A DNA stretch of 64,000 nucleotides. Origin: an uncultured Flavobacteriales bacterium (GTDB taxonomy: Bacteria > Bacteroidota > Bacteroidia > Flavobacteriales_G > NORP312). The DNA lies in NCBI GenBank assembly GCA_905480125.1, contig CAJQPE010000006.1:20045-84044 (forward strand), given 5' to 3'. Both the position numbers and the translations under genes were made by a program. This document shows, one piece after another, positions 1-64,000 of this stretch (position 1 is its first letter; every line of letters starts with the position of its first letter). The notes below the pieces were generated by a model, which saw only the letters and a list, made by a program, of their open reading frames with translations, made no database searches and was not told the origin of the DNA.

Positions 1-1232
1 GCCGGATTTTCTGTCCTAGGATTGTCTGACGTGAACACAACTTTTGTTGCCAATTCACAAGCTATACCAGCCATTTTGGGGCGTTTATCAGCATCTCTAT
101 CCCCACCACATCCAACAACTGCAATAACTTGCTCGTTTCCTGTGCGGATATCATTAATCGTTTTTAGAACATTCTTTAAGGCATCGGGAGTATGTGCATA
201 GTCCACAATTCCGGTGATGTTATTTTCGGTTTTGAAATACTCGAAGCGACCCTCAACAGAAACCAACTTACTTAAAGAAGTTAGTGCATCCATTTTATCC
301 TCTCCTAACAAAATAGAAACTGCGTAAATAGTCAATAAATTGTAGGCGTTAAATGAACCTATAAGCTTGGTCCAAACTTCATTATTATCGATACTTAAAA
401 CCAAACCATCGAATTGATTTTCAATGATGCGGCATTTAAAGTCTGCCATTGTTTTTAAAGCATAGGTGCTCTTCTTAGCCCTGCAATTTTGAACCATTAC
501 GTTTCCATGCACATCGTCTAGATTAATTAAAGCGAAAGCATCTTCATTTAAGTCATCAAAAAACGCCTTCTTGGCATTAATGTAACCATCAAATGTTTTG
601 TGATAGTCTAGGTGATCATGCGTAATATTTGTAAATACGGCCCCATCAAAATTCAACCCAGCAATTCTATGTTGATCAATCGAATGACTGCTAACTTCCA
701 TGAAACAATAGGTACAACCTTTGCCGACCATCTCACGCAAAAGCGCATTTAGCTGCAAAGCATCTGGCGTGGTATGACTAGCAGGGATTTCCTCATTGCC
801 AATTAGATTTCGAACCGTCGAAAGTAAACCAACCTTATAACCTAATGATTTGAACAAATCATACAATAATGTTGCTGTGGTTGTTTTCCCGTTAGTACCT
901 GTAACGCCAACTAACTTAATTTCTTCTGATGGATTCTCATAAAAGTTAGATGCTATAAATCCCAAAGCTCTACTACAATTTTCAACTTTTACATAAGTTA
1001 TTTTACTATTTAAATTTCGTGGTAACTTTTCACAAACTATTGCAACAGAACCAACTTCTATCGCTTGATTAATAAAATTATGACCGTCAACTTGTGTCCC
1101 AGGAACTGCCACAAATAGACTTAGCTTGGTTATAGCTCTAGAATCAAAACAAATTTTTTCAATAGCTACATTCGTAGAACCGACGACCTCGTCAATGCCT
1201 GCTTTATATAATATGTCTTTTAATAACTTCAT
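1..1232 (-). CDS. murE: UDP-N-acetylmuramoyl-tripeptide/dipeptide ligase MurE (3' end truncated by window edge)
   Basis: Reverse-strand translation contains GVTGTNGKTTT, FMEVSSHSIDQHRI, TNITHDHLDYH and DYAHTPDALKNVL, all typical of MurE. ATG at 1230-1232 overlaps the stop of the upstream PBP gene. Missing from the ORF track because it runs off the window. Confidence 0.93.
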   Translation of the reverse strand, partial: MKLLKDILYKAGIDEVVGSTNVAIEKICFDSRAITKLSLFVAVPGTQVDGHNFINQAIEVGSVAIVCEKLPRNLNSKITYVKVENCSRALGFIASNFYENPSEEIKLVGVTGTNGKTTTATLLYDLFKSLGYKVGLLSTVRNLIGNEEIPASHTTPDALQLNALLREMVGKGCTYCFMEVSSHSIDQHRIAGLNFDGAVFTNITHDHLDYHKTFDGYINAKKAFFDDLNEDAFALINLDDVHGNVMVQNCRAKKSTYALKTMADFKCRIIENQFDGLVLSIDNNEVWTKLIGSFNAYNLLTIYAVSILLGEDKMDALTSLSKLVSVEGRFEYFKTENNITGIVDYAHTPDALKNVLKTINDIRTGNEQVIAVVGCGGDRDADKRPKMAGIACELATKVVFTSDNPRTENP

Positions 1233-3343
1233 TAAGACAATTCGAGCGTTATTTGATCTCCAATTTCAACACGTAATCCTGGTTTTATTGACTGATATTT
1301 TATTGTTCCCTTTCCATTTATATTTACACCAAGTCCGGCATTTTCTAAAACAAAAACGGCATCTGTAACAGCCATTCCAACAACATTTGGCACCAACCCT
1401 TTAACCACCTTTCTAACTTGAATTTCTACCGACTTAACACCCGTTTTAGTAATTGCCCATTGATTATCTATTGACTGCACATCAGTTGGCACAGCTAGCT
1501 TCTTGAAGACCTTAACTAAATCCTTTTGATTTCCGTTTTTAGAAACAGGTATTGTGTTATTTGCCATCAATTCTTGTTGTTGCAATTCCTCATGAATTTC
1601 AACACTATTAGCATAAACTTTATCCGCAATTTCTTTGAATATTGGTCCAGCAACTAAGTTTCCGTAATACACGTTGTTAGATGGGGCATTTACCACTACG
1701 ATACAAGAATATTTTGGCGCTTCAGAAGGAAAATAGCCCACAAAAGATGCCTGATGACTTACCTTAGAATCATATTTATAACCATATTTATCGTTAGCAA
1801 TTTGAACTGTACCTGTTTTCCCTGCGATTTTAAAATGTGCGTTCTTCAAGTTTCTTGCTGTACCATTTTCTACAACCTCTTCAAGAAGCGGTTTTATCTT
1901 ATTGATAGTAGACCTTGAACAAATCGACTCATTAATTACTTGTGTTTTAATCTTTCGAATAGTCTTTCCCCGAACCTGAACTTCATTTACAAATTTCGGC
2001 TGCACCATTCTACCATCATTAGCTATGGCATTATAAAAAGTTAGGATTTGAAGCGGTGTCATCTGCACTTCGTAACCAATCGACATCCAGGGCAGTGTTA
2101 CCCCGGACCAAGATTTATCCTTGGTACTTTTAATCAATGGCTCACCCTCTCCTGCTATTTCAACACCAAGAGATTGCTGAAGATTCATTTTATATAATCT
2201 ATCCACAAAAGCCTGTGGGTTTTTAGAGTAAGCATCATTAATAACTTTAGATATTCCGATATTAGATGACACAACCAAAGCTTCACCAAACGTCATTTTT
2301 CCATGACCACCAAACTTAGAATCTGTCATTACCTGATCATAGAAATTGTAACGTCCGTTACCAGTATCTACACTATCAGTGACATTAACGAGACCTTCTT
2401 CAAGAGCAGCGATTACCGAAGCTAGCTTAAAAGTAGAGCCGGGCTCAGTACTTTCTCCTATGGCGTAATTATATTGTTCGTAATAATCTCCATCTTTTCC
2501 TCGAGATAAATTAGCAATAGCTTTTATATCGCCAGTCGAAACTTCCATCATCACTACGCAACCATGGTCAGCATTATGCAGTTCCAGTTGCTCCAATAAT
2601 GCACGCTGCGCAACATCCTGTATGTTTACATCAATTGTGGTAACAATATCACTGCCGTCTTCTGGCTCTATTTCATTATCAGCATTAAGAGGCATCCAAA
2701 CACCACCGCCAATTTTTTGCATCAACCTCTTACCTTCAACACCTTTTAGCTCTGTGCGATAAGCACCCTCTAGGCCAACAGGCTTTAAACCATCTCTATC
2801 ATATCCTATCGTTCGCGCTGCTAATTGTCTGAATGGCTTTTGACGTTTATTCTGTTGCATAAAAATAAAACCGCCTTTATACCGTCCTCTTTTAAAAATT
2901 GGGAACTCACGCATCTTCTTTAATTGCGTATACCTTACATTTCTCTTGATCAAATGATACCGTGCACCATTTTCTTTAGCACCTATTAAATCCCGCTTGT
3001 ATTCTGTAGCAGTTTTATCAGCAAACAACATTGAAAGGCTTATGCAGAGTGAATCGATATTTTTATCCCACACCACATCCTTAAGTGCATCGCAATTAGG
3101 GTCAAAACGAACTTCATAAATTGGAATAGAAGTAGCTAGTAAACTACCATCTTCGGCATAGATATTTCCGCGAACAGCCTCAATGTCTTTTAGCTTAGTA
3201 GTGGTGTTTTCAGCCTTAGATATCCATTTGTCGCCCTCAACAAATTGAATATAGACAATTCTCCCCACAATAGCCGCCCCGAAAAGACACATAAAGAAGT
3301 ACACTAAGTATACACGCCACAATATGTCTTTCTTTTCTTCCAT
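1232..3343 (-). CDS. ftsI: Penicillin-binding protein / FtsI-type transpeptidase with C-terminal PASTA domain
   Basis: 703 aa; N-terminal TM, STxK-type motif EPGSTFKLAS, SSNIG, KTGTVQ, C-terminal PASTA-like VPNVVGMAVTDAVFVLENAGL; located between murE and ftsL/rsmH. Confidence 0.93.
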   Translation of the reverse strand: MEEKKDILWRVYLVYFFMCLFGAAIVGRIVYIQFVEGDKWISKAENTTTKLKDIEAVRGNIYAEDGSLLATSIPIYEVRFDPNCDALKDVVWDKNIDSLCISLSMLFADKTATEYKRDLIGAKENGARYHLIKRNVRYTQLKKMREFPIFKRGRYKGGFIFMQQNKRQKPFRQLAARTIGYDRDGLKPVGLEGAYRTELKGVEGKRLMQKIGGGVWMPLNADNEIEPEDGSDIVTTIDVNIQDVAQRALLEQLELHNADHGCVVMMEVSTGDIKAIANLSRGKDGDYYEQYNYAIGESTEPGSTFKLASVIAALEEGLVNVTDSVDTGNGRYNFYDQVMTDSKFGGHGKMTFGEALVVSSNIGISKVINDAYSKNPQAFVDRLYKMNLQQSLGVEIAGEGEPLIKSTKDKSWSGVTLPWMSIGYEVQMTPLQILTFYNAIANDGRMVQPKFVNEVQVRGKTIRKIKTQVINESICSRSTINKIKPLLEEVVENGTARNLKNAHFKIAGKTGTVQIANDKYGYKYDSKVSHQASFVGYFPSEAPKYSCIVVVNAPSNNVYYGNLVAGPIFKEIADKVYANSVEIHEELQQQELMANNTIPVSKNGNQKDLVKVFKKLAVPTDVQSIDNQWAITKTGVKSVEIQVRKVVKGLVPNVVGMAVTDAVFVLENAGLGVNINGKGTIKYQSIKPGLRVEIGDQITLELS

Positions 3344-3348
3344 TGCTC

Positions 3349-3741
3349 TTACTCGACTTCTAAAAATTCTCTGGATTTAACAACAATTTTTTTAGGTGGA
3401 GTATAAGACTCTTTCAAGCCTAGTTCTCTTTCTTCAACAATTCCAGCAATTTTGGATTGTTTACTGATATACATCAAATCTGATTTCGTTGTGATATATT
3501 CTGAGCGCATCTCCTTCAGCTCTATAGAGGAGTTATTAATATCCCTAACGGCACTTTCGGCCCAATACCCATTCACGATATAAACTAATGCAATGAGTGA
3601 CAAAAACATCAAGTAAGGCAAATGAACTACGAACTCCTCTCGAGCCAAAGCATTTCCATTAACAAGCCCAACCAAAGACTTAAAGAAATTCTGCTTCTTA
3701 CCTTTTTTTGTTCTCGATTTATTTTTTACTACTCTCATCAT
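3349..3741 (-). CDS. FtsL-like cell division protein
   Basis: 130 aa, single TM (LPYLMFLSLIALVYIVNGYWAE) followed by coiled coil; between rsmH and ftsI, as in dcw clusters. Confidence 0.75.
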   Translation of the reverse strand: MMRVVKNKSRTKKGKKQNFFKSLVGLVNGNALAREEFVVHLPYLMFLSLIALVYIVNGYWAESAVRDINNSSIELKEMRSEYITTKSDLMYISKQSKIAGIVEERELGLKESYTPPKKIVVKSREFLEVE

Positions 3742-4661
3742 AGCTTTTCTGCTATTCTTAGTTTTGCGCTGCGAGCGCGATTATTTACTTTCAACTCCTC
3801 ATTCGAAGGAGTAATTACCTTATTATTTATTGCTTTAAATGGCTTTATAACATTTCCGAAAAAGTCTTGCTCAATCATTCCTTTAAAATTCCCCGACTTG
3901 ATGAAGTTTTTTACCAACCTGTCTTCCAAAGAATGGTATGACATTATCACCAACCTTCCGCCTGGCTTTAACACTTCGGCACTTTGCTTTAAAAAATCTT
4001 GCAAAACATTCATCTCGTCATTCACTTCAATACGCAATGCTTGAAAAACCTGCGCTAAATACTGAGATGGCTTCCTCTTATCAATGCAATCAGCAATCAT
4101 TTCTTTAAACTGAAACACTGACTTAATATTCTCAGAAGACCTTGCGCTCAAGATGGTTGAAACTAAACGACCCAAACTCCTTATCTCTCCGTAAGTGCGA
4201 AATATTCGATACAAATCATCTTCCGAATACTCATTCAAGATTATTGATGCCGTCAACTTCGACCTCTGATCCATGCGCATATCCAAATCAGCATCAAACC
4301 GAATTGAAAAACCTCTATCTGGAATATCAAACTGATGAGAAGAAACACCTAAATCTCCAAGAACACCGTTAACTTTGTTACAACCCAACAAACGCAAATT
4401 GTTTTTCAAGTATTTAAAGTTTTGCGGAACTAAATTGAATTTATTGTCTTCTGGGACATTCTTTAGCGCATCAGCATCTTGATCAAAAGCAATCAAACGC
4501 CCCGAAACTAGTTTTTCGAGAATCGCTCGAGAATGACCTCCACCTCCAAAAGTTACATCAACATAGATTCCAGAAGGATCAATCAACAAACCATTTAAAC
4601 AATCATGTAAAAGAACGGGTAAATGATATTCTCTGCTACTCATCTCCAAATGAAACATCAC
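3738..4661 (-). CDS. rsmH: 16S rRNA (cytosine(1402)-N(4))-methyltransferase
   Basis: 307 aa; REYHLPVLLHDCLNGL, DVTFGGGGHSRAIL, GVLGDLGVSSHQFD, SYHSLEDRLVKNF. Confidence 0.96.
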   Translation of the reverse strand: MMFHLEMSSREYHLPVLLHDCLNGLLIDPSGIYVDVTFGGGGHSRAILEKLVSGRLIAFDQDADALKNVPEDNKFNLVPQNFKYLKNNLRLLGCNKVNGVLGDLGVSSHQFDIPDRGFSIRFDADLDMRMDQRSKLTASIILNEYSEDDLYRIFRTYGEIRSLGRLVSTILSARSSENIKSVFQFKEMIADCIDKRKPSQYLAQVFQALRIEVNDEMNVLQDFLKQSAEVLKPGGRLVIMSYHSLEDRLVKNFIKSGNFKGMIEQDFFGNVIKPFKAINNKVITPSNEELKVNNRARSAKLRIAEKL

Positions 4662-5097
4662 CCATAACCTCCTCTGCTAAAGCTTCGATATCTATATCTT
4701 CACTCATCGCATTGGTGCGTTTGGATTTATTCCAAATCTCGATAACACCCCCACTGCCAACCACAGCAACTTCCTTAGCAATTTCTGCGCTTGAAGCTAA
4801 TGGCTTCGGCACTAAAAAGCGACCGACACCATCAAGAGAAACTGGAGTCGCACCGCCCATGACACGCCTAACAAAATCATCATTCTTCTTAATCAAGCGA
4901 TTCAATCTTCGAAGACCATGATTTAATTTCTCCCACTCGCCAATCGGATACACAACAAGACAATCAGCATGGAGGTTCCGATTCACTACAAAACCTTTTT
5001 CAGCCTCTGTACCTAGCTGCTTTTTTAAGCCAGCAGGAAACATGAATCGCCCTTTGCTATCAATCTTACAGTCGTATTCGCCCAGTAGGTTTATCAT
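4636..5097 (-). CDS. mraZ: Division/cell wall cluster transcriptional repressor MraZ
   Basis: 153 aa; LLGEYDCKIDSKGRFMFPAGLKKQL and second SpoVT/AbrB-like half VSLDGVGRFLVPKPL; first gene of the dcw cluster. Confidence 0.95.
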   Translation of the reverse strand: MINLLGEYDCKIDSKGRFMFPAGLKKQLGTEAEKGFVVNRNLHADCLVVYPIGEWEKLNHGLRRLNRLIKKNDDFVRRVMGGATPVSLDGVGRFLVPKPLASSAEIAKEVAVVGSGGVIEIWNKSKRTNAMSEDIDIEALAEEVMGDVSFGDE

Positions 5098-5130
5098 TCA
5101 CTAATAATTGAGGGTAAAAGTAGAAAGAAT

Positions 5131-5170
5131 ATGACACAATTTACCACTGTTTACCACTTTATACCACTTT
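5131..5170 (-). promoter_or_regulatory. Putative MraZ box: three 10-bp-spaced AAAGTGG-type direct repeats plus one degenerate copy
   Basis: Minus strand reads AAAGTGGTAT-AAAGTGGTAA-ACAGTGGTAA-ATTGTGTCAT, ending about 34 bp upstream of the mraZ ATG. Confidence 0.75.
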
Positions 5171-5356
5171 TGTTGAAAACTTTTTAACGAATGATGATTT
5201 TAAAGGTTTCAGAAAAACCAATAAAACGAGTGGCAGCAGGGAATTGATCGTTTAAATAAGCAATAGAAAAAAGTGGGAGTTATTAACTTCGTTTTAAACA
5301 TGTACCTGTTCAAAGTCAGTTCCCCTTAATGGGTGTTTTCATAATACTTTTTTAAC

Positions 5357-5364
5357 TAAATTTG
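5357..5364 (+). promoter_or_regulatory. Bacteroidota-type -7 promoter element TAAATTTG
   Basis: Matches TAnnTTTG, about 20 bp upstream of the ATG at 5385; no clear -33 TTTG seen. Confidence 0.4.
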
Positions 5365-5384
5365 GCGCACCTGTTAGTTAGTCA

Positions 5385-6146
5385 ATGGAATTAAAAATCA
5401 AAGAAGAAGGAGGGTTTAAATACTTAGAGAAGGGCACAGGACCAGTGATTGTCGTTCTTCATGGTTTGTTTGGTGCGCTAAGTAACTTCAAAGATGTTGT
5501 TGAACATTTCTGCTCAAGCTATACGGTTGTTATTCCGATGATGCCGATTTATGAGCTTCCAGTAATTAACACAAATGTTAAAAATTTAACCAAATTCATC
5601 CATGATTTTATTGAATTTAAAGGGTATGAAAAAGTGAACCTACTTGGTAATTCCTTAGGCGGTCATGTTGGTCTAGTATACACTACGAAGCACTTAAGTT
5701 CAGTAAACTCATTGACCCTTACAGGTAGTTCTGGATTATATGAAAATGCTATGGGCGGATCTTTCCCAAGAAGAGAAGATTACGATTATATTAAGGAGAA
5801 AGTTGGCCTAACATTTTTTGATCCAAAACATGCCACTAAAGAATTAGTTGATGAATGTTATGAAATTGTTAATGACAGAGCAAGTGCGTTGCGAACATTA
5901 GCTCTCGCTAAATCCGCAATAAGGCACAATGTAGCTAAAGATTTACCTGCGTTAAATATTCCAGTCTGCTTAATTTGGGGAAAAAATGACACAATTACTC
6001 CGCCTGAAGTAGCTGAAGAATTTAAAGAACTTCTGCCAAAAGCAGATTTATTTTGGATAGACGAATGTGGTCATGCACCGATGATGGAGCAGCCGCAGGA
6101 GTTCAATACTTTATATAGTACCTGGCTAAATAAACAACACCCTTAA
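5385..6146 (+). CDS. Alpha/beta fold hydrolase
   Basis: 253 aa; VVLHGLFG, nucleophile elbow GNSLGGH, IWGKNDTITP, ECGHAPMMEQP. Confidence 0.88.
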   Translation: MELKIKEEGGFKYLEKGTGPVIVVLHGLFGALSNFKDVVEHFCSSYTVVIPMMPIYELPVINTNVKNLTKFIHDFIEFKGYEKVNLLGNSLGGHVGLVYTTKHLSSVNSLTLTGSSGLYENAMGGSFPRREDYDYIKEKVGLTFFDPKHATKELVDECYEIVNDRASALRTLALAKSAIRHNVAKDLPALNIPVCLIWGKNDTITPPEVAEEFKELLPKADLFWIDECGHAPMMEQPQEFNTLYSTWLNKQHP

Positions 6147-6186
6147 TCCATTACTATCTTCTTGCCTTTTTATATAGGATGTTCAA

Positions 6187-6792
6187 ATGAAAATAACCAC
6201 CGCCACATTTCTAAAAAGCAGTGCAGAGGCTGACAAATGTCCAAAACCAGACAAACCCGAATACGCTTTTATAGGAAGGTCTAACGTTGGGAAATCTTCA
6301 TTAATCAACATGATGACCAACAAAAAGGCGTTGGCCAAAATTTCTAGCCGGCCTGGAAAAACGCAACTTATTAATCACTTTACGATTAATGAAAAATGGT
6401 TTATGGTTGACCTACCGGGATACGGTTTTGCGAAAGTCTCAAAAAAAGATAAAGACAAATGGGTTGGTTTCACAAACACCTATCTGCTGGGCAGAATAAA
6501 CTTAATGAGTCTATTTGTATTAATTGATTCAAGACACTCTCCACAAAAAATAGATTTAGAATTTATGGAGTGGTTAGCCGTTAACCAAATTTCATTTGCC
6601 ATTGTTTTTACAAAAATAGATAAGTTGACAGATAATAACTTCGGTAAAAATATGGAGGTTTATAAAACCCGTTTACTGCAAGACTGGGAAATATTACCTA
6701 AAACATTTTACACCTCTTCTTCTCACAGAATTGGAGCGGAAGAAATTCTAAACTATATTGAAGAAACTAACAGCTTGTTTCAACTACCTTAA
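6187..6792 (+). CDS. engB: Ribosome biogenesis GTP-binding protein YihA/YsxC (EngB)
   Basis: 201 aa; FIGRSNVGKSSLIN, RPGKTQLINHF, DLPGYGFAKVSK, VFTKIDKL. Confidence 0.95.
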   Translation: MKITTATFLKSSAEADKCPKPDKPEYAFIGRSNVGKSSLINMMTNKKALAKISSRPGKTQLINHFTINEKWFMVDLPGYGFAKVSKKDKDKWVGFTNTYLLGRINLMSLFVLIDSRHSPQKIDLEFMEWLAVNQISFAIVFTKIDKLTDNNFGKNMEVYKTRLLQDWEILPKTFYTSSSHRIGAEEILNYIEETNSLFQLP

Positions 6793-8583
6793 CAGGGTAA
6801 CATGACCATTGCGACTATAATCTTCACCCGAAACACCTGAAGCGGTTAGCACATAAAAATATGTTCCCGCAGCACATGGTTGCCCGCCAAACGTATAACC
6901 AGACCACTCGCCTTTGGAATGCGTAGTTTCAAATATTAACTCTCCCCATCTATTATATATCTGTAAATCATATTGATCAACACCTGCATTAGCGGCAACA
7001 AATACATCATTTAATCCATCACCATTAGGTGAGAATACGATTGGCAGAATAAGACCTTCATCAATAGTTACCTCATTGTAAACAGTATCTACACAACCGT
7101 TTTCATCAGAAGCTATCAACATAACCGTATAAGTGCCTATTTCATCATATTCATGCCTAGGATTTTGAGAAGATGAAATGTTTTCATCACCAAAATCCCA
7201 CTCCCAAGCGAAGGAAGAAGAGCTAGCATCAGTGAAATCAACGATATCGAGTTGAGGATTATTTACTGCCGAAGTAAATGCCGCTATGGGACCTTGAAAT
7301 ACATTAACAGAAATCGAATTAGATGGCAGAGAAACACATCCGTTTGGATATGTTTCAGTCGCATAAACTTCTCCTTCAATATTTCCCCAAATGATTTCCA
7401 TTTCATCTGTACCCTGCAATTGAGGATTTAATATGGCATCTGAAGCATTTACAAACCAATCAAAATTACCAGAATTCGAATTATTTGAAGTTAATGAATA
7501 GCTTGATGATTGAGAAGCACAAGCATCTGACAAACCCGATAAGATCGGTCCTTCAGGAGATTTTTTACCAAGAGCAAAAGGAAATTCACTAAAATTAATC
7601 CAATTAGAAATTGAAAGCGATTCAAAATTTCCAGTATTAGATGCTGTCGAGTTACCGGCCTTATTCCATAAGATTGCTTCAGGCGTACCCCAAATTCCTA
7701 TCGCATCAAAAGCACCATCAATTGCTTTATAAAACATAGTAAGGTTAATCGCAGAACTACCTGCTGTTCTGTGTATCTCATGATAATAGATAGGGTTAAT
7801 TTCACACATGGAATCTGATAAATTTAAAACATCGTAGCTATCTGTAGACGCTGAATTGTTTACAAGTCGCGCAGCAAATGCATTAACTCCTGGCACAGTT
7901 ATTTCAATCTCTATGGGTCTATATCTAAAGTTATTTAAAGATGATCCCAAGGGGAAGTAATACTTGCCGACTTGCTCGGTTTGCCACCACAATGAACCAG
8001 TGGATAAACTACTAACATACCCTGTGTCCAATGTGTTTATATTATTTGTCACCGCTGATGTGTCCGGATTTAATACATACATTGTAAAGCTATCGGTAGC
8101 TAATTCCCTATCATTGAGAGATAAATTTGAATTTATAAATACGTCAATTGTTTGAGTTTTTACTCCTGTACCTAATAATGTTAAATTATTAAAAATTGTT
8201 AATTGATCTCCAGTTATTAACTGATCAGACCCTGTTAATTCAATAGTACTTGCCTGAGCAATAAAAGTTCCATTATTGATCCAGTCACCTTCTAAATGTG
8301 TTACGCCACTCCCAATGTAAACGGCTGAATTACCTGCGTCATCAATTAATAAATCCCCATTGTTTATGCTATTGGATATGGTAACATCTCCATTATTGTC
8401 AAAAAAAGAAGTATTTACACCGAGGATACCGCTTCCATTAAGCTCAACATTACCATTTATTTGCATAATAGCTCCCGGCATAACAGAAACTGCAGCGTTA
8501 TTGTAAAATGTGACTTGCGCGAATAAACAAGTGCTAGCTGCACTGATGAATATAATAGAGATAAATTGCTTTAAAAACTGCAT
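6784..8583 (-). CDS. PKD domain protein with gliding-motility-associated (T9SS type B) C-terminal domain
   Basis: Signal peptide at MQFLKQFISIIFISAASTCLFAQ (internal ATG at 8583); PKD motif WEWDFGDENISSSQNPRHEYDEIGTYTVML; C-terminal FSPNGDGLNDVF...YNRWGELIFE...GTYFYVL. Confidence 0.9.
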   Translation of the reverse strand: MQFLKQFISIIFISAASTCLFAQVTFYNNAAVSVMPGAIMQINGNVELNGSGILGVNTSFFDNNGDVTISNSINNGDLLIDDAGNSAVYIGSGVTHLEGDWINNGTFIAQASTIELTGSDQLITGDQLTIFNNLTLLGTGVKTQTIDVFINSNLSLNDRELATDSFTMYVLNPDTSAVTNNINTLDTGYVSSLSTGSLWWQTEQVGKYYFPLGSSLNNFRYRPIEIEITVPGVNAFAARLVNNSASTDSYDVLNLSDSMCEINPIYYHEIHRTAGSSAINLTMFYKAIDGAFDAIGIWGTPEAILWNKAGNSTASNTGNFESLSISNWINFSEFPFALGKKSPEGPILSGLSDACASQSSSYSLTSNNSNSGNFDWFVNASDAILNPQLQGTDEMEIIWGNIEGEVYATETYPNGCVSLPSNSISVNVFQGPIAAFTSAVNNPQLDIVDFTDASSSSFAWEWDFGDENISSSQNPRHEYDEIGTYTVMLIASDENGCVDTVYNEVTIDEGLILPIVFSPNGDGLNDVFVAANAGVDQYDLQIYNRWGELIFETTHSKGEWSGYTFGGQPCAAGTYFYVLTASGVSGEDYSRNGHVTLLR

Positions 8584-8596
8584 TTTGTCAACGAAA

Positions 8597-8604
8597 CAAA
8601 TATA
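8597..8604 (-). promoter_or_regulatory. Bacteroidota-type -7 element TATATTTG
   Basis: Minus strand TATATTTG about 13 bp upstream of the ATG at 8583. Confidence 0.4.
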
Positions 8605-8646
8605 CGAAATTGACACAATTTAGTTTCGTTATTTATCGATCTGTAT

Positions 8647-8985
8647 TTAATCTGACACAGGCCCAACTAAGCCCATTTTTTCAGCAAAAGCCGTCCCAAA
8701 TTCTTTCATTTCTTTAGCCATATCGTTTTCATTTGTTGCTCTTTCAAAAGTATCAGCCATTGTCATTATCGACTGATGAAAGAATTTCTTCATGTCATCA
8801 ACAGTCATTTCTTTGGTCCACAAATCTATACGCAACGTATTATTTTCCTTTTCGTCCCAAAGCGAAACTAGCATAGCTTTACAAGAGCTTTCCTCTCCCA
8901 CATCTGATGCCGACCAATCTATTTTTTCTGGAACCTGATTCTCATCAAGCTTAACCTTAAAATTTATATCTGATGATTTACCCAT
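8647..8985 (-). CDS. gldC: Gliding motility protein GldC
   Basis: MGKSSDINFKVKLDENQVPEKIDWSASD; directly downstream of gldB; the ATG at 8985 is preferred over the longer ORF start at 9036. Confidence 0.9.
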   Translation of the reverse strand: MGKSSDINFKVKLDENQVPEKIDWSASDVGEESSCKAMLVSLWDEKENNTLRIDLWTKEMTVDDMKKFFHQSIMTMADTFERATNENDMAKEMKEFGTAFAEKMGLVGPVSD

Positions 8986-8986
8986 A

Positions 8987-10000
8987 TTATGATTTTGGTT
9001 TATATCCCGACTCACGAAGAATTGCTTGCGCATCATTCATTTCCATTAAATTTGCTAATGAAACTTTGGGATGTTTATTCATATAAGATCTTATTATTTG
9101 CCAGCCCAGCCATACGCCAGTTCGCGCTGGCGAAACTTTGTCGAAACCTCTCGTAAATGGACCTTCTCCAGTAAACTGAATAATGTCAGATTGATTCTTT
9201 GAAAACAACAACTTATTTTGGACTAAATGCGACCACAAACTAAATTCATAATGATCGCACCAAAGTAACTGCTCTGAGGAAAACCCAATTTTTATCGTAT
9301 CACTTTTTGCTGGATAAAAAGCGTCCATCAAGTACATGATTTTACCTTCATAAATCATTTTCGACAGCAAATCTTTTTCTTTACTTTCATTTGAAAATTC
9401 GCTGATCGACCAACCTTTTAGAGCATCAACGACTAAATGATCTTTTGTCATAATATTTGATTTATACTTAGGAACCCCTAGTGCTGGGTAATAATCACAG
9501 TTGGCGCCTAGATACATATCTAAGCCTAAACCCAAGGTACTATCCATTGCAATAATTGCATAATTAAACCCGGAGATAAAAGTTATAATCTTTGGAACAA
9601 TCTTTCTAGGAAAATGATAATTATAGTACTTGAAAGCGATTTTTAGTTCCCCTTCTATCTCTTTAGTTTCACTAAACTCGTCAAATGTTCTCTGGTGCAA
9701 CTCCCTAATGTTTGCATCCTCCAAAAACCCTACGAGATTACTCGCCACAACTTCAGGATTTGGACCCCCCGTATTAATTACTGAATTAACATATTGCTCA
9801 AAAAACAAACCATACTTACCGTGTAACTTTTCCACTTCTGGCAGCATATTTGAGCGGTTGGCCGCTTCTAGTTCTTTATCAAACCGATCAAAAGAAATAC
9901 TAACATCAATTTCTGAAACGTTAACATCAAGCCTATCGCTATCGCACGTAATTAATAACAATGAGATGAGGATAAATACGATTAACTTTAAAAAACGCAT
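8987..10000 (-). CDS. gldB: Gliding motility lipoprotein GldB
   Basis: 337 aa; lipobox-like LLLITCDS; GldB-type sequence SRFDKELEAAN-like N-terminus and IRSYMNKHPKVSLANLM; followed by gldC. Confidence 0.9.
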   Translation of the reverse strand: MRFLKLIVFILISLLLITCDSDRLDVNVSEIDVSISFDRFDKELEAANRSNMLPEVEKLHGKYGLFFEQYVNSVINTGGPNPEVVASNLVGFLEDANIRELHQRTFDEFSETKEIEGELKIAFKYYNYHFPRKIVPKIITFISGFNYAIIAMDSTLGLGLDMYLGANCDYYPALGVPKYKSNIMTKDHLVVDALKGWSISEFSNESKEKDLLSKMIYEGKIMYLMDAFYPAKSDTIKIGFSSEQLLWCDHYEFSLWSHLVQNKLLFSKNQSDIIQFTGEGPFTRGFDKVSPARTGVWLGWQIIRSYMNKHPKVSLANLMEMNDAQAILRESGYKPKS

Positions 10001-10028
10001 GCTTGAATTTTGAGTACTATTGAATGTT

Positions 10029-10057
10029 CAAATGTATTAATAGCATAAACCAACAAA
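10029..10057 (-). promoter_or_regulatory. Putative gldB promoter: -33 TTTG and -7 TACATTTG
   Basis: Minus strand TTTGTTGGTTTATGCTATTAATACATTTG; 17 nt between TTTG and TACATTTG, about 28 bp upstream of the gldB ATG. Confidence 0.6.
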
Positions 10058-10067
10058 TTATATTGGT

Positions 10068-10871
10068 ATGAAAATTATAAACAAAGTACTATTTACAACC
10101 GCCACCATATTATTAATGGCTATTATATCTAATGCACAAGAAGTAAAAAAAGTAGCTATTGGAATATACGGAACAGGGAATACATCATGGCTAAAACCTG
10201 ATATTGATGGCAAATATGGACACGCTAGAAAAGGTATCGGTTTGGGTTATAGCGCTGGAGTTGCATTCGACTTAGCACTTTTCGGAAGCAACAACTACGC
10301 ATTTGTTACAGGGGCCGGGGTACTTTACCATTCAGGTAAGATTGAATACCCCGATGTTTATTCACCAGCTGATACGGTTCATTACACCGGAACAAGCACA
10401 TCTAAATACAAGCTAAGCTATATAGATATTCCAATAATGCTAAAACTGAAAACCAATGAAATTGGCTATCTAACCTATTATGGTGAAGTAGGTTCTAGCA
10501 TTGGAATCAAATACAAAGCAAGACAAGATAATGAGTTTACATACATCGATGAATTCGGTACTCAAGTAACTACGACAACTGAAGATAGCGACATGGGATC
10601 GTCTGCATATTTATTTAGATTTCCACTTGTAATTGGCGCTGGCGTGGAATATAACTTATCGGGAAATACCTATATACTAGTTGGCTTGACGTACAATAAT
10701 GGCTTTACGAATACCTTTGCTTGGGGAAAAAACAACCCCAAAATATATGAGTATGACGACAGTAATGCGTCCATAGTTTTAGACGAAAATGGCGTACCAA
10801 AGACTGTTGATGAACCCAGTAGAAAAGCGATTTCTAACTTTGTAGGATTAAAGGTTGGAATCAAGTTTTAA
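10068..10871 (+). CDS. Outer membrane beta-barrel protein (PorT-like)
   Basis: 267 aa with signal peptide (IISNAQ), alternating beta strands, C-terminal FVGLKVGIKF. Confidence 0.75.
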   Translation: MKIINKVLFTTATILLMAIISNAQEVKKVAIGIYGTGNTSWLKPDIDGKYGHARKGIGLGYSAGVAFDLALFGSNNYAFVTGAGVLYHSGKIEYPDVYSPADTVHYTGTSTSKYKLSYIDIPIMLKLKTNEIGYLTYYGEVGSSIGIKYKARQDNEFTYIDEFGTQVTTTTEDSDMGSSAYLFRFPLVIGAGVEYNLSGNTYILVGLTYNNGFTNTFAWGKNNPKIYEYDDSNASIVLDENGVPKTVDEPSRKAISNFVGLKVGIKF

Positions 10872-10898
10872 CGATTAATAAAGAGTAACTAAAGTTAC

Positions 10899-11675
10899 AT
10901 GGAGCAGCAAAAAATAATTGCACATATTGTTAATTGGCTAAACGATTACAGCAATAAATCACATACCCATGGTTTTGTGATTGGTGTTTCTGGTGGTGTA
11001 GATTCTGCTGTTACCTCCACGCTATGCGCAATGACTGGCAAACCCGTTATATGCATAAATATGCCCATACACCAGGCCGAATCGCAGTTGCAACGATCTA
11101 TTGAACATATTAATTGGTTGAATAGTAATTTCGACAACATTACCGAAAAAACAGTTGACCTCACTAACAATTTCGAAAACTGGAAAACAACTTTACCATT
11201 AGAGATACAAGATGACTTAACCATGGCAAACCTAAGGGCAAGAATTCGAATGTCAACGCTCTATGCATTCGCTGGAAACGACGGAAAATTGGTCGCAGGT
11301 ACTGGAAATAAAGTAGAAGATTTTGGAGTAGGTTTTTTTACTAAATACGGTGATGGTGGTGTTGACCTAAGCCCAATTGCTGACCTCAACAAGACTGAAG
11401 TTTTTGCCCTAGCAAAAGATTTAGGAATTATCGAATCCATTCAAACTGCTGAACCAACAGATGGACTTTTTGGCGATGACCGATCAGATGAAGATCAAAT
11501 TGGCGCATCCTACCCAGAATTAGAATGGGCTATGGGATACAAAGAAAATACAGTTTCATTAACAGATCGAGAAGCCGAGGTACTTGCAATCTACAAAAAG
11601 CTAAACATGATTAACTCACACAAAATGATTCCTATACCAGTTTGTATAGTGCCAAAGGCACTTCGAATCAAATAA
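10899..11675 (+). CDS. nadE: NAD(+) synthase (NH3-dependent)
   Basis: 258 aa; GVSGGVDSAVT, RARIRMSTLYAFA, GTGNKVEDFGVGFFTKYGDGGVDLSPIADLNKTEV. Confidence 0.95.
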   Translation: MEQQKIIAHIVNWLNDYSNKSHTHGFVIGVSGGVDSAVTSTLCAMTGKPVICINMPIHQAESQLQRSIEHINWLNSNFDNITEKTVDLTNNFENWKTTLPLEIQDDLTMANLRARIRMSTLYAFAGNDGKLVAGTGNKVEDFGVGFFTKYGDGGVDLSPIADLNKTEVFALAKDLGIIESIQTAEPTDGLFGDDRSDEDQIGASYPELEWAMGYKENTVSLTDREAEVLAIYKKLNMINSHKMIPIPVCIVPKALRIK

Positions 11676-12705
11676 CCTCCCAGGTATTAGCTCCTGCAAG
11701 AAGCGAATTCAAATCACCTTCTCCTTTAATTTTTATAGCCTGATTAATTTGAATGGCAACGTCTTCTTCATAAACGGAACGGCTCTCTTTATAAAACACC
11801 CCAAACGGCCTAGGTAAAGTCATTTCCGCTGATGGGGTATCGAAAAACCGAGTTAAGATACCTGCCTTTACCTGATCCGATTCGTCATGAACCCAAAGAT
11901 CATCTGGGGAAATACTTTCATCTAAAGCAACAACTACCGGCTTAAACCCGTCTAATTTAATTCCTAAATCTCCGTTGTCACCGAAGATTAATGGCTGACC
12001 ATGCTTAAGCTGCAGTGTTGTATTTCCTTTAGTTGCTTTCTCTGTAAAGGTGAAAAAAGCACCATCATTAAATACATTACAATTCTGGTAAATTTCAACC
12101 ATCGAAGTCCCTAAATGATTGTTTGCTTCTGCTAGAATTGCTCTTAAATGTTTTGGGTCACGATCCATCGAGCGAGCAATAAATGTTGAGTCTGCTCCCA
12201 AGCACAACGCCAACGGATTAAAAGAGTGATCTAACGAACCCATTGGGGAAGACTTCGTAATCGTTCCTTTTGGAGAAGCTGGAGAATATTGACCCTTGGT
12301 TAATCCGTAAATTTCATTATTAAAAAGTAAAATATTTACATTCAAGTTTCTTCTTAATAAATGTATCAAATGGTTTCCTCCAATAGATAGTGCATCTCCA
12401 TCTCCAGTAACAATCCAAGTATTTAAATCGGGACGCGCGGTTTTTAATCCACTTGCTAATGCAGTTGCTCTGCCATGCAAACTATGAACACCGTATGTAT
12501 TCATGTAATATGGGAATCTAGATGAGCAACCGATGCCCGAAACAAAAACAGTATCTTCTCGTTTTACGCCAATATCTGCAAGGGTACTTTGCACTTGCTT
12601 AAGTATAGAATAATCTCCACAACCTGGGCACCATTTTACTTCTTGATCTGACGCGAAGTCTTTTCCAGATAATTTTACTTCCGGATTTTCCATTTCTATG
12701 CTCAT
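11668..12705 (-). CDS. korB: 2-oxoacid:ferredoxin oxidoreductase subunit beta
   Basis: 345 aa; WCPGCGDYSILKQVQ, GIGCSSRFPYYMNTYGVHSLHGRA, TPP motif GDGDALSIGGNHLIHLLRRN. Confidence 0.92.
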   Translation of the reverse strand: MSIEMENPEVKLSGKDFASDQEVKWCPGCGDYSILKQVQSTLADIGVKREDTVFVSGIGCSSRFPYYMNTYGVHSLHGRATALASGLKTARPDLNTWIVTGDGDALSIGGNHLIHLLRRNLNVNILLFNNEIYGLTKGQYSPASPKGTITKSSPMGSLDHSFNPLALCLGADSTFIARSMDRDPKHLRAILAEANNHLGTSMVEIYQNCNVFNDGAFFTFTEKATKGNTTLQLKHGQPLIFGDNGDLGIKLDGFKPVVVALDESISPDDLWVHDESDQVKAGILTRFFDTPSAEMTLPRPFGVFYKESRSVYEEDVAIQINQAIKIKGEGDLNSLLAGANTWEVI

Positions 12706-14549
12706 TACCCTAAAATTTCAAGAACTTTTTCTTTTATCTCTTGCGAGCTAAAAGGTATTCCCATTATCTTATTGAACGGGATTGCATCCACTAAATATTT
12801 ATCTCTAATAAGTTTAACAAACTGGCCGTCATTTATTTCCGGAACAAGCACTTTATCAAACCTAGAAATAAGATCTCTTAAGTTCTTAGGAAGCGGATTT
12901 AAATAGCGCACATGGGCCTGTGAAACTTCCACCCCATCTTTTACTAACTCAGTTACCGCAGTTTTACTTGCACCAAATGTTGAACCCCATCCTAGCACTA
13001 ATACTTTACCTGAATTCTCCCCAATTTCGATATTCTGATCCGGAATAGTGTCCGAAATATTAACTACTTTTTTTGCCCTTAATTTAACCATTAATTCATG
13101 GTTCGCAGGGTCATAAGAGACGTTCCCTGTTTCATTTTCTTTTTCTAAACCACCTATTCGGTGCTCTAATCCTTTTACGCCAGGGATTGCCCAATCCCGC
13201 ACTAGTTTATCGTTCCGAACATAAGGTCTGTATTTTTCATCATCTCCTTCAGCAGAAAGTTTTTTGACCTTTATCGGCACTAAATCTGTAGATACAGGAA
13301 ATTTCCATGGTTCTGAACCATTAGCTATATATCCATCCGAGAGAAAAAAGACAGGAGTCATGTGTTCAATAGCAATTCTTGCAGCTTCATATATTACATC
13401 AAAGCAATCGGAAGGTGTGCACGGTGCAACCACCGGAATTGGTGCTTCACCATTTCTTCCATATAATGCCTGCATTAAGTCAGATTGCTCAGTCTTTGTC
13501 GGCAAGCCTGTTGAAGGACCTCCTCTTTGCACGTTTATGACGACCAATGGCAATTCTAATATAGCAGCATAACCTAGGGCCTCTCCTTTTAATGCAATAC
13601 CAGGGCCAGAAGAAGTGGTGACTCCTAAATGCCCGCCAAATGATGCTCCAATTGCAGCGCAAATAGCCGCAATTTCATCCTCTGCTTGATATGTCTTAAC
13701 CCCAAAATTCTTATGTTTCGCTAGTTCGTGTAAGATATCTGATGCTGGAGTTATGGGATACGAGCCATAAAATAAATCTAGGTTAGCTTTTCTTACAGCT
13801 GCAATTAAACCAATTGCTGTAGCCTGATTGCCCATAATATTGCGATAGACTCCTTTTGAAAGAGGTGCTGGCTTTACTTCGTAACGCGAAGTGAATATTT
13901 CGCTGGTATCGCCAAAATAGTAGCCTGCCGTTAGTACTTTAGTGTTGGCATCGATTAAATCTTGTTTTCCTTTAAACTTAACCTTGAAAAAATCGAGTGT
14001 TGTGTCTAGTTTTCGATTATACATCCAATACAAAACACCAAGCACAAACATATTCTTACTTCTATCAATGTGTTTTACAGTCATGCCAGTATCAGCCAAA
14101 CATGCACGTGTAAGTTTTGTAACATCCATTTCGAGAACGCGATACTTACCAAGCGAACTATCAGTTAACGGATTTTCATCATTTAAAAATCCAGCAAGCC
14201 GCAAATTCTTTTTGTCAAACCCAGATAGGTTTACGATTATCGTTCCTCCGATTTTAAGCTTAAGAAGACTTGCCTTAAGAGCAGCAGCGTTCATTGCTAC
14301 CAATACATCTGCATTATCTCCTGGTGTAAAGACGTCAACACTTCCAAAGTTTAATTGAAATCCTGAAACACCAGCAATCGTTCCTTGCGGTGCACGAATC
14401 TCTGCCGGAAAGTCTGGAAAAGTGCTAACATCATTTCCAAACAATGCATTGGTGTTTGTAAACTGCGACCCCGTTAACTGCATGCCATCACCAGAGTCAC
14501 CTGCAAACAGAATGGTTACTGTCTTTTTCTCTTCTTTGGTCTCAACCAT
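12705..14549 (-). CDS. korA: 2-oxoacid:ferredoxin oxidoreductase subunit alpha (gamma-alpha fusion)
   Basis: 614 aa; FAGDSGDGMQLTGSQF, GNQATAIGLIAA, YPITPASDILHELAKH, QAEDEIAAICAAIGASFGG, TSSGPGIALKGEALGYA. Confidence 0.93.
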   Translation of the reverse strand: MVETKEEKKTVTILFAGDSGDGMQLTGSQFTNTNALFGNDVSTFPDFPAEIRAPQGTIAGVSGFQLNFGSVDVFTPGDNADVLVAMNAAALKASLLKLKIGGTIIVNLSGFDKKNLRLAGFLNDENPLTDSSLGKYRVLEMDVTKLTRACLADTGMTVKHIDRSKNMFVLGVLYWMYNRKLDTTLDFFKVKFKGKQDLIDANTKVLTAGYYFGDTSEIFTSRYEVKPAPLSKGVYRNIMGNQATAIGLIAAVRKANLDLFYGSYPITPASDILHELAKHKNFGVKTYQAEDEIAAICAAIGASFGGHLGVTTSSGPGIALKGEALGYAAILELPLVVINVQRGGPSTGLPTKTEQSDLMQALYGRNGEAPIPVVAPCTPSDCFDVIYEAARIAIEHMTPVFFLSDGYIANGSEPWKFPVSTDLVPIKVKKLSAEGDDEKYRPYVRNDKLVRDWAIPGVKGLEHRIGGLEKENETGNVSYDPANHELMVKLRAKKVVNISDTIPDQNIEIGENSGKVLVLGWGSTFGASKTAVTELVKDGVEVSQAHVRYLNPLPKNLRDLISRFDKVLVPEINDGQFVKLIRDKYLVDAIPFNKIMGIPFSSQEIKEKVLEILG

Positions 14550-14568
14550 AAAAAACTTATTGGTACGG

Positions 14569-14576
14569 CAAAATTA
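14569..14576 (-). promoter_or_regulatory. Bacteroidota-type -7 element TAATTTTG upstream of korA
   Basis: TAATTTTG on the minus strand about 19 bp upstream of the korA ATG. Confidence 0.4.
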
Positions 14577-14639
14577 CTTGATTTTATGTTCTGAAAGCAG
14601 TTGAGAGAAAGTTTTATTCAAAAAGAAACAAACTTATAT

Positions 14640-14888
14640 TTACTTAACAATTAAAACACTTTTTATACTTGGTATAGCCTTTAATATAGAGTCCTCAACA
14701 CCAGCTTTAAATGTAGAATTTTGCATTGTACAATCAGTACATGCACCAGTGAACTGCACTTTAACGATCATTTCATTAGTTAATTCGACCAAGTGAATAT
14801 CGCCTCCATCCTCATTTAAAAATGGGCGAATTTGGCCTAAGGCTTGCTCTATTTTTTGTTCAATTATAAGTTTCTCAGCGGCTGCCAT
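14640..14888 (-). CDS. NifU C-terminal-like Fe-S scaffold protein
   Basis: 82 aa; LNEDGGDIHLVEL and TGACTDCTMQNSTFKAGVE (CxxC). Confidence 0.9.
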   Translation of the reverse strand: MAAAEKLIIEQKIEQALGQIRPFLNEDGGDIHLVELTNEMIVKVQFTGACTDCTMQNSTFKAGVEDSILKAIPSIKSVLIVK

Positions 14889-14905
14889 GAAACAAATGTA
14901 AAGAA

Positions 14906-15985
14906 TTATGCTTTGGCAATTTCTTGAATTTTAGAGTACTTTAAGAAATTGTCCGTCAATTCTTTAAATGCTAATGCTTGCGGCGTGGTTTCTTGCATAA
15001 TTGACGGGCGACCAATATCTCCTGACTCTCGAATACTTTGCACAATAGGAATTTGACCCAAACAAGGAAGTTTTAGCTCTTCTGCCAAAAGCTTTGCACC
15101 TTCTTCTCCAAAAATAAAGTACTTATTGTCTGGCAATTCTGCAGGTGTGAAATATGACATATTTTCAACTATTCCCAGCACAGGGACTTTAATTCCGTCC
15201 ATTTTAAACATAGCTACACCCTTCCGAGCATCTGCTAACGCAACAACTTGCGGAGTGCTTACAACAATCGCTCCTGTTAATGGTAAAGCCTGAACTAAAG
15301 ACAAATGAATATCTCCCGTTCCAGGAGGCAAATCAATTAACATGTAGTCTAATTCTCCCCACTCCACATCATTAATCATTTGATTTAATGCTTTTGAAGC
15401 CATTGGCCCTCTCCAAGCTACAGCTTGATTAGAGTCCGCGAAAAAACCAATAGAAAGAATCTTAACGCCATGTCCTTCAACAGGGGTCATTTTGTTATTT
15501 GTTTCTCCTTTAGCAACACCAGGCTTTTCTTGAGCAACATCAAACATTATTGGAATTGATGGGCCATAAATATCAGCATCGATAATTCCAACTTTAAACC
15601 CTTTTTTTACTAAGCCAACCGCAAGATTTGCTGTAATAGTAGATTTACCTACTCCTCCCTTTCCACTAGCAATGGCAACAATGTTTTTCACTTGCGGCAG
15701 AACCGTTCTATTCTCTTTGAGTTTATCTTGAGTTGGAGGCATTGCTGCGACATGAATTTTCACTTCTATCTCTTCTCCTAAAAAACGATTTAGCTGATGC
15801 ATACAGGCCTCTTCCATTCGTTTACGATTGTGCATCGCTGGATTGCTTACATTTAAAATAAAAGAAATTTTGTTACCCGAAACGGCAAGTTCTGTGACCA
15901 AATTTAATGCTATGACGTCCTTCTTTAGATCTGGCTCGATTACATAGCTTAAGGCTTTTTTTACTGTATCTCTATTTATCTCCAT
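14906..15985 (-). CDS. Mrp/NBP35 family ATP-binding Fe-S carrier protein
   Basis: 359 aa; GKGGVGKSTITANLAVGL, DADIYGPSIPIMF, DLPPGTGDIHLSLVQ, N-terminal MIP18-like domain. Confidence 0.95.
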   Translation of the reverse strand: MEINRDTVKKALSYVIEPDLKKDVIALNLVTELAVSGNKISFILNVSNPAMHNRKRMEEACMHQLNRFLGEEIEVKIHVAAMPPTQDKLKENRTVLPQVKNIVAIASGKGGVGKSTITANLAVGLVKKGFKVGIIDADIYGPSIPIMFDVAQEKPGVAKGETNNKMTPVEGHGVKILSIGFFADSNQAVAWRGPMASKALNQMINDVEWGELDYMLIDLPPGTGDIHLSLVQALPLTGAIVVSTPQVVALADARKGVAMFKMDGIKVPVLGIVENMSYFTPAELPDNKYFIFGEEGAKLLAEELKLPCLGQIPIVQSIRESGDIGRPSIMQETTPQALAFKELTDNFLKYSKIQEIAKA

Positions 15986-15986
15986 T

Positions 15987-16334
15987 TTATTCGATTGTTA
16001 ATTCCTGCATCGGGTCCCAAAAGTGACTGGCAAAATTAACGATTTGATTGTCTATAACAGCAATTCCTTCAGCTTCTAATTTTCTTTGCATAGCGAATGG
16101 GTCTTCGAAATGTTCTTTTCCTGTTAACAACCCAGCTCTATTTACTACTCTGTGTGCAGGAACTTCTGATTTGCCGTGTGCTGCATTCATTGCCCAACCT
16201 ACCATTCTTGAGGAACGCACTGCGCCTAAATATTTGGCAATAGAACCATAAGAAGTTACTTTACCCTCTGGAATCAGTTTTACAACCTCGTACACATCGA
16301 GAAAAAAATTACGACTCTTATCTGAAATATTCAT
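15987..16334 (-). CDS. MGMT-family, alkyltransferase-like DNA-binding protein
   Basis: 115 aa; GKVTSYGSIAKYLGAVRSSRMVGWAM and PAHRVVNRAGLLTG (canonical PCHRV motif with Cys replaced by Ala). Confidence 0.9.
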   Translation of the reverse strand: MNISDKSRNFFLDVYEVVKLIPEGKVTSYGSIAKYLGAVRSSRMVGWAMNAAHGKSEVPAHRVVNRAGLLTGKEHFEDPFAMQRKLEAEGIAVIDNQIVNFASHFWDPMQELTIE

Positions 16335-16337
16335 ACG

Positions 16338-17030
16338 CTAATTCATCTGAAATTTAAGATACGTTATCTTAAAACCCTTCTCTGAAAACAACGTTTCGTA
16401 ATGCGTTTTTATTCCTAATATTTCTTGGGTATCAGTATCATACTCAGAAATTTTACCAGCATATAAATCAGCAGAAGCATCAATCAATTTATATTTTCGG
16501 TCTCTTATGACTTGCAACGTATATTCATGCAGCATTGCGCTATCAGTTTTTAAATGCACTACTCCTCCATGTTTTAAAAATTTTAAATATCTATCCAAAA
16601 ACAAAGGGGAAGTCAATCTCTTTTTTACTCTCCTCGTTAAAGGCTGTGGGTCGGGAAATGTTATCCAAATTTCATCTATCTCGTCCTTATCAAAAAATGA
16701 TTCAATACATTCGATTCTAGTCCGCAAAAAAGCAACGTTATTCATCTCTTGCTCAAGTGCATACTTTGAACCAATATACATTCGGGCCCCTTTTATGTCA
16801 ATAGCGATAAAGTTCTTATCTGGAAATTTTTCACCCATACCAACTGTATACTCACCTTTTCCGCAACCTAGCTCTAATACAATTGGGTTGTCATTTTTAA
16901 AGTAATCTTTTCTCCAATTACCCTTTAAGTGATAATCTCGCGTTTTTACGTTTTCTATATCTGGCTCAAACACGTTAGCGAATGACTTCATTTCTGCGAA
17001 ACGTTCTAGCTTATTTTTATTACTTCCCAT
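16338..17030 (-). CDS. trmB: tRNA (guanosine(46)-N7)-methyltransferase
   Basis: LELGCGKGEYTVGMGEKFPDKNFIAIDIKGARM, IWITFPDPQP; start reassigned to MGSNKNKLERF at 17030 because the longer start overlaps the divergent gene. Confidence 0.92.
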   Translation of the reverse strand: MGSNKNKLERFAEMKSFANVFEPDIENVKTRDYHLKGNWRKDYFKNDNPIVLELGCGKGEYTVGMGEKFPDKNFIAIDIKGARMYIGSKYALEQEMNNVAFLRTRIECIESFFDKDEIDEIWITFPDPQPLTRRVKKRLTSPLFLDRYLKFLKHGGVVHLKTDSAMLHEYTLQVIRDRKYKLIDASADLYAGKISEYDTDTQEILGIKTHYETLFSEKGFKITYLKFQMN

Positions 17031-17127
17031 ATCTAAGTGCAAAGGTAAAAGTTCAAAGAGAATAATTATCAAAGCAAGGTTCCCTTTCTTCACTAACGTT
17101 AAGAACGGAATGACTAATTTCGTAATA

Positions 17128-18186
17128 ATGAGCAAAAAAAAAATATTTATTAGCCCATTAGATTGGGGACTTGGTCACGCGACAAGATGCGTGCCTATAA
17201 TTAAAATTCTAAGAGACTTAAACTGTGACGTAATTATCGGTTCTGATGGCCCTCAATTAGACCTATTGCGGAAGGAATTCCCAACGGTTCCTTACCTTAA
17301 ATTTCCTGGATACAAAATTGACTACCCAAAAAATGGTGGCATGACTTGGCATATGATTAAATCGTTCAGAAAACTTGTGGGAAAAATCATGATTGAGAAC
17401 CAATACATAGGTGAAATAAACGAAATGCATAAGCTAGACGGCATTATTTCAGATAATAGATACGGGTTGTATAACACTGAAATACCAAGCGCCTTCATCA
17501 CACACCAATTGAACATTCAAGCACCTATTGGCCAGTTTCTGCTTAAACAGATTAACAACAAATTCATCAACAAACACAATGAATGTTGGGTGCCAGACAT
17601 TCAGGGCAAGGGAAACTTAAGTGGAAAATTATCGCAAAAGAATCCACCAGAAAACGTAAAATATATTGGTCCAATTTCGCGATTAGATCCTTACAGCATT
17701 AGTAAGAAAAAATACGAAGTACTTGTTATTATTTCTGGTCCAGAACCTCAACGAACTCTATTCCAAAATTTGATTATTCCGCAGCTAAAGCAACTCAACA
17801 AATCTGCAATGGTCGTTCTAGGGCAACCGGATAAAACCATTAACAAAACAGAAGGTAATATTGAAATTCGTTCTCATTTAGATTCCAAGCAAATGGCGGA
17901 AGCGATTAATGCTGCAGACGTTATCGTGTCCCGCCCAGGATACTCAACTATAATGGATTTATCGCAATTTGAAAAGAAAGCCATGTTTATACCAACACCT
18001 GGACAAACAGAGCAGGAATACCTTGCAAAATACCACCGAGGGAAAGGACATACTTCCTGGCAAAAACAAAAAGATTTAAACCTGAAAAGTGGATTGGAAA
18101 TGGCTGGAAATTATAAAGGAATTCCGCAGGTTAATAAAACAAACACTTTGGAACAAACCATAAGAGCATTTGTTAATTCTTTATAA
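17128..18186 (+). CDS. Glycosyltransferase (GT28/MurG-like fold)
   Basis: KKIFISPLDWGLGHATRCVPIIKIL; ADVIVSRPGYSTIMDLSQFEKKAMFIPTPGQTEQEYLA. Start at MSKKKIFIS (17128) or 17110. Confidence 0.8.
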   Translation: MSKKKIFISPLDWGLGHATRCVPIIKILRDLNCDVIIGSDGPQLDLLRKEFPTVPYLKFPGYKIDYPKNGGMTWHMIKSFRKLVGKIMIENQYIGEINEMHKLDGIISDNRYGLYNTEIPSAFITHQLNIQAPIGQFLLKQINNKFINKHNECWVPDIQGKGNLSGKLSQKNPPENVKYIGPISRLDPYSISKKKYEVLVIISGPEPQRTLFQNLIIPQLKQLNKSAMVVLGQPDKTINKTEGNIEIRSHLDSKQMAEAINAADVIVSRPGYSTIMDLSQFEKKAMFIPTPGQTEQEYLAKYHRGKGHTSWQKQKDLNLKSGLEMAGNYKGIPQVNKTNTLEQTIRAFVNSL

Positions 18187-19131
18187 CTCTAAATGCGGGA
18201 GAATTTCTTTTACTAAAAGAACCTCTTTAGCTATCACCTCCTTGAAATTTTGATATTCTGTTGAATCTTCGTTGAATGGCCGATGCGCAATAGAACTTCT
18301 AAGTTTATCCATGCGTAACATTAAGTCTAAGCACGATTCATCAATTGCGAAATTTTTGAACTTCTCCCAGATATAATTTACTGCCTGCTTATTAGGATGC
18401 AACATATCTTCTTTATAGAAACGATAATCACGTAAATCGTCTAACATGATTTCATAAGCAGGAAAGTAATTTAAATTGTCATATTGCTCAACCAACGACT
18501 GTATCGCGAGATGAAGTAACGACTTACTTCTTTGGTTTTCGATAACCCCATCTTTCCAATGGCGAATTGGGCTAATCGTGAAGATAAATTGAACGCTCGA
18601 AGTTGAACGCTCAAAGTTTTTTATTAATTGTTTAAACTTCTTCTCAATCTCATCAATTGACAAAAGTCTTTTTCGAAATTGTGTATTAGGTACTTTATGG
18701 CAATTAGCAACCAAATTATCTGTTTCTATATGTTCGTATACCCAAGCTGAACCGAACGTGATTATCAAACAGCTCACTTGTTCCACAAAATCAGCAGAAC
18801 TATTCAATACTTCATTGTGCTTTTTTAGACACTCCTCTTTAGTTAACCCAGCTAAATCGCCATGAGTTTCGAAACAAAACCAACGGCCTTGATTAAAATG
18901 AATATCCTTTTCTTCGAATAATCTTTTATCCAAACAGCGTTGTAATAAATTAGCAATCGAAATAGGATTGAATACAACGCCAAAAGGATTGGATATAGAA
19001 TTAAAACCAAAGTAACGAAACTTCGTCCCTATATTTTCGGAAAAGCATGACCCAATCAGCAGCACGTTATCTTCAAAAAACAATTGTTGTTTAAGTGTAT
19101 TTGGGATTACCTCCGTTCTAAATTCTGGCAT
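18181..19131 (-). CDS. GSCFA domain-containing protein
   Basis: 316 aa; LLIGSCFSENIGTKF, TFGSAWVYEH, TISPIRHWKDGV, LHPNKQAVNYIWEKF. Confidence 0.9.
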   Translation of the reverse strand: MPEFRTEVIPNTLKQQLFFEDNVLLIGSCFSENIGTKFRYFGFNSISNPFGVVFNPISIANLLQRCLDKRLFEEKDIHFNQGRWFCFETHGDLAGLTKEECLKKHNEVLNSSADFVEQVSCLIITFGSAWVYEHIETDNLVANCHKVPNTQFRKRLLSIDEIEKKFKQLIKNFERSTSSVQFIFTISPIRHWKDGVIENQRSKSLLHLAIQSLVEQYDNLNYFPAYEIMLDDLRDYRFYKEDMLHPNKQAVNYIWEKFKNFAIDESCLDLMLRMDKLRSSIAHRPFNEDSTEYQNFKEVIAKEVLLVKEILPHLEL

Positions 19132-19154
19132 TTTAACTAACTTTGTAAGTACAA

Positions 19155-19487
19155 ATGAACGAAAAAGAAAAAAAGGAATTCAAAGAAAAATTAAACGAGG
19201 TGTTCGAGCAGACAAAAAGTAGGATTGCAGACCTTAAAGAATTAACCAAACCAATTGCCCCAGAAAATGCTATTGGTAGAATTAGTAGAATGGATGCCAT
19301 TAATAATAAGAGCGTTAATGAAGCTGCATTAAGAGTGGCGGAAGCAAAAATGAGCAATCTAAAAGTTGCTTTCGATAAAGTTGACGCTGAAGGTTTTGGA
19401 AATTGCATACGATGCAAACAATCAATACCAATGGGTAGGTTAATGCTAATGCCTGGCAGCACTAAATGTGTGAGGTGTGCAAGTTGA
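19155..19487 (+). CDS. TraR/DksA family C4 zinc-finger protein
   Basis: 110 aa; C-terminal FGNCIRCKQSIPMGRLMLMPGSTKCVRCAS. Confidence 0.85.
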   Translation: MNEKEKKEFKEKLNEVFEQTKSRIADLKELTKPIAPENAIGRISRMDAINNKSVNEAALRVAEAKMSNLKVAFDKVDAEGFGNCIRCKQSIPMGRLMLMPGSTKCVRCAS

Positions 19488-19666
19488 AAATTGGTTAGTA
19501 GTTCTCAGTATTTGGCTTTCAGCAATCCCAAGACTCCACGCAGAAAACAGAACAGAAGAATCTTTTATCTCCAGATTATCAGTCCCTGCAAAACTATATA
19601 CCTCCATAAATTTCATCTCCCAACTCTTAATTATATACCTTTTACCACAACCTAATTTAAGCGTAA

Positions 19667-20626
19667 TTGAGAAAAAATAAAATAATCTTCATCGACTCTG
19701 TTCATCCAATTTTGAGAGAACGACTAACCCAAATGGGGTTTAAGTGTTTGGATTATACTGGCAATTCACGGCAAGAAATATTGAGTGTAATTAGCACATT
19801 TACTGGTGCTGTGATCCGCAGTAAGTTTAAGATTGATAAAGAGATTTTAGACCGAGCTGTTAACCTGAAATTTATTGCCCGGTCAGGTGCTGGCTTGGAG
19901 AATATTGATTTAGAATATTCGAAGAAAAAAGGAGTTACTATTTACAATTCCCCCGAAGGAAATAGAACCGCAGTTGGGGAGCAAGCTGTTGGCATGTTGC
20001 TTAGCTTATTCAATAATCTTAATAATGCGGATGCTGAAGTTCGAAAAGGAATTTGGGACAGAGAAGGAAACCGGGGCCATGAACTAGCCGGCAAAACTGT
20101 CGGTATAATCGGATACGGGAATATGGGGTCTGCATTTGCTCAACGTCTGCAAGGATTCGAATGCAACATTATCGCTTACGATAAATACAAATCTGATTTT
20201 GGCATCAAATTGGTGACAGAAGTTTCAATGGAAACGCTTTTCAAAAAAGCTGATGTACTTAGTTTACATACTCCGTTAACGGATGAAACAAAGCACCTGA
20301 TTAATGATGAATTTATTAGAAGTTTCGAAAAGAATATTTACATCATTAACACTGCAAGAGGGCAGTCTTTAAATACTTCTGATTTAGTAGATGGACTTAA
20401 ATCTGGGAAAATTTTAGGCGCTTGTTTAGATGTTTTGGAGTATGAAAAAACTTCTTTTGAGAATCTAGAAACGACTAAATTACCGGCACCCTTTCAATAC
20501 CTAATTAACTCTAAAAAAGTGATTTTATCTCCTCACATTGCTGGGTGGACGCAAGAATCTTATGTTAAGCTGTCTACTTTTTTAGCCGACAAAATTGAAA
20601 AAGATCTGCCTAATTATACTAGTTAA
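19667..20626 (+). CDS. D-isomer specific 2-hydroxyacid dehydrogenase (phosphoglycerate dehydrogenase-like), TTG start
   Basis: 319 aa; FIARSGAGLENIDLEYSKKKGVTIYNSPEGNRTAVGE, GKTVGIIGYGNMGSAFA, LHTPLTDETKHLIN. Confidence 0.9.
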   Translation: MRKNKIIFIDSVHPILRERLTQMGFKCLDYTGNSRQEILSVISTFTGAVIRSKFKIDKEILDRAVNLKFIARSGAGLENIDLEYSKKKGVTIYNSPEGNRTAVGEQAVGMLLSLFNNLNNADAEVRKGIWDREGNRGHELAGKTVGIIGYGNMGSAFAQRLQGFECNIIAYDKYKSDFGIKLVTEVSMETLFKKADVLSLHTPLTDETKHLINDEFIRSFEKNIYIINTARGQSLNTSDLVDGLKSGKILGACLDVLEYEKTSFENLETTKLPAPFQYLINSKKVILSPHIAGWTQESYVKLSTFLADKIEKDLPNYTS

Positions 20627-21909
20627 ACTTCTGCCTTGCCCAAGTCTTTCATTACAAATCGAGCAGTATGTCTACTTTTTTGCTCGACCAGAATCTCCTT
20701 ACCTTTAGTTACTCTTTCAATTGTTTTCGAATTGTAATGTCTTATTGTAACCAGCTCTAAGCCATTGTTTAGCCAAACTTTATAATCTTTCTTTAGCTCT
20801 TCGAGTAAGCCAAGTGTTTTCTGCTCATCATTATCAACTGTTACGGATAAGTTAATCGCAGAATTTTGCATTAAATTCATCGTTACCTTATGCTTAGAGA
20901 ATACGCCAAATATATCTTGCATATTGCCTTCTACAATGAACGAAAAATCTTTCGGAGAAAGTGAAATCAACAGCTGATCCATCTTAAAAATAAAGGATGG
21001 AATTAAGCTATCTTCTGTGGTTTCCTCATCTATTAATGTTCCCTCTGTTGTATAATCCAAAAACGATTTTACGTGAAGAGGAATAGATTTATTCTGAAGC
21101 GGCTTAATCGTTTTCGGATGAATAACTGTAGCGCCATAATAGGCCAGCTCTATTGCTTCTCTATATGAAATGTGATTCAATTTCTCAGTACTATCAAACC
21201 ACTTTGGATCGGCATTCAGCATTCCAGGAACATCTTTCCAAATAGTCATTTCAGTAGCACCTAATCCATGTGCTAAAATACCTGCACTATAATCAGAACC
21301 TTCTCTACCAAGAGTAGTTGTGAAATTTTCTGAAGTGCAGCCAATAAACCCTTGGGTAATTGCTATTCCTGAGTTGTTTTCAAAGTGCTTTCCTATTGTA
21401 TGCTGCGTATTCAGAATTGTTTCGTCCCAATACACGTTTCCTTCTCGGTATGTATTATCTGTTTTGATAATATCACGAACATCAAACCATTTACTTTTTA
21501 CGCCATTATCGTTAAGGTAAGCCGACACAATTTTTGTTGAAGCCAGCTCACCGATTGATACAATTTGATCGTACTCAAAATCGTACGTTCCAGTTGCTGC
21601 ATCTTCTATTGCCCATTCTATCTCAACAAATAAATTATTTATTTCATTGTAAATTGAATGATCTGCTTCTGGAAAAAGCTCACCTAAAATTTCTTTATGG
21701 AATCTTTTTAACTCTTCAAATTCTCTGTCAAGGTTTTCATCGTTTTCATAATAGCATTTTGTGATTCGCTCAAGCGCATTTGTTGTTTTACCCATTGCAG
21801 ATACAACAACGCAAATTTTCTCATCAGCAAAATTCTTTAAAATCTTCGCAACATTTCTTACCGCTTCCGGGTCTTTTACGGATGCACCTCCAAACTTAAA
21901 AACTCTCAT
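20623..21909 (-). CDS. Aspartate kinase
   Basis: 428 aa; MRVFKFGGASVKDPEAVRNVA, TTLGREGSDYSAGILAHGLGA, ACT-like C-terminus. Confidence 0.93.
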   Translation of the reverse strand: MRVFKFGGASVKDPEAVRNVAKILKNFADEKICVVVSAMGKTTNALERITKCYYENDENLDREFEELKRFHKEILGELFPEADHSIYNEINNLFVEIEWAIEDAATGTYDFEYDQIVSIGELASTKIVSAYLNDNGVKSKWFDVRDIIKTDNTYREGNVYWDETILNTQHTIGKHFENNSGIAITQGFIGCTSENFTTTLGREGSDYSAGILAHGLGATEMTIWKDVPGMLNADPKWFDSTEKLNHISYREAIELAYYGATVIHPKTIKPLQNKSIPLHVKSFLDYTTEGTLIDEETTEDSLIPSFIFKMDQLLISLSPKDFSFIVEGNMQDIFGVFSKHKVTMNLMQNSAINLSVTVDNDEQKTLGLLEELKKDYKVWLNNGLELVTIRHYNSKTIERVTKGKEILVEQKSRHTARFVMKDLGKAEV

Positions 21910-21910
21910 A

Positions 21911-22372
21911 TCAAAACTCTTGTAATTGCGCCTCTGTCAATTTGCAATTAATCCATTCATAACCTAATTCTGATTTGTACTTCTTATAAAACTCGATTGC
22001 TGGTTCATTCCAATCTATAACTTGCCATTCGAATCGTTTAACCTTTTGGCTTTTACACTTATCGATTAGTTCCTCAAACAATTTTGAACCAATTCCTTTC
22101 CTTCTGTAGTTTTGTTTAACCACCAAATCTTCAAGGTAGATGGTTTTACCTTTCCAAGTAGAGTATCGATAATAATAAAAAGCCATACCTATTATCTCTC
22201 GGTCATTTTCTGCTACAATACAATCAAATAATTTGTTGTTCCCGAAACCATCAGCTTGCAATTGCTCAACTGTAACTTCTACCTCGTTTGAGGCCTTCTC
22301 ATAGTCTGCCAATTCTTGAATAAGATGCAGAACCCCAAGCATATCCTTAATTTTAGCTTTCCTAATAACCAT
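21911..22372 (-). CDS. GNAT family N-acetyltransferase
   Basis: 153 aa; IYLEDLVVKQNYRRKGIGSKLFEELID, WNEPAIEFYKKY. Confidence 0.93.
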   Translation of the reverse strand: MVIRKAKIKDMLGVLHLIQELADYEKASNEVEVTVEQLQADGFGNNKLFDCIVAENDREIIGMAFYYYRYSTWKGKTIYLEDLVVKQNYRRKGIGSKLFEELIDKCKSQKVKRFEWQVIDWNEPAIEFYKKYKSELGYEWINCKLTEAQLQEF

Positions 22373-22443
22373 ACTTCAAAAGTATCTATTTTACCTATGA
22401 AGCTTCAACCTAAAAGTCGATATTTGCGTAAAAATATCAACAC

Positions 22444-23451
22444 ATGAACAAGCTCACCACTCTCGGCCAATTTTTAATTGAACGACAAAAAGATTTTCCT
22501 TACGCTAAAGGAGAATTGTCAAGACTGCTTAGCGCTATTAGACTTGCTGCTAAAATTGTAAATAGAGAAGTTAATAAAGCTGGATTGGTTGATATACTCG
22601 GTGCTGTAGGCACTGAAAATATTCAAGGTGAAGATCAACAAAAATTAGATGTTTATGCTGACAACCAATTCATGAAATCTATGGAGTTACGCGGTGAAGT
22701 GTGCGGAGTAGCTTCAGAAGAGCAAGATTCATTCGTTGTCTTCGATAATGATAGATCAAATAACGCTAGTTACGTTATTATGATTGACCCTTTAGATGGC
22801 TCTTCTAACATTGATGTAAACGTAACCGTGGGGACTATATTTTCGATATACAAAAGAAAAACACCGATTGGTAAATCTGTAACACTTGATGATTTCTTAC
22901 AACCCGGAACAGAGCAGGTAGCAGCAGGATATGTTGTTTATGGATCGTCAACAATGATTGTTTTTTCAACAGGAAAAGGGGTGAACGGATTTACACTCGA
23001 CCCTTCTATTGGAACATTCCATTTATCTCATCCGGACTTAAAAATTCCGGATAACGGGAAAATCTACTCTATCAATGAGGGCAACTATGCACACTTTGAA
23101 GATGGAATAAAGAAATATTTAAAATTTTGCCAAGAGATTGACGTGCCAACAAACAGACCTTATACTTCTCGATATATAGGGTCATTGGTTGCTGATTTTC
23201 ATAGAAATTTGCTTAAAGGTGGAATTTATTTGTATCCTGGAACGTCTATTAAACCTGATGGAAAATTAAGGCTGCTCTACGAATGTAACCCAATTGCATT
23301 TCTAGCTGAACAAGCTGGTGGAAAAGCTACTACTGGTACCCAACGAATTTTAGATATCATTCCTACGGAATTACACCAAAGAGTTCCTTTTATTGTAGGT
23401 AATACAGCCATGGTTGAAAAAGTTGAAGAATTTATTTTAGCAAATTCATAA
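22444..23451 (+). CDS. fbp: Fructose-1,6-bisphosphatase class 1
   Basis: 335 aa; [66 protein letters not shown]. Confidence 0.95.
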
Positions 23452-23523
23452 AAGCCAACCCGGTTGCTGCATTCAATAAACCGGTAATTTATTTTTACAT
23501 TTGAGAGCATTAAATTTCAATCT

Positions 23524-26500
23524 ATGAAACAGATCTTATTATTACTATTTATTTTAGTGGGTTTTAGTTGCTTAGCGCAAACACCAGAAGGAATCAACTA
23601 TCAAGCTATTGCCAGAGATAATAGTGGTGCAGAATACGTAAATACTACTCTTTCAGTTAAGTTTAGCATCAGCTCTGATGCTATAGGCGCAACAATTATT
23701 TTCACCGAAACGCACAACACTGTAGCTACGAATGATTTTGGTTTGTTCAATTTAGTTTTAGGAAATGTAAGCACTGCTGATTTTACCAATATTGACTGGA
23801 GCAACGCACCTCTTTATTTAATTGTTGAAGCCGATTTTGGGTCTGGATTTGAGCAAATGGGTAATCCCACTCCTATTGTAGCTGTACCATACGCATTATA
23901 TGCAAAAAATGTAGAAAATATTGATGATGCAGATGCAGACTCAACCAATGAGATACAAGTATTAAGTATTTCAAATGACACCATCTTTTTATCGAACGGT
24001 GGGTTTGTTCAACTGCCAGCATCAGCAAGTAGCTTATGGAATACAAATGCACAAGGAATTGATTATAGCTTAGGTAATGTTGGTATTGGAGTTTCTAACC
24101 CAGTTGTAGAGTTGGATGTCGCAGGAGAAACACAATCTAACGATGTTAGAGTCTTAAATGATTTTTACTATAACAATAATCCAGATTCTAATTATGTGTT
24201 AATGGATGATGGTGCTGGTACCGGGCATGCTATATGGCAACATCCAGATTCTTTAGGTATATCTGGTGGTGCCTTTGTTTCAAATGGAACAGAAACAGTT
24301 CTAAATAACATTGGGGATAATGTGGGGATAGGTACAAATAATCCAAATGGAGCATTACAAGTTAATGGTGTAATATCTGCTCAAAATTATGGTATTGCTG
24401 CAAAAGTTAAAGTTAAAAATGCCGGGGGTTCAGAAGGTGCTGAAACTTCTATTGGTGCTGCAACAATTATAGGTTCATATAATTTTGATGCTTGGGACCC
24501 TAGTTTTGGAGCATACAGAAGTTCTAGTAAGATAATAGGAACTACAACTACAGCTCATGGTCCTGGAGATACTCCAAGTAGAATGAGGTTTTTAACCACC
24601 CCCCAAGGAAGTACTGCCGCTGTTGAACGTTTAACCATAAATGATGATGGTAACGTAGGTATAGGAACCTCCACCCCTAATGCAAAGCTTGAAGTTTCGG
24701 AAGATATTATTGTTAATCAAATTACTATTGGTAAAGGTAGTGGAAGCATCACTAGCAACACTGCGAACGGATATCAAGCCCTTTCCATCAACACCACGGG
24801 GCAATGGAACACTGCGAACGGACATCTAGCCCTTTCCTCTAACACCTCAGGGTATTCAAACACTGCCCTTGGTAATGAAGCCCTTTCCGCGAATAGTACG
24901 GGGATATGGAACACCGCGGTTGGTGATTATGCCCTTGGGGGCAACGACACTGGAGAGAGAAATACCGCGGTTGGAGAATACGCACTTCAGGCCAGCAATG
25001 GAAATAACAACACCGCGCTTGGGCACCAGGCCCTTGTAGCTAACACTTCTGGAGATGCTAATATTGCCCTTGGGAATTACGCCTTAAATAACAATCTTTT
25101 GGGAATTAACAACACTTCTGTTGGGTTTGAGGCAGGGTATAGTGCCGCAGGCAGTAATAACCTATTTTTAGGTTACCGAGCGGGGTATAACGAAACCGGA
25201 AGTAATAAATTATATATAGAATCTGATAGTTCTTCTACTCCATTAATTTATGGTGAATTTGATAATGATATACTTAGAGTAAATGGCACATTACAAGTTG
25301 GGGATCCAACTGGTTCAGGCTATGCACTACCTACTATCGATGGTTTAAACGGTGACGTATTAACAACAGACGCTTCTGGCAACGTAACTTGGCAGCCTCC
25401 TAGCGGAGGAGGTATTGATGCAGACGGAGATCTTTGGCCTGCAGGAATGGATGCTGATGATTCAGACTTTAACGTTAAATTTCCAAGTCAAATTAATGAC
25501 TTAAACAACGATACAAAAATTCAGTTGGAAGAATCGGCTAATGAAAACATTATTCGATTTGATCTTGCAGGTACTGAAAAATGGGCAATGCACGGCAGCC
25601 GTTTAGAACCCATGAATACCGGACATTCTTTATTTATTGGACAAGGTGCTGGAGCCAATGATGACCTAACAAATAGATATAATGTACTCATTGGCGATAG
25701 TGCTGGGTATAATAATGTGATTGGTGCAGTAAACACTGCTATTGGATCGCGTTCTTTGTACGAGAACATAAATGGAGCATATAATACTGCAACTGGATTT
25801 CGCTCACTTAGTCATAATACAGAAAGTAATAATACTGCACATGGCGCTGTTTCTTTATATAAAAATATCGATGGTTTCGAGAATACCGTACAAGGTGTTG
25901 CTGCAATGTTTGAAAACACAAGTGGCAGCCAAAACACTGCTATGGGTTATTACTCTTTGTATAATAATACAAGTGGTACTAATAACACTGCTATTGGTTA
26001 CCAAGCCGGAATAAGTTCTATAGGAAATTTTAACATCTACTTAGGCTATCAAGCAGGGTATAACGAAACCGGAAGTAATAAATTATATATAGAATCTGAT
26101 AGTTCTTCTGCTCCATTAATTTATGGTGAATTTGATAATGATATACTTAGAGTTAATGGAACAGTTCAGATAAACGACCCCACCCAGACGGGTTACGTTT
26201 TACCACCTTTACGTGGTACAGCTGGACAAGTTCTCGAAACTGATGGTTTGGGAAATACCTCCTGGCAAACGCCTACGGCTGCCCCCGCCTCTTGGGAGCT
26301 TTCTGGTAATGCTGGAACCTCTACTGGAACCGATTTTATTGGCACCACAGATGCGCAGGATTTGGATATTCGAACAAACGATATTATTCACCATCGATTT
26401 ACCCAAAAAGGGCAGTTGGAGTTTCTAAACACAGGAAACTCAGTTTTTATTGGCAAAAATGCAGGTGCTAATGATGATTTAACAAACCATGAAAACGTAT

Positions 26501-27531
26501 ATATTGGGGGATTTGCGGGAAATGGAAATACAACTGGATACTCCAATGTTGCTGTTGGATTTGAAGCACTTAGAGATGTTTCGGGTCAATATGCTAACGT
26601 TGCTGTTGGATACCGGGCTCTTGCACTTACAACGAGCGGATCACAAAATGTTGCTGTGGGTACATTTGCCATTGAAAAAGGTACTGGAAGTCATAATTCT
26701 GCTTTTGGACATGGCGTGCTTAATAACAATACCAGCGGCTCACAAAACACTATAGTTGGGCATCAAGCTATGGGTAGTAACGAAGATGGGAGTTCTAACT
26801 CTGCGCTGGGGGCAGATGCTCTAAGCCAAAACATAACAGGTGAGAGTAATGTTGCTGTTGGATATGAAGCCGGTAATGCGAATATCTCCGGGAATAACAA
26901 CATTTTTATCGGGCGAGGTAGTAATGCGTCAGCTGGTAATTTAACTAATGCCAGCGCTATTGGATTCAACGTAACGGTGAGTGCAAGTAATAGCATGGTA
27001 TTAGGTAACGGAGTTAACGTAGGGATTGGGACATCTAATCCAACGGAAAAATTAGAAGTTATTGGTAACGTTACTGCAAACAGCTACCAATATAACAGCA
27101 CGCAAACGCGTGTATTTCATATAAATCCAGCAACATTAAGTCACCACTCTAGCGGAGCAACGGTTGATGGGAACAACTGGGGGGGAATTAAATTTACCGC
27201 AACATTAACAAACCGAGAAGAACTCTATTGCCCACTCCATCTGCCAGATGGAGCTGTTGTTACGGCTATAGATGTTACAGTTATTGATAATTCTCCGGGA
27301 TATTTTGTAGCATGGTTAGTACAATATCAACCTAACACTGGTCAAATCATGCAAACAACTACTCAATCAGTTAACTCAGCAGTGGAGCAAGTTATTTCAT
27401 CATCCGGCACTTCAACTATAGACAATAGTGCTAAGAGTTATATGATAGCCATCCGTGCTGAACCTGGTCTGACAAACGACGCTCATATTCAAGACATTCA
27501 AGTTACCTATACCGTAAATGAAGCTCGATAA
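23524..27531 (+). CDS. Large secreted repeat protein with trimeric-autotransporter-head/tail-fibre-like repeats
   Basis: 1335 aa; signal peptide FSCLAQ; Bacteroidota N-terminal domain PEGINYQAIARDNSG; four NVGIGxxxPxxxLxV motifs; three arrays of ~16-17-aa NTAxGxxALxxNTxG units; unrelated beta-rich C-terminus. Confidence 0.88.
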   Translation: MKQILLLLFILVGFSCLAQTPEGINYQAIARDNSGAEYVNTTLSVKFSISSDAIGATIIFTETHNTVATNDFGLFNLVLGNVSTADFTNIDWSNAPLYLIVEADFGSGFEQMGNPTPIVAVPYALYAKNVENIDDADADSTNEIQVLSISNDTIFLSNGGFVQLPASASSLWNTNAQGIDYSLGNVGIGVSNPVVELDVAGETQSNDVRVLNDFYYNNNPDSNYVLMDDGAGTGHAIWQHPDSLGISGGAFVSNGTETVLNNIGDNVGIGTNNPNGALQVNGVISAQNYGIAAKVKVKNAGGSEGAETSIGAATIIGSYNFDAWDPSFGAYRSSSKIIGTTTTAHGPGDTPSRMRFLTTPQGSTAAVERLTINDDGNVGIGTSTPNAKLEVSEDIIVNQITIGKGSGSITSNTANGYQALSINTTGQWNTANGHLALSSNTSGYSNTALGNEALSANSTGIWNTAVGDYALGGNDTGERNTAVGEYALQASNGNNNTALGHQALVANTSGDANIALGNYALNNNLLGINNTSVGFEAGYSAAGSNNLFLGYRAGYNETGSNKLYIESDSSSTPLIYGEFDNDILRVNGTLQVGDPTGSGYALPTIDGLNGDVLTTDASGNVTWQPPSGGGIDADGDLWPAGMDADDSDFNVKFPSQINDLNNDTKIQLEESANENIIRFDLAGTEKWAMHGSRLEPMNTGHSLFIGQGAGANDDLTNRYNVLIGDSAGYNNVIGAVNTAIGSRSLYENINGAYNTATGFRSLSHNTESNNTAHGAVSLYKNIDGFENTVQGVAAMFENTSGSQNTAMGYYSLYNNTSGTNNTAIGYQAGISSIGNFNIYLGYQAGYNETGSNKLYIESDSSSAPLIYGEFDNDILRVNGTVQINDPTQTGYVLPPLRGTAGQVLETDGLGNTSWQTPTAAPASWELSGNAGTSTGTDFIGTTDAQDLDIRTNDIIHHRFTQKGQLEFLNTGNSVFIGKNAGANDDLTNHENVYIGGFAGNGNTTGYSNVAVGFEALRDVSGQYANVAVGYRALALTTSGSQNVAVGTFAIEKGTGSHNSAFGHGVLNNNTSGSQNTIVGHQAMGSNEDGSSNSALGADALSQNITGESNVAVGYEAGNANISGNNNIFIGRGSNASAGNLTNASAIGFNVTVSASNSMVLGNGVNVGIGTSNPTEKLEVIGNVTANSYQYNSTQTRVFHINPATLSHHSSGATVDGNNWGGIKFTATLTNREELYCPLHLPDGAVVTAIDVTVIDNSPGYFVAWLVQYQPNTGQIMQTTTQSVNSAVEQVISSSGTSTIDNSAKSYMIAIRAEPGLTNDAHIQDIQVTYTVNEAR
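24757..25158 (+). repeat. Tandem 51/48-bp coding repeats (NTA[V/L/N]G..AL..NT.G)
   Basis: Eight consecutive units starting aacactgcgaacgg / aacactgccctt / aacaccgcggtt / aataccgcggtt / aacaccgcgctt etc.; unit lengths 51 or 48 nt. Confidence 0.85.
25183..25280 (+). repeat. 98-bp near-identical direct repeat, copy 1
   Basis: gggtataacgaaaccggaagtaataaattatatatagaatctgatagttcttct[a]ctcc...cttagagt; one mismatch to the copy 873 bp downstream. Confidence 0.9.
26056..26153 (+). repeat. 98-bp near-identical direct repeat, copy 2
   Basis: Same sequence as 25183-25280 apart from one substitution. Confidence 0.9.
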
Positions 27532-27542
27532 TCCATAAACAT

Positions 27543-28292
27543 CTGTTAATCAAAGAACTAGTCCTACATATCATTTTTTGTCTGTTAGCTTACTTTAGCT
27601 TATCCCAAAACACTCTATCACCAACTGTTGTAGCAAGTGCTGGCAACGAAGCTGCCGGTGGGGCAAGTGGTAATTCGTTTCAATATACTTTGGGTGAGAC
27701 TTTTGTTACCACACAAATAGGCACTGCAAACTCTTTTACGCAAGGGTTTCATCAGTCGTTCAATTCTGTAGTTCAAGTTATACCTTTAAAAATTGTGTTT
27801 AGCACACAAGATGCAAGCTGCACATCTTTATCTGATGGATTTATTGGTGTTGACACATTAACTGGCTGCACTCCTAGCTATATAATAACATTAAACGGCG
27901 AAGAAACGGATAGTCTTCATTTCACAAACTTAGAAGCTGGCAGCTACGATTTTTCTGTTTCAACTGATGATGGCTGCTTATTTGACACAACCATTACACT
28001 AATTAACCTTGGCGAAAATTGCGGTTTAACCTTTTACAACGCAATTTCCCCAAATGGAAATGGCCAAAATGATACATGGGTGATTAACTTGATTGAGGCG
28101 AATCCTGATAATTCGGTGCAGATTTTCAATCGCTGGGGTTCATTAGTTTGGAATGCAAATGGATATGATAATACAAACATCGTTTGGGCAGGAAATTCAA
28201 ACGCTGGCAATCCCCTGCCCGATGGAACTTACTATTATGTTGTAACAGCCAGTGAAGAAAACCATACTGGGTTTGTAGAAATAACACGTTAA
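27543..28292 (+). CDS. Secreted protein with gliding-motility-associated (T9SS type B) C-terminal domain; non-ATG start
   Basis: Reading frame open from 27522; translation LLIKELVLHIIFCLLAYFSLSQNTLSPTVVASAGNEAAGGASGNSFQYTLGETF... gives a signal peptide upstream of the track's ATG at 27690; C-terminus FYNAISPNGNGQNDTWVI...IFNRWGSLVW...GTYYYVV. Confidence 0.75.
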   Translation: MLIKELVLHIIFCLLAYFSLSQNTLSPTVVASAGNEAAGGASGNSFQYTLGETFVTTQIGTANSFTQGFHQSFNSVVQVIPLKIVFSTQDASCTSLSDGFIGVDTLTGCTPSYIITLNGEETDSLHFTNLEAGSYDFSVSTDDGCLFDTTITLINLGENCGLTFYNAISPNGNGQNDTWVINLIEANPDNSVQIFNRWGSLVWNANGYDNTNIVWAGNSNAGNPLPDGTYYYVVTASEENHTGFVEITR

Positions 28293-28293
28293 T

Positions 28294-29208
28294 TTGAAAA
28301 AAGTACTTATCATATTATGCCTGCTTGTCTCTGTTGTTTCCTTCGCTCAACAAGATTTTCAGAACAGTCAGTACATGTTCAATCTATTTTCAATAAACCC
28401 TGCCTATGCAGGAAGTAATGATGTATTGTCTGTTAACGTTTCACACAGAAGTCAATTTGTTGGTTTCGAAGGTGCACCTAACACGCAACAGTTTTCAATT
28501 CACGCACCAGTAACGAAGAAGAAAATTGGCTTAGGCCTAGAGATTACCAACGATGTTATTGGCCCTAGAAAAGTACTGGGTGTGCATACTGCTTATGCTT
28601 ACCGAGTAAAAATTGGACCCGGTCAGCTTGGTTTTGGATTAAAAGCCGGCATTTATAATTACACGTACAATTGGGATATCCTCAATTACCAAGACAATAC
28701 AGAAGACTTAATAGGAACAGGAACGGAATCAAAACTAGTACCAAACTTCAATTTTGGAATGTACTATCACGATAGAATTAATTACGCAGGTATTGAATTA
28801 GCTCATCTAAATAGCCCCAGTATCTACAGTAATGATAGCATTACCGATGTTCAAGCAAAACTATCTTCCCATGTCTCTGCCTTTGCTGGAAGAGCTTTCG
28901 AACTGAATAACAAATTGGTACTAAAACCCTCTTTCTTAGTTCGATTTGCCAAAAACGCACCTGGATATGCCGATGTAAATGTTAGCGTTTTATATAACAG
29001 AAGGTTTTGGTTAGGTGCTTCATATAGAACAAATAAAGCCCTAATTTTTATAGCGCAAGTTTACATCAACCCTAAGCTAAAGCTTGGTTATTCTTATGAC
29101 CTTTTATTAAACAAATTATCAACATATCAGGCGGGATCTCACGAATTATATCTAGGGTTTGATATAGATTTCAATAAATCAACTGCATTATCGCCAAGAT
29201 ATTTTTAA
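28294..29208 (+). CDS. PorP/SprF family type IX secretion system membrane protein (TTG start)
   Basis: 304 aa; signal peptide VVSFAQQDFQNSQYMFNLFSINPAYAGSNDVLSVNVSHRSQFVGFEGAPNTQQFSIHAPV. Confidence 0.93.
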   Translation: MKKVLIILCLLVSVVSFAQQDFQNSQYMFNLFSINPAYAGSNDVLSVNVSHRSQFVGFEGAPNTQQFSIHAPVTKKKIGLGLEITNDVIGPRKVLGVHTAYAYRVKIGPGQLGFGLKAGIYNYTYNWDILNYQDNTEDLIGTGTESKLVPNFNFGMYYHDRINYAGIELAHLNSPSIYSNDSITDVQAKLSSHVSAFAGRAFELNNKLVLKPSFLVRFAKNAPGYADVNVSVLYNRRFWLGASYRTNKALIFIAQVYINPKLKLGYSYDLLLNKLSTYQAGSHELYLGFDIDFNKSTALSPRYF

Positions 29209-32200
29209 ATGATGAGGGGGGCTAGTTTTTGTTTATTATTTCTTGCTTTTTTAACTGCCGTTGGACAGCAAAAAAAAGGAGACAAGCTCTTCGAAAAAAA
29301 ACTATACCAAAAAGCCGCAGAAGCATATATTGAAGAAATTGAAACAAACCCCAGTAACATTGCTGTATACCAGAACCTGGGAGAAACCTATGCTGCACTC
29401 CGAGACTATCCTAAAGCGGAAGAAGCCTATAAAAAAGCTCTGAATTCTGATAAATTAGGAAATGAAAAATACATTAACTACGCATTTTCCCTAATTAAAA
29501 TGGGGAGATACAATAATGCTAAACAGCAATTTAAACAATATAACTCAATAGTTAACGATAGCTTACAACATAACGAATATGTAGAATTGTGTGATTCGCT
29601 AATGGCTTGGAGCACTAGAAATCAAAAATATTCCATAAAAACAATTACTGGTATAAATACTTCGGGGTCAGAATTTGCGCCAACTCCTCATAAAAAAGGC
29701 ATACTCTATGCCGCCAATGGCAAAACAGATTGGGTAAACTATGTTTCGGATAAAGCTACCCGAAATAACTACCTAGATATTCACCTAGCAATAAAAGGAG
29801 CTGACAACTGGACTTTTTCCGAACAAGATTTACTTTCTCCTCGCCTTTCCACTACTCTACATGATGGCCCGGCAACCATAGATAATAGCGAACAAAAAAT
29901 ATATTTTACACGGTTATTCCGAACACCAAAAAAAGAAGTACTGCACATTTTTGTTGCCGAAATGAATGCCGATAAAATTCAAAAGACACAACCTTTTGAG
30001 CATAATTCAAATGAATATTCAGTCATTCATCCAGCATTTAGTGATAATAACCAACTACTATTTTTTGCAAGTAACCAACCTACCGTGAACAAAGGTGGTT
30101 TTGATATTTACTACTGCCAAAAAAAAACAGATGGAAGCTGGGCAAATCCCAAACCAATAGAAGGAGCAGTTAATTCTATTGGAAATGAACTTTTTCCGTA
30201 TTACAGTAATGGGGTACTCTACTTTTCATCGGATGGGCATTATGGATATGGTGGATTAGATCTATTTTCTTCAAAATCAGCTGACAACTATGACATTGTT
30301 ACCAACTTACACGCGCCAATTAACTCGCACGATGATGATTTTTCTATCATGTTCATAGATGATGAAAAAGGATATTTTGCATCTGACCGACCAGGAGGAA
30401 AAGGATTAGATGACATATACGGATTTGAAGCAATTGCTAGCCTAGAAAAACAACAACTGAAAACCATTTCGGGGGTATTTGAATTCAATAAACTTCCACA
30501 GGCTGGAGCTTTAATTGCCCTTTATGATGAAAATGGAGTGGAAATTATGCGATTGATTACTAACGAAAATGGATTTTATAGCTTCTCAAACCTGGAACCT
30601 GACAAGTCATATTCTATTAGGCCTATTGAAGATAATGATTATGGCGAAATTTATATTATAGATGAAGATAAGAAAAAAGTAATGTTACTTGACAAAAACG
30701 CAAGCTTCCATTTTGAGAATCTTAGCTCGGAACGAGAAAACGGCATCACGTTCATCGAAATTAACGATCCTACAATTGTTGCCAAAAAGATAAGTGGGTA
30801 TGTTTTTAAGAAAGTTAAAGGTGATTATGGAACGAGTTTAGCTGTATTCGTTTATGATGAATTGGGAAATATAATTGCCAAAACCAATACCGATAAAAAT
30901 GGTGTCTTTAGCTTCGAAACATTAAACCGAGAGCAACAATACATTGTAAAAATTGACGAGAGTGATGTTGAACTGCAAATAGAAATTGAAAGTATTTCTA
31001 AAGCTGTTAATGAAGATTTAGTTAGCATGAATGGGGTCTTCGTGCACAACAAATTACCATTGGCAGGAGAAGCAATGGCGCTTTTTAATGAAGAAGGAGT
31101 CGAAATGTTCCGGACAACCACAGATAAAAATGGTCGATTTAAATTCAGAAGTATAGCACCAGATAATAAATATAGCATTCACCCTATCAACGATATTGAA
31201 GATAGTGACCTTTTTATGACCAATGAAATTGGTCATAAAACACATTTATTGATGAAGTCTGCAGTATTCCGTTTTACAACGTTAAAATCGCAAAATATTA
31301 ACGGAATGCAATCTATAATCATAAATGATCCCGAAATGATTGCCAACCCTATCAAAGGCTATATTTATAGAACTATGAAAGGAGATTACAACGGCCAAAT
31401 GAACATCATTGTATATGATGATGCCGGAAATCTAGTTACCAGCACTACAACAAATAAACAAGGTGAATTTAATTTTGAATCGCTTGGCAAGCGAATTACT
31501 TACTTAATCCAAATTGATGAAAGTGATGGCGACTTGGTTATGGAAATAAACGGAATGCAAAAACTGGTAGAATACGGATTCACCATGCTATCTCCAGAAG
31601 AAATAGCTGAAATTATTCCAATTGATCTTGAAGACGGCTCTTTTATCTCTAAACCTTTTGGCGGATATGTTTTTCAAAAAATAAAAGGGGATTACTCCGG
31701 TCGCACTGAAATACTGGCATATGATGATCAAGGAAAAATAATCGCTAGAACCTACACAGATGAAAATGGAAATTTCACCTTCCAAAATCTTCCACCTCAA
31801 AACACTTACCTGTTTAAAGTTTTATTAGAAGATACTGATATACAATTAGGGTTTATAGATACAGAAACGCAGGAAGTTTCTCAAGTAGCTATGAATAAAA
31901 ACGGGGAATTTAATTATAAACGATTAACTAATATGCAAGAGACAATAGACATAATAAATGAAAAGGGGGTTGTTATTAAAGTCAAAAATAATGAGTTGTT
32001 TTCCAATTCTAAAATTTATTATGATTACGATAAATCGTCTTTATCCAGTCAAGCAAAAACTGAACTAGATAAACTAGTCACCATTAGTCAACAAAACCCA
32101 CATATTCTTTTTGCCCTTGGTTCGCATACAGATTCACAAGGTGAGGAACGCTACAATCTACTGTTATCTGAAAGAAGAGCAAAATCTGCGTTAGATTACC

Positions 32201-32364
32201 TCTTACAAAAAGGAGTTCAAAAATCGCAGATAAGTTTTATTGGATATGGTGAAAGTGACCCAATAATTGATGATGAAAAAATTGGTTCACTAAGCTCTGC
32301 ACTAGAGAAAGAAGCTGCACATGCTAAAAACCGCAGAACAGATATAAAAATTACTGTCAAATAA
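29209..32364 (+). CDS. OmpA family protein with TPR, PD40/WD40-like propeller and carboxypeptidase-regulatory-like repeats
   Basis: 1051 aa; TPR N-terminus; PD40 stretches (LLFFASNQPTVNKGGFDIYYCQ, LYFSSDGHYGYGGLDLF); repeats TxTDxNGxFxFxxL; C-terminal OmpA FALGSHTDSQGEERYNLLLSERRAKSALDYL. Confidence 0.92.
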   Translation: MMRGASFCLLFLAFLTAVGQQKKGDKLFEKKLYQKAAEAYIEEIETNPSNIAVYQNLGETYAALRDYPKAEEAYKKALNSDKLGNEKYINYAFSLIKMGRYNNAKQQFKQYNSIVNDSLQHNEYVELCDSLMAWSTRNQKYSIKTITGINTSGSEFAPTPHKKGILYAANGKTDWVNYVSDKATRNNYLDIHLAIKGADNWTFSEQDLLSPRLSTTLHDGPATIDNSEQKIYFTRLFRTPKKEVLHIFVAEMNADKIQKTQPFEHNSNEYSVIHPAFSDNNQLLFFASNQPTVNKGGFDIYYCQKKTDGSWANPKPIEGAVNSIGNELFPYYSNGVLYFSSDGHYGYGGLDLFSSKSADNYDIVTNLHAPINSHDDDFSIMFIDDEKGYFASDRPGGKGLDDIYGFEAIASLEKQQLKTISGVFEFNKLPQAGALIALYDENGVEIMRLITNENGFYSFSNLEPDKSYSIRPIEDNDYGEIYIIDEDKKKVMLLDKNASFHFENLSSERENGITFIEINDPTIVAKKISGYVFKKVKGDYGTSLAVFVYDELGNIIAKTNTDKNGVFSFETLNREQQYIVKIDESDVELQIEIESISKAVNEDLVSMNGVFVHNKLPLAGEAMALFNEEGVEMFRTTTDKNGRFKFRSIAPDNKYSIHPINDIEDSDLFMTNEIGHKTHLLMKSAVFRFTTLKSQNINGMQSIIINDPEMIANPIKGYIYRTMKGDYNGQMNIIVYDDAGNLVTSTTTNKQGEFNFESLGKRITYLIQIDESDGDLVMEINGMQKLVEYGFTMLSPEEIAEIIPIDLEDGSFISKPFGGYVFQKIKGDYSGRTEILAYDDQGKIIARTYTDENGNFTFQNLPPQNTYLFKVLLEDTDIQLGFIDTETQEVSQVAMNKNGEFNYKRLTNMQETIDIINEKGVVIKVKNNELFSNSKIYYDYDKSSLSSQAKTELDKLVTISQQNPHILFALGSHTDSQGEERYNLLLSERRAKSALDYLLQKGVQKSQISFIGYGESDPIIDDEKIGSLSSALEKEAAHAKNRRTDIKITVK

Positions 32365-32411
32365 GGAATATTCCAACCACTTTTTCATTCCTTTGAATTT
32401 CATTTGAAACC

Positions 32412-35400
32412 ATGACCCTCAGAGAACTCATAGAGCAGTATTGTACCGATAGCAAAACGCTTCAGGTTACAGAAATGCTTAATAACCAGGATTCTAGAAC
32501 TCATTTAAGAGGATTATTGGGTGCAGCAGAGGGGACCATTGCCGCTTCGATCGTGCGTAAAACACATGACAATCATATTTTTATTCTCGAAGAAAAGGAG
32601 AGGGCCGCCTACTTTCTAAATGATGTCCAAACTTTGCTCGGTAAAGACAAAGTGTTGTTCTTTCCAAAATCTTATAAATTTCCGTACGCTGAAGAAAAAA
32701 CAGATAACGCCAATGTACTTCAACGTGCAGAAGTTCTGAGTAAAATGGAGAAAGGAAACCGAAGCATTATCGTGACCTATCCATCTGCAATAGCTGAAAA
32801 TGTAATCACCAAAAAGCTTCTTAAAAAGAATACACTAACCGTTAAAATTGGTGATAATTTATCCATTGATTTCATCAATGAACTGCTTAACGAGTTCAAT
32901 TTTGAGCGTGTAGATTTCGTATATGAACCAGGGCAGTTTTCAATACGCGGAGGTATTCTAGACATATTTTCATTCTCCCATGACCATCCATACAGAGTAG
33001 AATTTTTTGGCGATGATGTAGATTCTATTAGAACCTTCGATCCAACCAATCAGCTTTCAATTAAGACGTACCAGCGTATTTCCATTGTTCCCAATGTACA
33101 AGACCAATTACTTAGAGAAAGTAGGGAATCTTTTTTGCAATTTATGCCGAACAACTCTACGGTATGGATGAAGGATTATCAAATAACAGTAGACAGATTA
33201 GATAAAGAAATTCAAAAAGCTACTGCTTCTTATGAAAAATTAGAAGCTCAAACAGCACACCTTAAACCTGACGAACTATTTACCACTAAAGAGCTTTTTA
33301 ATCAGCTTTTAGGTAAGTTTCCGTTGATTGAATTTGGCTCAAAAAATTACTTCAGTTCAACACTTGAAATTGAATATAATTTATCGCCTCAACCCTCATT
33401 CAATAAGAAATTCGATTTACTCATCGAAAACTTAAATGCGAATACTTCTGCGGGTTTCGAAAACTTCGTTTTCGCAAACAATACTAAACAAATTGAGCGG
33501 TTATATAACATCTTTGAAGACATTGGTGGTAAAGTAAACTTTTATCCTATCAATGCTTCCATTCATGAAGGGTTCATAGATAATGATTTAAAAATTGCCT
33601 GCTACACAGACCATCAAATATTTGAGCGTTATCATAGATTTAGATTAAAAGAAGGTTTTAAAAAGAACGAACAGGCTTTAACTGTTAAGGAACTAACTCA
33701 GCTGATACCAGGCGATTATGTAACCCATATTGACCATGGTGTTGGCAAATATGAGGGTTTAGAGAAAATTGACGTTAATGGTAAGCCGCAAGAAGCCTTA
33801 AGATTAACATACAAGGGCGGTGATTTACTCTATGTTAGTATTCATTCTTTACACCGAATTGCAAAGTATTCAGGCAAGGAAGGCACTGAGCCTTCAATGC
33901 ATAAAATAGGATCTAAAACCTGGAAAGCCAATAAAGCAAAAACGAAAACAAGAGTTAAAGAAATCGCATTTAACCTCATCACGTTATACGCTAAACGTAA
34001 ATCACAGAAAGGATTTGCTTTTGCTCCTGATAATTATTTGCAAAATGAGTTGGAGGCATCATTTATCTATGAGGATACTCCTGATCAGGAAAAGTCAACT
34101 ATAGCAATAAAAAAAGATATGGAGTCGGAATCGCCCATGGACCGTTTGATTTGTGGTGATGTTGGATTCGGCAAAACAGAATTGGCAATACGGGCTGCAT
34201 TTAAAGCAGTATGCGACAGTAAACAGGTTGCTATTTTAGTTCCCACTACTATCTTAGCGTGGCAGCATTTTAAGACTTTCACAGAAAGATTAGAAGGTTT
34301 CCCATGCACCATAGATTATATTAATCGATTCAAATCAACGAAGGCTAATAAAGAAACTATTACCAATTTAAAAAAAGGTAAACTAGATATCATTATTGGA
34401 ACGCATCGACTACTCAGCAAGGAAACTAAATTTAATGATTTGGGATTGCTTATTATTGACGAAGAACAAAAGTTTGGAGTTGGGGCTAAAGACAAACTGA
34501 AAACCTTTAAAGCCAACGTAGATACCCTAACTTTAACCGCAACACCTATTCCTAGGACATTGCAATTCTCGTTAATGGGAGCTAGAGATTTGTCTATAAT
34601 AAAAACGGCCCCGCCTAACAGACAACCAGTGCAAACAGAGTTGCACGGATTAAACGAAGAAACAATTCGAGATGCAATTAGCTACGAAGTATCTCGTGGT
34701 GGCCAGGTGTTTTTTGTTCACAACCGGGTTGAAAACATAAAAGATGTTGCTGGAATGATTAATCGTCTATTACCAGATATCAAAGTTGGTATTGGCCATG
34801 GAAAAATGGATGGCGATAACCTGGAATCGATAATGATGGCCTTTATAGAAGGTGAATATGATGTTCTGGTTTCTACCACAATTATTGAAGCTGGTTTGGA
34901 TATTCCAAACGCAAATACCATAATTATTAACAACGCTCAAAACTTTGGATTAAGTGATTTACATCAAATGCGAGGGAGAGTTGGGCGGTCGAACAAAAAA
35001 GCATTCTGTCTCCTACTCACTCCTCCTATGATTTCGGTTAGCTCTGAAGCTCAAAAAAGATTAAAAGCGATAGAACAATTCTCTGACTTAGGCAGTGGTT
35101 TTAGCATTGCCATGCGTGATTTAGACATTCGTGGAGCGGGAAACTTATTAGGTGCCGACCAGAGCGGTTTTATTTCTGATATAGGGTTAGAAACCTTTAA
35201 GAAAATATTAGACGAAGCTGTTCACGAATTAAAACAAAACGAGTTCAAGGAACTTTTTAAAGAAGAGGAAGGAAACGTCTTTATTAAAGACTGCCAAATT
35301 GATACTGATCTAGAAATTCTACTCCCCGATGATTACGTGAATCAAATTGCTGAAAGACTTCAACTCTATAGAGAACTTGACGATATCGAAAACGAAGAAG

Positions 35401-35759
35401 AGCTGAAAATATTCGAAGAGGGTCTGATAGATCGATTTGGGGAAATCCCTCAACCAACCCTTGATTTATTCGACACGCTGCGGCTTAGATGGATGGCAAA
35501 AGAAATCGGTTTCGAAAAACTGATTATCAAGAATACGAAGATGATTGGCTATTTTGTATCGAATGCCCAATCCGACTATTACAGCTCACCTACTTTTGGC
35601 AACATTATTAAGTTCGTTCAACAGAACCCTAGAGTGGGACAACTAAAAGAACGAAACGAAAAGCTTACCATGGTCTTCGAAAGTGTTGAAACCGTTAGTA
35701 AAGCCCTTCAAACGCTTGAGCCTCTGAGTAATGAAATTGCTCTTGTAGAAAAGTCGTAA
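32412..35759 (+). CDS. mfd: Transcription-repair coupling factor
   Basis: 1115 aa; RGGILDIFSF, GDYVTHIDHGVGKYEGL, MDRLICGDVGFGKTELAIRAAF, DEEQKFGVGAKDKLK, TATPIPRTLQFSLMGARDLSII, QMRGRVGRSNKKAFC. Confidence 0.97.
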   Translation: MTLRELIEQYCTDSKTLQVTEMLNNQDSRTHLRGLLGAAEGTIAASIVRKTHDNHIFILEEKERAAYFLNDVQTLLGKDKVLFFPKSYKFPYAEEKTDNANVLQRAEVLSKMEKGNRSIIVTYPSAIAENVITKKLLKKNTLTVKIGDNLSIDFINELLNEFNFERVDFVYEPGQFSIRGGILDIFSFSHDHPYRVEFFGDDVDSIRTFDPTNQLSIKTYQRISIVPNVQDQLLRESRESFLQFMPNNSTVWMKDYQITVDRLDKEIQKATASYEKLEAQTAHLKPDELFTTKELFNQLLGKFPLIEFGSKNYFSSTLEIEYNLSPQPSFNKKFDLLIENLNANTSAGFENFVFANNTKQIERLYNIFEDIGGKVNFYPINASIHEGFIDNDLKIACYTDHQIFERYHRFRLKEGFKKNEQALTVKELTQLIPGDYVTHIDHGVGKYEGLEKIDVNGKPQEALRLTYKGGDLLYVSIHSLHRIAKYSGKEGTEPSMHKIGSKTWKANKAKTKTRVKEIAFNLITLYAKRKSQKGFAFAPDNYLQNELEASFIYEDTPDQEKSTIAIKKDMESESPMDRLICGDVGFGKTELAIRAAFKAVCDSKQVAILVPTTILAWQHFKTFTERLEGFPCTIDYINRFKSTKANKETITNLKKGKLDIIIGTHRLLSKETKFNDLGLLIIDEEQKFGVGAKDKLKTFKANVDTLTLTATPIPRTLQFSLMGARDLSIIKTAPPNRQPVQTELHGLNEETIRDAISYEVSRGGQVFFVHNRVENIKDVAGMINRLLPDIKVGIGHGKMDGDNLESIMMAFIEGEYDVLVSTTIIEAGLDIPNANTIIINNAQNFGLSDLHQMRGRVGRSNKKAFCLLLTPPMISVSSEAQKRLKAIEQFSDLGSGFSIAMRDLDIRGAGNLLGADQSGFISDIGLETFKKILDEAVHELKQNEFKELFKEEEGNVFIKDCQIDTDLEILLPDDYVNQIAERLQLYRELDDIENEEELKIFEEGLIDRFGEIPQPTLDLFDTLRLRWMAKEIGFEKLIIKNTKMIGYFVSNAQSDYYSSPTFGNIIKFVQQNPRVGQLKERNEKLTMVFESVETVSKALQTLEPLSNEIALVEKS

Positions 35760-35768
35760 TTTTACAAT

Positions 35769-36356
35769 ATGACTTTAAAGAACATTGTCTTTATTGTATT
35801 CACAATTTGTACGTTTTCGTACACCTCTTGCAAAAAAGGTTGCACTGATGAAAAAGCAATTAATTACGATTCCTCAGCTAAAAGGGATGACGGCTCTTGT
35901 ATTGAAGAAATTTGTGGCTGTATGGATCATGCCGCAAAAAACTTCAACGTGGATGCTAATTGCGAATTAAATTCCGTTTGCCAATACCTCGTAGACACCT
36001 TAATTGGATCTTATACTGGCTATTATGTGTATTGGGGTCCTTTCACTCAAGGAGACACTGTCAACGTAAATTTCATAATAGACAAAGACGCCAATAACTT
36101 TTTAAAATGGTCTACTAGTGGAACCTACTTTCATCAACTAGATTCCGATTGCGAAACGGGCAGCGCTAGCCAAGCAAGTAATACGTATACATTTTCTCAA
36201 GGAAACGCTAACGGCCAAATCAGTAATCCATGTGAGTACGTTTTACAAGAGTATGAATTCGCTTACATAAATGCCGATTCTGCATTATTTAAAAGCAGTG
36301 AAATTGACTTTACGGGAGATGTAAACATTTATCACTTTTACCTCGCTAAAGAATGA
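35769..36356 (+). CDS. Hypothetical lipoprotein with C[T/M]D.A.NYD..A..DDGSC-type motifs
   Basis: 195 aa; lipobox-like CTFSYTSC; GCTDEKAINYDSSAKRDDGSC followed by GCMDHAAKNFNVDANCELNSVC. Confidence 0.75.
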   Translation: MTLKNIVFIVFTICTFSYTSCKKGCTDEKAINYDSSAKRDDGSCIEEICGCMDHAAKNFNVDANCELNSVCQYLVDTLIGSYTGYYVYWGPFTQGDTVNVNFIIDKDANNFLKWSTSGTYFHQLDSDCETGSASQASNTYTFSQGNANGQISNPCEYVLQEYEFAYINADSALFKSSEIDFTGDVNIYHFYLAKE

Positions 36357-36397
36357 GCAAGCTAGAAGAGATTCATCATGCTTATTTTAGTTCATGA
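36353..36397 (+). CDS. Possible 14-codon mini-ORF MSKLEEIHHAYFSS overlapping both neighbours by ATGA
   Basis: ATG 36353-36355 overlaps the upstream TGA (36354-36356); its TGA (36395-36397) overlaps the downstream ATG (36394-36396). Confidence 0.3.
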   Translation: MSKLEEIHHAYFSS

Positions 36398-37200
36398 CCG
36401 TTAGAAACCAACTTTCCGCTTTTCTGAATACCCCTTCCCTTTTTTTAGATGATAAAATATCGGCATACAAGCCCTTTCATACTTCTAAGAAAGCGACTGC
36501 ACAACCACCCGATAGTGAAAACTACGTTTTCGGGAAAAGGATGGAGGAGTTCCTTGAATTTTACTTCGAACAATCTAACCAATATCGGGTTCTAGCTAAG
36601 AGCCTTCAAATAAATAAGGAAAAAATAACGATTGGTGAGTTAGACTTTATTATAGAAGATAATACCCAACAAAAACTGATACATATAGAATTGGTCAGTA
36701 AATTCTATTTATACGATCCAGCTATACATGAAGAACTAAACAGGTGGATTGGTCCTAACAAAAAAGATAGTCTTATTCAAAAGCTAGATAAATTACAGAA
36801 AAAACAGCTCCCGCTATTATTTAATCCTTGCACCAAAGTTGAATTGCAAAAATTTGAGATTGAACCAAAAACTGTTGAGCAACAGCTTTGCTTCAAGGCA
36901 CAGCTATATATCCCTTATCAGTTCGAAACCAAATTAATTAAGCCAATCGTAAATATAGATTGTATTGCCGGATTTTGGATCAGGCCTGAGCAACTTCACC
37001 GCTCTGAATTCCAAGATGCTAAATTTAATATCCCAATAAAAAATGATTGGTACTGCAGGCCCAATAAAGAAGCTGAATGGGAAGAATTATCCTCCATTTC
37101 AACTAAATTAGATAAACTGCATAAAATGAAAAAATCTCCGTTAGTCTGGGTAAATAAATCTGGCTCCATCTTTGAGAAGTGCTTCATAGTTTGGTGGTAA
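36394..37200 (+). CDS. DUF1853 family protein
   Basis: 268 aa; GKRMEEFLEFYFEQSNQYRVLAKSLQI, TIGELDFIIEDNTQQKLIHIELVSKFYLYDP. Confidence 0.85.
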   Translation: MTVRNQLSAFLNTPSLFLDDKISAYKPFHTSKKATAQPPDSENYVFGKRMEEFLEFYFEQSNQYRVLAKSLQINKEKITIGELDFIIEDNTQQKLIHIELVSKFYLYDPAIHEELNRWIGPNKKDSLIQKLDKLQKKQLPLLFNPCTKVELQKFEIEPKTVEQQLCFKAQLYIPYQFETKLIKPIVNIDCIAGFWIRPEQLHRSEFQDAKFNIPIKNDWYCRPNKEAEWEELSSISTKLDKLHKMKKSPLVWVNKSGSIFEKCFIVWW

Positions 37201-37210
37201 TTATTTAGTT

Positions 37211-39151
37211 TTGAATCATAAATTTAAGCTCTTGCTAAAACATATTTTCATTTTCTTAATTGCAATCCTTTCTGTTTCGAACTCTATTGCTCAAAATTAT
37301 TATCAGCCTTATCAGCTGCCTGATTCTATGCCCGATGCGTACCTTATAGATGAGGATAGTTTAAAAGAGGTAATGCTTAATCGAATTCCTGAAAAGTATC
37401 AAAACTCGATTTACGCAGAAGCAATAGATGATTATACAGGCTTGCAAGCTGAAATGGTTACCGGGTTTTTAACTAGTGGAAACATATACTTAAACTGGCC
37501 AGAAATTGAAAACTACGTTAACGATATTATTAAAGAAACACTCCCGGCAGACTTAATTGAAAAACATCATTTTAGAGCATATGTAACAAGAGACCCCTCT
37601 ATCAACGCTTTTGTTATGAATGACGGAGCTATATTCGTGAATATAGGCTTACTAGCAAAAATAGAAAGCGAAGCAGCATTGGCATTTGTTATTGGCCATG
37701 AAGTTTCTCACCATCTTAATCACGATGTTATTGATCGATTCGTAAAAGACCATGAAAACAGGGATAAATACGAAACCGATAAGAGCTTACTTGGTTCTAT
37801 CGTAGGTTCTGTTGTCGCACAAAACAGGACTAACTCATACAGTAGAGGTCAAGAAAGTGATGCTGATCAATTAGGGTTGAAATTGATAAAAGATACTAAA
37901 TATGACCTCGTGAAGGGTGTGGAGGTGATGAAACAATTCGAGGAGCTTGATAAAAAATATAAATTAAGAAGAGGAGGATTTTTTAACGGATTTCTGGTTG
38001 GATCTACTCACCCAAATTCTGAAGATAGATACAAATCGTTAAAACGAAGAATAAGAAAACAAAATGGCACCAGTTCATTCTTAGTTAGTGAAGATCAATT
38101 TCATCAAATACAACAAATTGCGCTTTACGAATCACTTGAAAGCCTGCTGCGTGTTCATCAGATGTACGAATGTTTCGAATTATCATTTAAGTTGTGGCTA
38201 TCAGACCAAGAAAATTCAATGTATAGATATTACTTAATGGAATCGTTACGAAAAATGTTCTACACCAATTCCTATCAAATGCACCAACCCATATTCCAAA
38301 ACGAGTACCGCGGGCGCTATCGTCAAAAAAGAAAAGAGCTCGATTTCGAATACCAAATTCGAATTGCCAAACAAGTAAAAAATATAGTTTCTAAAGCTCT
38401 TTCTATAGACAAAACGGAAGTTGAAGCAATTGAAGTCCCCATATGGGAAGAAGATACATTGGGGCTTATAACTTATAATCACTTATTTAATTTAGTCTCA
38501 AAATCGGATGAATTAGGCAACTATCCTGAGTGCTATTTAACAAAAGGTCTAAAGAAATATGTTGAAGGCTCAGAATATGAAGAATATTTAGAGAGATACA
38601 TAGAGTTTCCTAATGCTAAGTACGCCCAAGTTGCTAATTCTATTCTTGATTCTGTAGCTGTTTCAATTCCTATAAAAAGCATAGTAATGTTAACGAGCTA
38701 CCAAGATCCTGAGGAGACTGATACCTTGTATAAAATTTACAAGGAGGATATTGATTCTGCTTTAATGACCAATTTCCCTAATCTCATATACAGAGGCATT
38801 GATGATGATGATATGTTCACTTTTAGACAAACCGTTGCGCTATCAAGTTTAATGGAATTTATGAATTCTGTTGGAAATTCAAGTAGTGGAACATTTAATG
38901 CTTGGATCTATAATCCCGAATATTTAGACTTTTACTCAGAATTAGATATCGATAAACTTCATTTTCTACAAGTAAAAGTTGCAGACCAAGAAGGCGAGCG
39001 AATTAACCATATAGTTTTAAAAACAATCGACCTTAAACCAGATAAAAATCAAAGTACCTCCGTTTCTAAGCGGAAAGAAAATACAGGCTACGTTGCCATT
39101 GAAGAAATGCTAAAAGAGTCTATTGAGTTGAATACTAGGTACTTTGACTAA
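37211..39151 (+). CDS. M48 family metallopeptidase (TTG start)
   Basis: 646 aa; signal peptide SNSIAQ; NAFVMNDGAIFVNIGLL; zinc motif VIGHEVSHHLNHD; ESDADQLGLKL. Confidence 0.92.
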   Translation: MNHKFKLLLKHIFIFLIAILSVSNSIAQNYYQPYQLPDSMPDAYLIDEDSLKEVMLNRIPEKYQNSIYAEAIDDYTGLQAEMVTGFLTSGNIYLNWPEIENYVNDIIKETLPADLIEKHHFRAYVTRDPSINAFVMNDGAIFVNIGLLAKIESEAALAFVIGHEVSHHLNHDVIDRFVKDHENRDKYETDKSLLGSIVGSVVAQNRTNSYSRGQESDADQLGLKLIKDTKYDLVKGVEVMKQFEELDKKYKLRRGGFFNGFLVGSTHPNSEDRYKSLKRRIRKQNGTSSFLVSEDQFHQIQQIALYESLESLLRVHQMYECFELSFKLWLSDQENSMYRYYLMESLRKMFYTNSYQMHQPIFQNEYRGRYRQKRKELDFEYQIRIAKQVKNIVSKALSIDKTEVEAIEVPIWEEDTLGLITYNHLFNLVSKSDELGNYPECYLTKGLKKYVEGSEYEEYLERYIEFPNAKYAQVANSILDSVAVSIPIKSIVMLTSYQDPEETDTLYKIYKEDIDSALMTNFPNLIYRGIDDDDMFTFRQTVALSSLMEFMNSVGNSSSGTFNAWIYNPEYLDFYSELDIDKLHFLQVKVADQEGERINHIVLKTIDLKPDKNQSTSVSKRKENTGYVAIEEMLKESIELNTRYFD

Positions 39152-39157
39152 AAGAAG

Positions 39158-40390
39158 CTATGCCGCTTTCATCTTGGTTATAGCAGCCTTATTCAACTTG
39201 CTTTTTGCATAACTATAAGTCACTTTAAACTCCTTAACATCTTTTTCTGAAGGTAATTCGAACATAGCGTCCACCATAATAGCTTCACAGATCGAGCGTA
39301 ATCCCCTAGCACCTAATTTAAATTCTAGAGCTTTCTCAACAATATGATCTAGTACCTTTTTATCGAAAGTAAGTTTGATGCCTTCCATCTCAAATAACTT
39401 AACATATTGCTTAACTAAAGAGTTTTTTGGTTCTGTTAAAATTCGTCTTAGAGCATCTCCATCTAGGGGGTTCAAATAAGTGAGAACAGGAAAACGACCA
39501 ATTAGTTCAGGTATCAATCCAAATGATTTTAAATCTTGTGGAGAAACGTACTGCAGCATATTGTCTTTATCGAATTGGTCTGATTTTTTACTTGCGCTGT
39601 ATCCAACAGCATGCGTGTTCACACGCTTTCCAATTACTGGAACAATACCATCAAAAGCACCGCCACAAATAAACAATATATCTTTCGTGTTAACTTGTAC
39701 AAGTTTTTGTTCCGGGTGCTTTCTACCTCCCTGGGGTGGAACACCAACCGTAGTGCCTTCGAGTAACTTCAGCATAGCTTGCTGAACTCCCTCGCCAGAT
39801 ACATCTCGAGTAATTGAAGGGTTATCACTCTTACGCGCAATTTTATCAATTTCGTCAATAAAAACGATCCCTCGCTCGGCAGCATTCACATCATAATCTG
39901 CAGATTGCAACAAACGAGATAAGATACTTTCAACATCCTCACCTACATAACCTGCTTCTGTTATTACGGTAGCATCAGCAATACAGAAAGGAACATTCAG
40001 TATTTTAGCAATGGTTTTGGCTAGAAGAGTTTTACCCGTCCCAGTTTCTCCCACCATAACAACATTAGATTTTTCAATCTCTATTTCATCTTCGTCAACT
40101 TTTTGTGTGACTCTTTTATAGTGGTTGTAAACAGCTACTGATAATGTTTTTTTGGCCTCCTCTTGACCTATTATGTATTCATCAAGATGGCGCTTAAAAT
40201 CAATTGGCTTCAGAAGATTTATATTTGAAGTCAACTCTTCGTTAACTTTTTCAGACATTTCTTCTTTTACGATTGACTTTGCTTGTTCAACACAATTGTC
40301 ACAAATATGACCTGTGATACCGGCAATAAGAACTTCAGTCTCGCGCTTATCACGACCACAAAATGAGCATTTAACGTTTTCTTGTTCCAT
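39158..40390 (-). CDS. clpX: ATP-dependent Clp protease ATP-binding subunit ClpX
   Basis: 410 aa; zinc finger [10 protein letters not shown]...[44 protein letters not shown]. Confidence 0.97.
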
Positions 40391-40442
40391 AACAGAATTT
40401 TAGCGAGTATGCTTTTATGGGAAAATTAGAAAAAGGTTGCAA

Positions 40443-41123
40443 TTATTTTTTACGATCTCTAATCAAAACTTCGTCAACCATACCGTAAGCTTTAGCTTCA
40501 GCAGCAGTCATCCAAAAATCACGATCACTATCAGCCCAAACTTTATCATAAGTCTGACCAGAATGCTCCGCAATTATATCATACAATTCCTTCTTTAGTT
40601 TTTGAATTTCTTTTGCTGTAATCTCTATATCAGAGGCTTGTCCTTGTGCACCACCTAAAGGCTGATGTATCATCACTCTAGAATGTTTTAATGCTGTTCT
40701 TTTACCCTTTTCACCAGCACACATTAATACCGCTCCCATTGAAGCTGCCATCCCTGTGCAGATTGTAGCAACATCAGGCTTAATGTATTGCATAGTATCG
40801 TACATACCTAAACCAGCATAAACCGAACCACCAGGGCTGTTGATATAAATCTGAATATCCTTATCAGCATCAGCCGATTCCAAAAACAATAATTGACCTT
40901 GAATTATATTTGAAACATGATCATCAATACCTGTACCTAAAAAGATAATTCTATCCATCATCAATCGAGAGAAAATATCCATAGAAGCAACGTTCATTTG
41001 ACGTTCTTCAATAATTGTTGGCGAGATATAGCTATTTAAAACAGAAGTATATTTTGCTAATGAAGTGCTACTAATGCCTAAGTGTTTAGTCGCGTATTTA
41101 TTGAATTCGTTTTGATCGAACAT
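40443..41123 (-). CDS. clpP: ATP-dependent Clp protease proteolytic subunit
   Basis: 226 aa; [55 protein letters not shown]. Confidence 0.97.
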
Positions 41124-41129
41124 CGTCTT

Positions 41130-42524
41130 TTATAAATTTAAGTTGTTTTTCAAGGTAGATAAAAATCCTTTTTCTTTCTTCTCGGTTGCTAATTTAACAA
41201 ATTCGTCATAAGTAACTTCTTTATTTTTTAGCTTGAATGTATTCTCAAAAAGCTCCATCATTTTAACATCGTAAAGCATTTCGTAAATACGTTGAGCTTC
41301 TTCTTTGTTTTGCAAAACTCGTGTAGCTGTATCCTCCAACTCACTATCTGCGATTTCCATTTGGCCATATTGAACCATTTGCTGACGAACTAGGTCTTTG
41401 GTATAATTCATTACCTCTTCATTCTCAACTTTGATGTTATTTTCTTTGAAAATCTTGTTTTGTATTAACTGCCATCGCAAACCTTTTGCGTAGTCCTCAT
41501 ACTCCGTATCTAATTGATCCTGAGTCAATTTTTCGTTAACGGCTAGAAGCCATCTTTTCAAAAATGTATCCGGTAACTTAAGTTTTGCTTTATCAAGAAG
41601 AGTTTCGGTAATATCATACTTCAACTTTCTTTTTGCGTCAGTCTCTAACTGTTTTGAAATTTCTCCAGATATTTTTTCTTCAAGCTCTTTCTCAGATTTA
41701 ACTGTATCCTTACCAAATGCTTTATCAAATAGTTCTTGATCCAAAACTGCAGGTTCTACCCTGTAAATCAATTTCACCTCAAACTCGAATTTAGATTTGA
41801 TATCATCTACTTCTGCCTTATCAACATTAAGCATTGCAGCAGTATCAGCACCACCTTTACTTACTTTGTGCGGATCAACGGTAATCTTATCTCCAATTTT
41901 TTTACCAAGTAATGTCTTCGCAACTTTAGCATCCTCAATATATTCCAAAGCAATTGTAGATGTATGATAAATTCCACCAGCTTTGATTTCTCCTTTGTCG
42001 TCAAGCTCTCTAAATTCTCCTTGAATCATATCTATACCAGCCGTTTCGTCAACGTTAGAAACTTTGCCGTATCGCTTTTGAATATCCGCAATATTTTTTT
42101 CAACCAATTTTTGATCAACACCAATTTTATATAAATCGAATTTGCTTTTTTCTGAAATCTTAACATCAAACTTTGGTGATAACCCTAAATCGTATATAAA
42201 TTCAAACGATGTGTCTTTATCCAAATCAAGATTCATCGAATCTTCTTTTGGTAAAGGATTTCCAAGAATCTCTAAATTATTTTCTTTTATGTAATTGTAA
42301 ACTGAATCTGCAGCTGTTTTGTTTAATTCTTCAGCCAAAACAGATTTACGGTACATTTTGTTAATCATTCCCATAGGAACCATTCCAGGTCTAAAACCAG
42401 GCACTTTTGCTTGCTTTCGGTAACTTTTTAGTGTGTTGCTAACCTTCTCTTTGTAGTCCGCTTCAGTTAAATTCACCTTAACTACTGCGTTTAAATCATC
42501 AATATTTTCTTGCGTAATATCCAT
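41130..42524 (-). CDS. tig: Trigger factor
   Basis: 464 aa; YRKQAKVPGFRPGMVPMGMINKMYRKSVLAEELN; adjacent to clpP-clpX. Confidence 0.93.
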   Translation of the reverse strand: MDITQENIDDLNAVVKVNLTEADYKEKVSNTLKSYRKQAKVPGFRPGMVPMGMINKMYRKSVLAEELNKTAADSVYNYIKENNLEILGNPLPKEDSMNLDLDKDTSFEFIYDLGLSPKFDVKISEKSKFDLYKIGVDQKLVEKNIADIQKRYGKVSNVDETAGIDMIQGEFRELDDKGEIKAGGIYHTSTIALEYIEDAKVAKTLLGKKIGDKITVDPHKVSKGGADTAAMLNVDKAEVDDIKSKFEFEVKLIYRVEPAVLDQELFDKAFGKDTVKSEKELEEKISGEISKQLETDAKRKLKYDITETLLDKAKLKLPDTFLKRWLLAVNEKLTQDQLDTEYEDYAKGLRWQLIQNKIFKENNIKVENEEVMNYTKDLVRQQMVQYGQMEIADSELEDTATRVLQNKEEAQRIYEMLYDVKMMELFENTFKLKNKEVTYDEFVKLATEKKEKGFLSTLKNNLNL

Positions 42525-42564
42525 AATAATTGTTTCGAACGATTCTTGATTTTTCTAGCGAGTG

Positions 42565-42572
42565 CAAATATA
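42565..42572 (-). promoter_or_regulatory. Bacteroidota-type -7 element TATATTTG upstream of tig-clpP-clpX
   Basis: TATATTTG on the minus strand about 40 bp upstream of the tig ATG. Confidence 0.4.
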
Positions 42573-42624
42573 CTGAGAACTTCTTTAATTTCGGTCTTAT
42601 TATATCAGATATTCATGCGCTAAC

Positions 42625-43788
42625 TTATTCAGGCAAAAAGCCCACTAAGTCAATTACTTTCAAAAATGGTCCGCGTTTTACATTGGTTAAGATAATAACA
42701 GTCTGCTCCCTTTCTATCCTACGAATAAAATATGCTCTAAAGCCTTTCCACCATCCATTATGGTATACTATTTTTTCCTTTGTTTTTGGCAGCTCTAGCA
42801 TTCTAAATCCAAAGCCATAATTTACATTGTTTAAGTGTTTTTTTGATTTACTTCTTCCAATGAATGCTAACTCAAGTGTTTCCTGTTTTAGTAACTTTTC
42901 CGAATACAAAGCTTGGTCAAACTTCAACAAGTCATAAACATTTGTATAAATTCCTTTATCCCCCTCACAGCCGTTAAGGTAAATATTAATCGCTTCCCTA
43001 AAATTGGACTCGTACCCTTTAACAGGATTAATTAATTCTGCATCATTCTCTCTAAAATATGAACGTGTGCTTTCCATTTCCAATGGCATGAAAATCTTCT
43101 CCGAAATAAAGTCGTGGTATTTTAGCCCTGTTACTCTCTCGATAATTGTAGCCAGCAAAACATAATTAGTATTGGCGTAGTAAAACTTTTTTCCTGGTGT
43201 TTTTGCCAAGTCAGGTTCAATGTTTTTGATAATCTGAACTACATCTTCGTTTGAAATCGAACAATCTTTATCTGGCCAAATATTAGCAGGATTATCGCAA
43301 AAATGAGTGTATTTGCTTAAACCGGAAGTGTGAGAAAGTAAATTCGAAATTTTTATATTATAGTTATCATAAGGCAGCTCTGGAATGTACTTTGTTATAG
43401 AGTCATCTATATTGATAAGCCCTTGTTCGTGCAACATCAAAATTGCTACTGCTGTAAATGTTTTGGTTACAGAAGCTATTTGAAACGTACTTTCTAGCGA
43501 AACATTTGGCCAGTTTTTATTCTTTTTATAACCGTAAGATTTTGCAAAAATCACTTTTCCCTTTTCAGCGAATAATACATTGCCATAAAACTGTGTCTTT
43601 TTGTTTCGCTTAGAAAAATACTTGTCTATTTCAATGGCAGATTTCTTATATATTTTTTTCCGATACGCAACACTATCAGATTGCTGAATAATTACCTCTG
43701 CAGGTTTTGCTCTAGATCCACATCTTGTTAACAGCGTAAATAGTAACAATACAAAAAAACAACTTCCTAGTTTCCTCACAATTTCCAA
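42625..43788 (-). CDS. Serine hydrolase, beta-lactamase class C/AmpC-like family lipoprotein
   Basis: 387 aa; lipobox LLFTLLTRCGS; SVTKTFTAVAILML, YANTNYVLLATIIERVTG, YHNGWWKGFRAYF. Confidence 0.92.
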   Translation of the reverse strand: MEIVRKLGSCFFVLLLFTLLTRCGSRAKPAEVIIQQSDSVAYRKKIYKKSAIEIDKYFSKRNKKTQFYGNVLFAEKGKVIFAKSYGYKKNKNWPNVSLESTFQIASVTKTFTAVAILMLHEQGLINIDDSITKYIPELPYDNYNIKISNLLSHTSGLSKYTHFCDNPANIWPDKDCSISNEDVVQIIKNIEPDLAKTPGKKFYYANTNYVLLATIIERVTGLKYHDFISEKIFMPLEMESTRSYFRENDAELINPVKGYESNFREAINIYLNGCEGDKGIYTNVYDLLKFDQALYSEKLLKQETLELAFIGRSKSKKHLNNVNYGFGFRMLELPKTKEKIVYHNGWWKGFRAYFIRRIEREQTVIILTNVKRGPFLKVIDLVGFLPE

Positions 43789-43878
43789 GCTACGATGATA
43801 GCAAAAAGAAAATAAATTAATAGTATCTATTTCTATACCTGCAAAAATATTTTCTTTTGAAGATGTTCCAAGTATTCT

Positions 43879-44790
43879 TTAATCTGCAAAACTTATTTTT
43901 CCACTAGATAAAAATTGCTGGTCTGATATTAAGTGATAAAAATAGGTGCCCGTCAAGTTTAATGAATTAGTAATTTCAAAATAATCACTGCTTGTCTGGT
44001 AACTATAAACAGTCTGACCCAAGGCATTAAATATTATTAACTCTGATTGAACGCCATTAGTTCTTTCAAATTTAAAATTACCGCTCCGTACTATTGGATG
44101 CGGATAAATGGAAATATAATATTCATGAAGTGGTTCGCTTCCTATTTCACTGAACAGAGAACATTCATTATTAAAATAACTTTGGTCGTTATCTTTTTCA
44201 TATATCTTCAAACAAGGGCACATATTATAATCATCATGCATATAATTTAATCCATAATTTGTTCCAATACCTTCAATAAATGTAAGTTTTTGATTTCCTC
44301 CTGGTAAAACATAATTTGTTCTCACATGCTTTCTTCCAGATACATCATAAACGGAATCAACAATTGCAACAGTGCTATCACCAAAAGACTTATATATGAT
44401 GAAAGTTTCATTAATATTCAATGATAAATCCATTATTAAGAATTCAATAGTATCCAATCCTTCAAAAGTTTCAATTGTTCCTAAAAACCAGGCTTTTCCA
44501 CTCCGCGTATCTTCCTTGGACAAGCCATTACTTCTATCAACAGTAGTGGCCATACTATAATCAATTGAATTATTTATAACCGTGCCTGCTTTTTTATAGG
44601 GAATTCCGCTAACCACAGTGTCTTGTATTATTATTTGCTCTCTTGTAACCCTTTGGTCTAAATTACAGAAATGGGTTGTCCATTTAGTAGAGTCGTTACC
44701 ATATATCGAGCTATAAGATTGAGCTACTGAAGTTAATGGGGCTAGGCTTAGTAGAAAAATAGAAGGTATTAATATATTTTTTGTTTTCAT
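43879..44790 (-). CDS. Secreted protein with T9SS type A sorting domain
   Basis: 303 aa; signal peptide; C-terminus YISIYPHPIVRSGNFKF...LIIFNALGQTVYSYQ...LNLTGTYFYHLIS...GKISFAD. Confidence 0.85.
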   Translation of the reverse strand: MKTKNILIPSIFLLSLAPLTSVAQSYSSIYGNDSTKWTTHFCNLDQRVTREQIIIQDTVVSGIPYKKAGTVINNSIDYSMATTVDRSNGLSKEDTRSGKAWFLGTIETFEGLDTIEFLIMDLSLNINETFIIYKSFGDSTVAIVDSVYDVSGRKHVRTNYVLPGGNQKLTFIEGIGTNYGLNYMHDDYNMCPCLKIYEKDNDQSYFNNECSLFSEIGSEPLHEYYISIYPHPIVRSGNFKFERTNGVQSELIIFNALGQTVYSYQTSSDYFEITNSLNLTGTYFYHLISDQQFLSSGKISFAD

Positions 44791-45233
44791 AATATTTTAT
44801 TTTTTGATTACTACATTAATATATACGTAAGTGAATAGAAAAAAGGGACATCACTTATTCTTGTTCATGGGTTTACACATTATTAGTTCCCGCTTTTTAT
44901 AAAATATGACAGTTTTTTCTATAATAATTTGAACAAACTGTAGACATAATTGCACTATCGCATTTTTTTAGATGAAAAATTATCCAAATCCATTAGATAA
45001 TGGTTGTTTCAAATTAATTCATATAATCAAACTCCTAAATGACTGACTATCGATAAAAATTAACCGACAAATTATTTTTAGTTACAAACAGCAACTGCTC
45101 GTGTTGTTTATTTAGAATATAATTTTGATATCTATGTATTTAAAGTGATTTAGCAATATTATATTCTGATATGCGTTCGATTACTGAGTATAAATCAAAT
45201 ACATGATTAAACATCTACTTACAATAAGTATTA

Positions 45234-46190
45234 ATGAAAAAAGGAATCTACATATTACTTGTAGGGTTACTATGCAACATAACAGTAACAGCCCAAAGTT
45301 TACCAAAAGAAAATGGTAGGCTTAAAAAGTTATATGATAAGAATCCAGACAAAGCAATACAAAAAGCTCAAAAACTTTCTAGCAAGAAAAAAAATCTAGA
45401 CTTAGCATACTACTATCTTACAATATCATATCTAAAAAAGTATTCAGTTAAAAACAGCAGTTCTTTCTTGTCTTCTTCGCTGCGGTATTACAAAAAATAT
45501 ACAAACCTCAACAATCAAAGAATATCATTCGAAACAGATAAACTAAATCAGCTAAAATTTGCCCAGCAAACTCTAATAAAATCCAAATACGATAAAAAAA
45601 GATATAGCTCGGCTCTAAAGGAATCTAAAAAATACGAAGAACTATTTGGACTTGAAAGTGATTTGCACCAAGAGCTATTAATAATAGCTGCTGAGCAAAA
45701 AAAAGAGGCTAAATATACCCGTTCACCTGAAAAAAAATTAAACAAAACAAAGATAACCAATGTTCTAAATGCTTCAAAATTAATCGCTGATGCAGAAGCT
45801 TTAATTGGTACGCGATATAAATATGGTGGAGAATCAACCTCTGGTCTAGATTGTAGTGGTTTTACTCGATACGTATATCAAAAGGAAGGTGTAAGCATAC
45901 CGCATAGCGCTCGACTTCAATCACAATTGGGAACATTAATCAGAAAAGAAGATTGCAAACCTGGCGATTTAATATTCTTTGGATCTGTAACAAATAACAG
46001 ATATAATTTTCAACATGTTGGGATGATTTATTCTAACGATAACGGAAAATTAAAGATGATACACTGCCCTAATAGCGGTGTTTGTATAGAAGGAGAAGGC
46101 GAGCCAAGCTATGATATGTATTGGGAAAAACGCTTTCTCTTTATTAAACGACTTTCTTCAAATGATTTATTAACCACTAAAAACCTCTAA
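45234..46190 (+). CDS. NlpC/P60 (C40) family cell-wall endopeptidase
   Basis: 318 aa; signal peptide; YKYGGESTSGLDCSGFTRYVYQKEGVSIPHSARLQ...PGDLIFFG...QHVGMIY. Confidence 0.93.
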   Translation: MKKGIYILLVGLLCNITVTAQSLPKENGRLKKLYDKNPDKAIQKAQKLSSKKKNLDLAYYYLTISYLKKYSVKNSSSFLSSSLRYYKKYTNLNNQRISFETDKLNQLKFAQQTLIKSKYDKKRYSSALKESKKYEELFGLESDLHQELLIIAAEQKKEAKYTRSPEKKLNKTKITNVLNASKLIADAEALIGTRYKYGGESTSGLDCSGFTRYVYQKEGVSIPHSARLQSQLGTLIRKEDCKPGDLIFFGSVTNNRYNFQHVGMIYSNDNGKLKMIHCPNSGVCIEGEGEPSYDMYWEKRFLFIKRLSSNDLLTTKNL

Positions 46191-46193
46191 GCC

Positions 46194-47645
46194 ATGCTAA
46201 AGAACAAATTTTTCTACATCGGACTAACTATAGTAACAGCTATTGTTATACTATTATTAAAGAACTGTGGAACATCAGCCGCACCAATTGAATTACCTCA
46301 GACGAATACTCGAAGCTACATAGATCCTCCGTTTGCAAACATTTCAACCCCAAAAGAGGTCTTTAATTTAAATGCTTCAAAAGGTGGTGAGTTTAAATAC
46401 GGAACAACTAAAATTACGGTGCCCGAATGCGCATTTATTGACAAGGATGGCAATCTGGTTAAGGGTAAAGTTAAGCTAGCTTACAGAGAAGTTAACGACC
46501 CTATTTCTATACTAACAAGTGGTGTGCCAATGGAAACAGCAGAAGGTTCTAATCAATATTTAGAGAGCGCTGGAATGATGGAAATTGTTGCATGGAAAGG
46601 AAATGAACCATTATTTGTAAACCCAGATTGCAGAATCTCTCTTAATATGCAATCATCATATCCTGATAATAACTACAACCTATACAGCTTAGATACGGCA
46701 AACAGAAAATGGGTAGAAACTAAAAGTAACCTGCCTGCAGAACAGCTAAAAAAGAAAGTTGAATATACAACTCAAGCACCAGTATATAAAGAACCAAATT
46801 ATGGAGTATTAGCAGCTAAAGAAGGTATCATTATGCCGGTAAAGCCTATAGTTAAAAATAAAGAGCTGTTTCAGTTTAAATTCAAAACAGACTTTAGTCA
46901 ATACCCTGAATTAAATATATATAATGGCGTTCAATGGGAGTTTGTTGGTAAAAAAGATGGTGAAAACCCTGCTAAAAACCGTTGGGTAACAACTGCAACT
47001 TGGAACGAAATGGAAATAGTTAAACGCAAAAAAAATGGGGTTTACAAACTTAGATTAGCTACCGGAGACAAAATTTTTGAGACAACAGTAAAACCCGTAT
47101 TTGATGCTAATGATATGGAATATGCTGAATATGTTTTTAACCAGACGTATGACAAATACAAAACATTTGTAGACAACAAAAAAGAAGAAGCCCGACAATG
47201 GAGATTAAAACAAGAACGGTTAGCCAAAGAAAGAGCACAAAGTGAAAAAGTATACGAGCTTACTGGTAAATTTTCAAGAGAGTTTGAAGTACAAAGTTTT
47301 GGGTGGATAAACTGTGACAGGTTTTGGAATGCTCCATCACAAACCATAATAGCTTCTTTTACAGATGCTTCTGGTAAAAATTTGATCGTAAACAAAGTAT
47401 ACTTGGTAATGGACTCTGTAAATTCAGTTATTACATTTAGCAAAGGAGGTTTTGATGAATTTCAATTCGATCCAAAAAGCAAAAATTCTCTGATTGTTAT
47501 AGATTCCTTGGCACAAGCTTATGTAATAGGCAATGGTGAATTCGAACGAATTAATTCTGTCGCAAAAAAACATCAATTTCAAGTGGATAATCCCGTAAAA
47601 ATTGAATCTGAGTCGGATATTAGAAAGTTATTAAAAAACGTATAG
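46194..47645 (+). CDS. Uncharacterised Bacteroidota-type lipoprotein
   Basis: 483 aa; lipobox-like ILLLKNCGTS; ITVPECAFIDKDGNLVKGKVKLAYREVNDPISILTSGVPMETAEG; ends 4 bp before the next ORF. Confidence 0.75.
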   Translation: MLKNKFFYIGLTIVTAIVILLLKNCGTSAAPIELPQTNTRSYIDPPFANISTPKEVFNLNASKGGEFKYGTTKITVPECAFIDKDGNLVKGKVKLAYREVNDPISILTSGVPMETAEGSNQYLESAGMMEIVAWKGNEPLFVNPDCRISLNMQSSYPDNNYNLYSLDTANRKWVETKSNLPAEQLKKKVEYTTQAPVYKEPNYGVLAAKEGIIMPVKPIVKNKELFQFKFKTDFSQYPELNIYNGVQWEFVGKKDGENPAKNRWVTTATWNEMEIVKRKKNGVYKLRLATGDKIFETTVKPVFDANDMEYAEYVFNQTYDKYKTFVDNKKEEARQWRLKQERLAKERAQSEKVYELTGKFSREFEVQSFGWINCDRFWNAPSQTIIASFTDASGKNLIVNKVYLVMDSVNSVITFSKGGFDEFQFDPKSKNSLIVIDSLAQAYVIGNGEFERINSVAKKHQFQVDNPVKIESESDIRKLLKNV

Positions 47646-47649
47646 CCTT

Positions 47650-47880
47650 ATGAAAAATCTAGAAAACATAACTTTATTACCCCTGATAATATTTGTACTT
47701 TTATACTGTTCTGCATGCAGTTATAAGTGCAATGGAACTTGGGCACAAAAAAAAAGTTTTGACAACAATTGGAAAAGCGCTCAAAAAGTAGTTTTAAACC
47801 CTAAAAAGAAGATTGATCAAAGTAAATCAAAATCAGTACGGATATTTAAGAAAGAAAAATGCGCTTTTACATCTTATTAA
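47650..47880 (+). CDS. Small lipoprotein-like hypothetical protein
   Basis: 76 aa; LLPLIIFVLLYCSACSYKC; Lys/Ser-rich remainder. Confidence 0.55.
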   Translation: MKNLENITLLPLIIFVLLYCSACSYKCNGTWAQKKSFDNNWKSAQKVVLNPKKKIDQSKSKSVRIFKKEKCAFTSY

Positions 47881-47932
47881 TAATCAATCAAATTTTAATA
47901 ACTCTCAGCAAAATAAAAAAGGTTTAGAGCAT

Positions 47933-47976
47933 AAAAAAACCGGAAGTTCTCGAAGCAAGTCGAAAAAATCCGGTTT
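47933..47976 (-). terminator. Rho-independent-like terminator of tRNA-Leu
   Basis: Minus strand AAACCGGA - 24 nt - TCCGGTTTTTTT directly downstream of the tRNA 3' end. Confidence 0.6.
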
Positions 47977-47978
47977 AG

Positions 47979-48060
47979 TACGGATGGAGAGACTCGAACT
48001 CTCACACCTCGCGGCACTAGATCCTAAGTCTAGCGTGTCTACCAATTCCACCACATCCGC
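47979..48060 (-). tRNA. tRNA-Leu (anticodon UAG)
   Basis: Minus strand GCGGATGTGGTGGAATTGGTAGACACGCTAGACTTAGGATCTAGTGCCGCGAGGTGTGAGAGTTCGAGTCTCTCCATCCGTA; anticodon loop CTTAGGA; acceptor and T arms (GTTCGAGTC) pair; CCA not encoded. Confidence 0.95.
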
Positions 48061-48144
48061 ATATTTAATGAACTATCCCCCGAAAAGGGTGCGCAAAGAT
48101 ATTAAAGTTTATTAACATTGAAACTTATGAACCTTTAAATTATC

Positions 48145-48152
48145 TAAATTTG
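48145..48152 (+). promoter_or_regulatory. Bacteroidota-type -7 element TAAATTTG
   Basis: TAAATTTG about 19 bp upstream of the ATG at 48172; TTG at 48118-48120 as a possible -33. Confidence 0.45.
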
Positions 48153-48171
48153 TAGACCCTAAAAAGGCATT

Positions 48172-49065
48172 ATGTTAACGGTAGACCCTAAAGAAATTCC
48201 AATTCAGAAATTACATCAGTATCTGTTAGGTTCTGTTGGTCCGAGACCTATCGCTTTTGTAAGTACAATTAGCAAAAATGGAGAGCGAAATTTAAGCCCA
48301 TTTAGTTTCTTTAATGTGTTTAGCGCTAACCCTCCTATTGCTATTTTTTCTCCAGCAAGGAGTGGAAGAACAAACACGACAAAGGACACTTATAAAAACG
48401 TAAAAGAAATTGCAGAATGTGTAATTAACGTCGTTAATCATGATATAGTTACCCAAATGTCTTTAACTAGTTCACCCTATTCACCTGATATTGATGAATT
48501 TGTAAAGGGTGGGTTTACGGCTTTGAAATCTGAAACCGTAGCTCCTTTCCGAGTAAAAGAATCGCCAGTTCAACTAGAGTGCAGAGTAAATGAAGTGGTG
48601 GAGCTTGGTTCAGAAGGTGGAGCCGGAAACCTAATTATTTGCGAAATAACTTGTATTCATATCTCGGATTCTATATTAGATGAAAACGAAATGATAGACC
48701 AACATAAAATTGATCTCGTAGCTCGAATGGGAGGGAATTGGTACTGTAGGGCTGATAAAAATTCTATGTTCGAAATTTCTAAACCATTGACTACATGCGG
48801 TATCGGATTTGACCAAATTCCAGTTGCAATTAAGAACAGTGCTATCCTTACAGGAAATAATTTAGGGCAACTCGGAAACGTTGAAAAATTGCCTAACGAA
48901 ACTGATGTTAACGAATATAAACTTATTGAGCTTAGCGAATTATTTCAAGAATTTGAAGATAATCAGCCTAAGCTAGAAACGGAGCTTCACAAATTAGCAA
49001 AAATTTTATTAGACAACAATCAGGTTGAAGAGGCCTGGAAAACATTATTAACTTTTAACGATTAA
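48172..49065 (+). CDS. Flavin reductase family protein
   Basis: 297 aa; GSVGPRPIAFVSTISKNGERNLSPFSFFNVFSANPPIAIFSP, ECRVNEVVELG. Confidence 0.92.
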   Translation: MLTVDPKEIPIQKLHQYLLGSVGPRPIAFVSTISKNGERNLSPFSFFNVFSANPPIAIFSPARSGRTNTTKDTYKNVKEIAECVINVVNHDIVTQMSLTSSPYSPDIDEFVKGGFTALKSETVAPFRVKESPVQLECRVNEVVELGSEGGAGNLIICEITCIHISDSILDENEMIDQHKIDLVARMGGNWYCRADKNSMFEISKPLTTCGIGFDQIPVAIKNSAILTGNNLGQLGNVEKLPNETDVNEYKLIELSELFQEFEDNQPKLETELHKLAKILLDNNQVEEAWKTLLTFND

Positions 49066-49076
49066 AACAAACAAAA

Positions 49077-49448
49077 ATGAGCTTAGCAGTAACAGGAAAA
49101 ATCACAAAAATATTACCCTTAGAAAGCGGAACCAGTAAAGCAGGAAAAGAATGGAAAAAACAAGGATTTGTAATTGACACTGGTGCTCAATTCAATCCAG
49201 AAGTATGTTTTAGCCTTTTTGGTGATGATAAAATTGCAGCTTTGACGAGCTTCTCTGAAGGCCAAGATGTTGAAGTTTCTTTCAATATCTCATCTAGAGA
49301 ATATAACGGAAAATACTATCATAATATCGATGCTTGGAGAATTAACGCTACTGGTGCTGGACAAGCTCCTCAAGATACTGCTCCAAATTTTGCAGATGTT
49401 CCAGCAGCAGCTCCCCAAGCAGAAGCAGCAGATGATTTACCTTTCTAG
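49077..49448 (+). CDS. DUF3127 domain-containing (OB-fold-like) protein
   Basis: 123 aa; GKITKILPLESGTSKAGKEWKKQGFVIDT...VCFSLFGDDKI...VSFNISSREYNGKYYHNIDAWRI; acidic DDLPF tail resembling SSB tips. Confidence 0.85.
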   Translation: MSLAVTGKITKILPLESGTSKAGKEWKKQGFVIDTGAQFNPEVCFSLFGDDKIAALTSFSEGQDVEVSFNISSREYNGKYYHNIDAWRINATGAGQAPQDTAPNFADVPAAAPQAEAADDLPF

Positions 49449-49454
49449 TTTTAA

Positions 49455-50813
49455 ATGAACGCTTCTGAGCGATTCATAAAAACTCTTAAAACTATACTTC
49501 CCGCACCATTTACTATTGCTGTGGGACTAACGGCTATCACTTATTGGATAGCCGTTTTTGTTTCTGATACTAATGAAAGTTTTATTCCTCATGCGATTTC
49601 AGTTCTCGAATATTGGGAAGAAGGAATTTGGAATAAAGGCTTATTAGTTTTTGCTCTGCAAATGATGCTCATGCTTGTATTAGGACATGTATTAGCCCTG
49701 GCTAAGCCGGTTGACGTTCTTATTTCTAAAGCAACCATATTTTGCAACAGCACAGCCAATGCGGCAGCTATTGTTACGTTTCTAACGGTAATAGTTAGTC
49801 TATTTAACTGGGGGCTTGGACTAATTTTTGGAGCAATATTTGCAAGAAAAGTTGCCGAACACGCTGTGAAAAATCACTTCAAATTAAACTACCCAATTGT
49901 TGGTGCTGCTGGTTATTCTGGTCTCATGGTCTGGCATGGAGGTTTATCTGGCTCCGCACCAATAAAAGTTGCTGAATCAGGCCATTTTCTGGAAGATCAA
50001 GTTGGAGTGATATCTCATGGAGAAACGGTGTTTTCTGCGATGAACATTATAATAAGCTGTGTTCTAATTATCGTTCTGCCTTTGGCGATGTACCTGCTAG
50101 GCAAGAGAACGAAAGAAGAAAAAGTGGTGCTATTTGAGAATCATTTTGTTTCCAACAATAAAACCAAGGAATCTATTGAAGGTGCTGAAAGATTGGACCA
50201 TTCAAGGATTTTAGCATACATATTCGGGACAATTATATTAGGGTTATCGCTTTATAAAGCATTTCTCAAACCTGATGAAATTTCACTTAAAATAATAACC
50301 CCCAACTACATCAATTTTGCACTACTAGGGTTGGCAATAATACTGCACGGTAGTTTTTATAAATTCTTAAACGCTATTGATTCTGCCATTAGCGGTGCTT
50401 CTGGTATTTTGATTCAGTTTCCTCTTTACTTCGGTATAATGGGAATAATGAGTAATTCTGGATTGGTAGAGCAATTCTCAGCATTTTTCGTCCAACACTC
50501 TACAGAAGTTACTTTTCCTATTTATACTTTTTTTAGCGCTGGCATCGTAAATATTTTTGTCCCTAGCGGAGGTGGACAATGGGCAGTGCAAGGACCAATA
50601 ATTGTAAATGCTGCAAATGAACTAGGAGTTTCACTGTCTAAAAGCATCATGGCTTTAGCCTACGGAGATCAGCTAACTAATATGCTTCAGCCATTTTGGG
50701 CTTTGCCTCTACTTGGCATTACGGGTTTGAAAGCCAAACAAATTCTTCCGTATACCTTGTTCCTGATGGTGATTGGAATGGTGATTTTTATTGGGGGATT
50801 ACTGATTTTTTAA
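49455..50813 (+). CDS. Short-chain fatty acid transporter (AtoE/TIGR00366-like)
   Basis: 452 aa, multi-TM; NASERFIKTLKTILPAPFTIAVGLTAITYWIAV, FVPSGGGQWAVQGPI, GDQLTNMLQPFWALPLLGI. Confidence 0.9.
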   Translation: MNASERFIKTLKTILPAPFTIAVGLTAITYWIAVFVSDTNESFIPHAISVLEYWEEGIWNKGLLVFALQMMLMLVLGHVLALAKPVDVLISKATIFCNSTANAAAIVTFLTVIVSLFNWGLGLIFGAIFARKVAEHAVKNHFKLNYPIVGAAGYSGLMVWHGGLSGSAPIKVAESGHFLEDQVGVISHGETVFSAMNIIISCVLIIVLPLAMYLLGKRTKEEKVVLFENHFVSNNKTKESIEGAERLDHSRILAYIFGTIILGLSLYKAFLKPDEISLKIITPNYINFALLGLAIILHGSFYKFLNAIDSAISGASGILIQFPLYFGIMGIMSNSGLVEQFSAFFVQHSTEVTFPIYTFFSAGIVNIFVPSGGGQWAVQGPIIVNAANELGVSLSKSIMALAYGDQLTNMLQPFWALPLLGITGLKAKQILPYTLFLMVIGMVIFIGGLLIF

Positions 50814-51625
50814 CGAACGATAAACCAATTATTCAACAACTCCTCTCTGTTGTATAACATTGTTTTACCAGTTTTATAATCAATAATATCCTTACCTGCT
50901 GCAACAGCGATTCCTTGACCAGCTGCAGTATCCCACTCCATCGTTGGTGCAAAACGCGGATACACATTAGCCACCCCTTCAGCAACCAAACAAATTTTAA
51001 GCGAAGAACCCATCGAAACAACTTCGATTTCTCCATGCTCCTTCTTCAATTCTTCAACAAAATCTTCTGTTTCAGGTGACATATGGGAACGACTACCAAC
51101 CACTTTAAACGTTCCATTATTCTCTTTTGGAAGCTCCATAGCCCCCTCTTTAAGTAAATCGAAACTTAGAAAGTTTAACACAGAGCTTTCAACTTTAAAA
51201 TCTTCGATTTTAAAAGCTCCTTCTCCAACTAATCCAAAATACAACCAGTCTTTTACTGGCACATAAATCACTCCACCTATAGCCTTCTGGTTATGAATTA
51301 GGGCAATATTAACAGTAAACTCGCCATTACGTTTTACAAATTCTTTTGTTCCATCTAATGGATCCACTGTCCAAGAATACTCCCAGTCTTTGCGCTTAGC
51401 GTAAGGAATTTGTGACCCCTCCTCGCTTAATATCGGCAACTCTGTTGTCTCTAAAAAAGACACAATAACATCATGCCCTTTTTGGTCTGCTAAAGTTAAT
51501 GGAGACTTATCATCCTTTTGCGAAACAGCAAAGTCCGAATCGTACACATTAAGAATTTCTTCTCCAGCCTTCAGTGATGCCGCAATAGCCACATTCATCA
51601 ATTCAATTAATTCTTGTCTTGTCAT
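50810..51625 (-). CDS. cysQ: 3'(2'),5'-bisphosphate nucleotidase CysQ
   Basis: 271 aa; LTLADQKGHDVIVSFL, ILSEEG, TVDPLDGTKEFVKRNGEFTVNIALI, MEWDTAAGQGIAVAAG. Confidence 0.94.
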   Translation of the reverse strand: MTRQELIELMNVAIAASLKAGEEILNVYDSDFAVSQKDDKSPLTLADQKGHDVIVSFLETTELPILSEEGSQIPYAKRKDWEYSWTVDPLDGTKEFVKRNGEFTVNIALIHNQKAIGGVIYVPVKDWLYFGLVGEGAFKIEDFKVESSVLNFLSFDLLKEGAMELPKENNGTFKVVGSRSHMSPETEDFVEELKKEHGEIEVVSMGSSLKICLVAEGVANVYPRFAPTMEWDTAAGQGIAVAAGKDIIDYKTGKTMLYNREELLNNWFIVR

Positions 51626-52074
51626 TAGCTTGCTTTTCTTTCATGCTCTACTCCGAAGTTTAATCTATACCAAGCTCTTTCGTGACCATAGTATATCGCC
51701 ATCTTGATTAACGCTTCTGCTAGCATAAGACCAGTAGCTTTTTCAGCAGCACCCGCATCGTCCTTAAAAATAAATAGTGTTATCACAAAGGTTGTTAGTG
51801 AAGCAATTACTCGCCAAGTAATGGCCTTCGCAAAATGTCTTTTTTTAGAAATGACGTTCACTACAGCATTAATTCGATACCATAAACGCTCATGCCCATA
51901 ATAAAACAACATCTTTACAACGGATTCTATCATTGCTACTCCTAGGGCTTTCTCACTTGCGTTAGGATCACCCTTAAAAAAAAGTAAAGCCAATAAAAAA
52001 GTAGTGATGGATGCAATAATCCGCCAACTAATAGTTTTGGCAATATGCCTCTTATATGATATGCTTGGTGACAT
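51625..52074 (-). CDS. DUF2061 membrane protein, internally duplicated
   Basis: 149 aa; YKRHIAKTISWRIIASITTFLLALLFFKGD and KRHFAKAITWRVIASLTTFVITLFIFKDD. Confidence 0.92.
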   Translation of the reverse strand: MSPSISYKRHIAKTISWRIIASITTFLLALLFFKGDPNASEKALGVAMIESVVKMLFYYGHERLWYRINAVVNVISKKRHFAKAITWRVIASLTTFVITLFIFKDDAGAAEKATGLMLAEALIKMAIYYGHERAWYRLNFGVEHERKAS

Positions 52075-52100
52075 GAGTAAAAACTATTTAATCAAAATAC

Positions 52101-53048
52101 CTAATACTTTGAAGAAGAGCCCCCAATATTCTCTATTGGGTGCCACGTTGTTTTGGTTTCTTGGTGATCAGAAATGAAATAGGGCGATTGACCTTCTTCT
52201 GAATTCCATTCTACTTTCGAATAATCCAGTATCCGTTTTACGTTATCGGCCGCATTTACCTGAATCGTTTTTAAATGTTCAGCATTCGAACCAGCATAAA
52301 TGAAAGAATTTACATCCATATGTGTTGACATATGCTTATGCAGCTCGTCTTCTTTTCCAGTAATAATATTTACAACTCCCCCTGGAACATCTGAGGAATT
52401 AATTACTTCAGCAAAAGAAATTGCGCAAAGAGCGTGAGTCTCAGAAGCTAGAGCAATAATAGAATTTCCTCCTGCAATTACAGGTGCAATTATAGAAACT
52501 AAGCCTAACAATCCAGTCGATTCTGAAGTAATAGCAGCCACAACTCCCGTTGCCTCTGGCACAGAAAAATTAAAATGTGCAGATGCAACAGGATTAATAG
52601 AACTAAAAATCTGTGTGTACTTATCGCACCATCCGGCATAATAAATCAACCTATCTATGGAAAGATCTACTTCCTGCTCTGCTGATAATTTGGAGGAACC
52701 CATTTGCATTAATTCATCAACAAACTGCGCTCTTCTGCCCTCCAACATTTCGCCAATTCGATACAAAATCTGACTACGATTAAATGCAGCTCTTTCTGCC
52801 CAAGGACCAGAAGCTCCACGAGCTGCAACAACAGCATTCCTATAATCCTTTCTAGAAGATAAACACATATTTGCCAGCAGATTACCAGATGAATCCTTTA
52901 GCTCATAATATCGTCCCGATTCCGTTCTAGGAAACTTTCCACCAATATAAATCTTGTACGTTTTCAAAACCAATAATCTATTTGTTTTTGCAACTCCATT
53001 AATATTCTCCAAAACTTTTACGTTTTTCTTTGTAACTGTTTTTGCCAT
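52101..53048 (-). CDS. ALDH-fold protein lacking the catalytic cysteine region (ALDH16 C-terminal-like)
   Basis: 315 aa; ALDH N-terminal similarity (YIGGKFPRTESGRYYEL, GWCDKYTQIF, PEATGVVAAITSES, GGNSIIALASE) but no EL(G)GK/GQxC segment; starts 1 bp after the stop of the full-length ALDH. Confidence 0.8.
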   Translation of the reverse strand: MAKTVTKKNVKVLENINGVAKTNRLLVLKTYKIYIGGKFPRTESGRYYELKDSSGNLLANMCLSSRKDYRNAVVAARGASGPWAERAAFNRSQILYRIGEMLEGRRAQFVDELMQMGSSKLSAEQEVDLSIDRLIYYAGWCDKYTQIFSSINPVASAHFNFSVPEATGVVAAITSESTGLLGLVSIIAPVIAGGNSIIALASETHALCAISFAEVINSSDVPGGVVNIITGKEDELHKHMSTHMDVNSFIYAGSNAEHLKTIQVNAADNVKRILDYSKVEWNSEEGQSPYFISDHQETKTTWHPIENIGGSSSKY

Positions 53049-53049
53049 C

Positions 53050-54522
53050 TTAGTTCAAGTTTAAATATGCAGATAATCCATGCAAACCTCCTTCTCTGCC
53101 AAATCCACTTTCTTTATAGCCACCGAATGGAGATGTTGGGTCAAATTTATTATATGTATTTGCCCAAACAACTCCTGCTCTCATTTTAGTAGTCATATTA
53201 AATATTTTAGCGCCTTTATCTGTCCAAATTCCTGCCGACAAGCCATATGGTGTGTTGTTCGCTTTAGCAATAACTTCATCGACAGTTCTAAATGTTTGAA
53301 CTGCTAAAACAGGCCCAAAAATTTCTTCTTGAGTTATTCTACTCGATTGTGAAACATTTGTAAACAACGTCGGTGGACACCAATTTCCTTTTTGAGGCAG
53401 CTTACAAGCCGGCTGATAAAATTCAGCACCTTCTTGTTGTCCTATTTTGATGTACTTATTGATTATATCCAATTGTTCTTTCGAATTTATCGCACCAATA
53501 TCTGTGTTCTTATCCATCGGGTCACCAACGATAAGTGTATTCATTCTATCCTTTAATTTTCTAATTACCTCTTCATAAACCGATTCTTGAACAAAAAGTC
53601 GTGAGCCTGCACAACATACATGCCCCTGGTTGAAATAGATTCCGTTTACTATACCTTCAACCGCTTGATTAATTGAAGCATCTTCGAAAATAATATTCGC
53701 GGCTTTTCCTCCTAATTCTAGTGTGCATTTCTTATTGGTACCCGCAATAGCTCTTTGAATAATTTTTCCAACACCCGTTGATCCAGTAAATGCTACTTTA
53801 TTTACATCGGGGTGATTTACAATTGCTGCACCTGTATCTCCAAAACCAGTGACAATATTCACAACACCATCTGGCAATCCAGAGTCTTTAATCAACTCCG
53901 CCAATTTCAAAGCTGTTAGAGAAGTTGTTTCAGCAGGTTTCAAAACTACAGTGTTTCCTGCTGCTAATGCTGGTGCGATTTTCCATGCAGCCATCAATAA
54001 AGGAAAATTCCAAGGTATTATTTGACCTGCAACACCTAACGATGTTGGTCTTTTATTCGGAAATGCATATTCCAATTTATCCGCCCAACCAGCATAATAA
54101 AAAAAATGATTTGCAGCTAATGGAACATCAACATCACGAGATTCTCTAATCGTTTTACCGCCATCGAGTGATTCAATTACGGAAAACTCACGTGCACGCT
54201 CCTGAATTAATCTTGCTATTCTGAAAATATATTTTCCTCTTTCCTTTCCAGATAATTTCGACCACACTTCACTATATGCTTTTCTTGCCGCCCTAACTGC
54301 TTTATCAACATCTTTTGCGTTACCCAACGCTATACTTGATAGCTTTTCACTATTAGCAGGATTAATCGTATCGAAATACTTCCCGTTACTTGGTTTAACA
54401 AATTTCCCTCCAATAAATTGATTGTATTGTGGTTTAATCTTAATATGTCCTTTACTTTCTGGTGCTGGTGCATATGCCCAGCCAGAATTCAAATCTACCT
54501 CTATTTGTTTCTTTTTTGCCAT
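53050..54522 (-). CDS. Aldehyde dehydrogenase family protein
   Basis: 490 aa; GQIIPWNFPLLMAAWKIAPALAAGNTVVLKPAE, FTGSTGVGKIIQ, LELGGKAANIIFEDA, NQGHVCCAGSRLFVQES. Confidence 0.95.
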   Translation of the reverse strand: MAKKKQIEVDLNSGWAYAPAPESKGHIKIKPQYNQFIGGKFVKPSNGKYFDTINPANSEKLSSIALGNAKDVDKAVRAARKAYSEVWSKLSGKERGKYIFRIARLIQERAREFSVIESLDGGKTIRESRDVDVPLAANHFFYYAGWADKLEYAFPNKRPTSLGVAGQIIPWNFPLLMAAWKIAPALAAGNTVVLKPAETTSLTALKLAELIKDSGLPDGVVNIVTGFGDTGAAIVNHPDVNKVAFTGSTGVGKIIQRAIAGTNKKCTLELGGKAANIIFEDASINQAVEGIVNGIYFNQGHVCCAGSRLFVQESVYEEVIRKLKDRMNTLIVGDPMDKNTDIGAINSKEQLDIINKYIKIGQQEGAEFYQPACKLPQKGNWCPPTLFTNVSQSSRITQEEIFGPVLAVQTFRTVDEVIAKANNTPYGLSAGIWTDKGAKIFNMTTKMRAGVVWANTYNKFDPTSPFGGYKESGFGREGGLHGLSAYLNLN

Positions 54523-54525
54523 CCC

Positions 54526-55446
54526 TTAATCTATTGAAAAATAATCTGCCGATTGGTAGGCACCAGTTTCCTGTTTCACCAACTGCATTAGTACGTCATT
54601 TGCTAAACTACTTGCTCCGAATCTAAACCACTCATTTGTAAGCCATGCATCACCCAATGTTTCTCTCACCATTACTAGATAATGTAACGCCAATTTGGCT
54701 TTTGAAATTCCACCAGCAGGCTTCATTCCAATCATTATTCCCGTTTTGTAATAATAATCCTTTATGGCTTCTAACATTACCAATGTTACGGGCATTGTAG
54801 CTGCAACTGAAATTTTACCAGTAGATGTTTTTATAAAGTCTGCCCCAGCATACATCGCTATATCACTTGCCCTTCTTACTTTATCAAGTGTCCCTAATTC
54901 TCCAGTTTCAAGTATAACTTTCAATCTAGCCTTACCACAAGCCTCTTTTATCGCTGCTATTTCATCAAAAACAAAATTGTAATCGCCCGTATGAAACCTT
55001 CCACGAGAAATAACCATATCAATTTCATCTGCACCTTGATCTACTGCAAATTTGGTGTCACCAATTTTCACTTCCATTGGCGCTTGGCCAGAAGGGAAAG
55101 CTGTAGATACCGAAGCAACCTTAACGCCTGAACCAATAAGTTCAGCTTTCGCTAAGCTCACCATAGATGGATACACGCATACAGCAGCTGTAGAGGGTAA
55201 ATCAGGTATTGAATCATGCAGATGTTGTGCTTTATAGCACATTTGCTTAACCTTGCCAGGGGTATCCTTACCTTCTAAGGTTGTAAGGTCAATCATGTTT
55301 AACACCTTTTTCAGTCCAACAACTTTCGTTTCACTCTTAATGCTTCTTGTTTGAAACCTAGCTGTTCTTTCTTCAATACCAACTTGATCAACAGCTGGTG
55401 AAAACTTAAAGTCTGGTAATAAATCCTTGCTTTTTATTCTAATCAT
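54526..55446 (-). CDS. deoC: Deoxyribose-phosphate aldolase
   Basis: 306 aa; IDLTTLEGKDTPGKV, VCVYPSMV, VASVSTAFPSGQAPMEVK, KVILETGEL, GADFIKTSTGK, MKPAGGIS. Confidence 0.94.
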   Translation of the reverse strand: MIRIKSKDLLPDFKFSPAVDQVGIEERTARFQTRSIKSETKVVGLKKVLNMIDLTTLEGKDTPGKVKQMCYKAQHLHDSIPDLPSTAAVCVYPSMVSLAKAELIGSGVKVASVSTAFPSGQAPMEVKIGDTKFAVDQGADEIDMVISRGRFHTGDYNFVFDEIAAIKEACGKARLKVILETGELGTLDKVRRASDIAMYAGADFIKTSTGKISVAATMPVTLVMLEAIKDYYYKTGIMIGMKPAGGISKAKLALHYLVMVRETLGDAWLTNEWFRFGASSLANDVLMQLVKQETGAYQSADYFSID

Positions 55447-55556
55447 TTATTTAACAAATTAGCCCTATCAAAAATATAACTATTCTTTTTAACAGTATGG
55501 ATTCTATTGAAGAATAGTTAATCATTTAGCTTTCAAATTAATACTTTTGCTGAATT

Positions 55557-56162
55557 ATGAAAGATGAAGGAAATAACATATTTTCTGTTTTCGATGAATT
55601 ACTTCAACGAAGTAATAAAGAAAAGGCTCTTAACCAATTCTCAAAAGTGATATGGATGACCGGACTTTCTGGTTCAGGCAAGACGTCAATTGCTTTAGGA
55701 TTAGAGCATAAACTTCATACAAATGGTTATCTAACTCAAATTCTAGATGGTGATAATATTCGTACTGGAATAAATAAAAATTTGGGATTTTCAGATGAAG
55801 ACAGAACGGAAAATATCAGAAGAATTGCAGAAGTTTCAAAACTTTTCTTGAACTGCGGAGTTATTGCGATTAACTGTTTCGTTAGTCCCACGATTGAGAT
55901 TCGAAAACTAGCTCAACAAATAATCGGTAGAAACGATTTTATTGAAGTATTTATCAATACGCCCTTGGAGGTTTGCGAGCGAAGGGATCCAAAAGGATTA
56001 TACAAAAAGGCTAGGAATGGAGAAATCAAAGATTTTACAGGCGTTTCTGCGCCATTTGAAAAACCAACTTCACCAAACATAGAGATAACAACGGAAGGAA
56101 AATCGATCGAAGATTGTGTGAACGCACTATATTCGGAAATTCTAATTTTGATCAAAAAATAA
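55557..56162 (+). CDS. cysC: Adenylyl-sulfate kinase
   Basis: 201 aa; VIWMTGLSGSGKTSIALGLE, LDGDNIRTGINKNLGFSDEDRTENIRRIAEVSKLF, VFINTPLEVCERRDPKGLYKKAR. Confidence 0.95.
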   Translation: MKDEGNNIFSVFDELLQRSNKEKALNQFSKVIWMTGLSGSGKTSIALGLEHKLHTNGYLTQILDGDNIRTGINKNLGFSDEDRTENIRRIAEVSKLFLNCGVIAINCFVSPTIEIRKLAQQIIGRNDFIEVFINTPLEVCERRDPKGLYKKARNGEIKDFTGVSAPFEKPTSPNIEITTEGKSIEDCVNALYSEILILIKK

Positions 56163-56166
56163 GGGC

Positions 56167-57072
56167 ATGCAATCGTACAATTTATCACATCTAAAAGAGC
56201 TCGAGGCTGAAAGCATCTATGTAATCAGAGAAGTTGCTGCACAATTTGAAAAACCGGCATTATTGTTTTCAGGTGGAAAAGATAGTATTGTCTGTTTTCA
56301 TTTAGCTAGAAAGGCATTTTTTCCGGCTAAAGTCCCTTTTCCTCTAGTGCACGTTGATACTGGTCATAACTTCCAAGAAACTATTGAGTTCAGAGATAAA
56401 TTGGTTGAAAAATATAGTGCAAACTTAATTGTTGGTTCAGTACAACAAAGTATCGACGAAGGCAAATCCATTGAAGAAAAAGGCTTCAACGCAAGTAGAA
56501 ATGGATTGCAAACAGCTACTTTATTGGAAACTATAGAAAATAATAAGTTCGATGCCTGCATGGGCGGTGCTAGAAGAGACGAAGAGAAAGCTCGCGCGAA
56601 AGAACGATTTTTCAGCCATAGAGATGATTTTGGTCAATGGGACCCGAAAAATCAGCGTCCAGAAATTTGGAATATCTTTAACGGGAAGAAGAACTTTGGC
56701 GAAACATTCAGAATATTTCCAATTAGCAACTGGACAGAAATGGATATTTGGCAGTATATTCTCCAAGAAAAAATTGAATTACCTTCCATCTATTTTGCGC
56801 ATCAACGAGAGGTCTTTACTAGAGACGAAGTGATTTATGGAAAAACCAATTTCATTAACATGAAACCAGATGAAACTACGGAAATGAAACAAGTTCGATT
56901 TAGAACAATTGGTGATGCATCGTGCACTGGAGCAGTAGAATCTTCTGCTGATTCATTGGAGAAAATTATTGAAGAGGTTGCTGCTACACGCACAACTGAA
57001 CGAGGCACGCGTGCTGACGACAAGAGGTCTGAGGCTGCAATGGAAGATCGAAAAAAACAAGGATACTTTTAA
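56167..57072 (+). CDS. cysD: Sulfate adenylyltransferase subunit 2
   Basis: 301 aa; LLFSGGKDSIVCFHLARKAF, HVDTGHNFQETIEFRD, GGARRDEEKARAKERFFSHRD. Confidence 0.96.
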   Translation: MQSYNLSHLKELEAESIYVIREVAAQFEKPALLFSGGKDSIVCFHLARKAFFPAKVPFPLVHVDTGHNFQETIEFRDKLVEKYSANLIVGSVQQSIDEGKSIEEKGFNASRNGLQTATLLETIENNKFDACMGGARRDEEKARAKERFFSHRDDFGQWDPKNQRPEIWNIFNGKKNFGETFRIFPISNWTEMDIWQYILQEKIELPSIYFAHQREVFTRDEVIYGKTNFINMKPDETTEMKQVRFRTIGDASCTGAVESSADSLEKIIEEVAATRTTERGTRADDKRSEAAMEDRKKQGYF

Positions 57073-57082
57073 TTATAGAACT

Positions 57083-58348
57083 ATGTCAGAAGAAGGATAT
57101 TTAGATATGGAACTGCTTCGCTTCTCAACTGCCGGGAGCGTTGATGATGGAAAAAGTACACTTATTGGAAGGTTGCTATATGATAGTAAATCCATTTTCC
57201 AAGATCAAATGGAGGCTATCGAAGAAGCCAGCAAAAGAAAAGGGGAAGAAAATGTAAATCTTGCATTGTTAACTGACGGTTTGCGATCTGAGAGAGAGCA
57301 AGGAATTACAATTGACGTTGCTTATCGATATTTCGCAACACCTAAACGTAAATTCATTATTGCTGATACTCCTGGTCACATTCAGTATACTCGAAATATG
57401 GTTACAGGTTCAAGCACTGCCAACCTTGCGATAATATTGGTTGATGCTAGGCATGGGGTTGTAGAACAAACGAAGCGACATTCATTTATTGCTTCCCTTC
57501 TCCAAATTCCACATATTGTTTATTGCATAAACAAAATGGACTTAGTCGACTATAAAGAGGAAGCTTACGATAAAGTTAGAGCAGAGCTCGAAGCATTTAG
57601 TTCTAAACTTGACACTAAAGATGTTCGTTTTATTCCGTTAAGCGCTTTATTAGGAGACAATGTTGTTGATAGAAGTTCGCAAATGGACTGGTATGGTGGG
57701 CCGACTCTTATGTATTTATTAGAAACTATTCATATAGGAAGTGATCACAATCATGTTGATAGAAGGTTTCCTATTCAACATGTGATTCGACCTCAGACTA
57801 AAGAATATCATGATTATAGAGGTTATGCTGGTAGAATTGCTGGTGGTGTGTTTAAGCCTGGTGATGATGTAATGGTGCTGCCTAGTGGATTTTCATCTAA
57901 GATAAAAAGCATTGACACATTAGATGGGCAATTGGAAGAAGCTTTTGCACCCATGAGTGTTACAATGACCCTTGAAGATGACATCGATATTAGTAGAGGT
58001 GATATGCTTGTTAGGGAGACTAATGCACCGGAAGCGACTCAAGATATCGACATAATGCTTTGTTGGATGAACAAAAATCCTCTTTTACCTAATGGAAAAT
58101 ATGCAGTAAAGCATACATCTAAAGATGTTAGGTGTATCGTAAAAGAAATTCAATACAAAGTTGACGTGAATACGCTTCACCGAGTTGACGATAATAAGGA
58201 AATTAACATGAACGATATTGCTAGAGTTAAGTTGAGAACAACTGCTCCCCTGTTTATAGATAAATACAATCGGAATAGGATGACCGGAAGTTTAATTCTG
58301 ATAGACGAAGCAACTAATGAAACTGTTGCCGCGGGGATGATTATTTAA
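57083..58348 (+). CDS. cysN: Sulfate adenylyltransferase subunit 1 (GTPase)
   Basis: STAGSVDDGKSTLIGRLLYDSK, EQGITIDVAYRYFATPKRKFIIADTPGHIQYTRNMVTG; start reassigned to the ATG at 57083 (MSEEGYLDMELLRF). Confidence 0.95.
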   Translation: MSEEGYLDMELLRFSTAGSVDDGKSTLIGRLLYDSKSIFQDQMEAIEEASKRKGEENVNLALLTDGLRSEREQGITIDVAYRYFATPKRKFIIADTPGHIQYTRNMVTGSSTANLAIILVDARHGVVEQTKRHSFIASLLQIPHIVYCINKMDLVDYKEEAYDKVRAELEAFSSKLDTKDVRFIPLSALLGDNVVDRSSQMDWYGGPTLMYLLETIHIGSDHNHVDRRFPIQHVIRPQTKEYHDYRGYAGRIAGGVFKPGDDVMVLPSGFSSKIKSIDTLDGQLEEAFAPMSVTMTLEDDIDISRGDMLVRETNAPEATQDIDIMLCWMNKNPLLPNGKYAVKHTSKDVRCIVKEIQYKVDVNTLHRVDDNKEINMNDIARVKLRTTAPLFIDKYNRNRMTGSLILIDEATNETVAAGMII

Positions 58349-58424
58349 CGACATTTAGGGTGAAAAATCGTAAAAAATCCTGATTTTATCTGGAAGATTT
58401 TATATTTATAAGTTACTGTATTTT

Positions 58425-59090
58425 TTATTTCAGTGTAAATCGAATTGGCAAGTTGTAAGATACTGGAACAGTTTTCCCTCTTTGTTTCCCAGGTTTCCAT
58501 TTTGGCATATTTTTAACAACTCTCATCGCCTCTTCATCACATCCTCCGCCAATTCCTCTTAGAACTTTAACGTCCTTAATAGTTCCGTCAATCCAAACAA
58601 CAAAATTCACATATACCATACCCTTAATTCCTGCATCTTTTGCCATCGCAGGGTATTTGATGTTTTTTCCTAAAAATCTAAAAAGCTCTTCTTCACCTCC
58701 AGGAAAACCAGGCATATCCTCTACAACGGTAAAAATCTCCTGCTCAGCCTCAACCTCTTCAACAATTTCAACGATTTCTACTTCTGTATCTTCGTCGATT
58801 TCAGTTTCTTCGATTTCTATATCCTCTACCTCTTCGTCATCTTCAACTATCTCAATTTCGACTGCTGCTGGCGGTGGTGGTGGTGGTGGTACAATTTCTT
58901 GTTGTGTAATTGGAATCATTTCTTCCTCTTCTTGATCGTAATCAAAATCACCAAACATCGCTTGAACCATATCATAATCTTTCCATTGAACGATGATGCA
59001 GAAACTAGATAAAGCAACTACTAAACCAACCATAAAAAGTAGTGTCTTTTTTTGCTCGATATTAGCTTCTGGGTTTTTCTTTAATTCCAT
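58425..59090 (-). CDS. tonB: Energy transducer TonB
   Basis: 221 aa; N-terminal TM, PPPPPPP and acidic linker, C-terminal YPAMAKDAGIKGMVYVNFVVWIDGTIKDVKVLRGIGGGCDEEAMRVVKNMPKWKPGKQRGKTVPVSYNLPIRFTLK. Confidence 0.94.
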   Translation of the reverse strand: MELKKNPEANIEQKKTLLFMVGLVVALSSFCIIVQWKDYDMVQAMFGDFDYDQEEEEMIPITQQEIVPPPPPPPAAVEIEIVEDDEEVEDIEIEETEIDEDTEVEIVEIVEEVEAEQEIFTVVEDMPGFPGGEEELFRFLGKNIKYPAMAKDAGIKGMVYVNFVVWIDGTIKDVKVLRGIGGGCDEEAMRVVKNMPKWKPGKQRGKTVPVSYNLPIRFTLK

Positions 59091-59119
59091 AAGTTTTAAT
59101 TTGCCTGCTAATTTACAAC

Positions 59120-59405
59120 TTATTCTGATTTTACTTGCTTCAAAGTAAATTTTATAGGTACGCTATACCTAACAGCTACAGGAATACCATTATTTTTTCT
59201 CGAACACCAATCCTCCATTGATTTTATAACACGTAAAGCTTCTTCTGTGTATCCGCCTCCAAAACTTCTTAGGACTTTAATATCTTTCATTTTACCCTTT
59301 TTACTAATTGTAAACTAAATGTTTACAGTTCCTTCTATGCCATTATTTTTTGCCATTCGCGGTTAATCGATTTAATTGGATATGCACTTAAACATTTCCT
59401 TTTCG
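59120..59405 (-). pseudogene. Decayed TonB C-terminal domain
   Basis: Minus-strand single-frame translation ...EMFKCISN*ID*PRMAKNNGIEGTVNI*FTISKKGKMKDIKVLRSFGGGYTEEALRVIKSMEDWCSRKNNGIPVAVRYSVPIKFTLKQVKSE*; three in-frame stops (59372-59374, 59363-59365, 59315-59317). Confidence 0.85.
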
Positions 59406-59426
59406 ATTTTTTTGTTTCTATAGTAT

Positions 59427-59801
59427 TTAGTTTTTAAGGTTTCCATATACTAATCTGAAACTTAAAACACCTGCCAATGCGCCAATACTATTAGCAAACA
59501 TATCCAAGAGTTCGATACTCCGAGAAACAAATATCGTGCCTTGAAGCAATTCAACAAAAACTCCATAAAAAACACTTATGATCACTGCAATTAAGACACA
59601 ATTAAACCGCAGGCTTGAGACCCAAATTTGCTTCTTAAATGAAACAATAAGCATATGAGAAAGCAATAAATACAGAACAAAGTGAACCGCCTTATCAATC
59701 CCATTAATGGAAGAATCTGGCAAATTATCGCTTGGCAAACTACTTAAAAGTAATATCAGCAAAGCCCAACCAAATGGCGGAATATAGTGACGAAGGGACA
59801 C
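59427..59801 (-). CDS. VanZ family protein
   Basis: 124 aa; SLPSDNLPDSSINGIDKAVHFVLYLLLSHML, FYGVFVELLQGTIFVSRSIELLDMFANSIGALAG. Confidence 0.9.
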   Translation of the reverse strand: MSLRHYIPPFGWALLILLLSSLPSDNLPDSSINGIDKAVHFVLYLLLSHMLIVSFKKQIWVSSLRFNCVLIAVIISVFYGVFVELLQGTIFVSRSIELLDMFANSIGALAGVLSFRLVYGNLKN

Positions 59802-59820
59802 TTATTTTTAAGAAAAAGAA

Positions 59821-60201
59821 TTATGCTCCTACGTGCTCCTTGTACTGATCAGCGGTCATCAGCGAGTCTAACTCACTTGTGTCAGACATTTTAATCTTAA
59901 TCATCCAACCTTCACCGTATGCGTCTTGGTTAACAGTTTCTGGTGAAGATTCTAACGCTTCATTAAAAGCCGTAACCGTTCCTGACAAAGGCATAAATAA
60001 ATCTGAAACCGTTTTTACAGCTTCTACTGTTCCAAAGACTTCTTCTTTAGTTAATTCTTCCCCTTCAGTTTCAATCTCAACAAAAACAATATCTCCCAAT
60101 TCGCCCTGCGCAAAATCAGTAATTCCAACAGTTGCATATTCTCCTTCAACCTTAATCCACTCATGGTCTTCTGTATATTTTAACTCTTGAGGTATGTTCA
60201 T
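59821..60201 (-). CDS. gcvH: Glycine cleavage system protein H
   Basis: 126 aa; YTEDHEWIKVEGEYATVGITDFAQGELGDIVFVE, FGTVEAVKTVSDLFMPLSG. Confidence 0.96.
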   Translation of the reverse strand: MNIPQELKYTEDHEWIKVEGEYATVGITDFAQGELGDIVFVEIETEGEELTKEEVFGTVEAVKTVSDLFMPLSGTVTAFNEALESSPETVNQDAYGEGWMIKIKMSDTSELDSLMTADQYKEHVGA

Positions 60202-60217
60202 GGTTCTTGATTTTAGG

Positions 60218-60225
60218 CAAATATA
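60218..60225 (-). promoter_or_regulatory. Bacteroidota-type -7 element TATATTTG upstream of gcvH-vanZ
   Basis: TATATTTG on the minus strand about 16 bp upstream of the gcvH ATG. Confidence 0.45.
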
Positions 60226-60262
60226 TAATGAAGTTATCTAAAGTAGAAGTTATAAGCCAAAT

Positions 60263-63200
60263 TTATCCTGCAAGAGTAAACAAGATGCTCACTCCAAAAT
60301 TTAAATCCCAACGTTTAAACGTTGTAGATGTCTTCGGTATATTCATTCCGTAATCGGCAAAAGCTCTTAAACGAAGTGCTTTACTCAGATTGTAATCACC
60401 CGTTACTTTTATTGATATAATATCTTGACCACTAGTTGTCTGCTGACTTTCCTCGATCACTTTTCTAATAATTGTTTCGTTTCTTCTATACGACAAATCG
60501 GCTCTTAATTTAAGAGGGCTAATTACATCCGTACCTTCACGAAGTTGAAATGGCAATTTTACTTTGTCAATAATATAGCCCATACCAAGAACGTATTCCA
60601 TTCCTTTCTGTTCTGTAATTTGTGTGTTCGCTATATTAAGAGAAAGCGTTCTGTCTTTTCGAATCTCGAACTTACCTTGAAAACTATTTTGAAAAGTCAT
60701 ATCAACATTGATAAGCGGGCTAAACTTCTCTGATATCGTTATGGTATTCAATACCAACTTAGATTCATAGTTTGCACTTTGATCCAGCATTTGCTCAACA
60801 TCCATTCTATCACGATCTCGATCGTAATCCAAATTAGTAGAATAACCGCTTACGCTGTAAGATGATTTGTAAGAATGATTCAACGATATTTTACGAACAT
60901 ATTTTTTCAAAAACTTAATTTTAGATAAGCCATTATATCGAATACTCCAGTTTGGAATTGGCAAATACTTAGAGTTTTTATAACCAACTGCGGCAGGGTC
61001 TAGTGATACATTTTCAGGGCTTGTTCCTGTATAAGCTGCCAAGAAAGCGGGCACCAAGACTTCTTTTGATGTTGCTCCATAGCCTTGCCTATATCCTTGA
61101 CCCAGAGAATCGTTTTCATGCGGCAGGCCATCATTAGAAGAAATACCATCCATATCATCTAACCGCTGTGAAATGGTAACTCTATTTTGTAAAAATTGAT
61201 CGAAGATGGCAGAATTATTTGAGCCAAACCCATCAATAAAAGCTGTTTGAATTGTAATTATTGACGAGCTATAACTACCCATTTCGGTTGGGCTTTCTGT
61301 CAACCATTGATTCGCATAAACACCTGAATCACCTTGATACCTATAGTATTCAGTTTTATTTAACGAATTGGTCATATTAGCTGTTAACTCAATTCGTAAA
61401 TCTTTAATTGGTTCAACACTAGCTCGAATGCTCAAATTCTCACTAAATGTTCTCGAAAACTGAGTATTAATTGAGTCATTCTTTTTTAGCCAATCATTCA
61501 TCATCGCCCAATGAGCATAGTGATTAGTATCACTATTACCCCAATCGTCTTGCTGTCCGAAAAGAAAACCGTAACCGGGTGCTCCAAAATCATCCATCCC
61601 TAACACACTAGTTTCACCATTATAACCTGGCAATAAGGTTCCTCTATTTCGGGAATAGGTACCATTCACATTTCTGATACTCATAAGAGTTCGCGCTGCA
61701 TAGTCGAGGGGTGTTTTCTGATTCTTTTTATTTTTATCTTTTTTCTTTTTTTCTTTATCTTCCTCTTTTTTTCCTTTAGCGCTTTTACTAGATCGTGAAT
61801 TCGTTCTGCTAGATTTTCGGAATTTGTTATTCACCTTTTTTAAATATCCCACCTTATTATATAAAGTAACCACATTAAATGTAGCATTTAGATTATATGT
61901 TTGAGAATTCTGAATTGTATTCCCAAATCCTTTAGCCGCGAATGCTTCTCTTGTCCATATGTAGCTAGTTGAATACCTTGCTGTCGAGTTAATCCAATTT
62001 GTTAAAGGAAATTTACTGAACGGAATAGTGTAATTAATATTGGTGTTATGTCTATAATCTAAATTCTCACCGCCACTAAAAACACTAGTCATAACAGAAT
62101 CTTTAAAATTCTCGTAATCTTGCTGCACAATCGCATTATCAGAATTTCTATTAATCTCCCTTATGTTCTGGGCATCTTCTTCTATGAGAGAATTAGCCCC
62201 TGCAGTAAAATCAAGCTTTAGTGCTTTCGATAAATCATACTTAAAACTATAACTCCGAGACCAGTTAAAATTCTTGTTATAAAAAGGATCTATATCTGCC
62301 CTTATCCCGGGGTTGACGTTTCTAATTACCCGCTCGTTATACATCCGATTAACGTCTGTTCTAAACCCTATTTGTTTTGGTCCTGGGTAAAAATTAAAAT
62401 CTTTTATTATCCGTAAATATTTAGATTTCCTTAAAAACTTGACCTTATTAAACGGCTTAATATTTTTAGGACTCGCGTTGAAATTATAGTTTAACCCGCC
62501 GCGATAATTTTTTATCAAATCCTGCTCTAATTCAAAATTATGATGATTTTCTTCAGTATAAGCATAGGTTCCAGTCCAGTTTGAGATGTCATAGAATCTA
62601 GTTTTTCGATCACTACCTTTCGCCTTTTCTTTTCTTATATTGGTGAAATTTAGACTTTTTCTTGTTGTAATATCCCTGGTGATTTTCCTCAATTCTTGTT
62701 TAGCAAACAGGGCGTCAGCTTTTGGCAAACCAGATGTCACTGCATTTTCGTATAATGAAGTCGGAACATCTTCAGCCAATGGAGAAAATTCAGGTGTACT
62801 CTCAATAACTGAAAAGCCAACGTACATTGGTAATCTAATTCCTATTTTTTCTGGAATAAATTTTCCAAGCTGGATTGTAGATGATACATCAAGCGTTTTC
62901 AACGTTTCTTTTTGTCGTTCGTTAACTTTTTGCTCAACAGTACCAAATCCTTTAGTTCTAATACTACCCGAAGCGGATATGTTTGCCAAGTCTGCAAAGT
63001 TAGCAGATACCCTGCCGATTGCTGCCCAACCACCATTATCGTCAAATTCTGTTAATCGTAACTCATTTACCCATATCGTTGCGCATTTTGGTAAGCCATC
63101 GTCAGGATCTGGGTTTGATTGTCTGTTTGGGTTTCTAACACCAATCATAATTGTGGTAACTTCAGCTAGGTTAGGATTTCCGGAAATATATATTTGCGCA

Positions 63201-64000
63201 CCACTGCTTAATGTTGAGTCATAAACTATTTGTGCATTAGCATGTTTCCCATCGAGAATTGCCTGATTCCGTATAAGCTTGATGCCCCATAAATCTTCAA
63301 AATTAATATCTACATTATTTGAAGGTGGCCAAACTTTTTCTTGATCACTTTGAGAAGTTCCCAAATACCTAGCTGGCTCAGTAACGGCTAACGGAATTTC
63401 ATATTCGTAATAGTTTTGGTCAAAATCTGTACCTAAACGGACAAATAGTTTCAAATCTCCATCTTCTAATGTGCCATCCTGCAAAAGTTCTGCGTGAGAA
63501 AACATACGCAAACGCTTATAACGCCTTAGGTCCATCTCGATATTCTTATAAGCAGAATAGGCACTGCCGTCTTCAAGGTTACATACCTCAAGAGTCATCG
63601 ATTGTTCGTTAGCTCTAGTCTGCTGTTGGGCACCATAAGTAAGCTCCCTTAAAATCCCAGGCGGTAAAATATAATTAACAGGTGTTTTTTCAGAATTTTC
63701 TTCAATATTCAAGGCGCCAATATTAAAATCTTGAGCAGATTCTTCATTTAGTTCTTCACCACCTGAATAAATTGTTTCGGTATACTTTCTCCATTGTCCT
63801 CGAGTTAATTGGAGCTGAGCAAACCGAAGATAAACTGGTTTATCGAATCCAGTCATATACATACGTATAAAACGCATAGAACGAAAGTCTGAAATACCAC
63901 CAACGGCTTTCTCAAATTCGGCCATTGGTATTTTGAATTGATACCATTTAACTGATCTCTCCCCATCAGAAGTTGTTGCCTTAGCTTCTAAAATATTATT
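60263..64000 (-). CDS. sprA: Cell surface protein SprA, T9SS outer-membrane translocon (5' end beyond window)
   Basis: >1220 aa; frame stays open past the track's ATG to the window edge (...ILEAKATTSDGERSVKWYQFKIPMAEFEKAVGG); ATIWVNELRLTEFDDNGGWAAIGRVSANFADLANISASGS; C-terminal barrel ending FGVSILFTLAG; next to gcvH-vanZ. Confidence 0.93.
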   Translation of the reverse strand, partial: NNILEAKATTSDGERSVKWYQFKIPMAEFEKAVGGISDFRSMRFIRMYMTGFDKPVYLRFAQLQLTRGQWRKYTETIYSGGEELNEESAQDFNIGALNIEENSEKTPVNYILPPGILRELTYGAQQQTRANEQSMTLEVCNLEDGSAYSAYKNIEMDLRRYKRLRMFSHAELLQDGTLEDGDLKLFVRLGTDFDQNYYEYEIPLAVTEPARYLGTSQSDQEKVWPPSNNVDINFEDLWGIKLIRNQAILDGKHANAQIVYDSTLSSGAQIYISGNPNLAEVTTIMIGVRNPNRQSNPDPDDGLPKCATIWVNELRLTEFDDNGGWAAIGRVSANFADLANISASGSIRTKGFGTVEQKVNERQKETLKTLDVSSTIQLGKFIPEKIGIRLPMYVGFSVIESTPEFSPLAEDVPTSLYENAVTSGLPKADALFAKQELRKITRDITTRKSLNFTNIRKEKAKGSDRKTRFYDISNWTGTYAYTEENHHNFELEQDLIKNYRGGLNYNFNASPKNIKPFNKVKFLRKSKYLRIIKDFNFYPGPKQIGFRTDVNRMYNERVIRNVNPGIRADIDPFYNKNFNWSRSYSFKYDLSKALKLDFTAGANSLIEEDAQNIREINRNSDNAIVQQDYENFKDSVMTSVFSGGENLDYRHNTNINYTIPFSKFPLTNWINSTARYSTSYIWTREAFAAKGFGNTIQNSQTYNLNATFNVVTLYNKVGYLKKVNNKFRKSSRTNSRSSKSAKGKKEEDKEKKKKDKNKKNQKTPLDYAARTLMSIRNVNGTYSRNRGTLLPGYNGETSVLGMDDFGAPGYGFLFGQQDDWGNSDTNHYAHWAMMNDWLKKNDSINTQFSRTFSENLSIRASVEPIKDLRIELTANMTNSLNKTEYYRYQGDSGVYANQWLTESPTEMGSYSSSIITIQTAFIDGFGSNNSAIFDQFLQNRVTISQRLDDMDGISSNDGLPHENDSLGQGYRQGYGATSKEVLVPAFLAAYTGTSPENVSLDPAAVGYKNSKYLPIPNWSIRYNGLSKIKFLKKYVRKISLNHSYKSSYSVSGYSTNLDYDRDRDRMDVEQMLDQSANYESKLVLNTITISEKFSPLINVDMTFQNSFQGKFEIRKDRTLSLNIANTQITEQKGMEYVLGMGYIIDKVKLPFQLREGTDVISPLKLRADLSYRRNETIIRKVIEESQQTTSGQDIISIKVTGDYNLSKALRLRAFADYGMNIPKTSTTFKRWDLNFGVSILFTLAG

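Follow-up and report, generated by a model that had tools for sequence, protein, structure and literature searches.

The window analysed here, a stretch of 64,000 nucleotides from a contig of an uncultured Flavobacteriales bacterium, carries four same-strand genes in a row, encoding a fibre protein, a small protein with a C-terminal T9SS sorting domain (CTD), a PorP/SprF-like protein and an OmpA protein; this arrangement, as put forward in the original prediction, was reproduced in all its coordinates (Table 1).

Table 1. Genes and domains of the fibre locus (positions in the window)
Feature	Position	Strand	Remarks
CTD-less MAT-like fibre protein, 1335 aa	23524..27531	+	Bdello_MAT_N E 7e-7, below cut-off; no CTD
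Fibre base domain (fibN / MAT N-terminal domain), directly after the signal peptide	23581..23913	+	
Three blocks of ~17-residue NTAxGxxAL repeats, 14 by pattern	24751..26838	+	
Fibre C-terminal tip, non-S74; an S74 chaperone takes its place in the sister species	27094..27528	+	
Candidate adaptor: signal peptide, QGF domain, Ig-like domain, type B CTD; start codon uncertain	27543..28292	+	
QGF domain (SxGG...TLGET...TQGFHQ)	27609..27764	+	Outside Pfam and NCBIfam families
T9SS type B sorting domain of the small protein	28029..28280	+	Pfam and NCBIfam
PorP/SprF-like outer-membrane barrel; TTG start; C-tail SPRYF, without Cys-X-Cys	28294..29208	+	
PorE/SprD-like protein: TPR, PD40, CarboxypepD and OmpA peptidoglycan-binding domain	29209..32364	+	Pfam and NCBIfam

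The product of the first gene had been described as a giant repeat protein with a signal peptide and no CTD. The signal peptide and the length are confirmed, and a cryptic CTD was sought with Pfam, NCBIfam and custom CTD models without any being found. The repeats are real, NTAxGxxAL and VGIGT motifs alike following the signal peptide, but the protein is more than an anonymous repeat protein, as it has a MAT-like base domain and belongs to fibres with swappable tips. Its first domain matches the NCBIfam model Bdello_MAT_N (NF053851), as do all 16 of the 16 diverse relatives scanned (best E 1.8e-11), with scores of 28-32 bits that lie below the curated NCBIfam cut-off of 60 bits. Residues 302-441 resemble the solved structures of the MAT Bd1334 (8ON4/8OML, entry codes given in PMC10769870; E 0.002-0.005), and this similarity, together with the S74 chaperone of the sister fibre, suggests that the shaft may be a trimeric beta-helix or prism. 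An AlphaFold model of the base domain is beta-rich, and a PDB search with it gave no confident match. A phage origin of the base domain was considered and dropped, with no match among 50,697 phage records.

The locus is intact in a sister species from the same genus, where identities are 97% for the PorP-like protein, 95% for the OmpA protein, 90% for the small protein and 95% for the fibre base domain. The sister fibre ends in an S74 chaperone (PF13884), and the tip of the window fibre is absent there, so that the two species have one base with exchanged tips. A constant base bearing S74 and non-S74 tips is the hallmark of MATs (PMC10769870), and the window and sister fibres show the same variability. 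The likeness to Bdellovibrio MATs comprises a probable counterpart of their base domain behind the signal peptide, a repeat shaft and swappable S74 or non-S74 tips; the differences are the sub-threshold NCBIfam score and a T9SS CTD partner, none having been described for MATs.

The assignment of a type B (gliding-associated) CTD to the small protein holds under both PF13585 (CHU_C; E 1e-25, 90 bits) and TIGR04131 (E 1.5e-15, 57 bits against a cut-off of 35 bits). With this domain at its C-terminus and a signal peptide read from the sequence, the protein qualifies as a T9SS type B substrate. Its N-terminus is formed by a new domain of about 50 residues, here named QGF (consensus SxGG...[ST]xG[EQ]...LTQGFQQ), for which no family was found in Pfam or NCBIfam. 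AlphaFold models the CTD and the Ig-like domain well, and QGF at pLDDT below 50 from an alignment with only two QGF-bearing rows; PDB relatives of either fibN or QGF were sought, and none was convincing. The 5' end of the gene contains no ATG, GTG or TTG, the possible starts being CTG at 27543 or ATC at 27549, and the sister-species orthologue likewise has no standard start there (L098 5863-5868), so that non-standard initiation at one of these codons or coupling to the fibre gene is possible.

The PorP/SprF-like identity of the third product stands on a full-length TIGR03519 match (E 6e-81, 272 bits against a cut-off of 90.55). This protein ends in NKSTALSPRYF, and a Cys-X-Cys motif, which links SprF to the gliding track (PMC12635249), is absent from all 26 QGF-linked PorP tails in which it was sought; the analogy with SprB as a gliding adhesin was accordingly rejected. 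The TPR, PD40 and OmpA domains expected in the fourth product are all found, and CarboxypepD repeats as well, which makes up the full set of four PorE domain types. Its nearest NCBIfam models, CHU_0125 and PorE, both score below cut-off (PorE 272 bits against 600), and it is therefore treated as a PorE-like paralogue rather than filed as PorE. A PorP lacking Cys-X-Cys beside a PorE-like gene indicates that display is probably static.

Fjoh_3952-3951-3950 and PG1035-PorP-PorE of P. gingivalis show the same succession of a type B CTD protein, a PorP-like barrel and a TPR/PD40/OmpA protein, and in the latter the type B CTD protein forms a complex with the other two (PMC9143113). What sets the present locus apart is its substrate, a short QGF protein whose role appears to be to carry another protein and not to act as the effector itself. 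With the gliding adhesin SprB and its partner SprF the locus shares a type B CTD with a dedicated PorP/SprF partner, and it differs in the PorP tail, in the PorE-like gene and in the CTD-less fibre, which again points to static display.

On the same contig, 28 kb downstream, a sprA/sov gene (TIGR04189, 1073 bits; window 60263-64000, minus strand) indicates that the genome possesses a T9SS. The minus strand of the window encodes two further T9SS substrates: at 6784-8616 a PKD protein whose CTD is of type B, and at 43879-44790 a protein of 303 aa whose CTD is of type A.

Type B substrate-PorP-PorE operons are common (PMC9143113, PMC12618676), and the genome as a whole contains 18 PorP and 37 CHU_C matches, which would suit a reading in which the locus consists of four independent surface genes, an ordinary operon of this kind having come to lie behind a fibre gene by chance. 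The distribution of the genes makes this highly improbable. The same genome holds a second type B locus on contig C103, which starts inside the fibre gene, and a type A QGF-fibre pair on contig C32; these extra copies prompted a systematic test of the pairing, and together with the recurrence of the gene pair across the phylum they place the arrangement far beyond chance. Both domains occur together in 66 of the 119 genomes scanned in the class, the fibre domain by itself in three and QGF by itself in none, which leaves 50 genomes with neither (p 2e-30); T9SS presence alone cannot explain this co-occurrence, since SprA is found in 114 of the 119. The 42 genomes of the order contain 87 QGF genes, and for 74 of these a fibre base domain is encoded on the same strand no more than 6 kb away, where chance would give 0.64; the QGF gene is mostly the adjacent one, 440-602 bp upstream. 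The link is specific to QGF-bearing proteins, as only 2 of 82 type B CTD proteins without QGF are found near a fibre, and it extends through the phylum: the base domain is present in all 22 QGF-positive genomes among the 148 scanned. At fibre loci from other classes of the phylum, 16 of 20 adjoin a secreted CTD protein of about 170-190 aa with a recognisable or diverged QGF, a count made by eye on loci picked mostly for the QGF model missing them or scoring weakly, with the HMM itself matching only some. Chance juxtaposition is contradicted by this co-occurrence already.

Pairing is thus observed directly, and it is not without exceptions. An adjacent fibre is missing for about six of the 26 QGF genes of type B and for several of type A, and a few fibres have no visible partner, although every QGF-positive genome scanned at the class and phylum levels has a fibre somewhere. 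Distances among QGF domains correlate with those among fibN domains more closely than family relatedness would give (0.33, a value that 0 of 1000 within-family shuffles reached, their maximum being 0.31); restricted to one family the correlation is not significant, and co-duplication of linked neighbour genes could contribute to it. A fusion of QGF and fibN was looked for as Rosetta-stone evidence, and no ORF has both domains. The longer QGF proteins combine QGF with other domains and a CTD. On a plasmid of the cultured Aureispira anguillae the pair occurs bare, annotated as "T9SS type A sorting domain-containing protein" and "hypothetical protein". This QGF-CTD A and fibre pair (L306 6452-8842) has a recombinase gene as its neighbour, a sign that the two genes may move together as a unit. 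A fibre and QGF protein pair from Aureispira is WP_264793647.1 and WP_264793648.1.

The composition of the loci was compared in 86 QGF proteins and 87 fibres taken from 91 annotated loci. As these had been chosen for a QGF or fibre match, the fractions describe such modules and not genomes at large: a T9SS sorting domain stands at the C-terminus of 83 of the 86 QGF proteins (type A in 57, type B in 26) and of none of the 87 fibres; the cryptic CTD that the original prediction had named as a possible objection was not found in any of them. A PorP gene follows 25 of the 26 type B QGF genes and none of the 54 type A genes not at a contig edge; CTD type is exchanged together with PorP, and the majority of pairs are of type A and have no PorP. 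The conserved unit is therefore the two-gene pair of QGF-CTD protein and fibre, with the PorP and OmpA proteins present only with a type B CTD. Conservation of the gene order in Bacteroidota, which the original prediction had proposed to check, accordingly applies to the pair, which recurs phylum-wide, and to PorP and OmpA in the type B version only. Likewise, the concern that homologues of the repeat protein might mostly lack the neighbouring genes is justified for PorP and OmpA, whereas the CTD protein is almost always adjacent.

A small partner beside a fibre also recalls phage fibre-assembly genes, and a single adaptor can serve several fibres, up to five in tandem with a common base domain at L103. 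Both would fit a QGF protein that is needed for fibre trimerisation, as a capping subunit or as a chaperone in the periplasm or at the surface, and that has no part in export or anchoring. That 83 of 86 carry a sorting domain argues against such a role, as does the persistence of the QGF protein beside S74 fibres, which bring their own chaperone, and we regard it as improbable.

The reading that we prefer, and hold to be probable on these comparative grounds, among them the tip swap of the sister species and the one adaptor for tandem fibres with a shared base at L103, is that QGF-CTD proteins are adaptors that give a T9SS signal and an anchor in trans to CTD-less trimeric fibres. The cell would then use the locus to present on its surface an adhesive, MAT-like fibre trimer, with the N-terminal base at the cell and the C-terminus as the distal tip, which in relatives is an S74 chaperone that is normally cut off. 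T9SS signals are C-terminal (PMC10994853, PMC12618676), and a sorting domain that has to be C-terminal would end up at the wrong end of such a fibre. The fibre would thus be unable to carry one, and the small QGF-CTD protein would supply it in trans. It may bind the fibre either at the surface or while still in the periplasm, most likely through the base domain; the T9SS would recognise the QGF-CTD protein, which would hold the fibre at the surface. In the type B version the CTD would dock on the adjacent PorP barrel, in keeping with the need of type B substrates for a cognate adjacent PorP/SprF (PMC12618676), and the OmpA protein would tie that barrel to the cell wall, giving static display. 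The commoner type A version would use the PorV/PorU route instead. The earlier proposal, in which the small CTD protein serves to anchor or co-export the fibre, is well backed by the comparative evidence, and the self-contained four-gene unit in which it was framed gives way to a two-gene core.

Co-export and anchoring need not go together. The fibre might instead cross the outer membrane by a separate route and only then bind a QGF-CTD protein that the T9SS has placed at the surface. Bdellovibrio is not known to have a T9SS. Its MAT fibres reach the surface, no secretion route being named for them (PMC10769870), and the gene pairing fits anchoring alone equally well. In Flavobacterium, however, secreted reporters without a CTD stay inside, unexported (PMC10994853, PMC12618676), and with the models used no other exporter gene recurs at the loci, which leaves anchoring alone a rather unlikely account.

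The adaptor reading also bears on MATs themselves, since the study of the Bdellovibrio fibres infers that their N-domain sits at the cell, bound to a surface element that it does not identify (PMC10769870). We lean, if not strongly, towards a phylum-wide two-component T9SS route, in which a dedicated small adaptor supplies in trans the signal for secretion and anchoring to tip-swapping trimeric fibres unable to bear it at their own C-terminus; in Bacteroidota, QGF would then be the surface partner so far missing for MAT-type base domains. Two-partner secretion and trimeric autotransporters resemble such a route in joining a long fibrous adhesin to a dedicated outer-membrane partner, and differ in the transporter and in the signal, which here is a T9SS CTD borne by a separate small protein. 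No earlier description of the QGF-fibre pairing was found in open-licence PubMed Central papers. If the reading is correct, large fibre families that mostly have no Pfam hits and are annotated as hypothetical would join the T9SS surface repertoire; as T9SS cargo is defined by its own CTD, secretome predictions based on that domain would miss proteins carried by adaptors. It would also offer a concrete candidate, open to testing in Bacteroidota, for the surface element that binds the MAT base domain, and would explain the free swapping of tips on such fibres.

Some loci depart from the common plan. Some fibres in QGF clusters, those of type B included, have another N-terminal domain (SAMLDVxSxxxGxLxPRMTxxQR or others; L087, L093, L095 and L206), so that fibN may not be the binding site, and QGF may, to judge from these sequences, recognise more than one base type. 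Three of the type B loci without an adjacent fibre (L088, L089 and L090) contain QGF-CTD B, PorP and OmpA genes with a PorX-like response regulator beside or close to them, separated from the QGF cluster by a helicase gene in L088; this neighbour may connect T9SS regulation with the adaptor. Two tandem QGF domains occur in a type A protein of 1017 aa (L151 3331-6384). At L146, two QGF proteins (4972-9714 and 17239-18270) end in NLNGQVKYAGSANDRDPILV..., which is neither a type A nor a type B CTD and may represent a third type of domain for sorting or anchoring.
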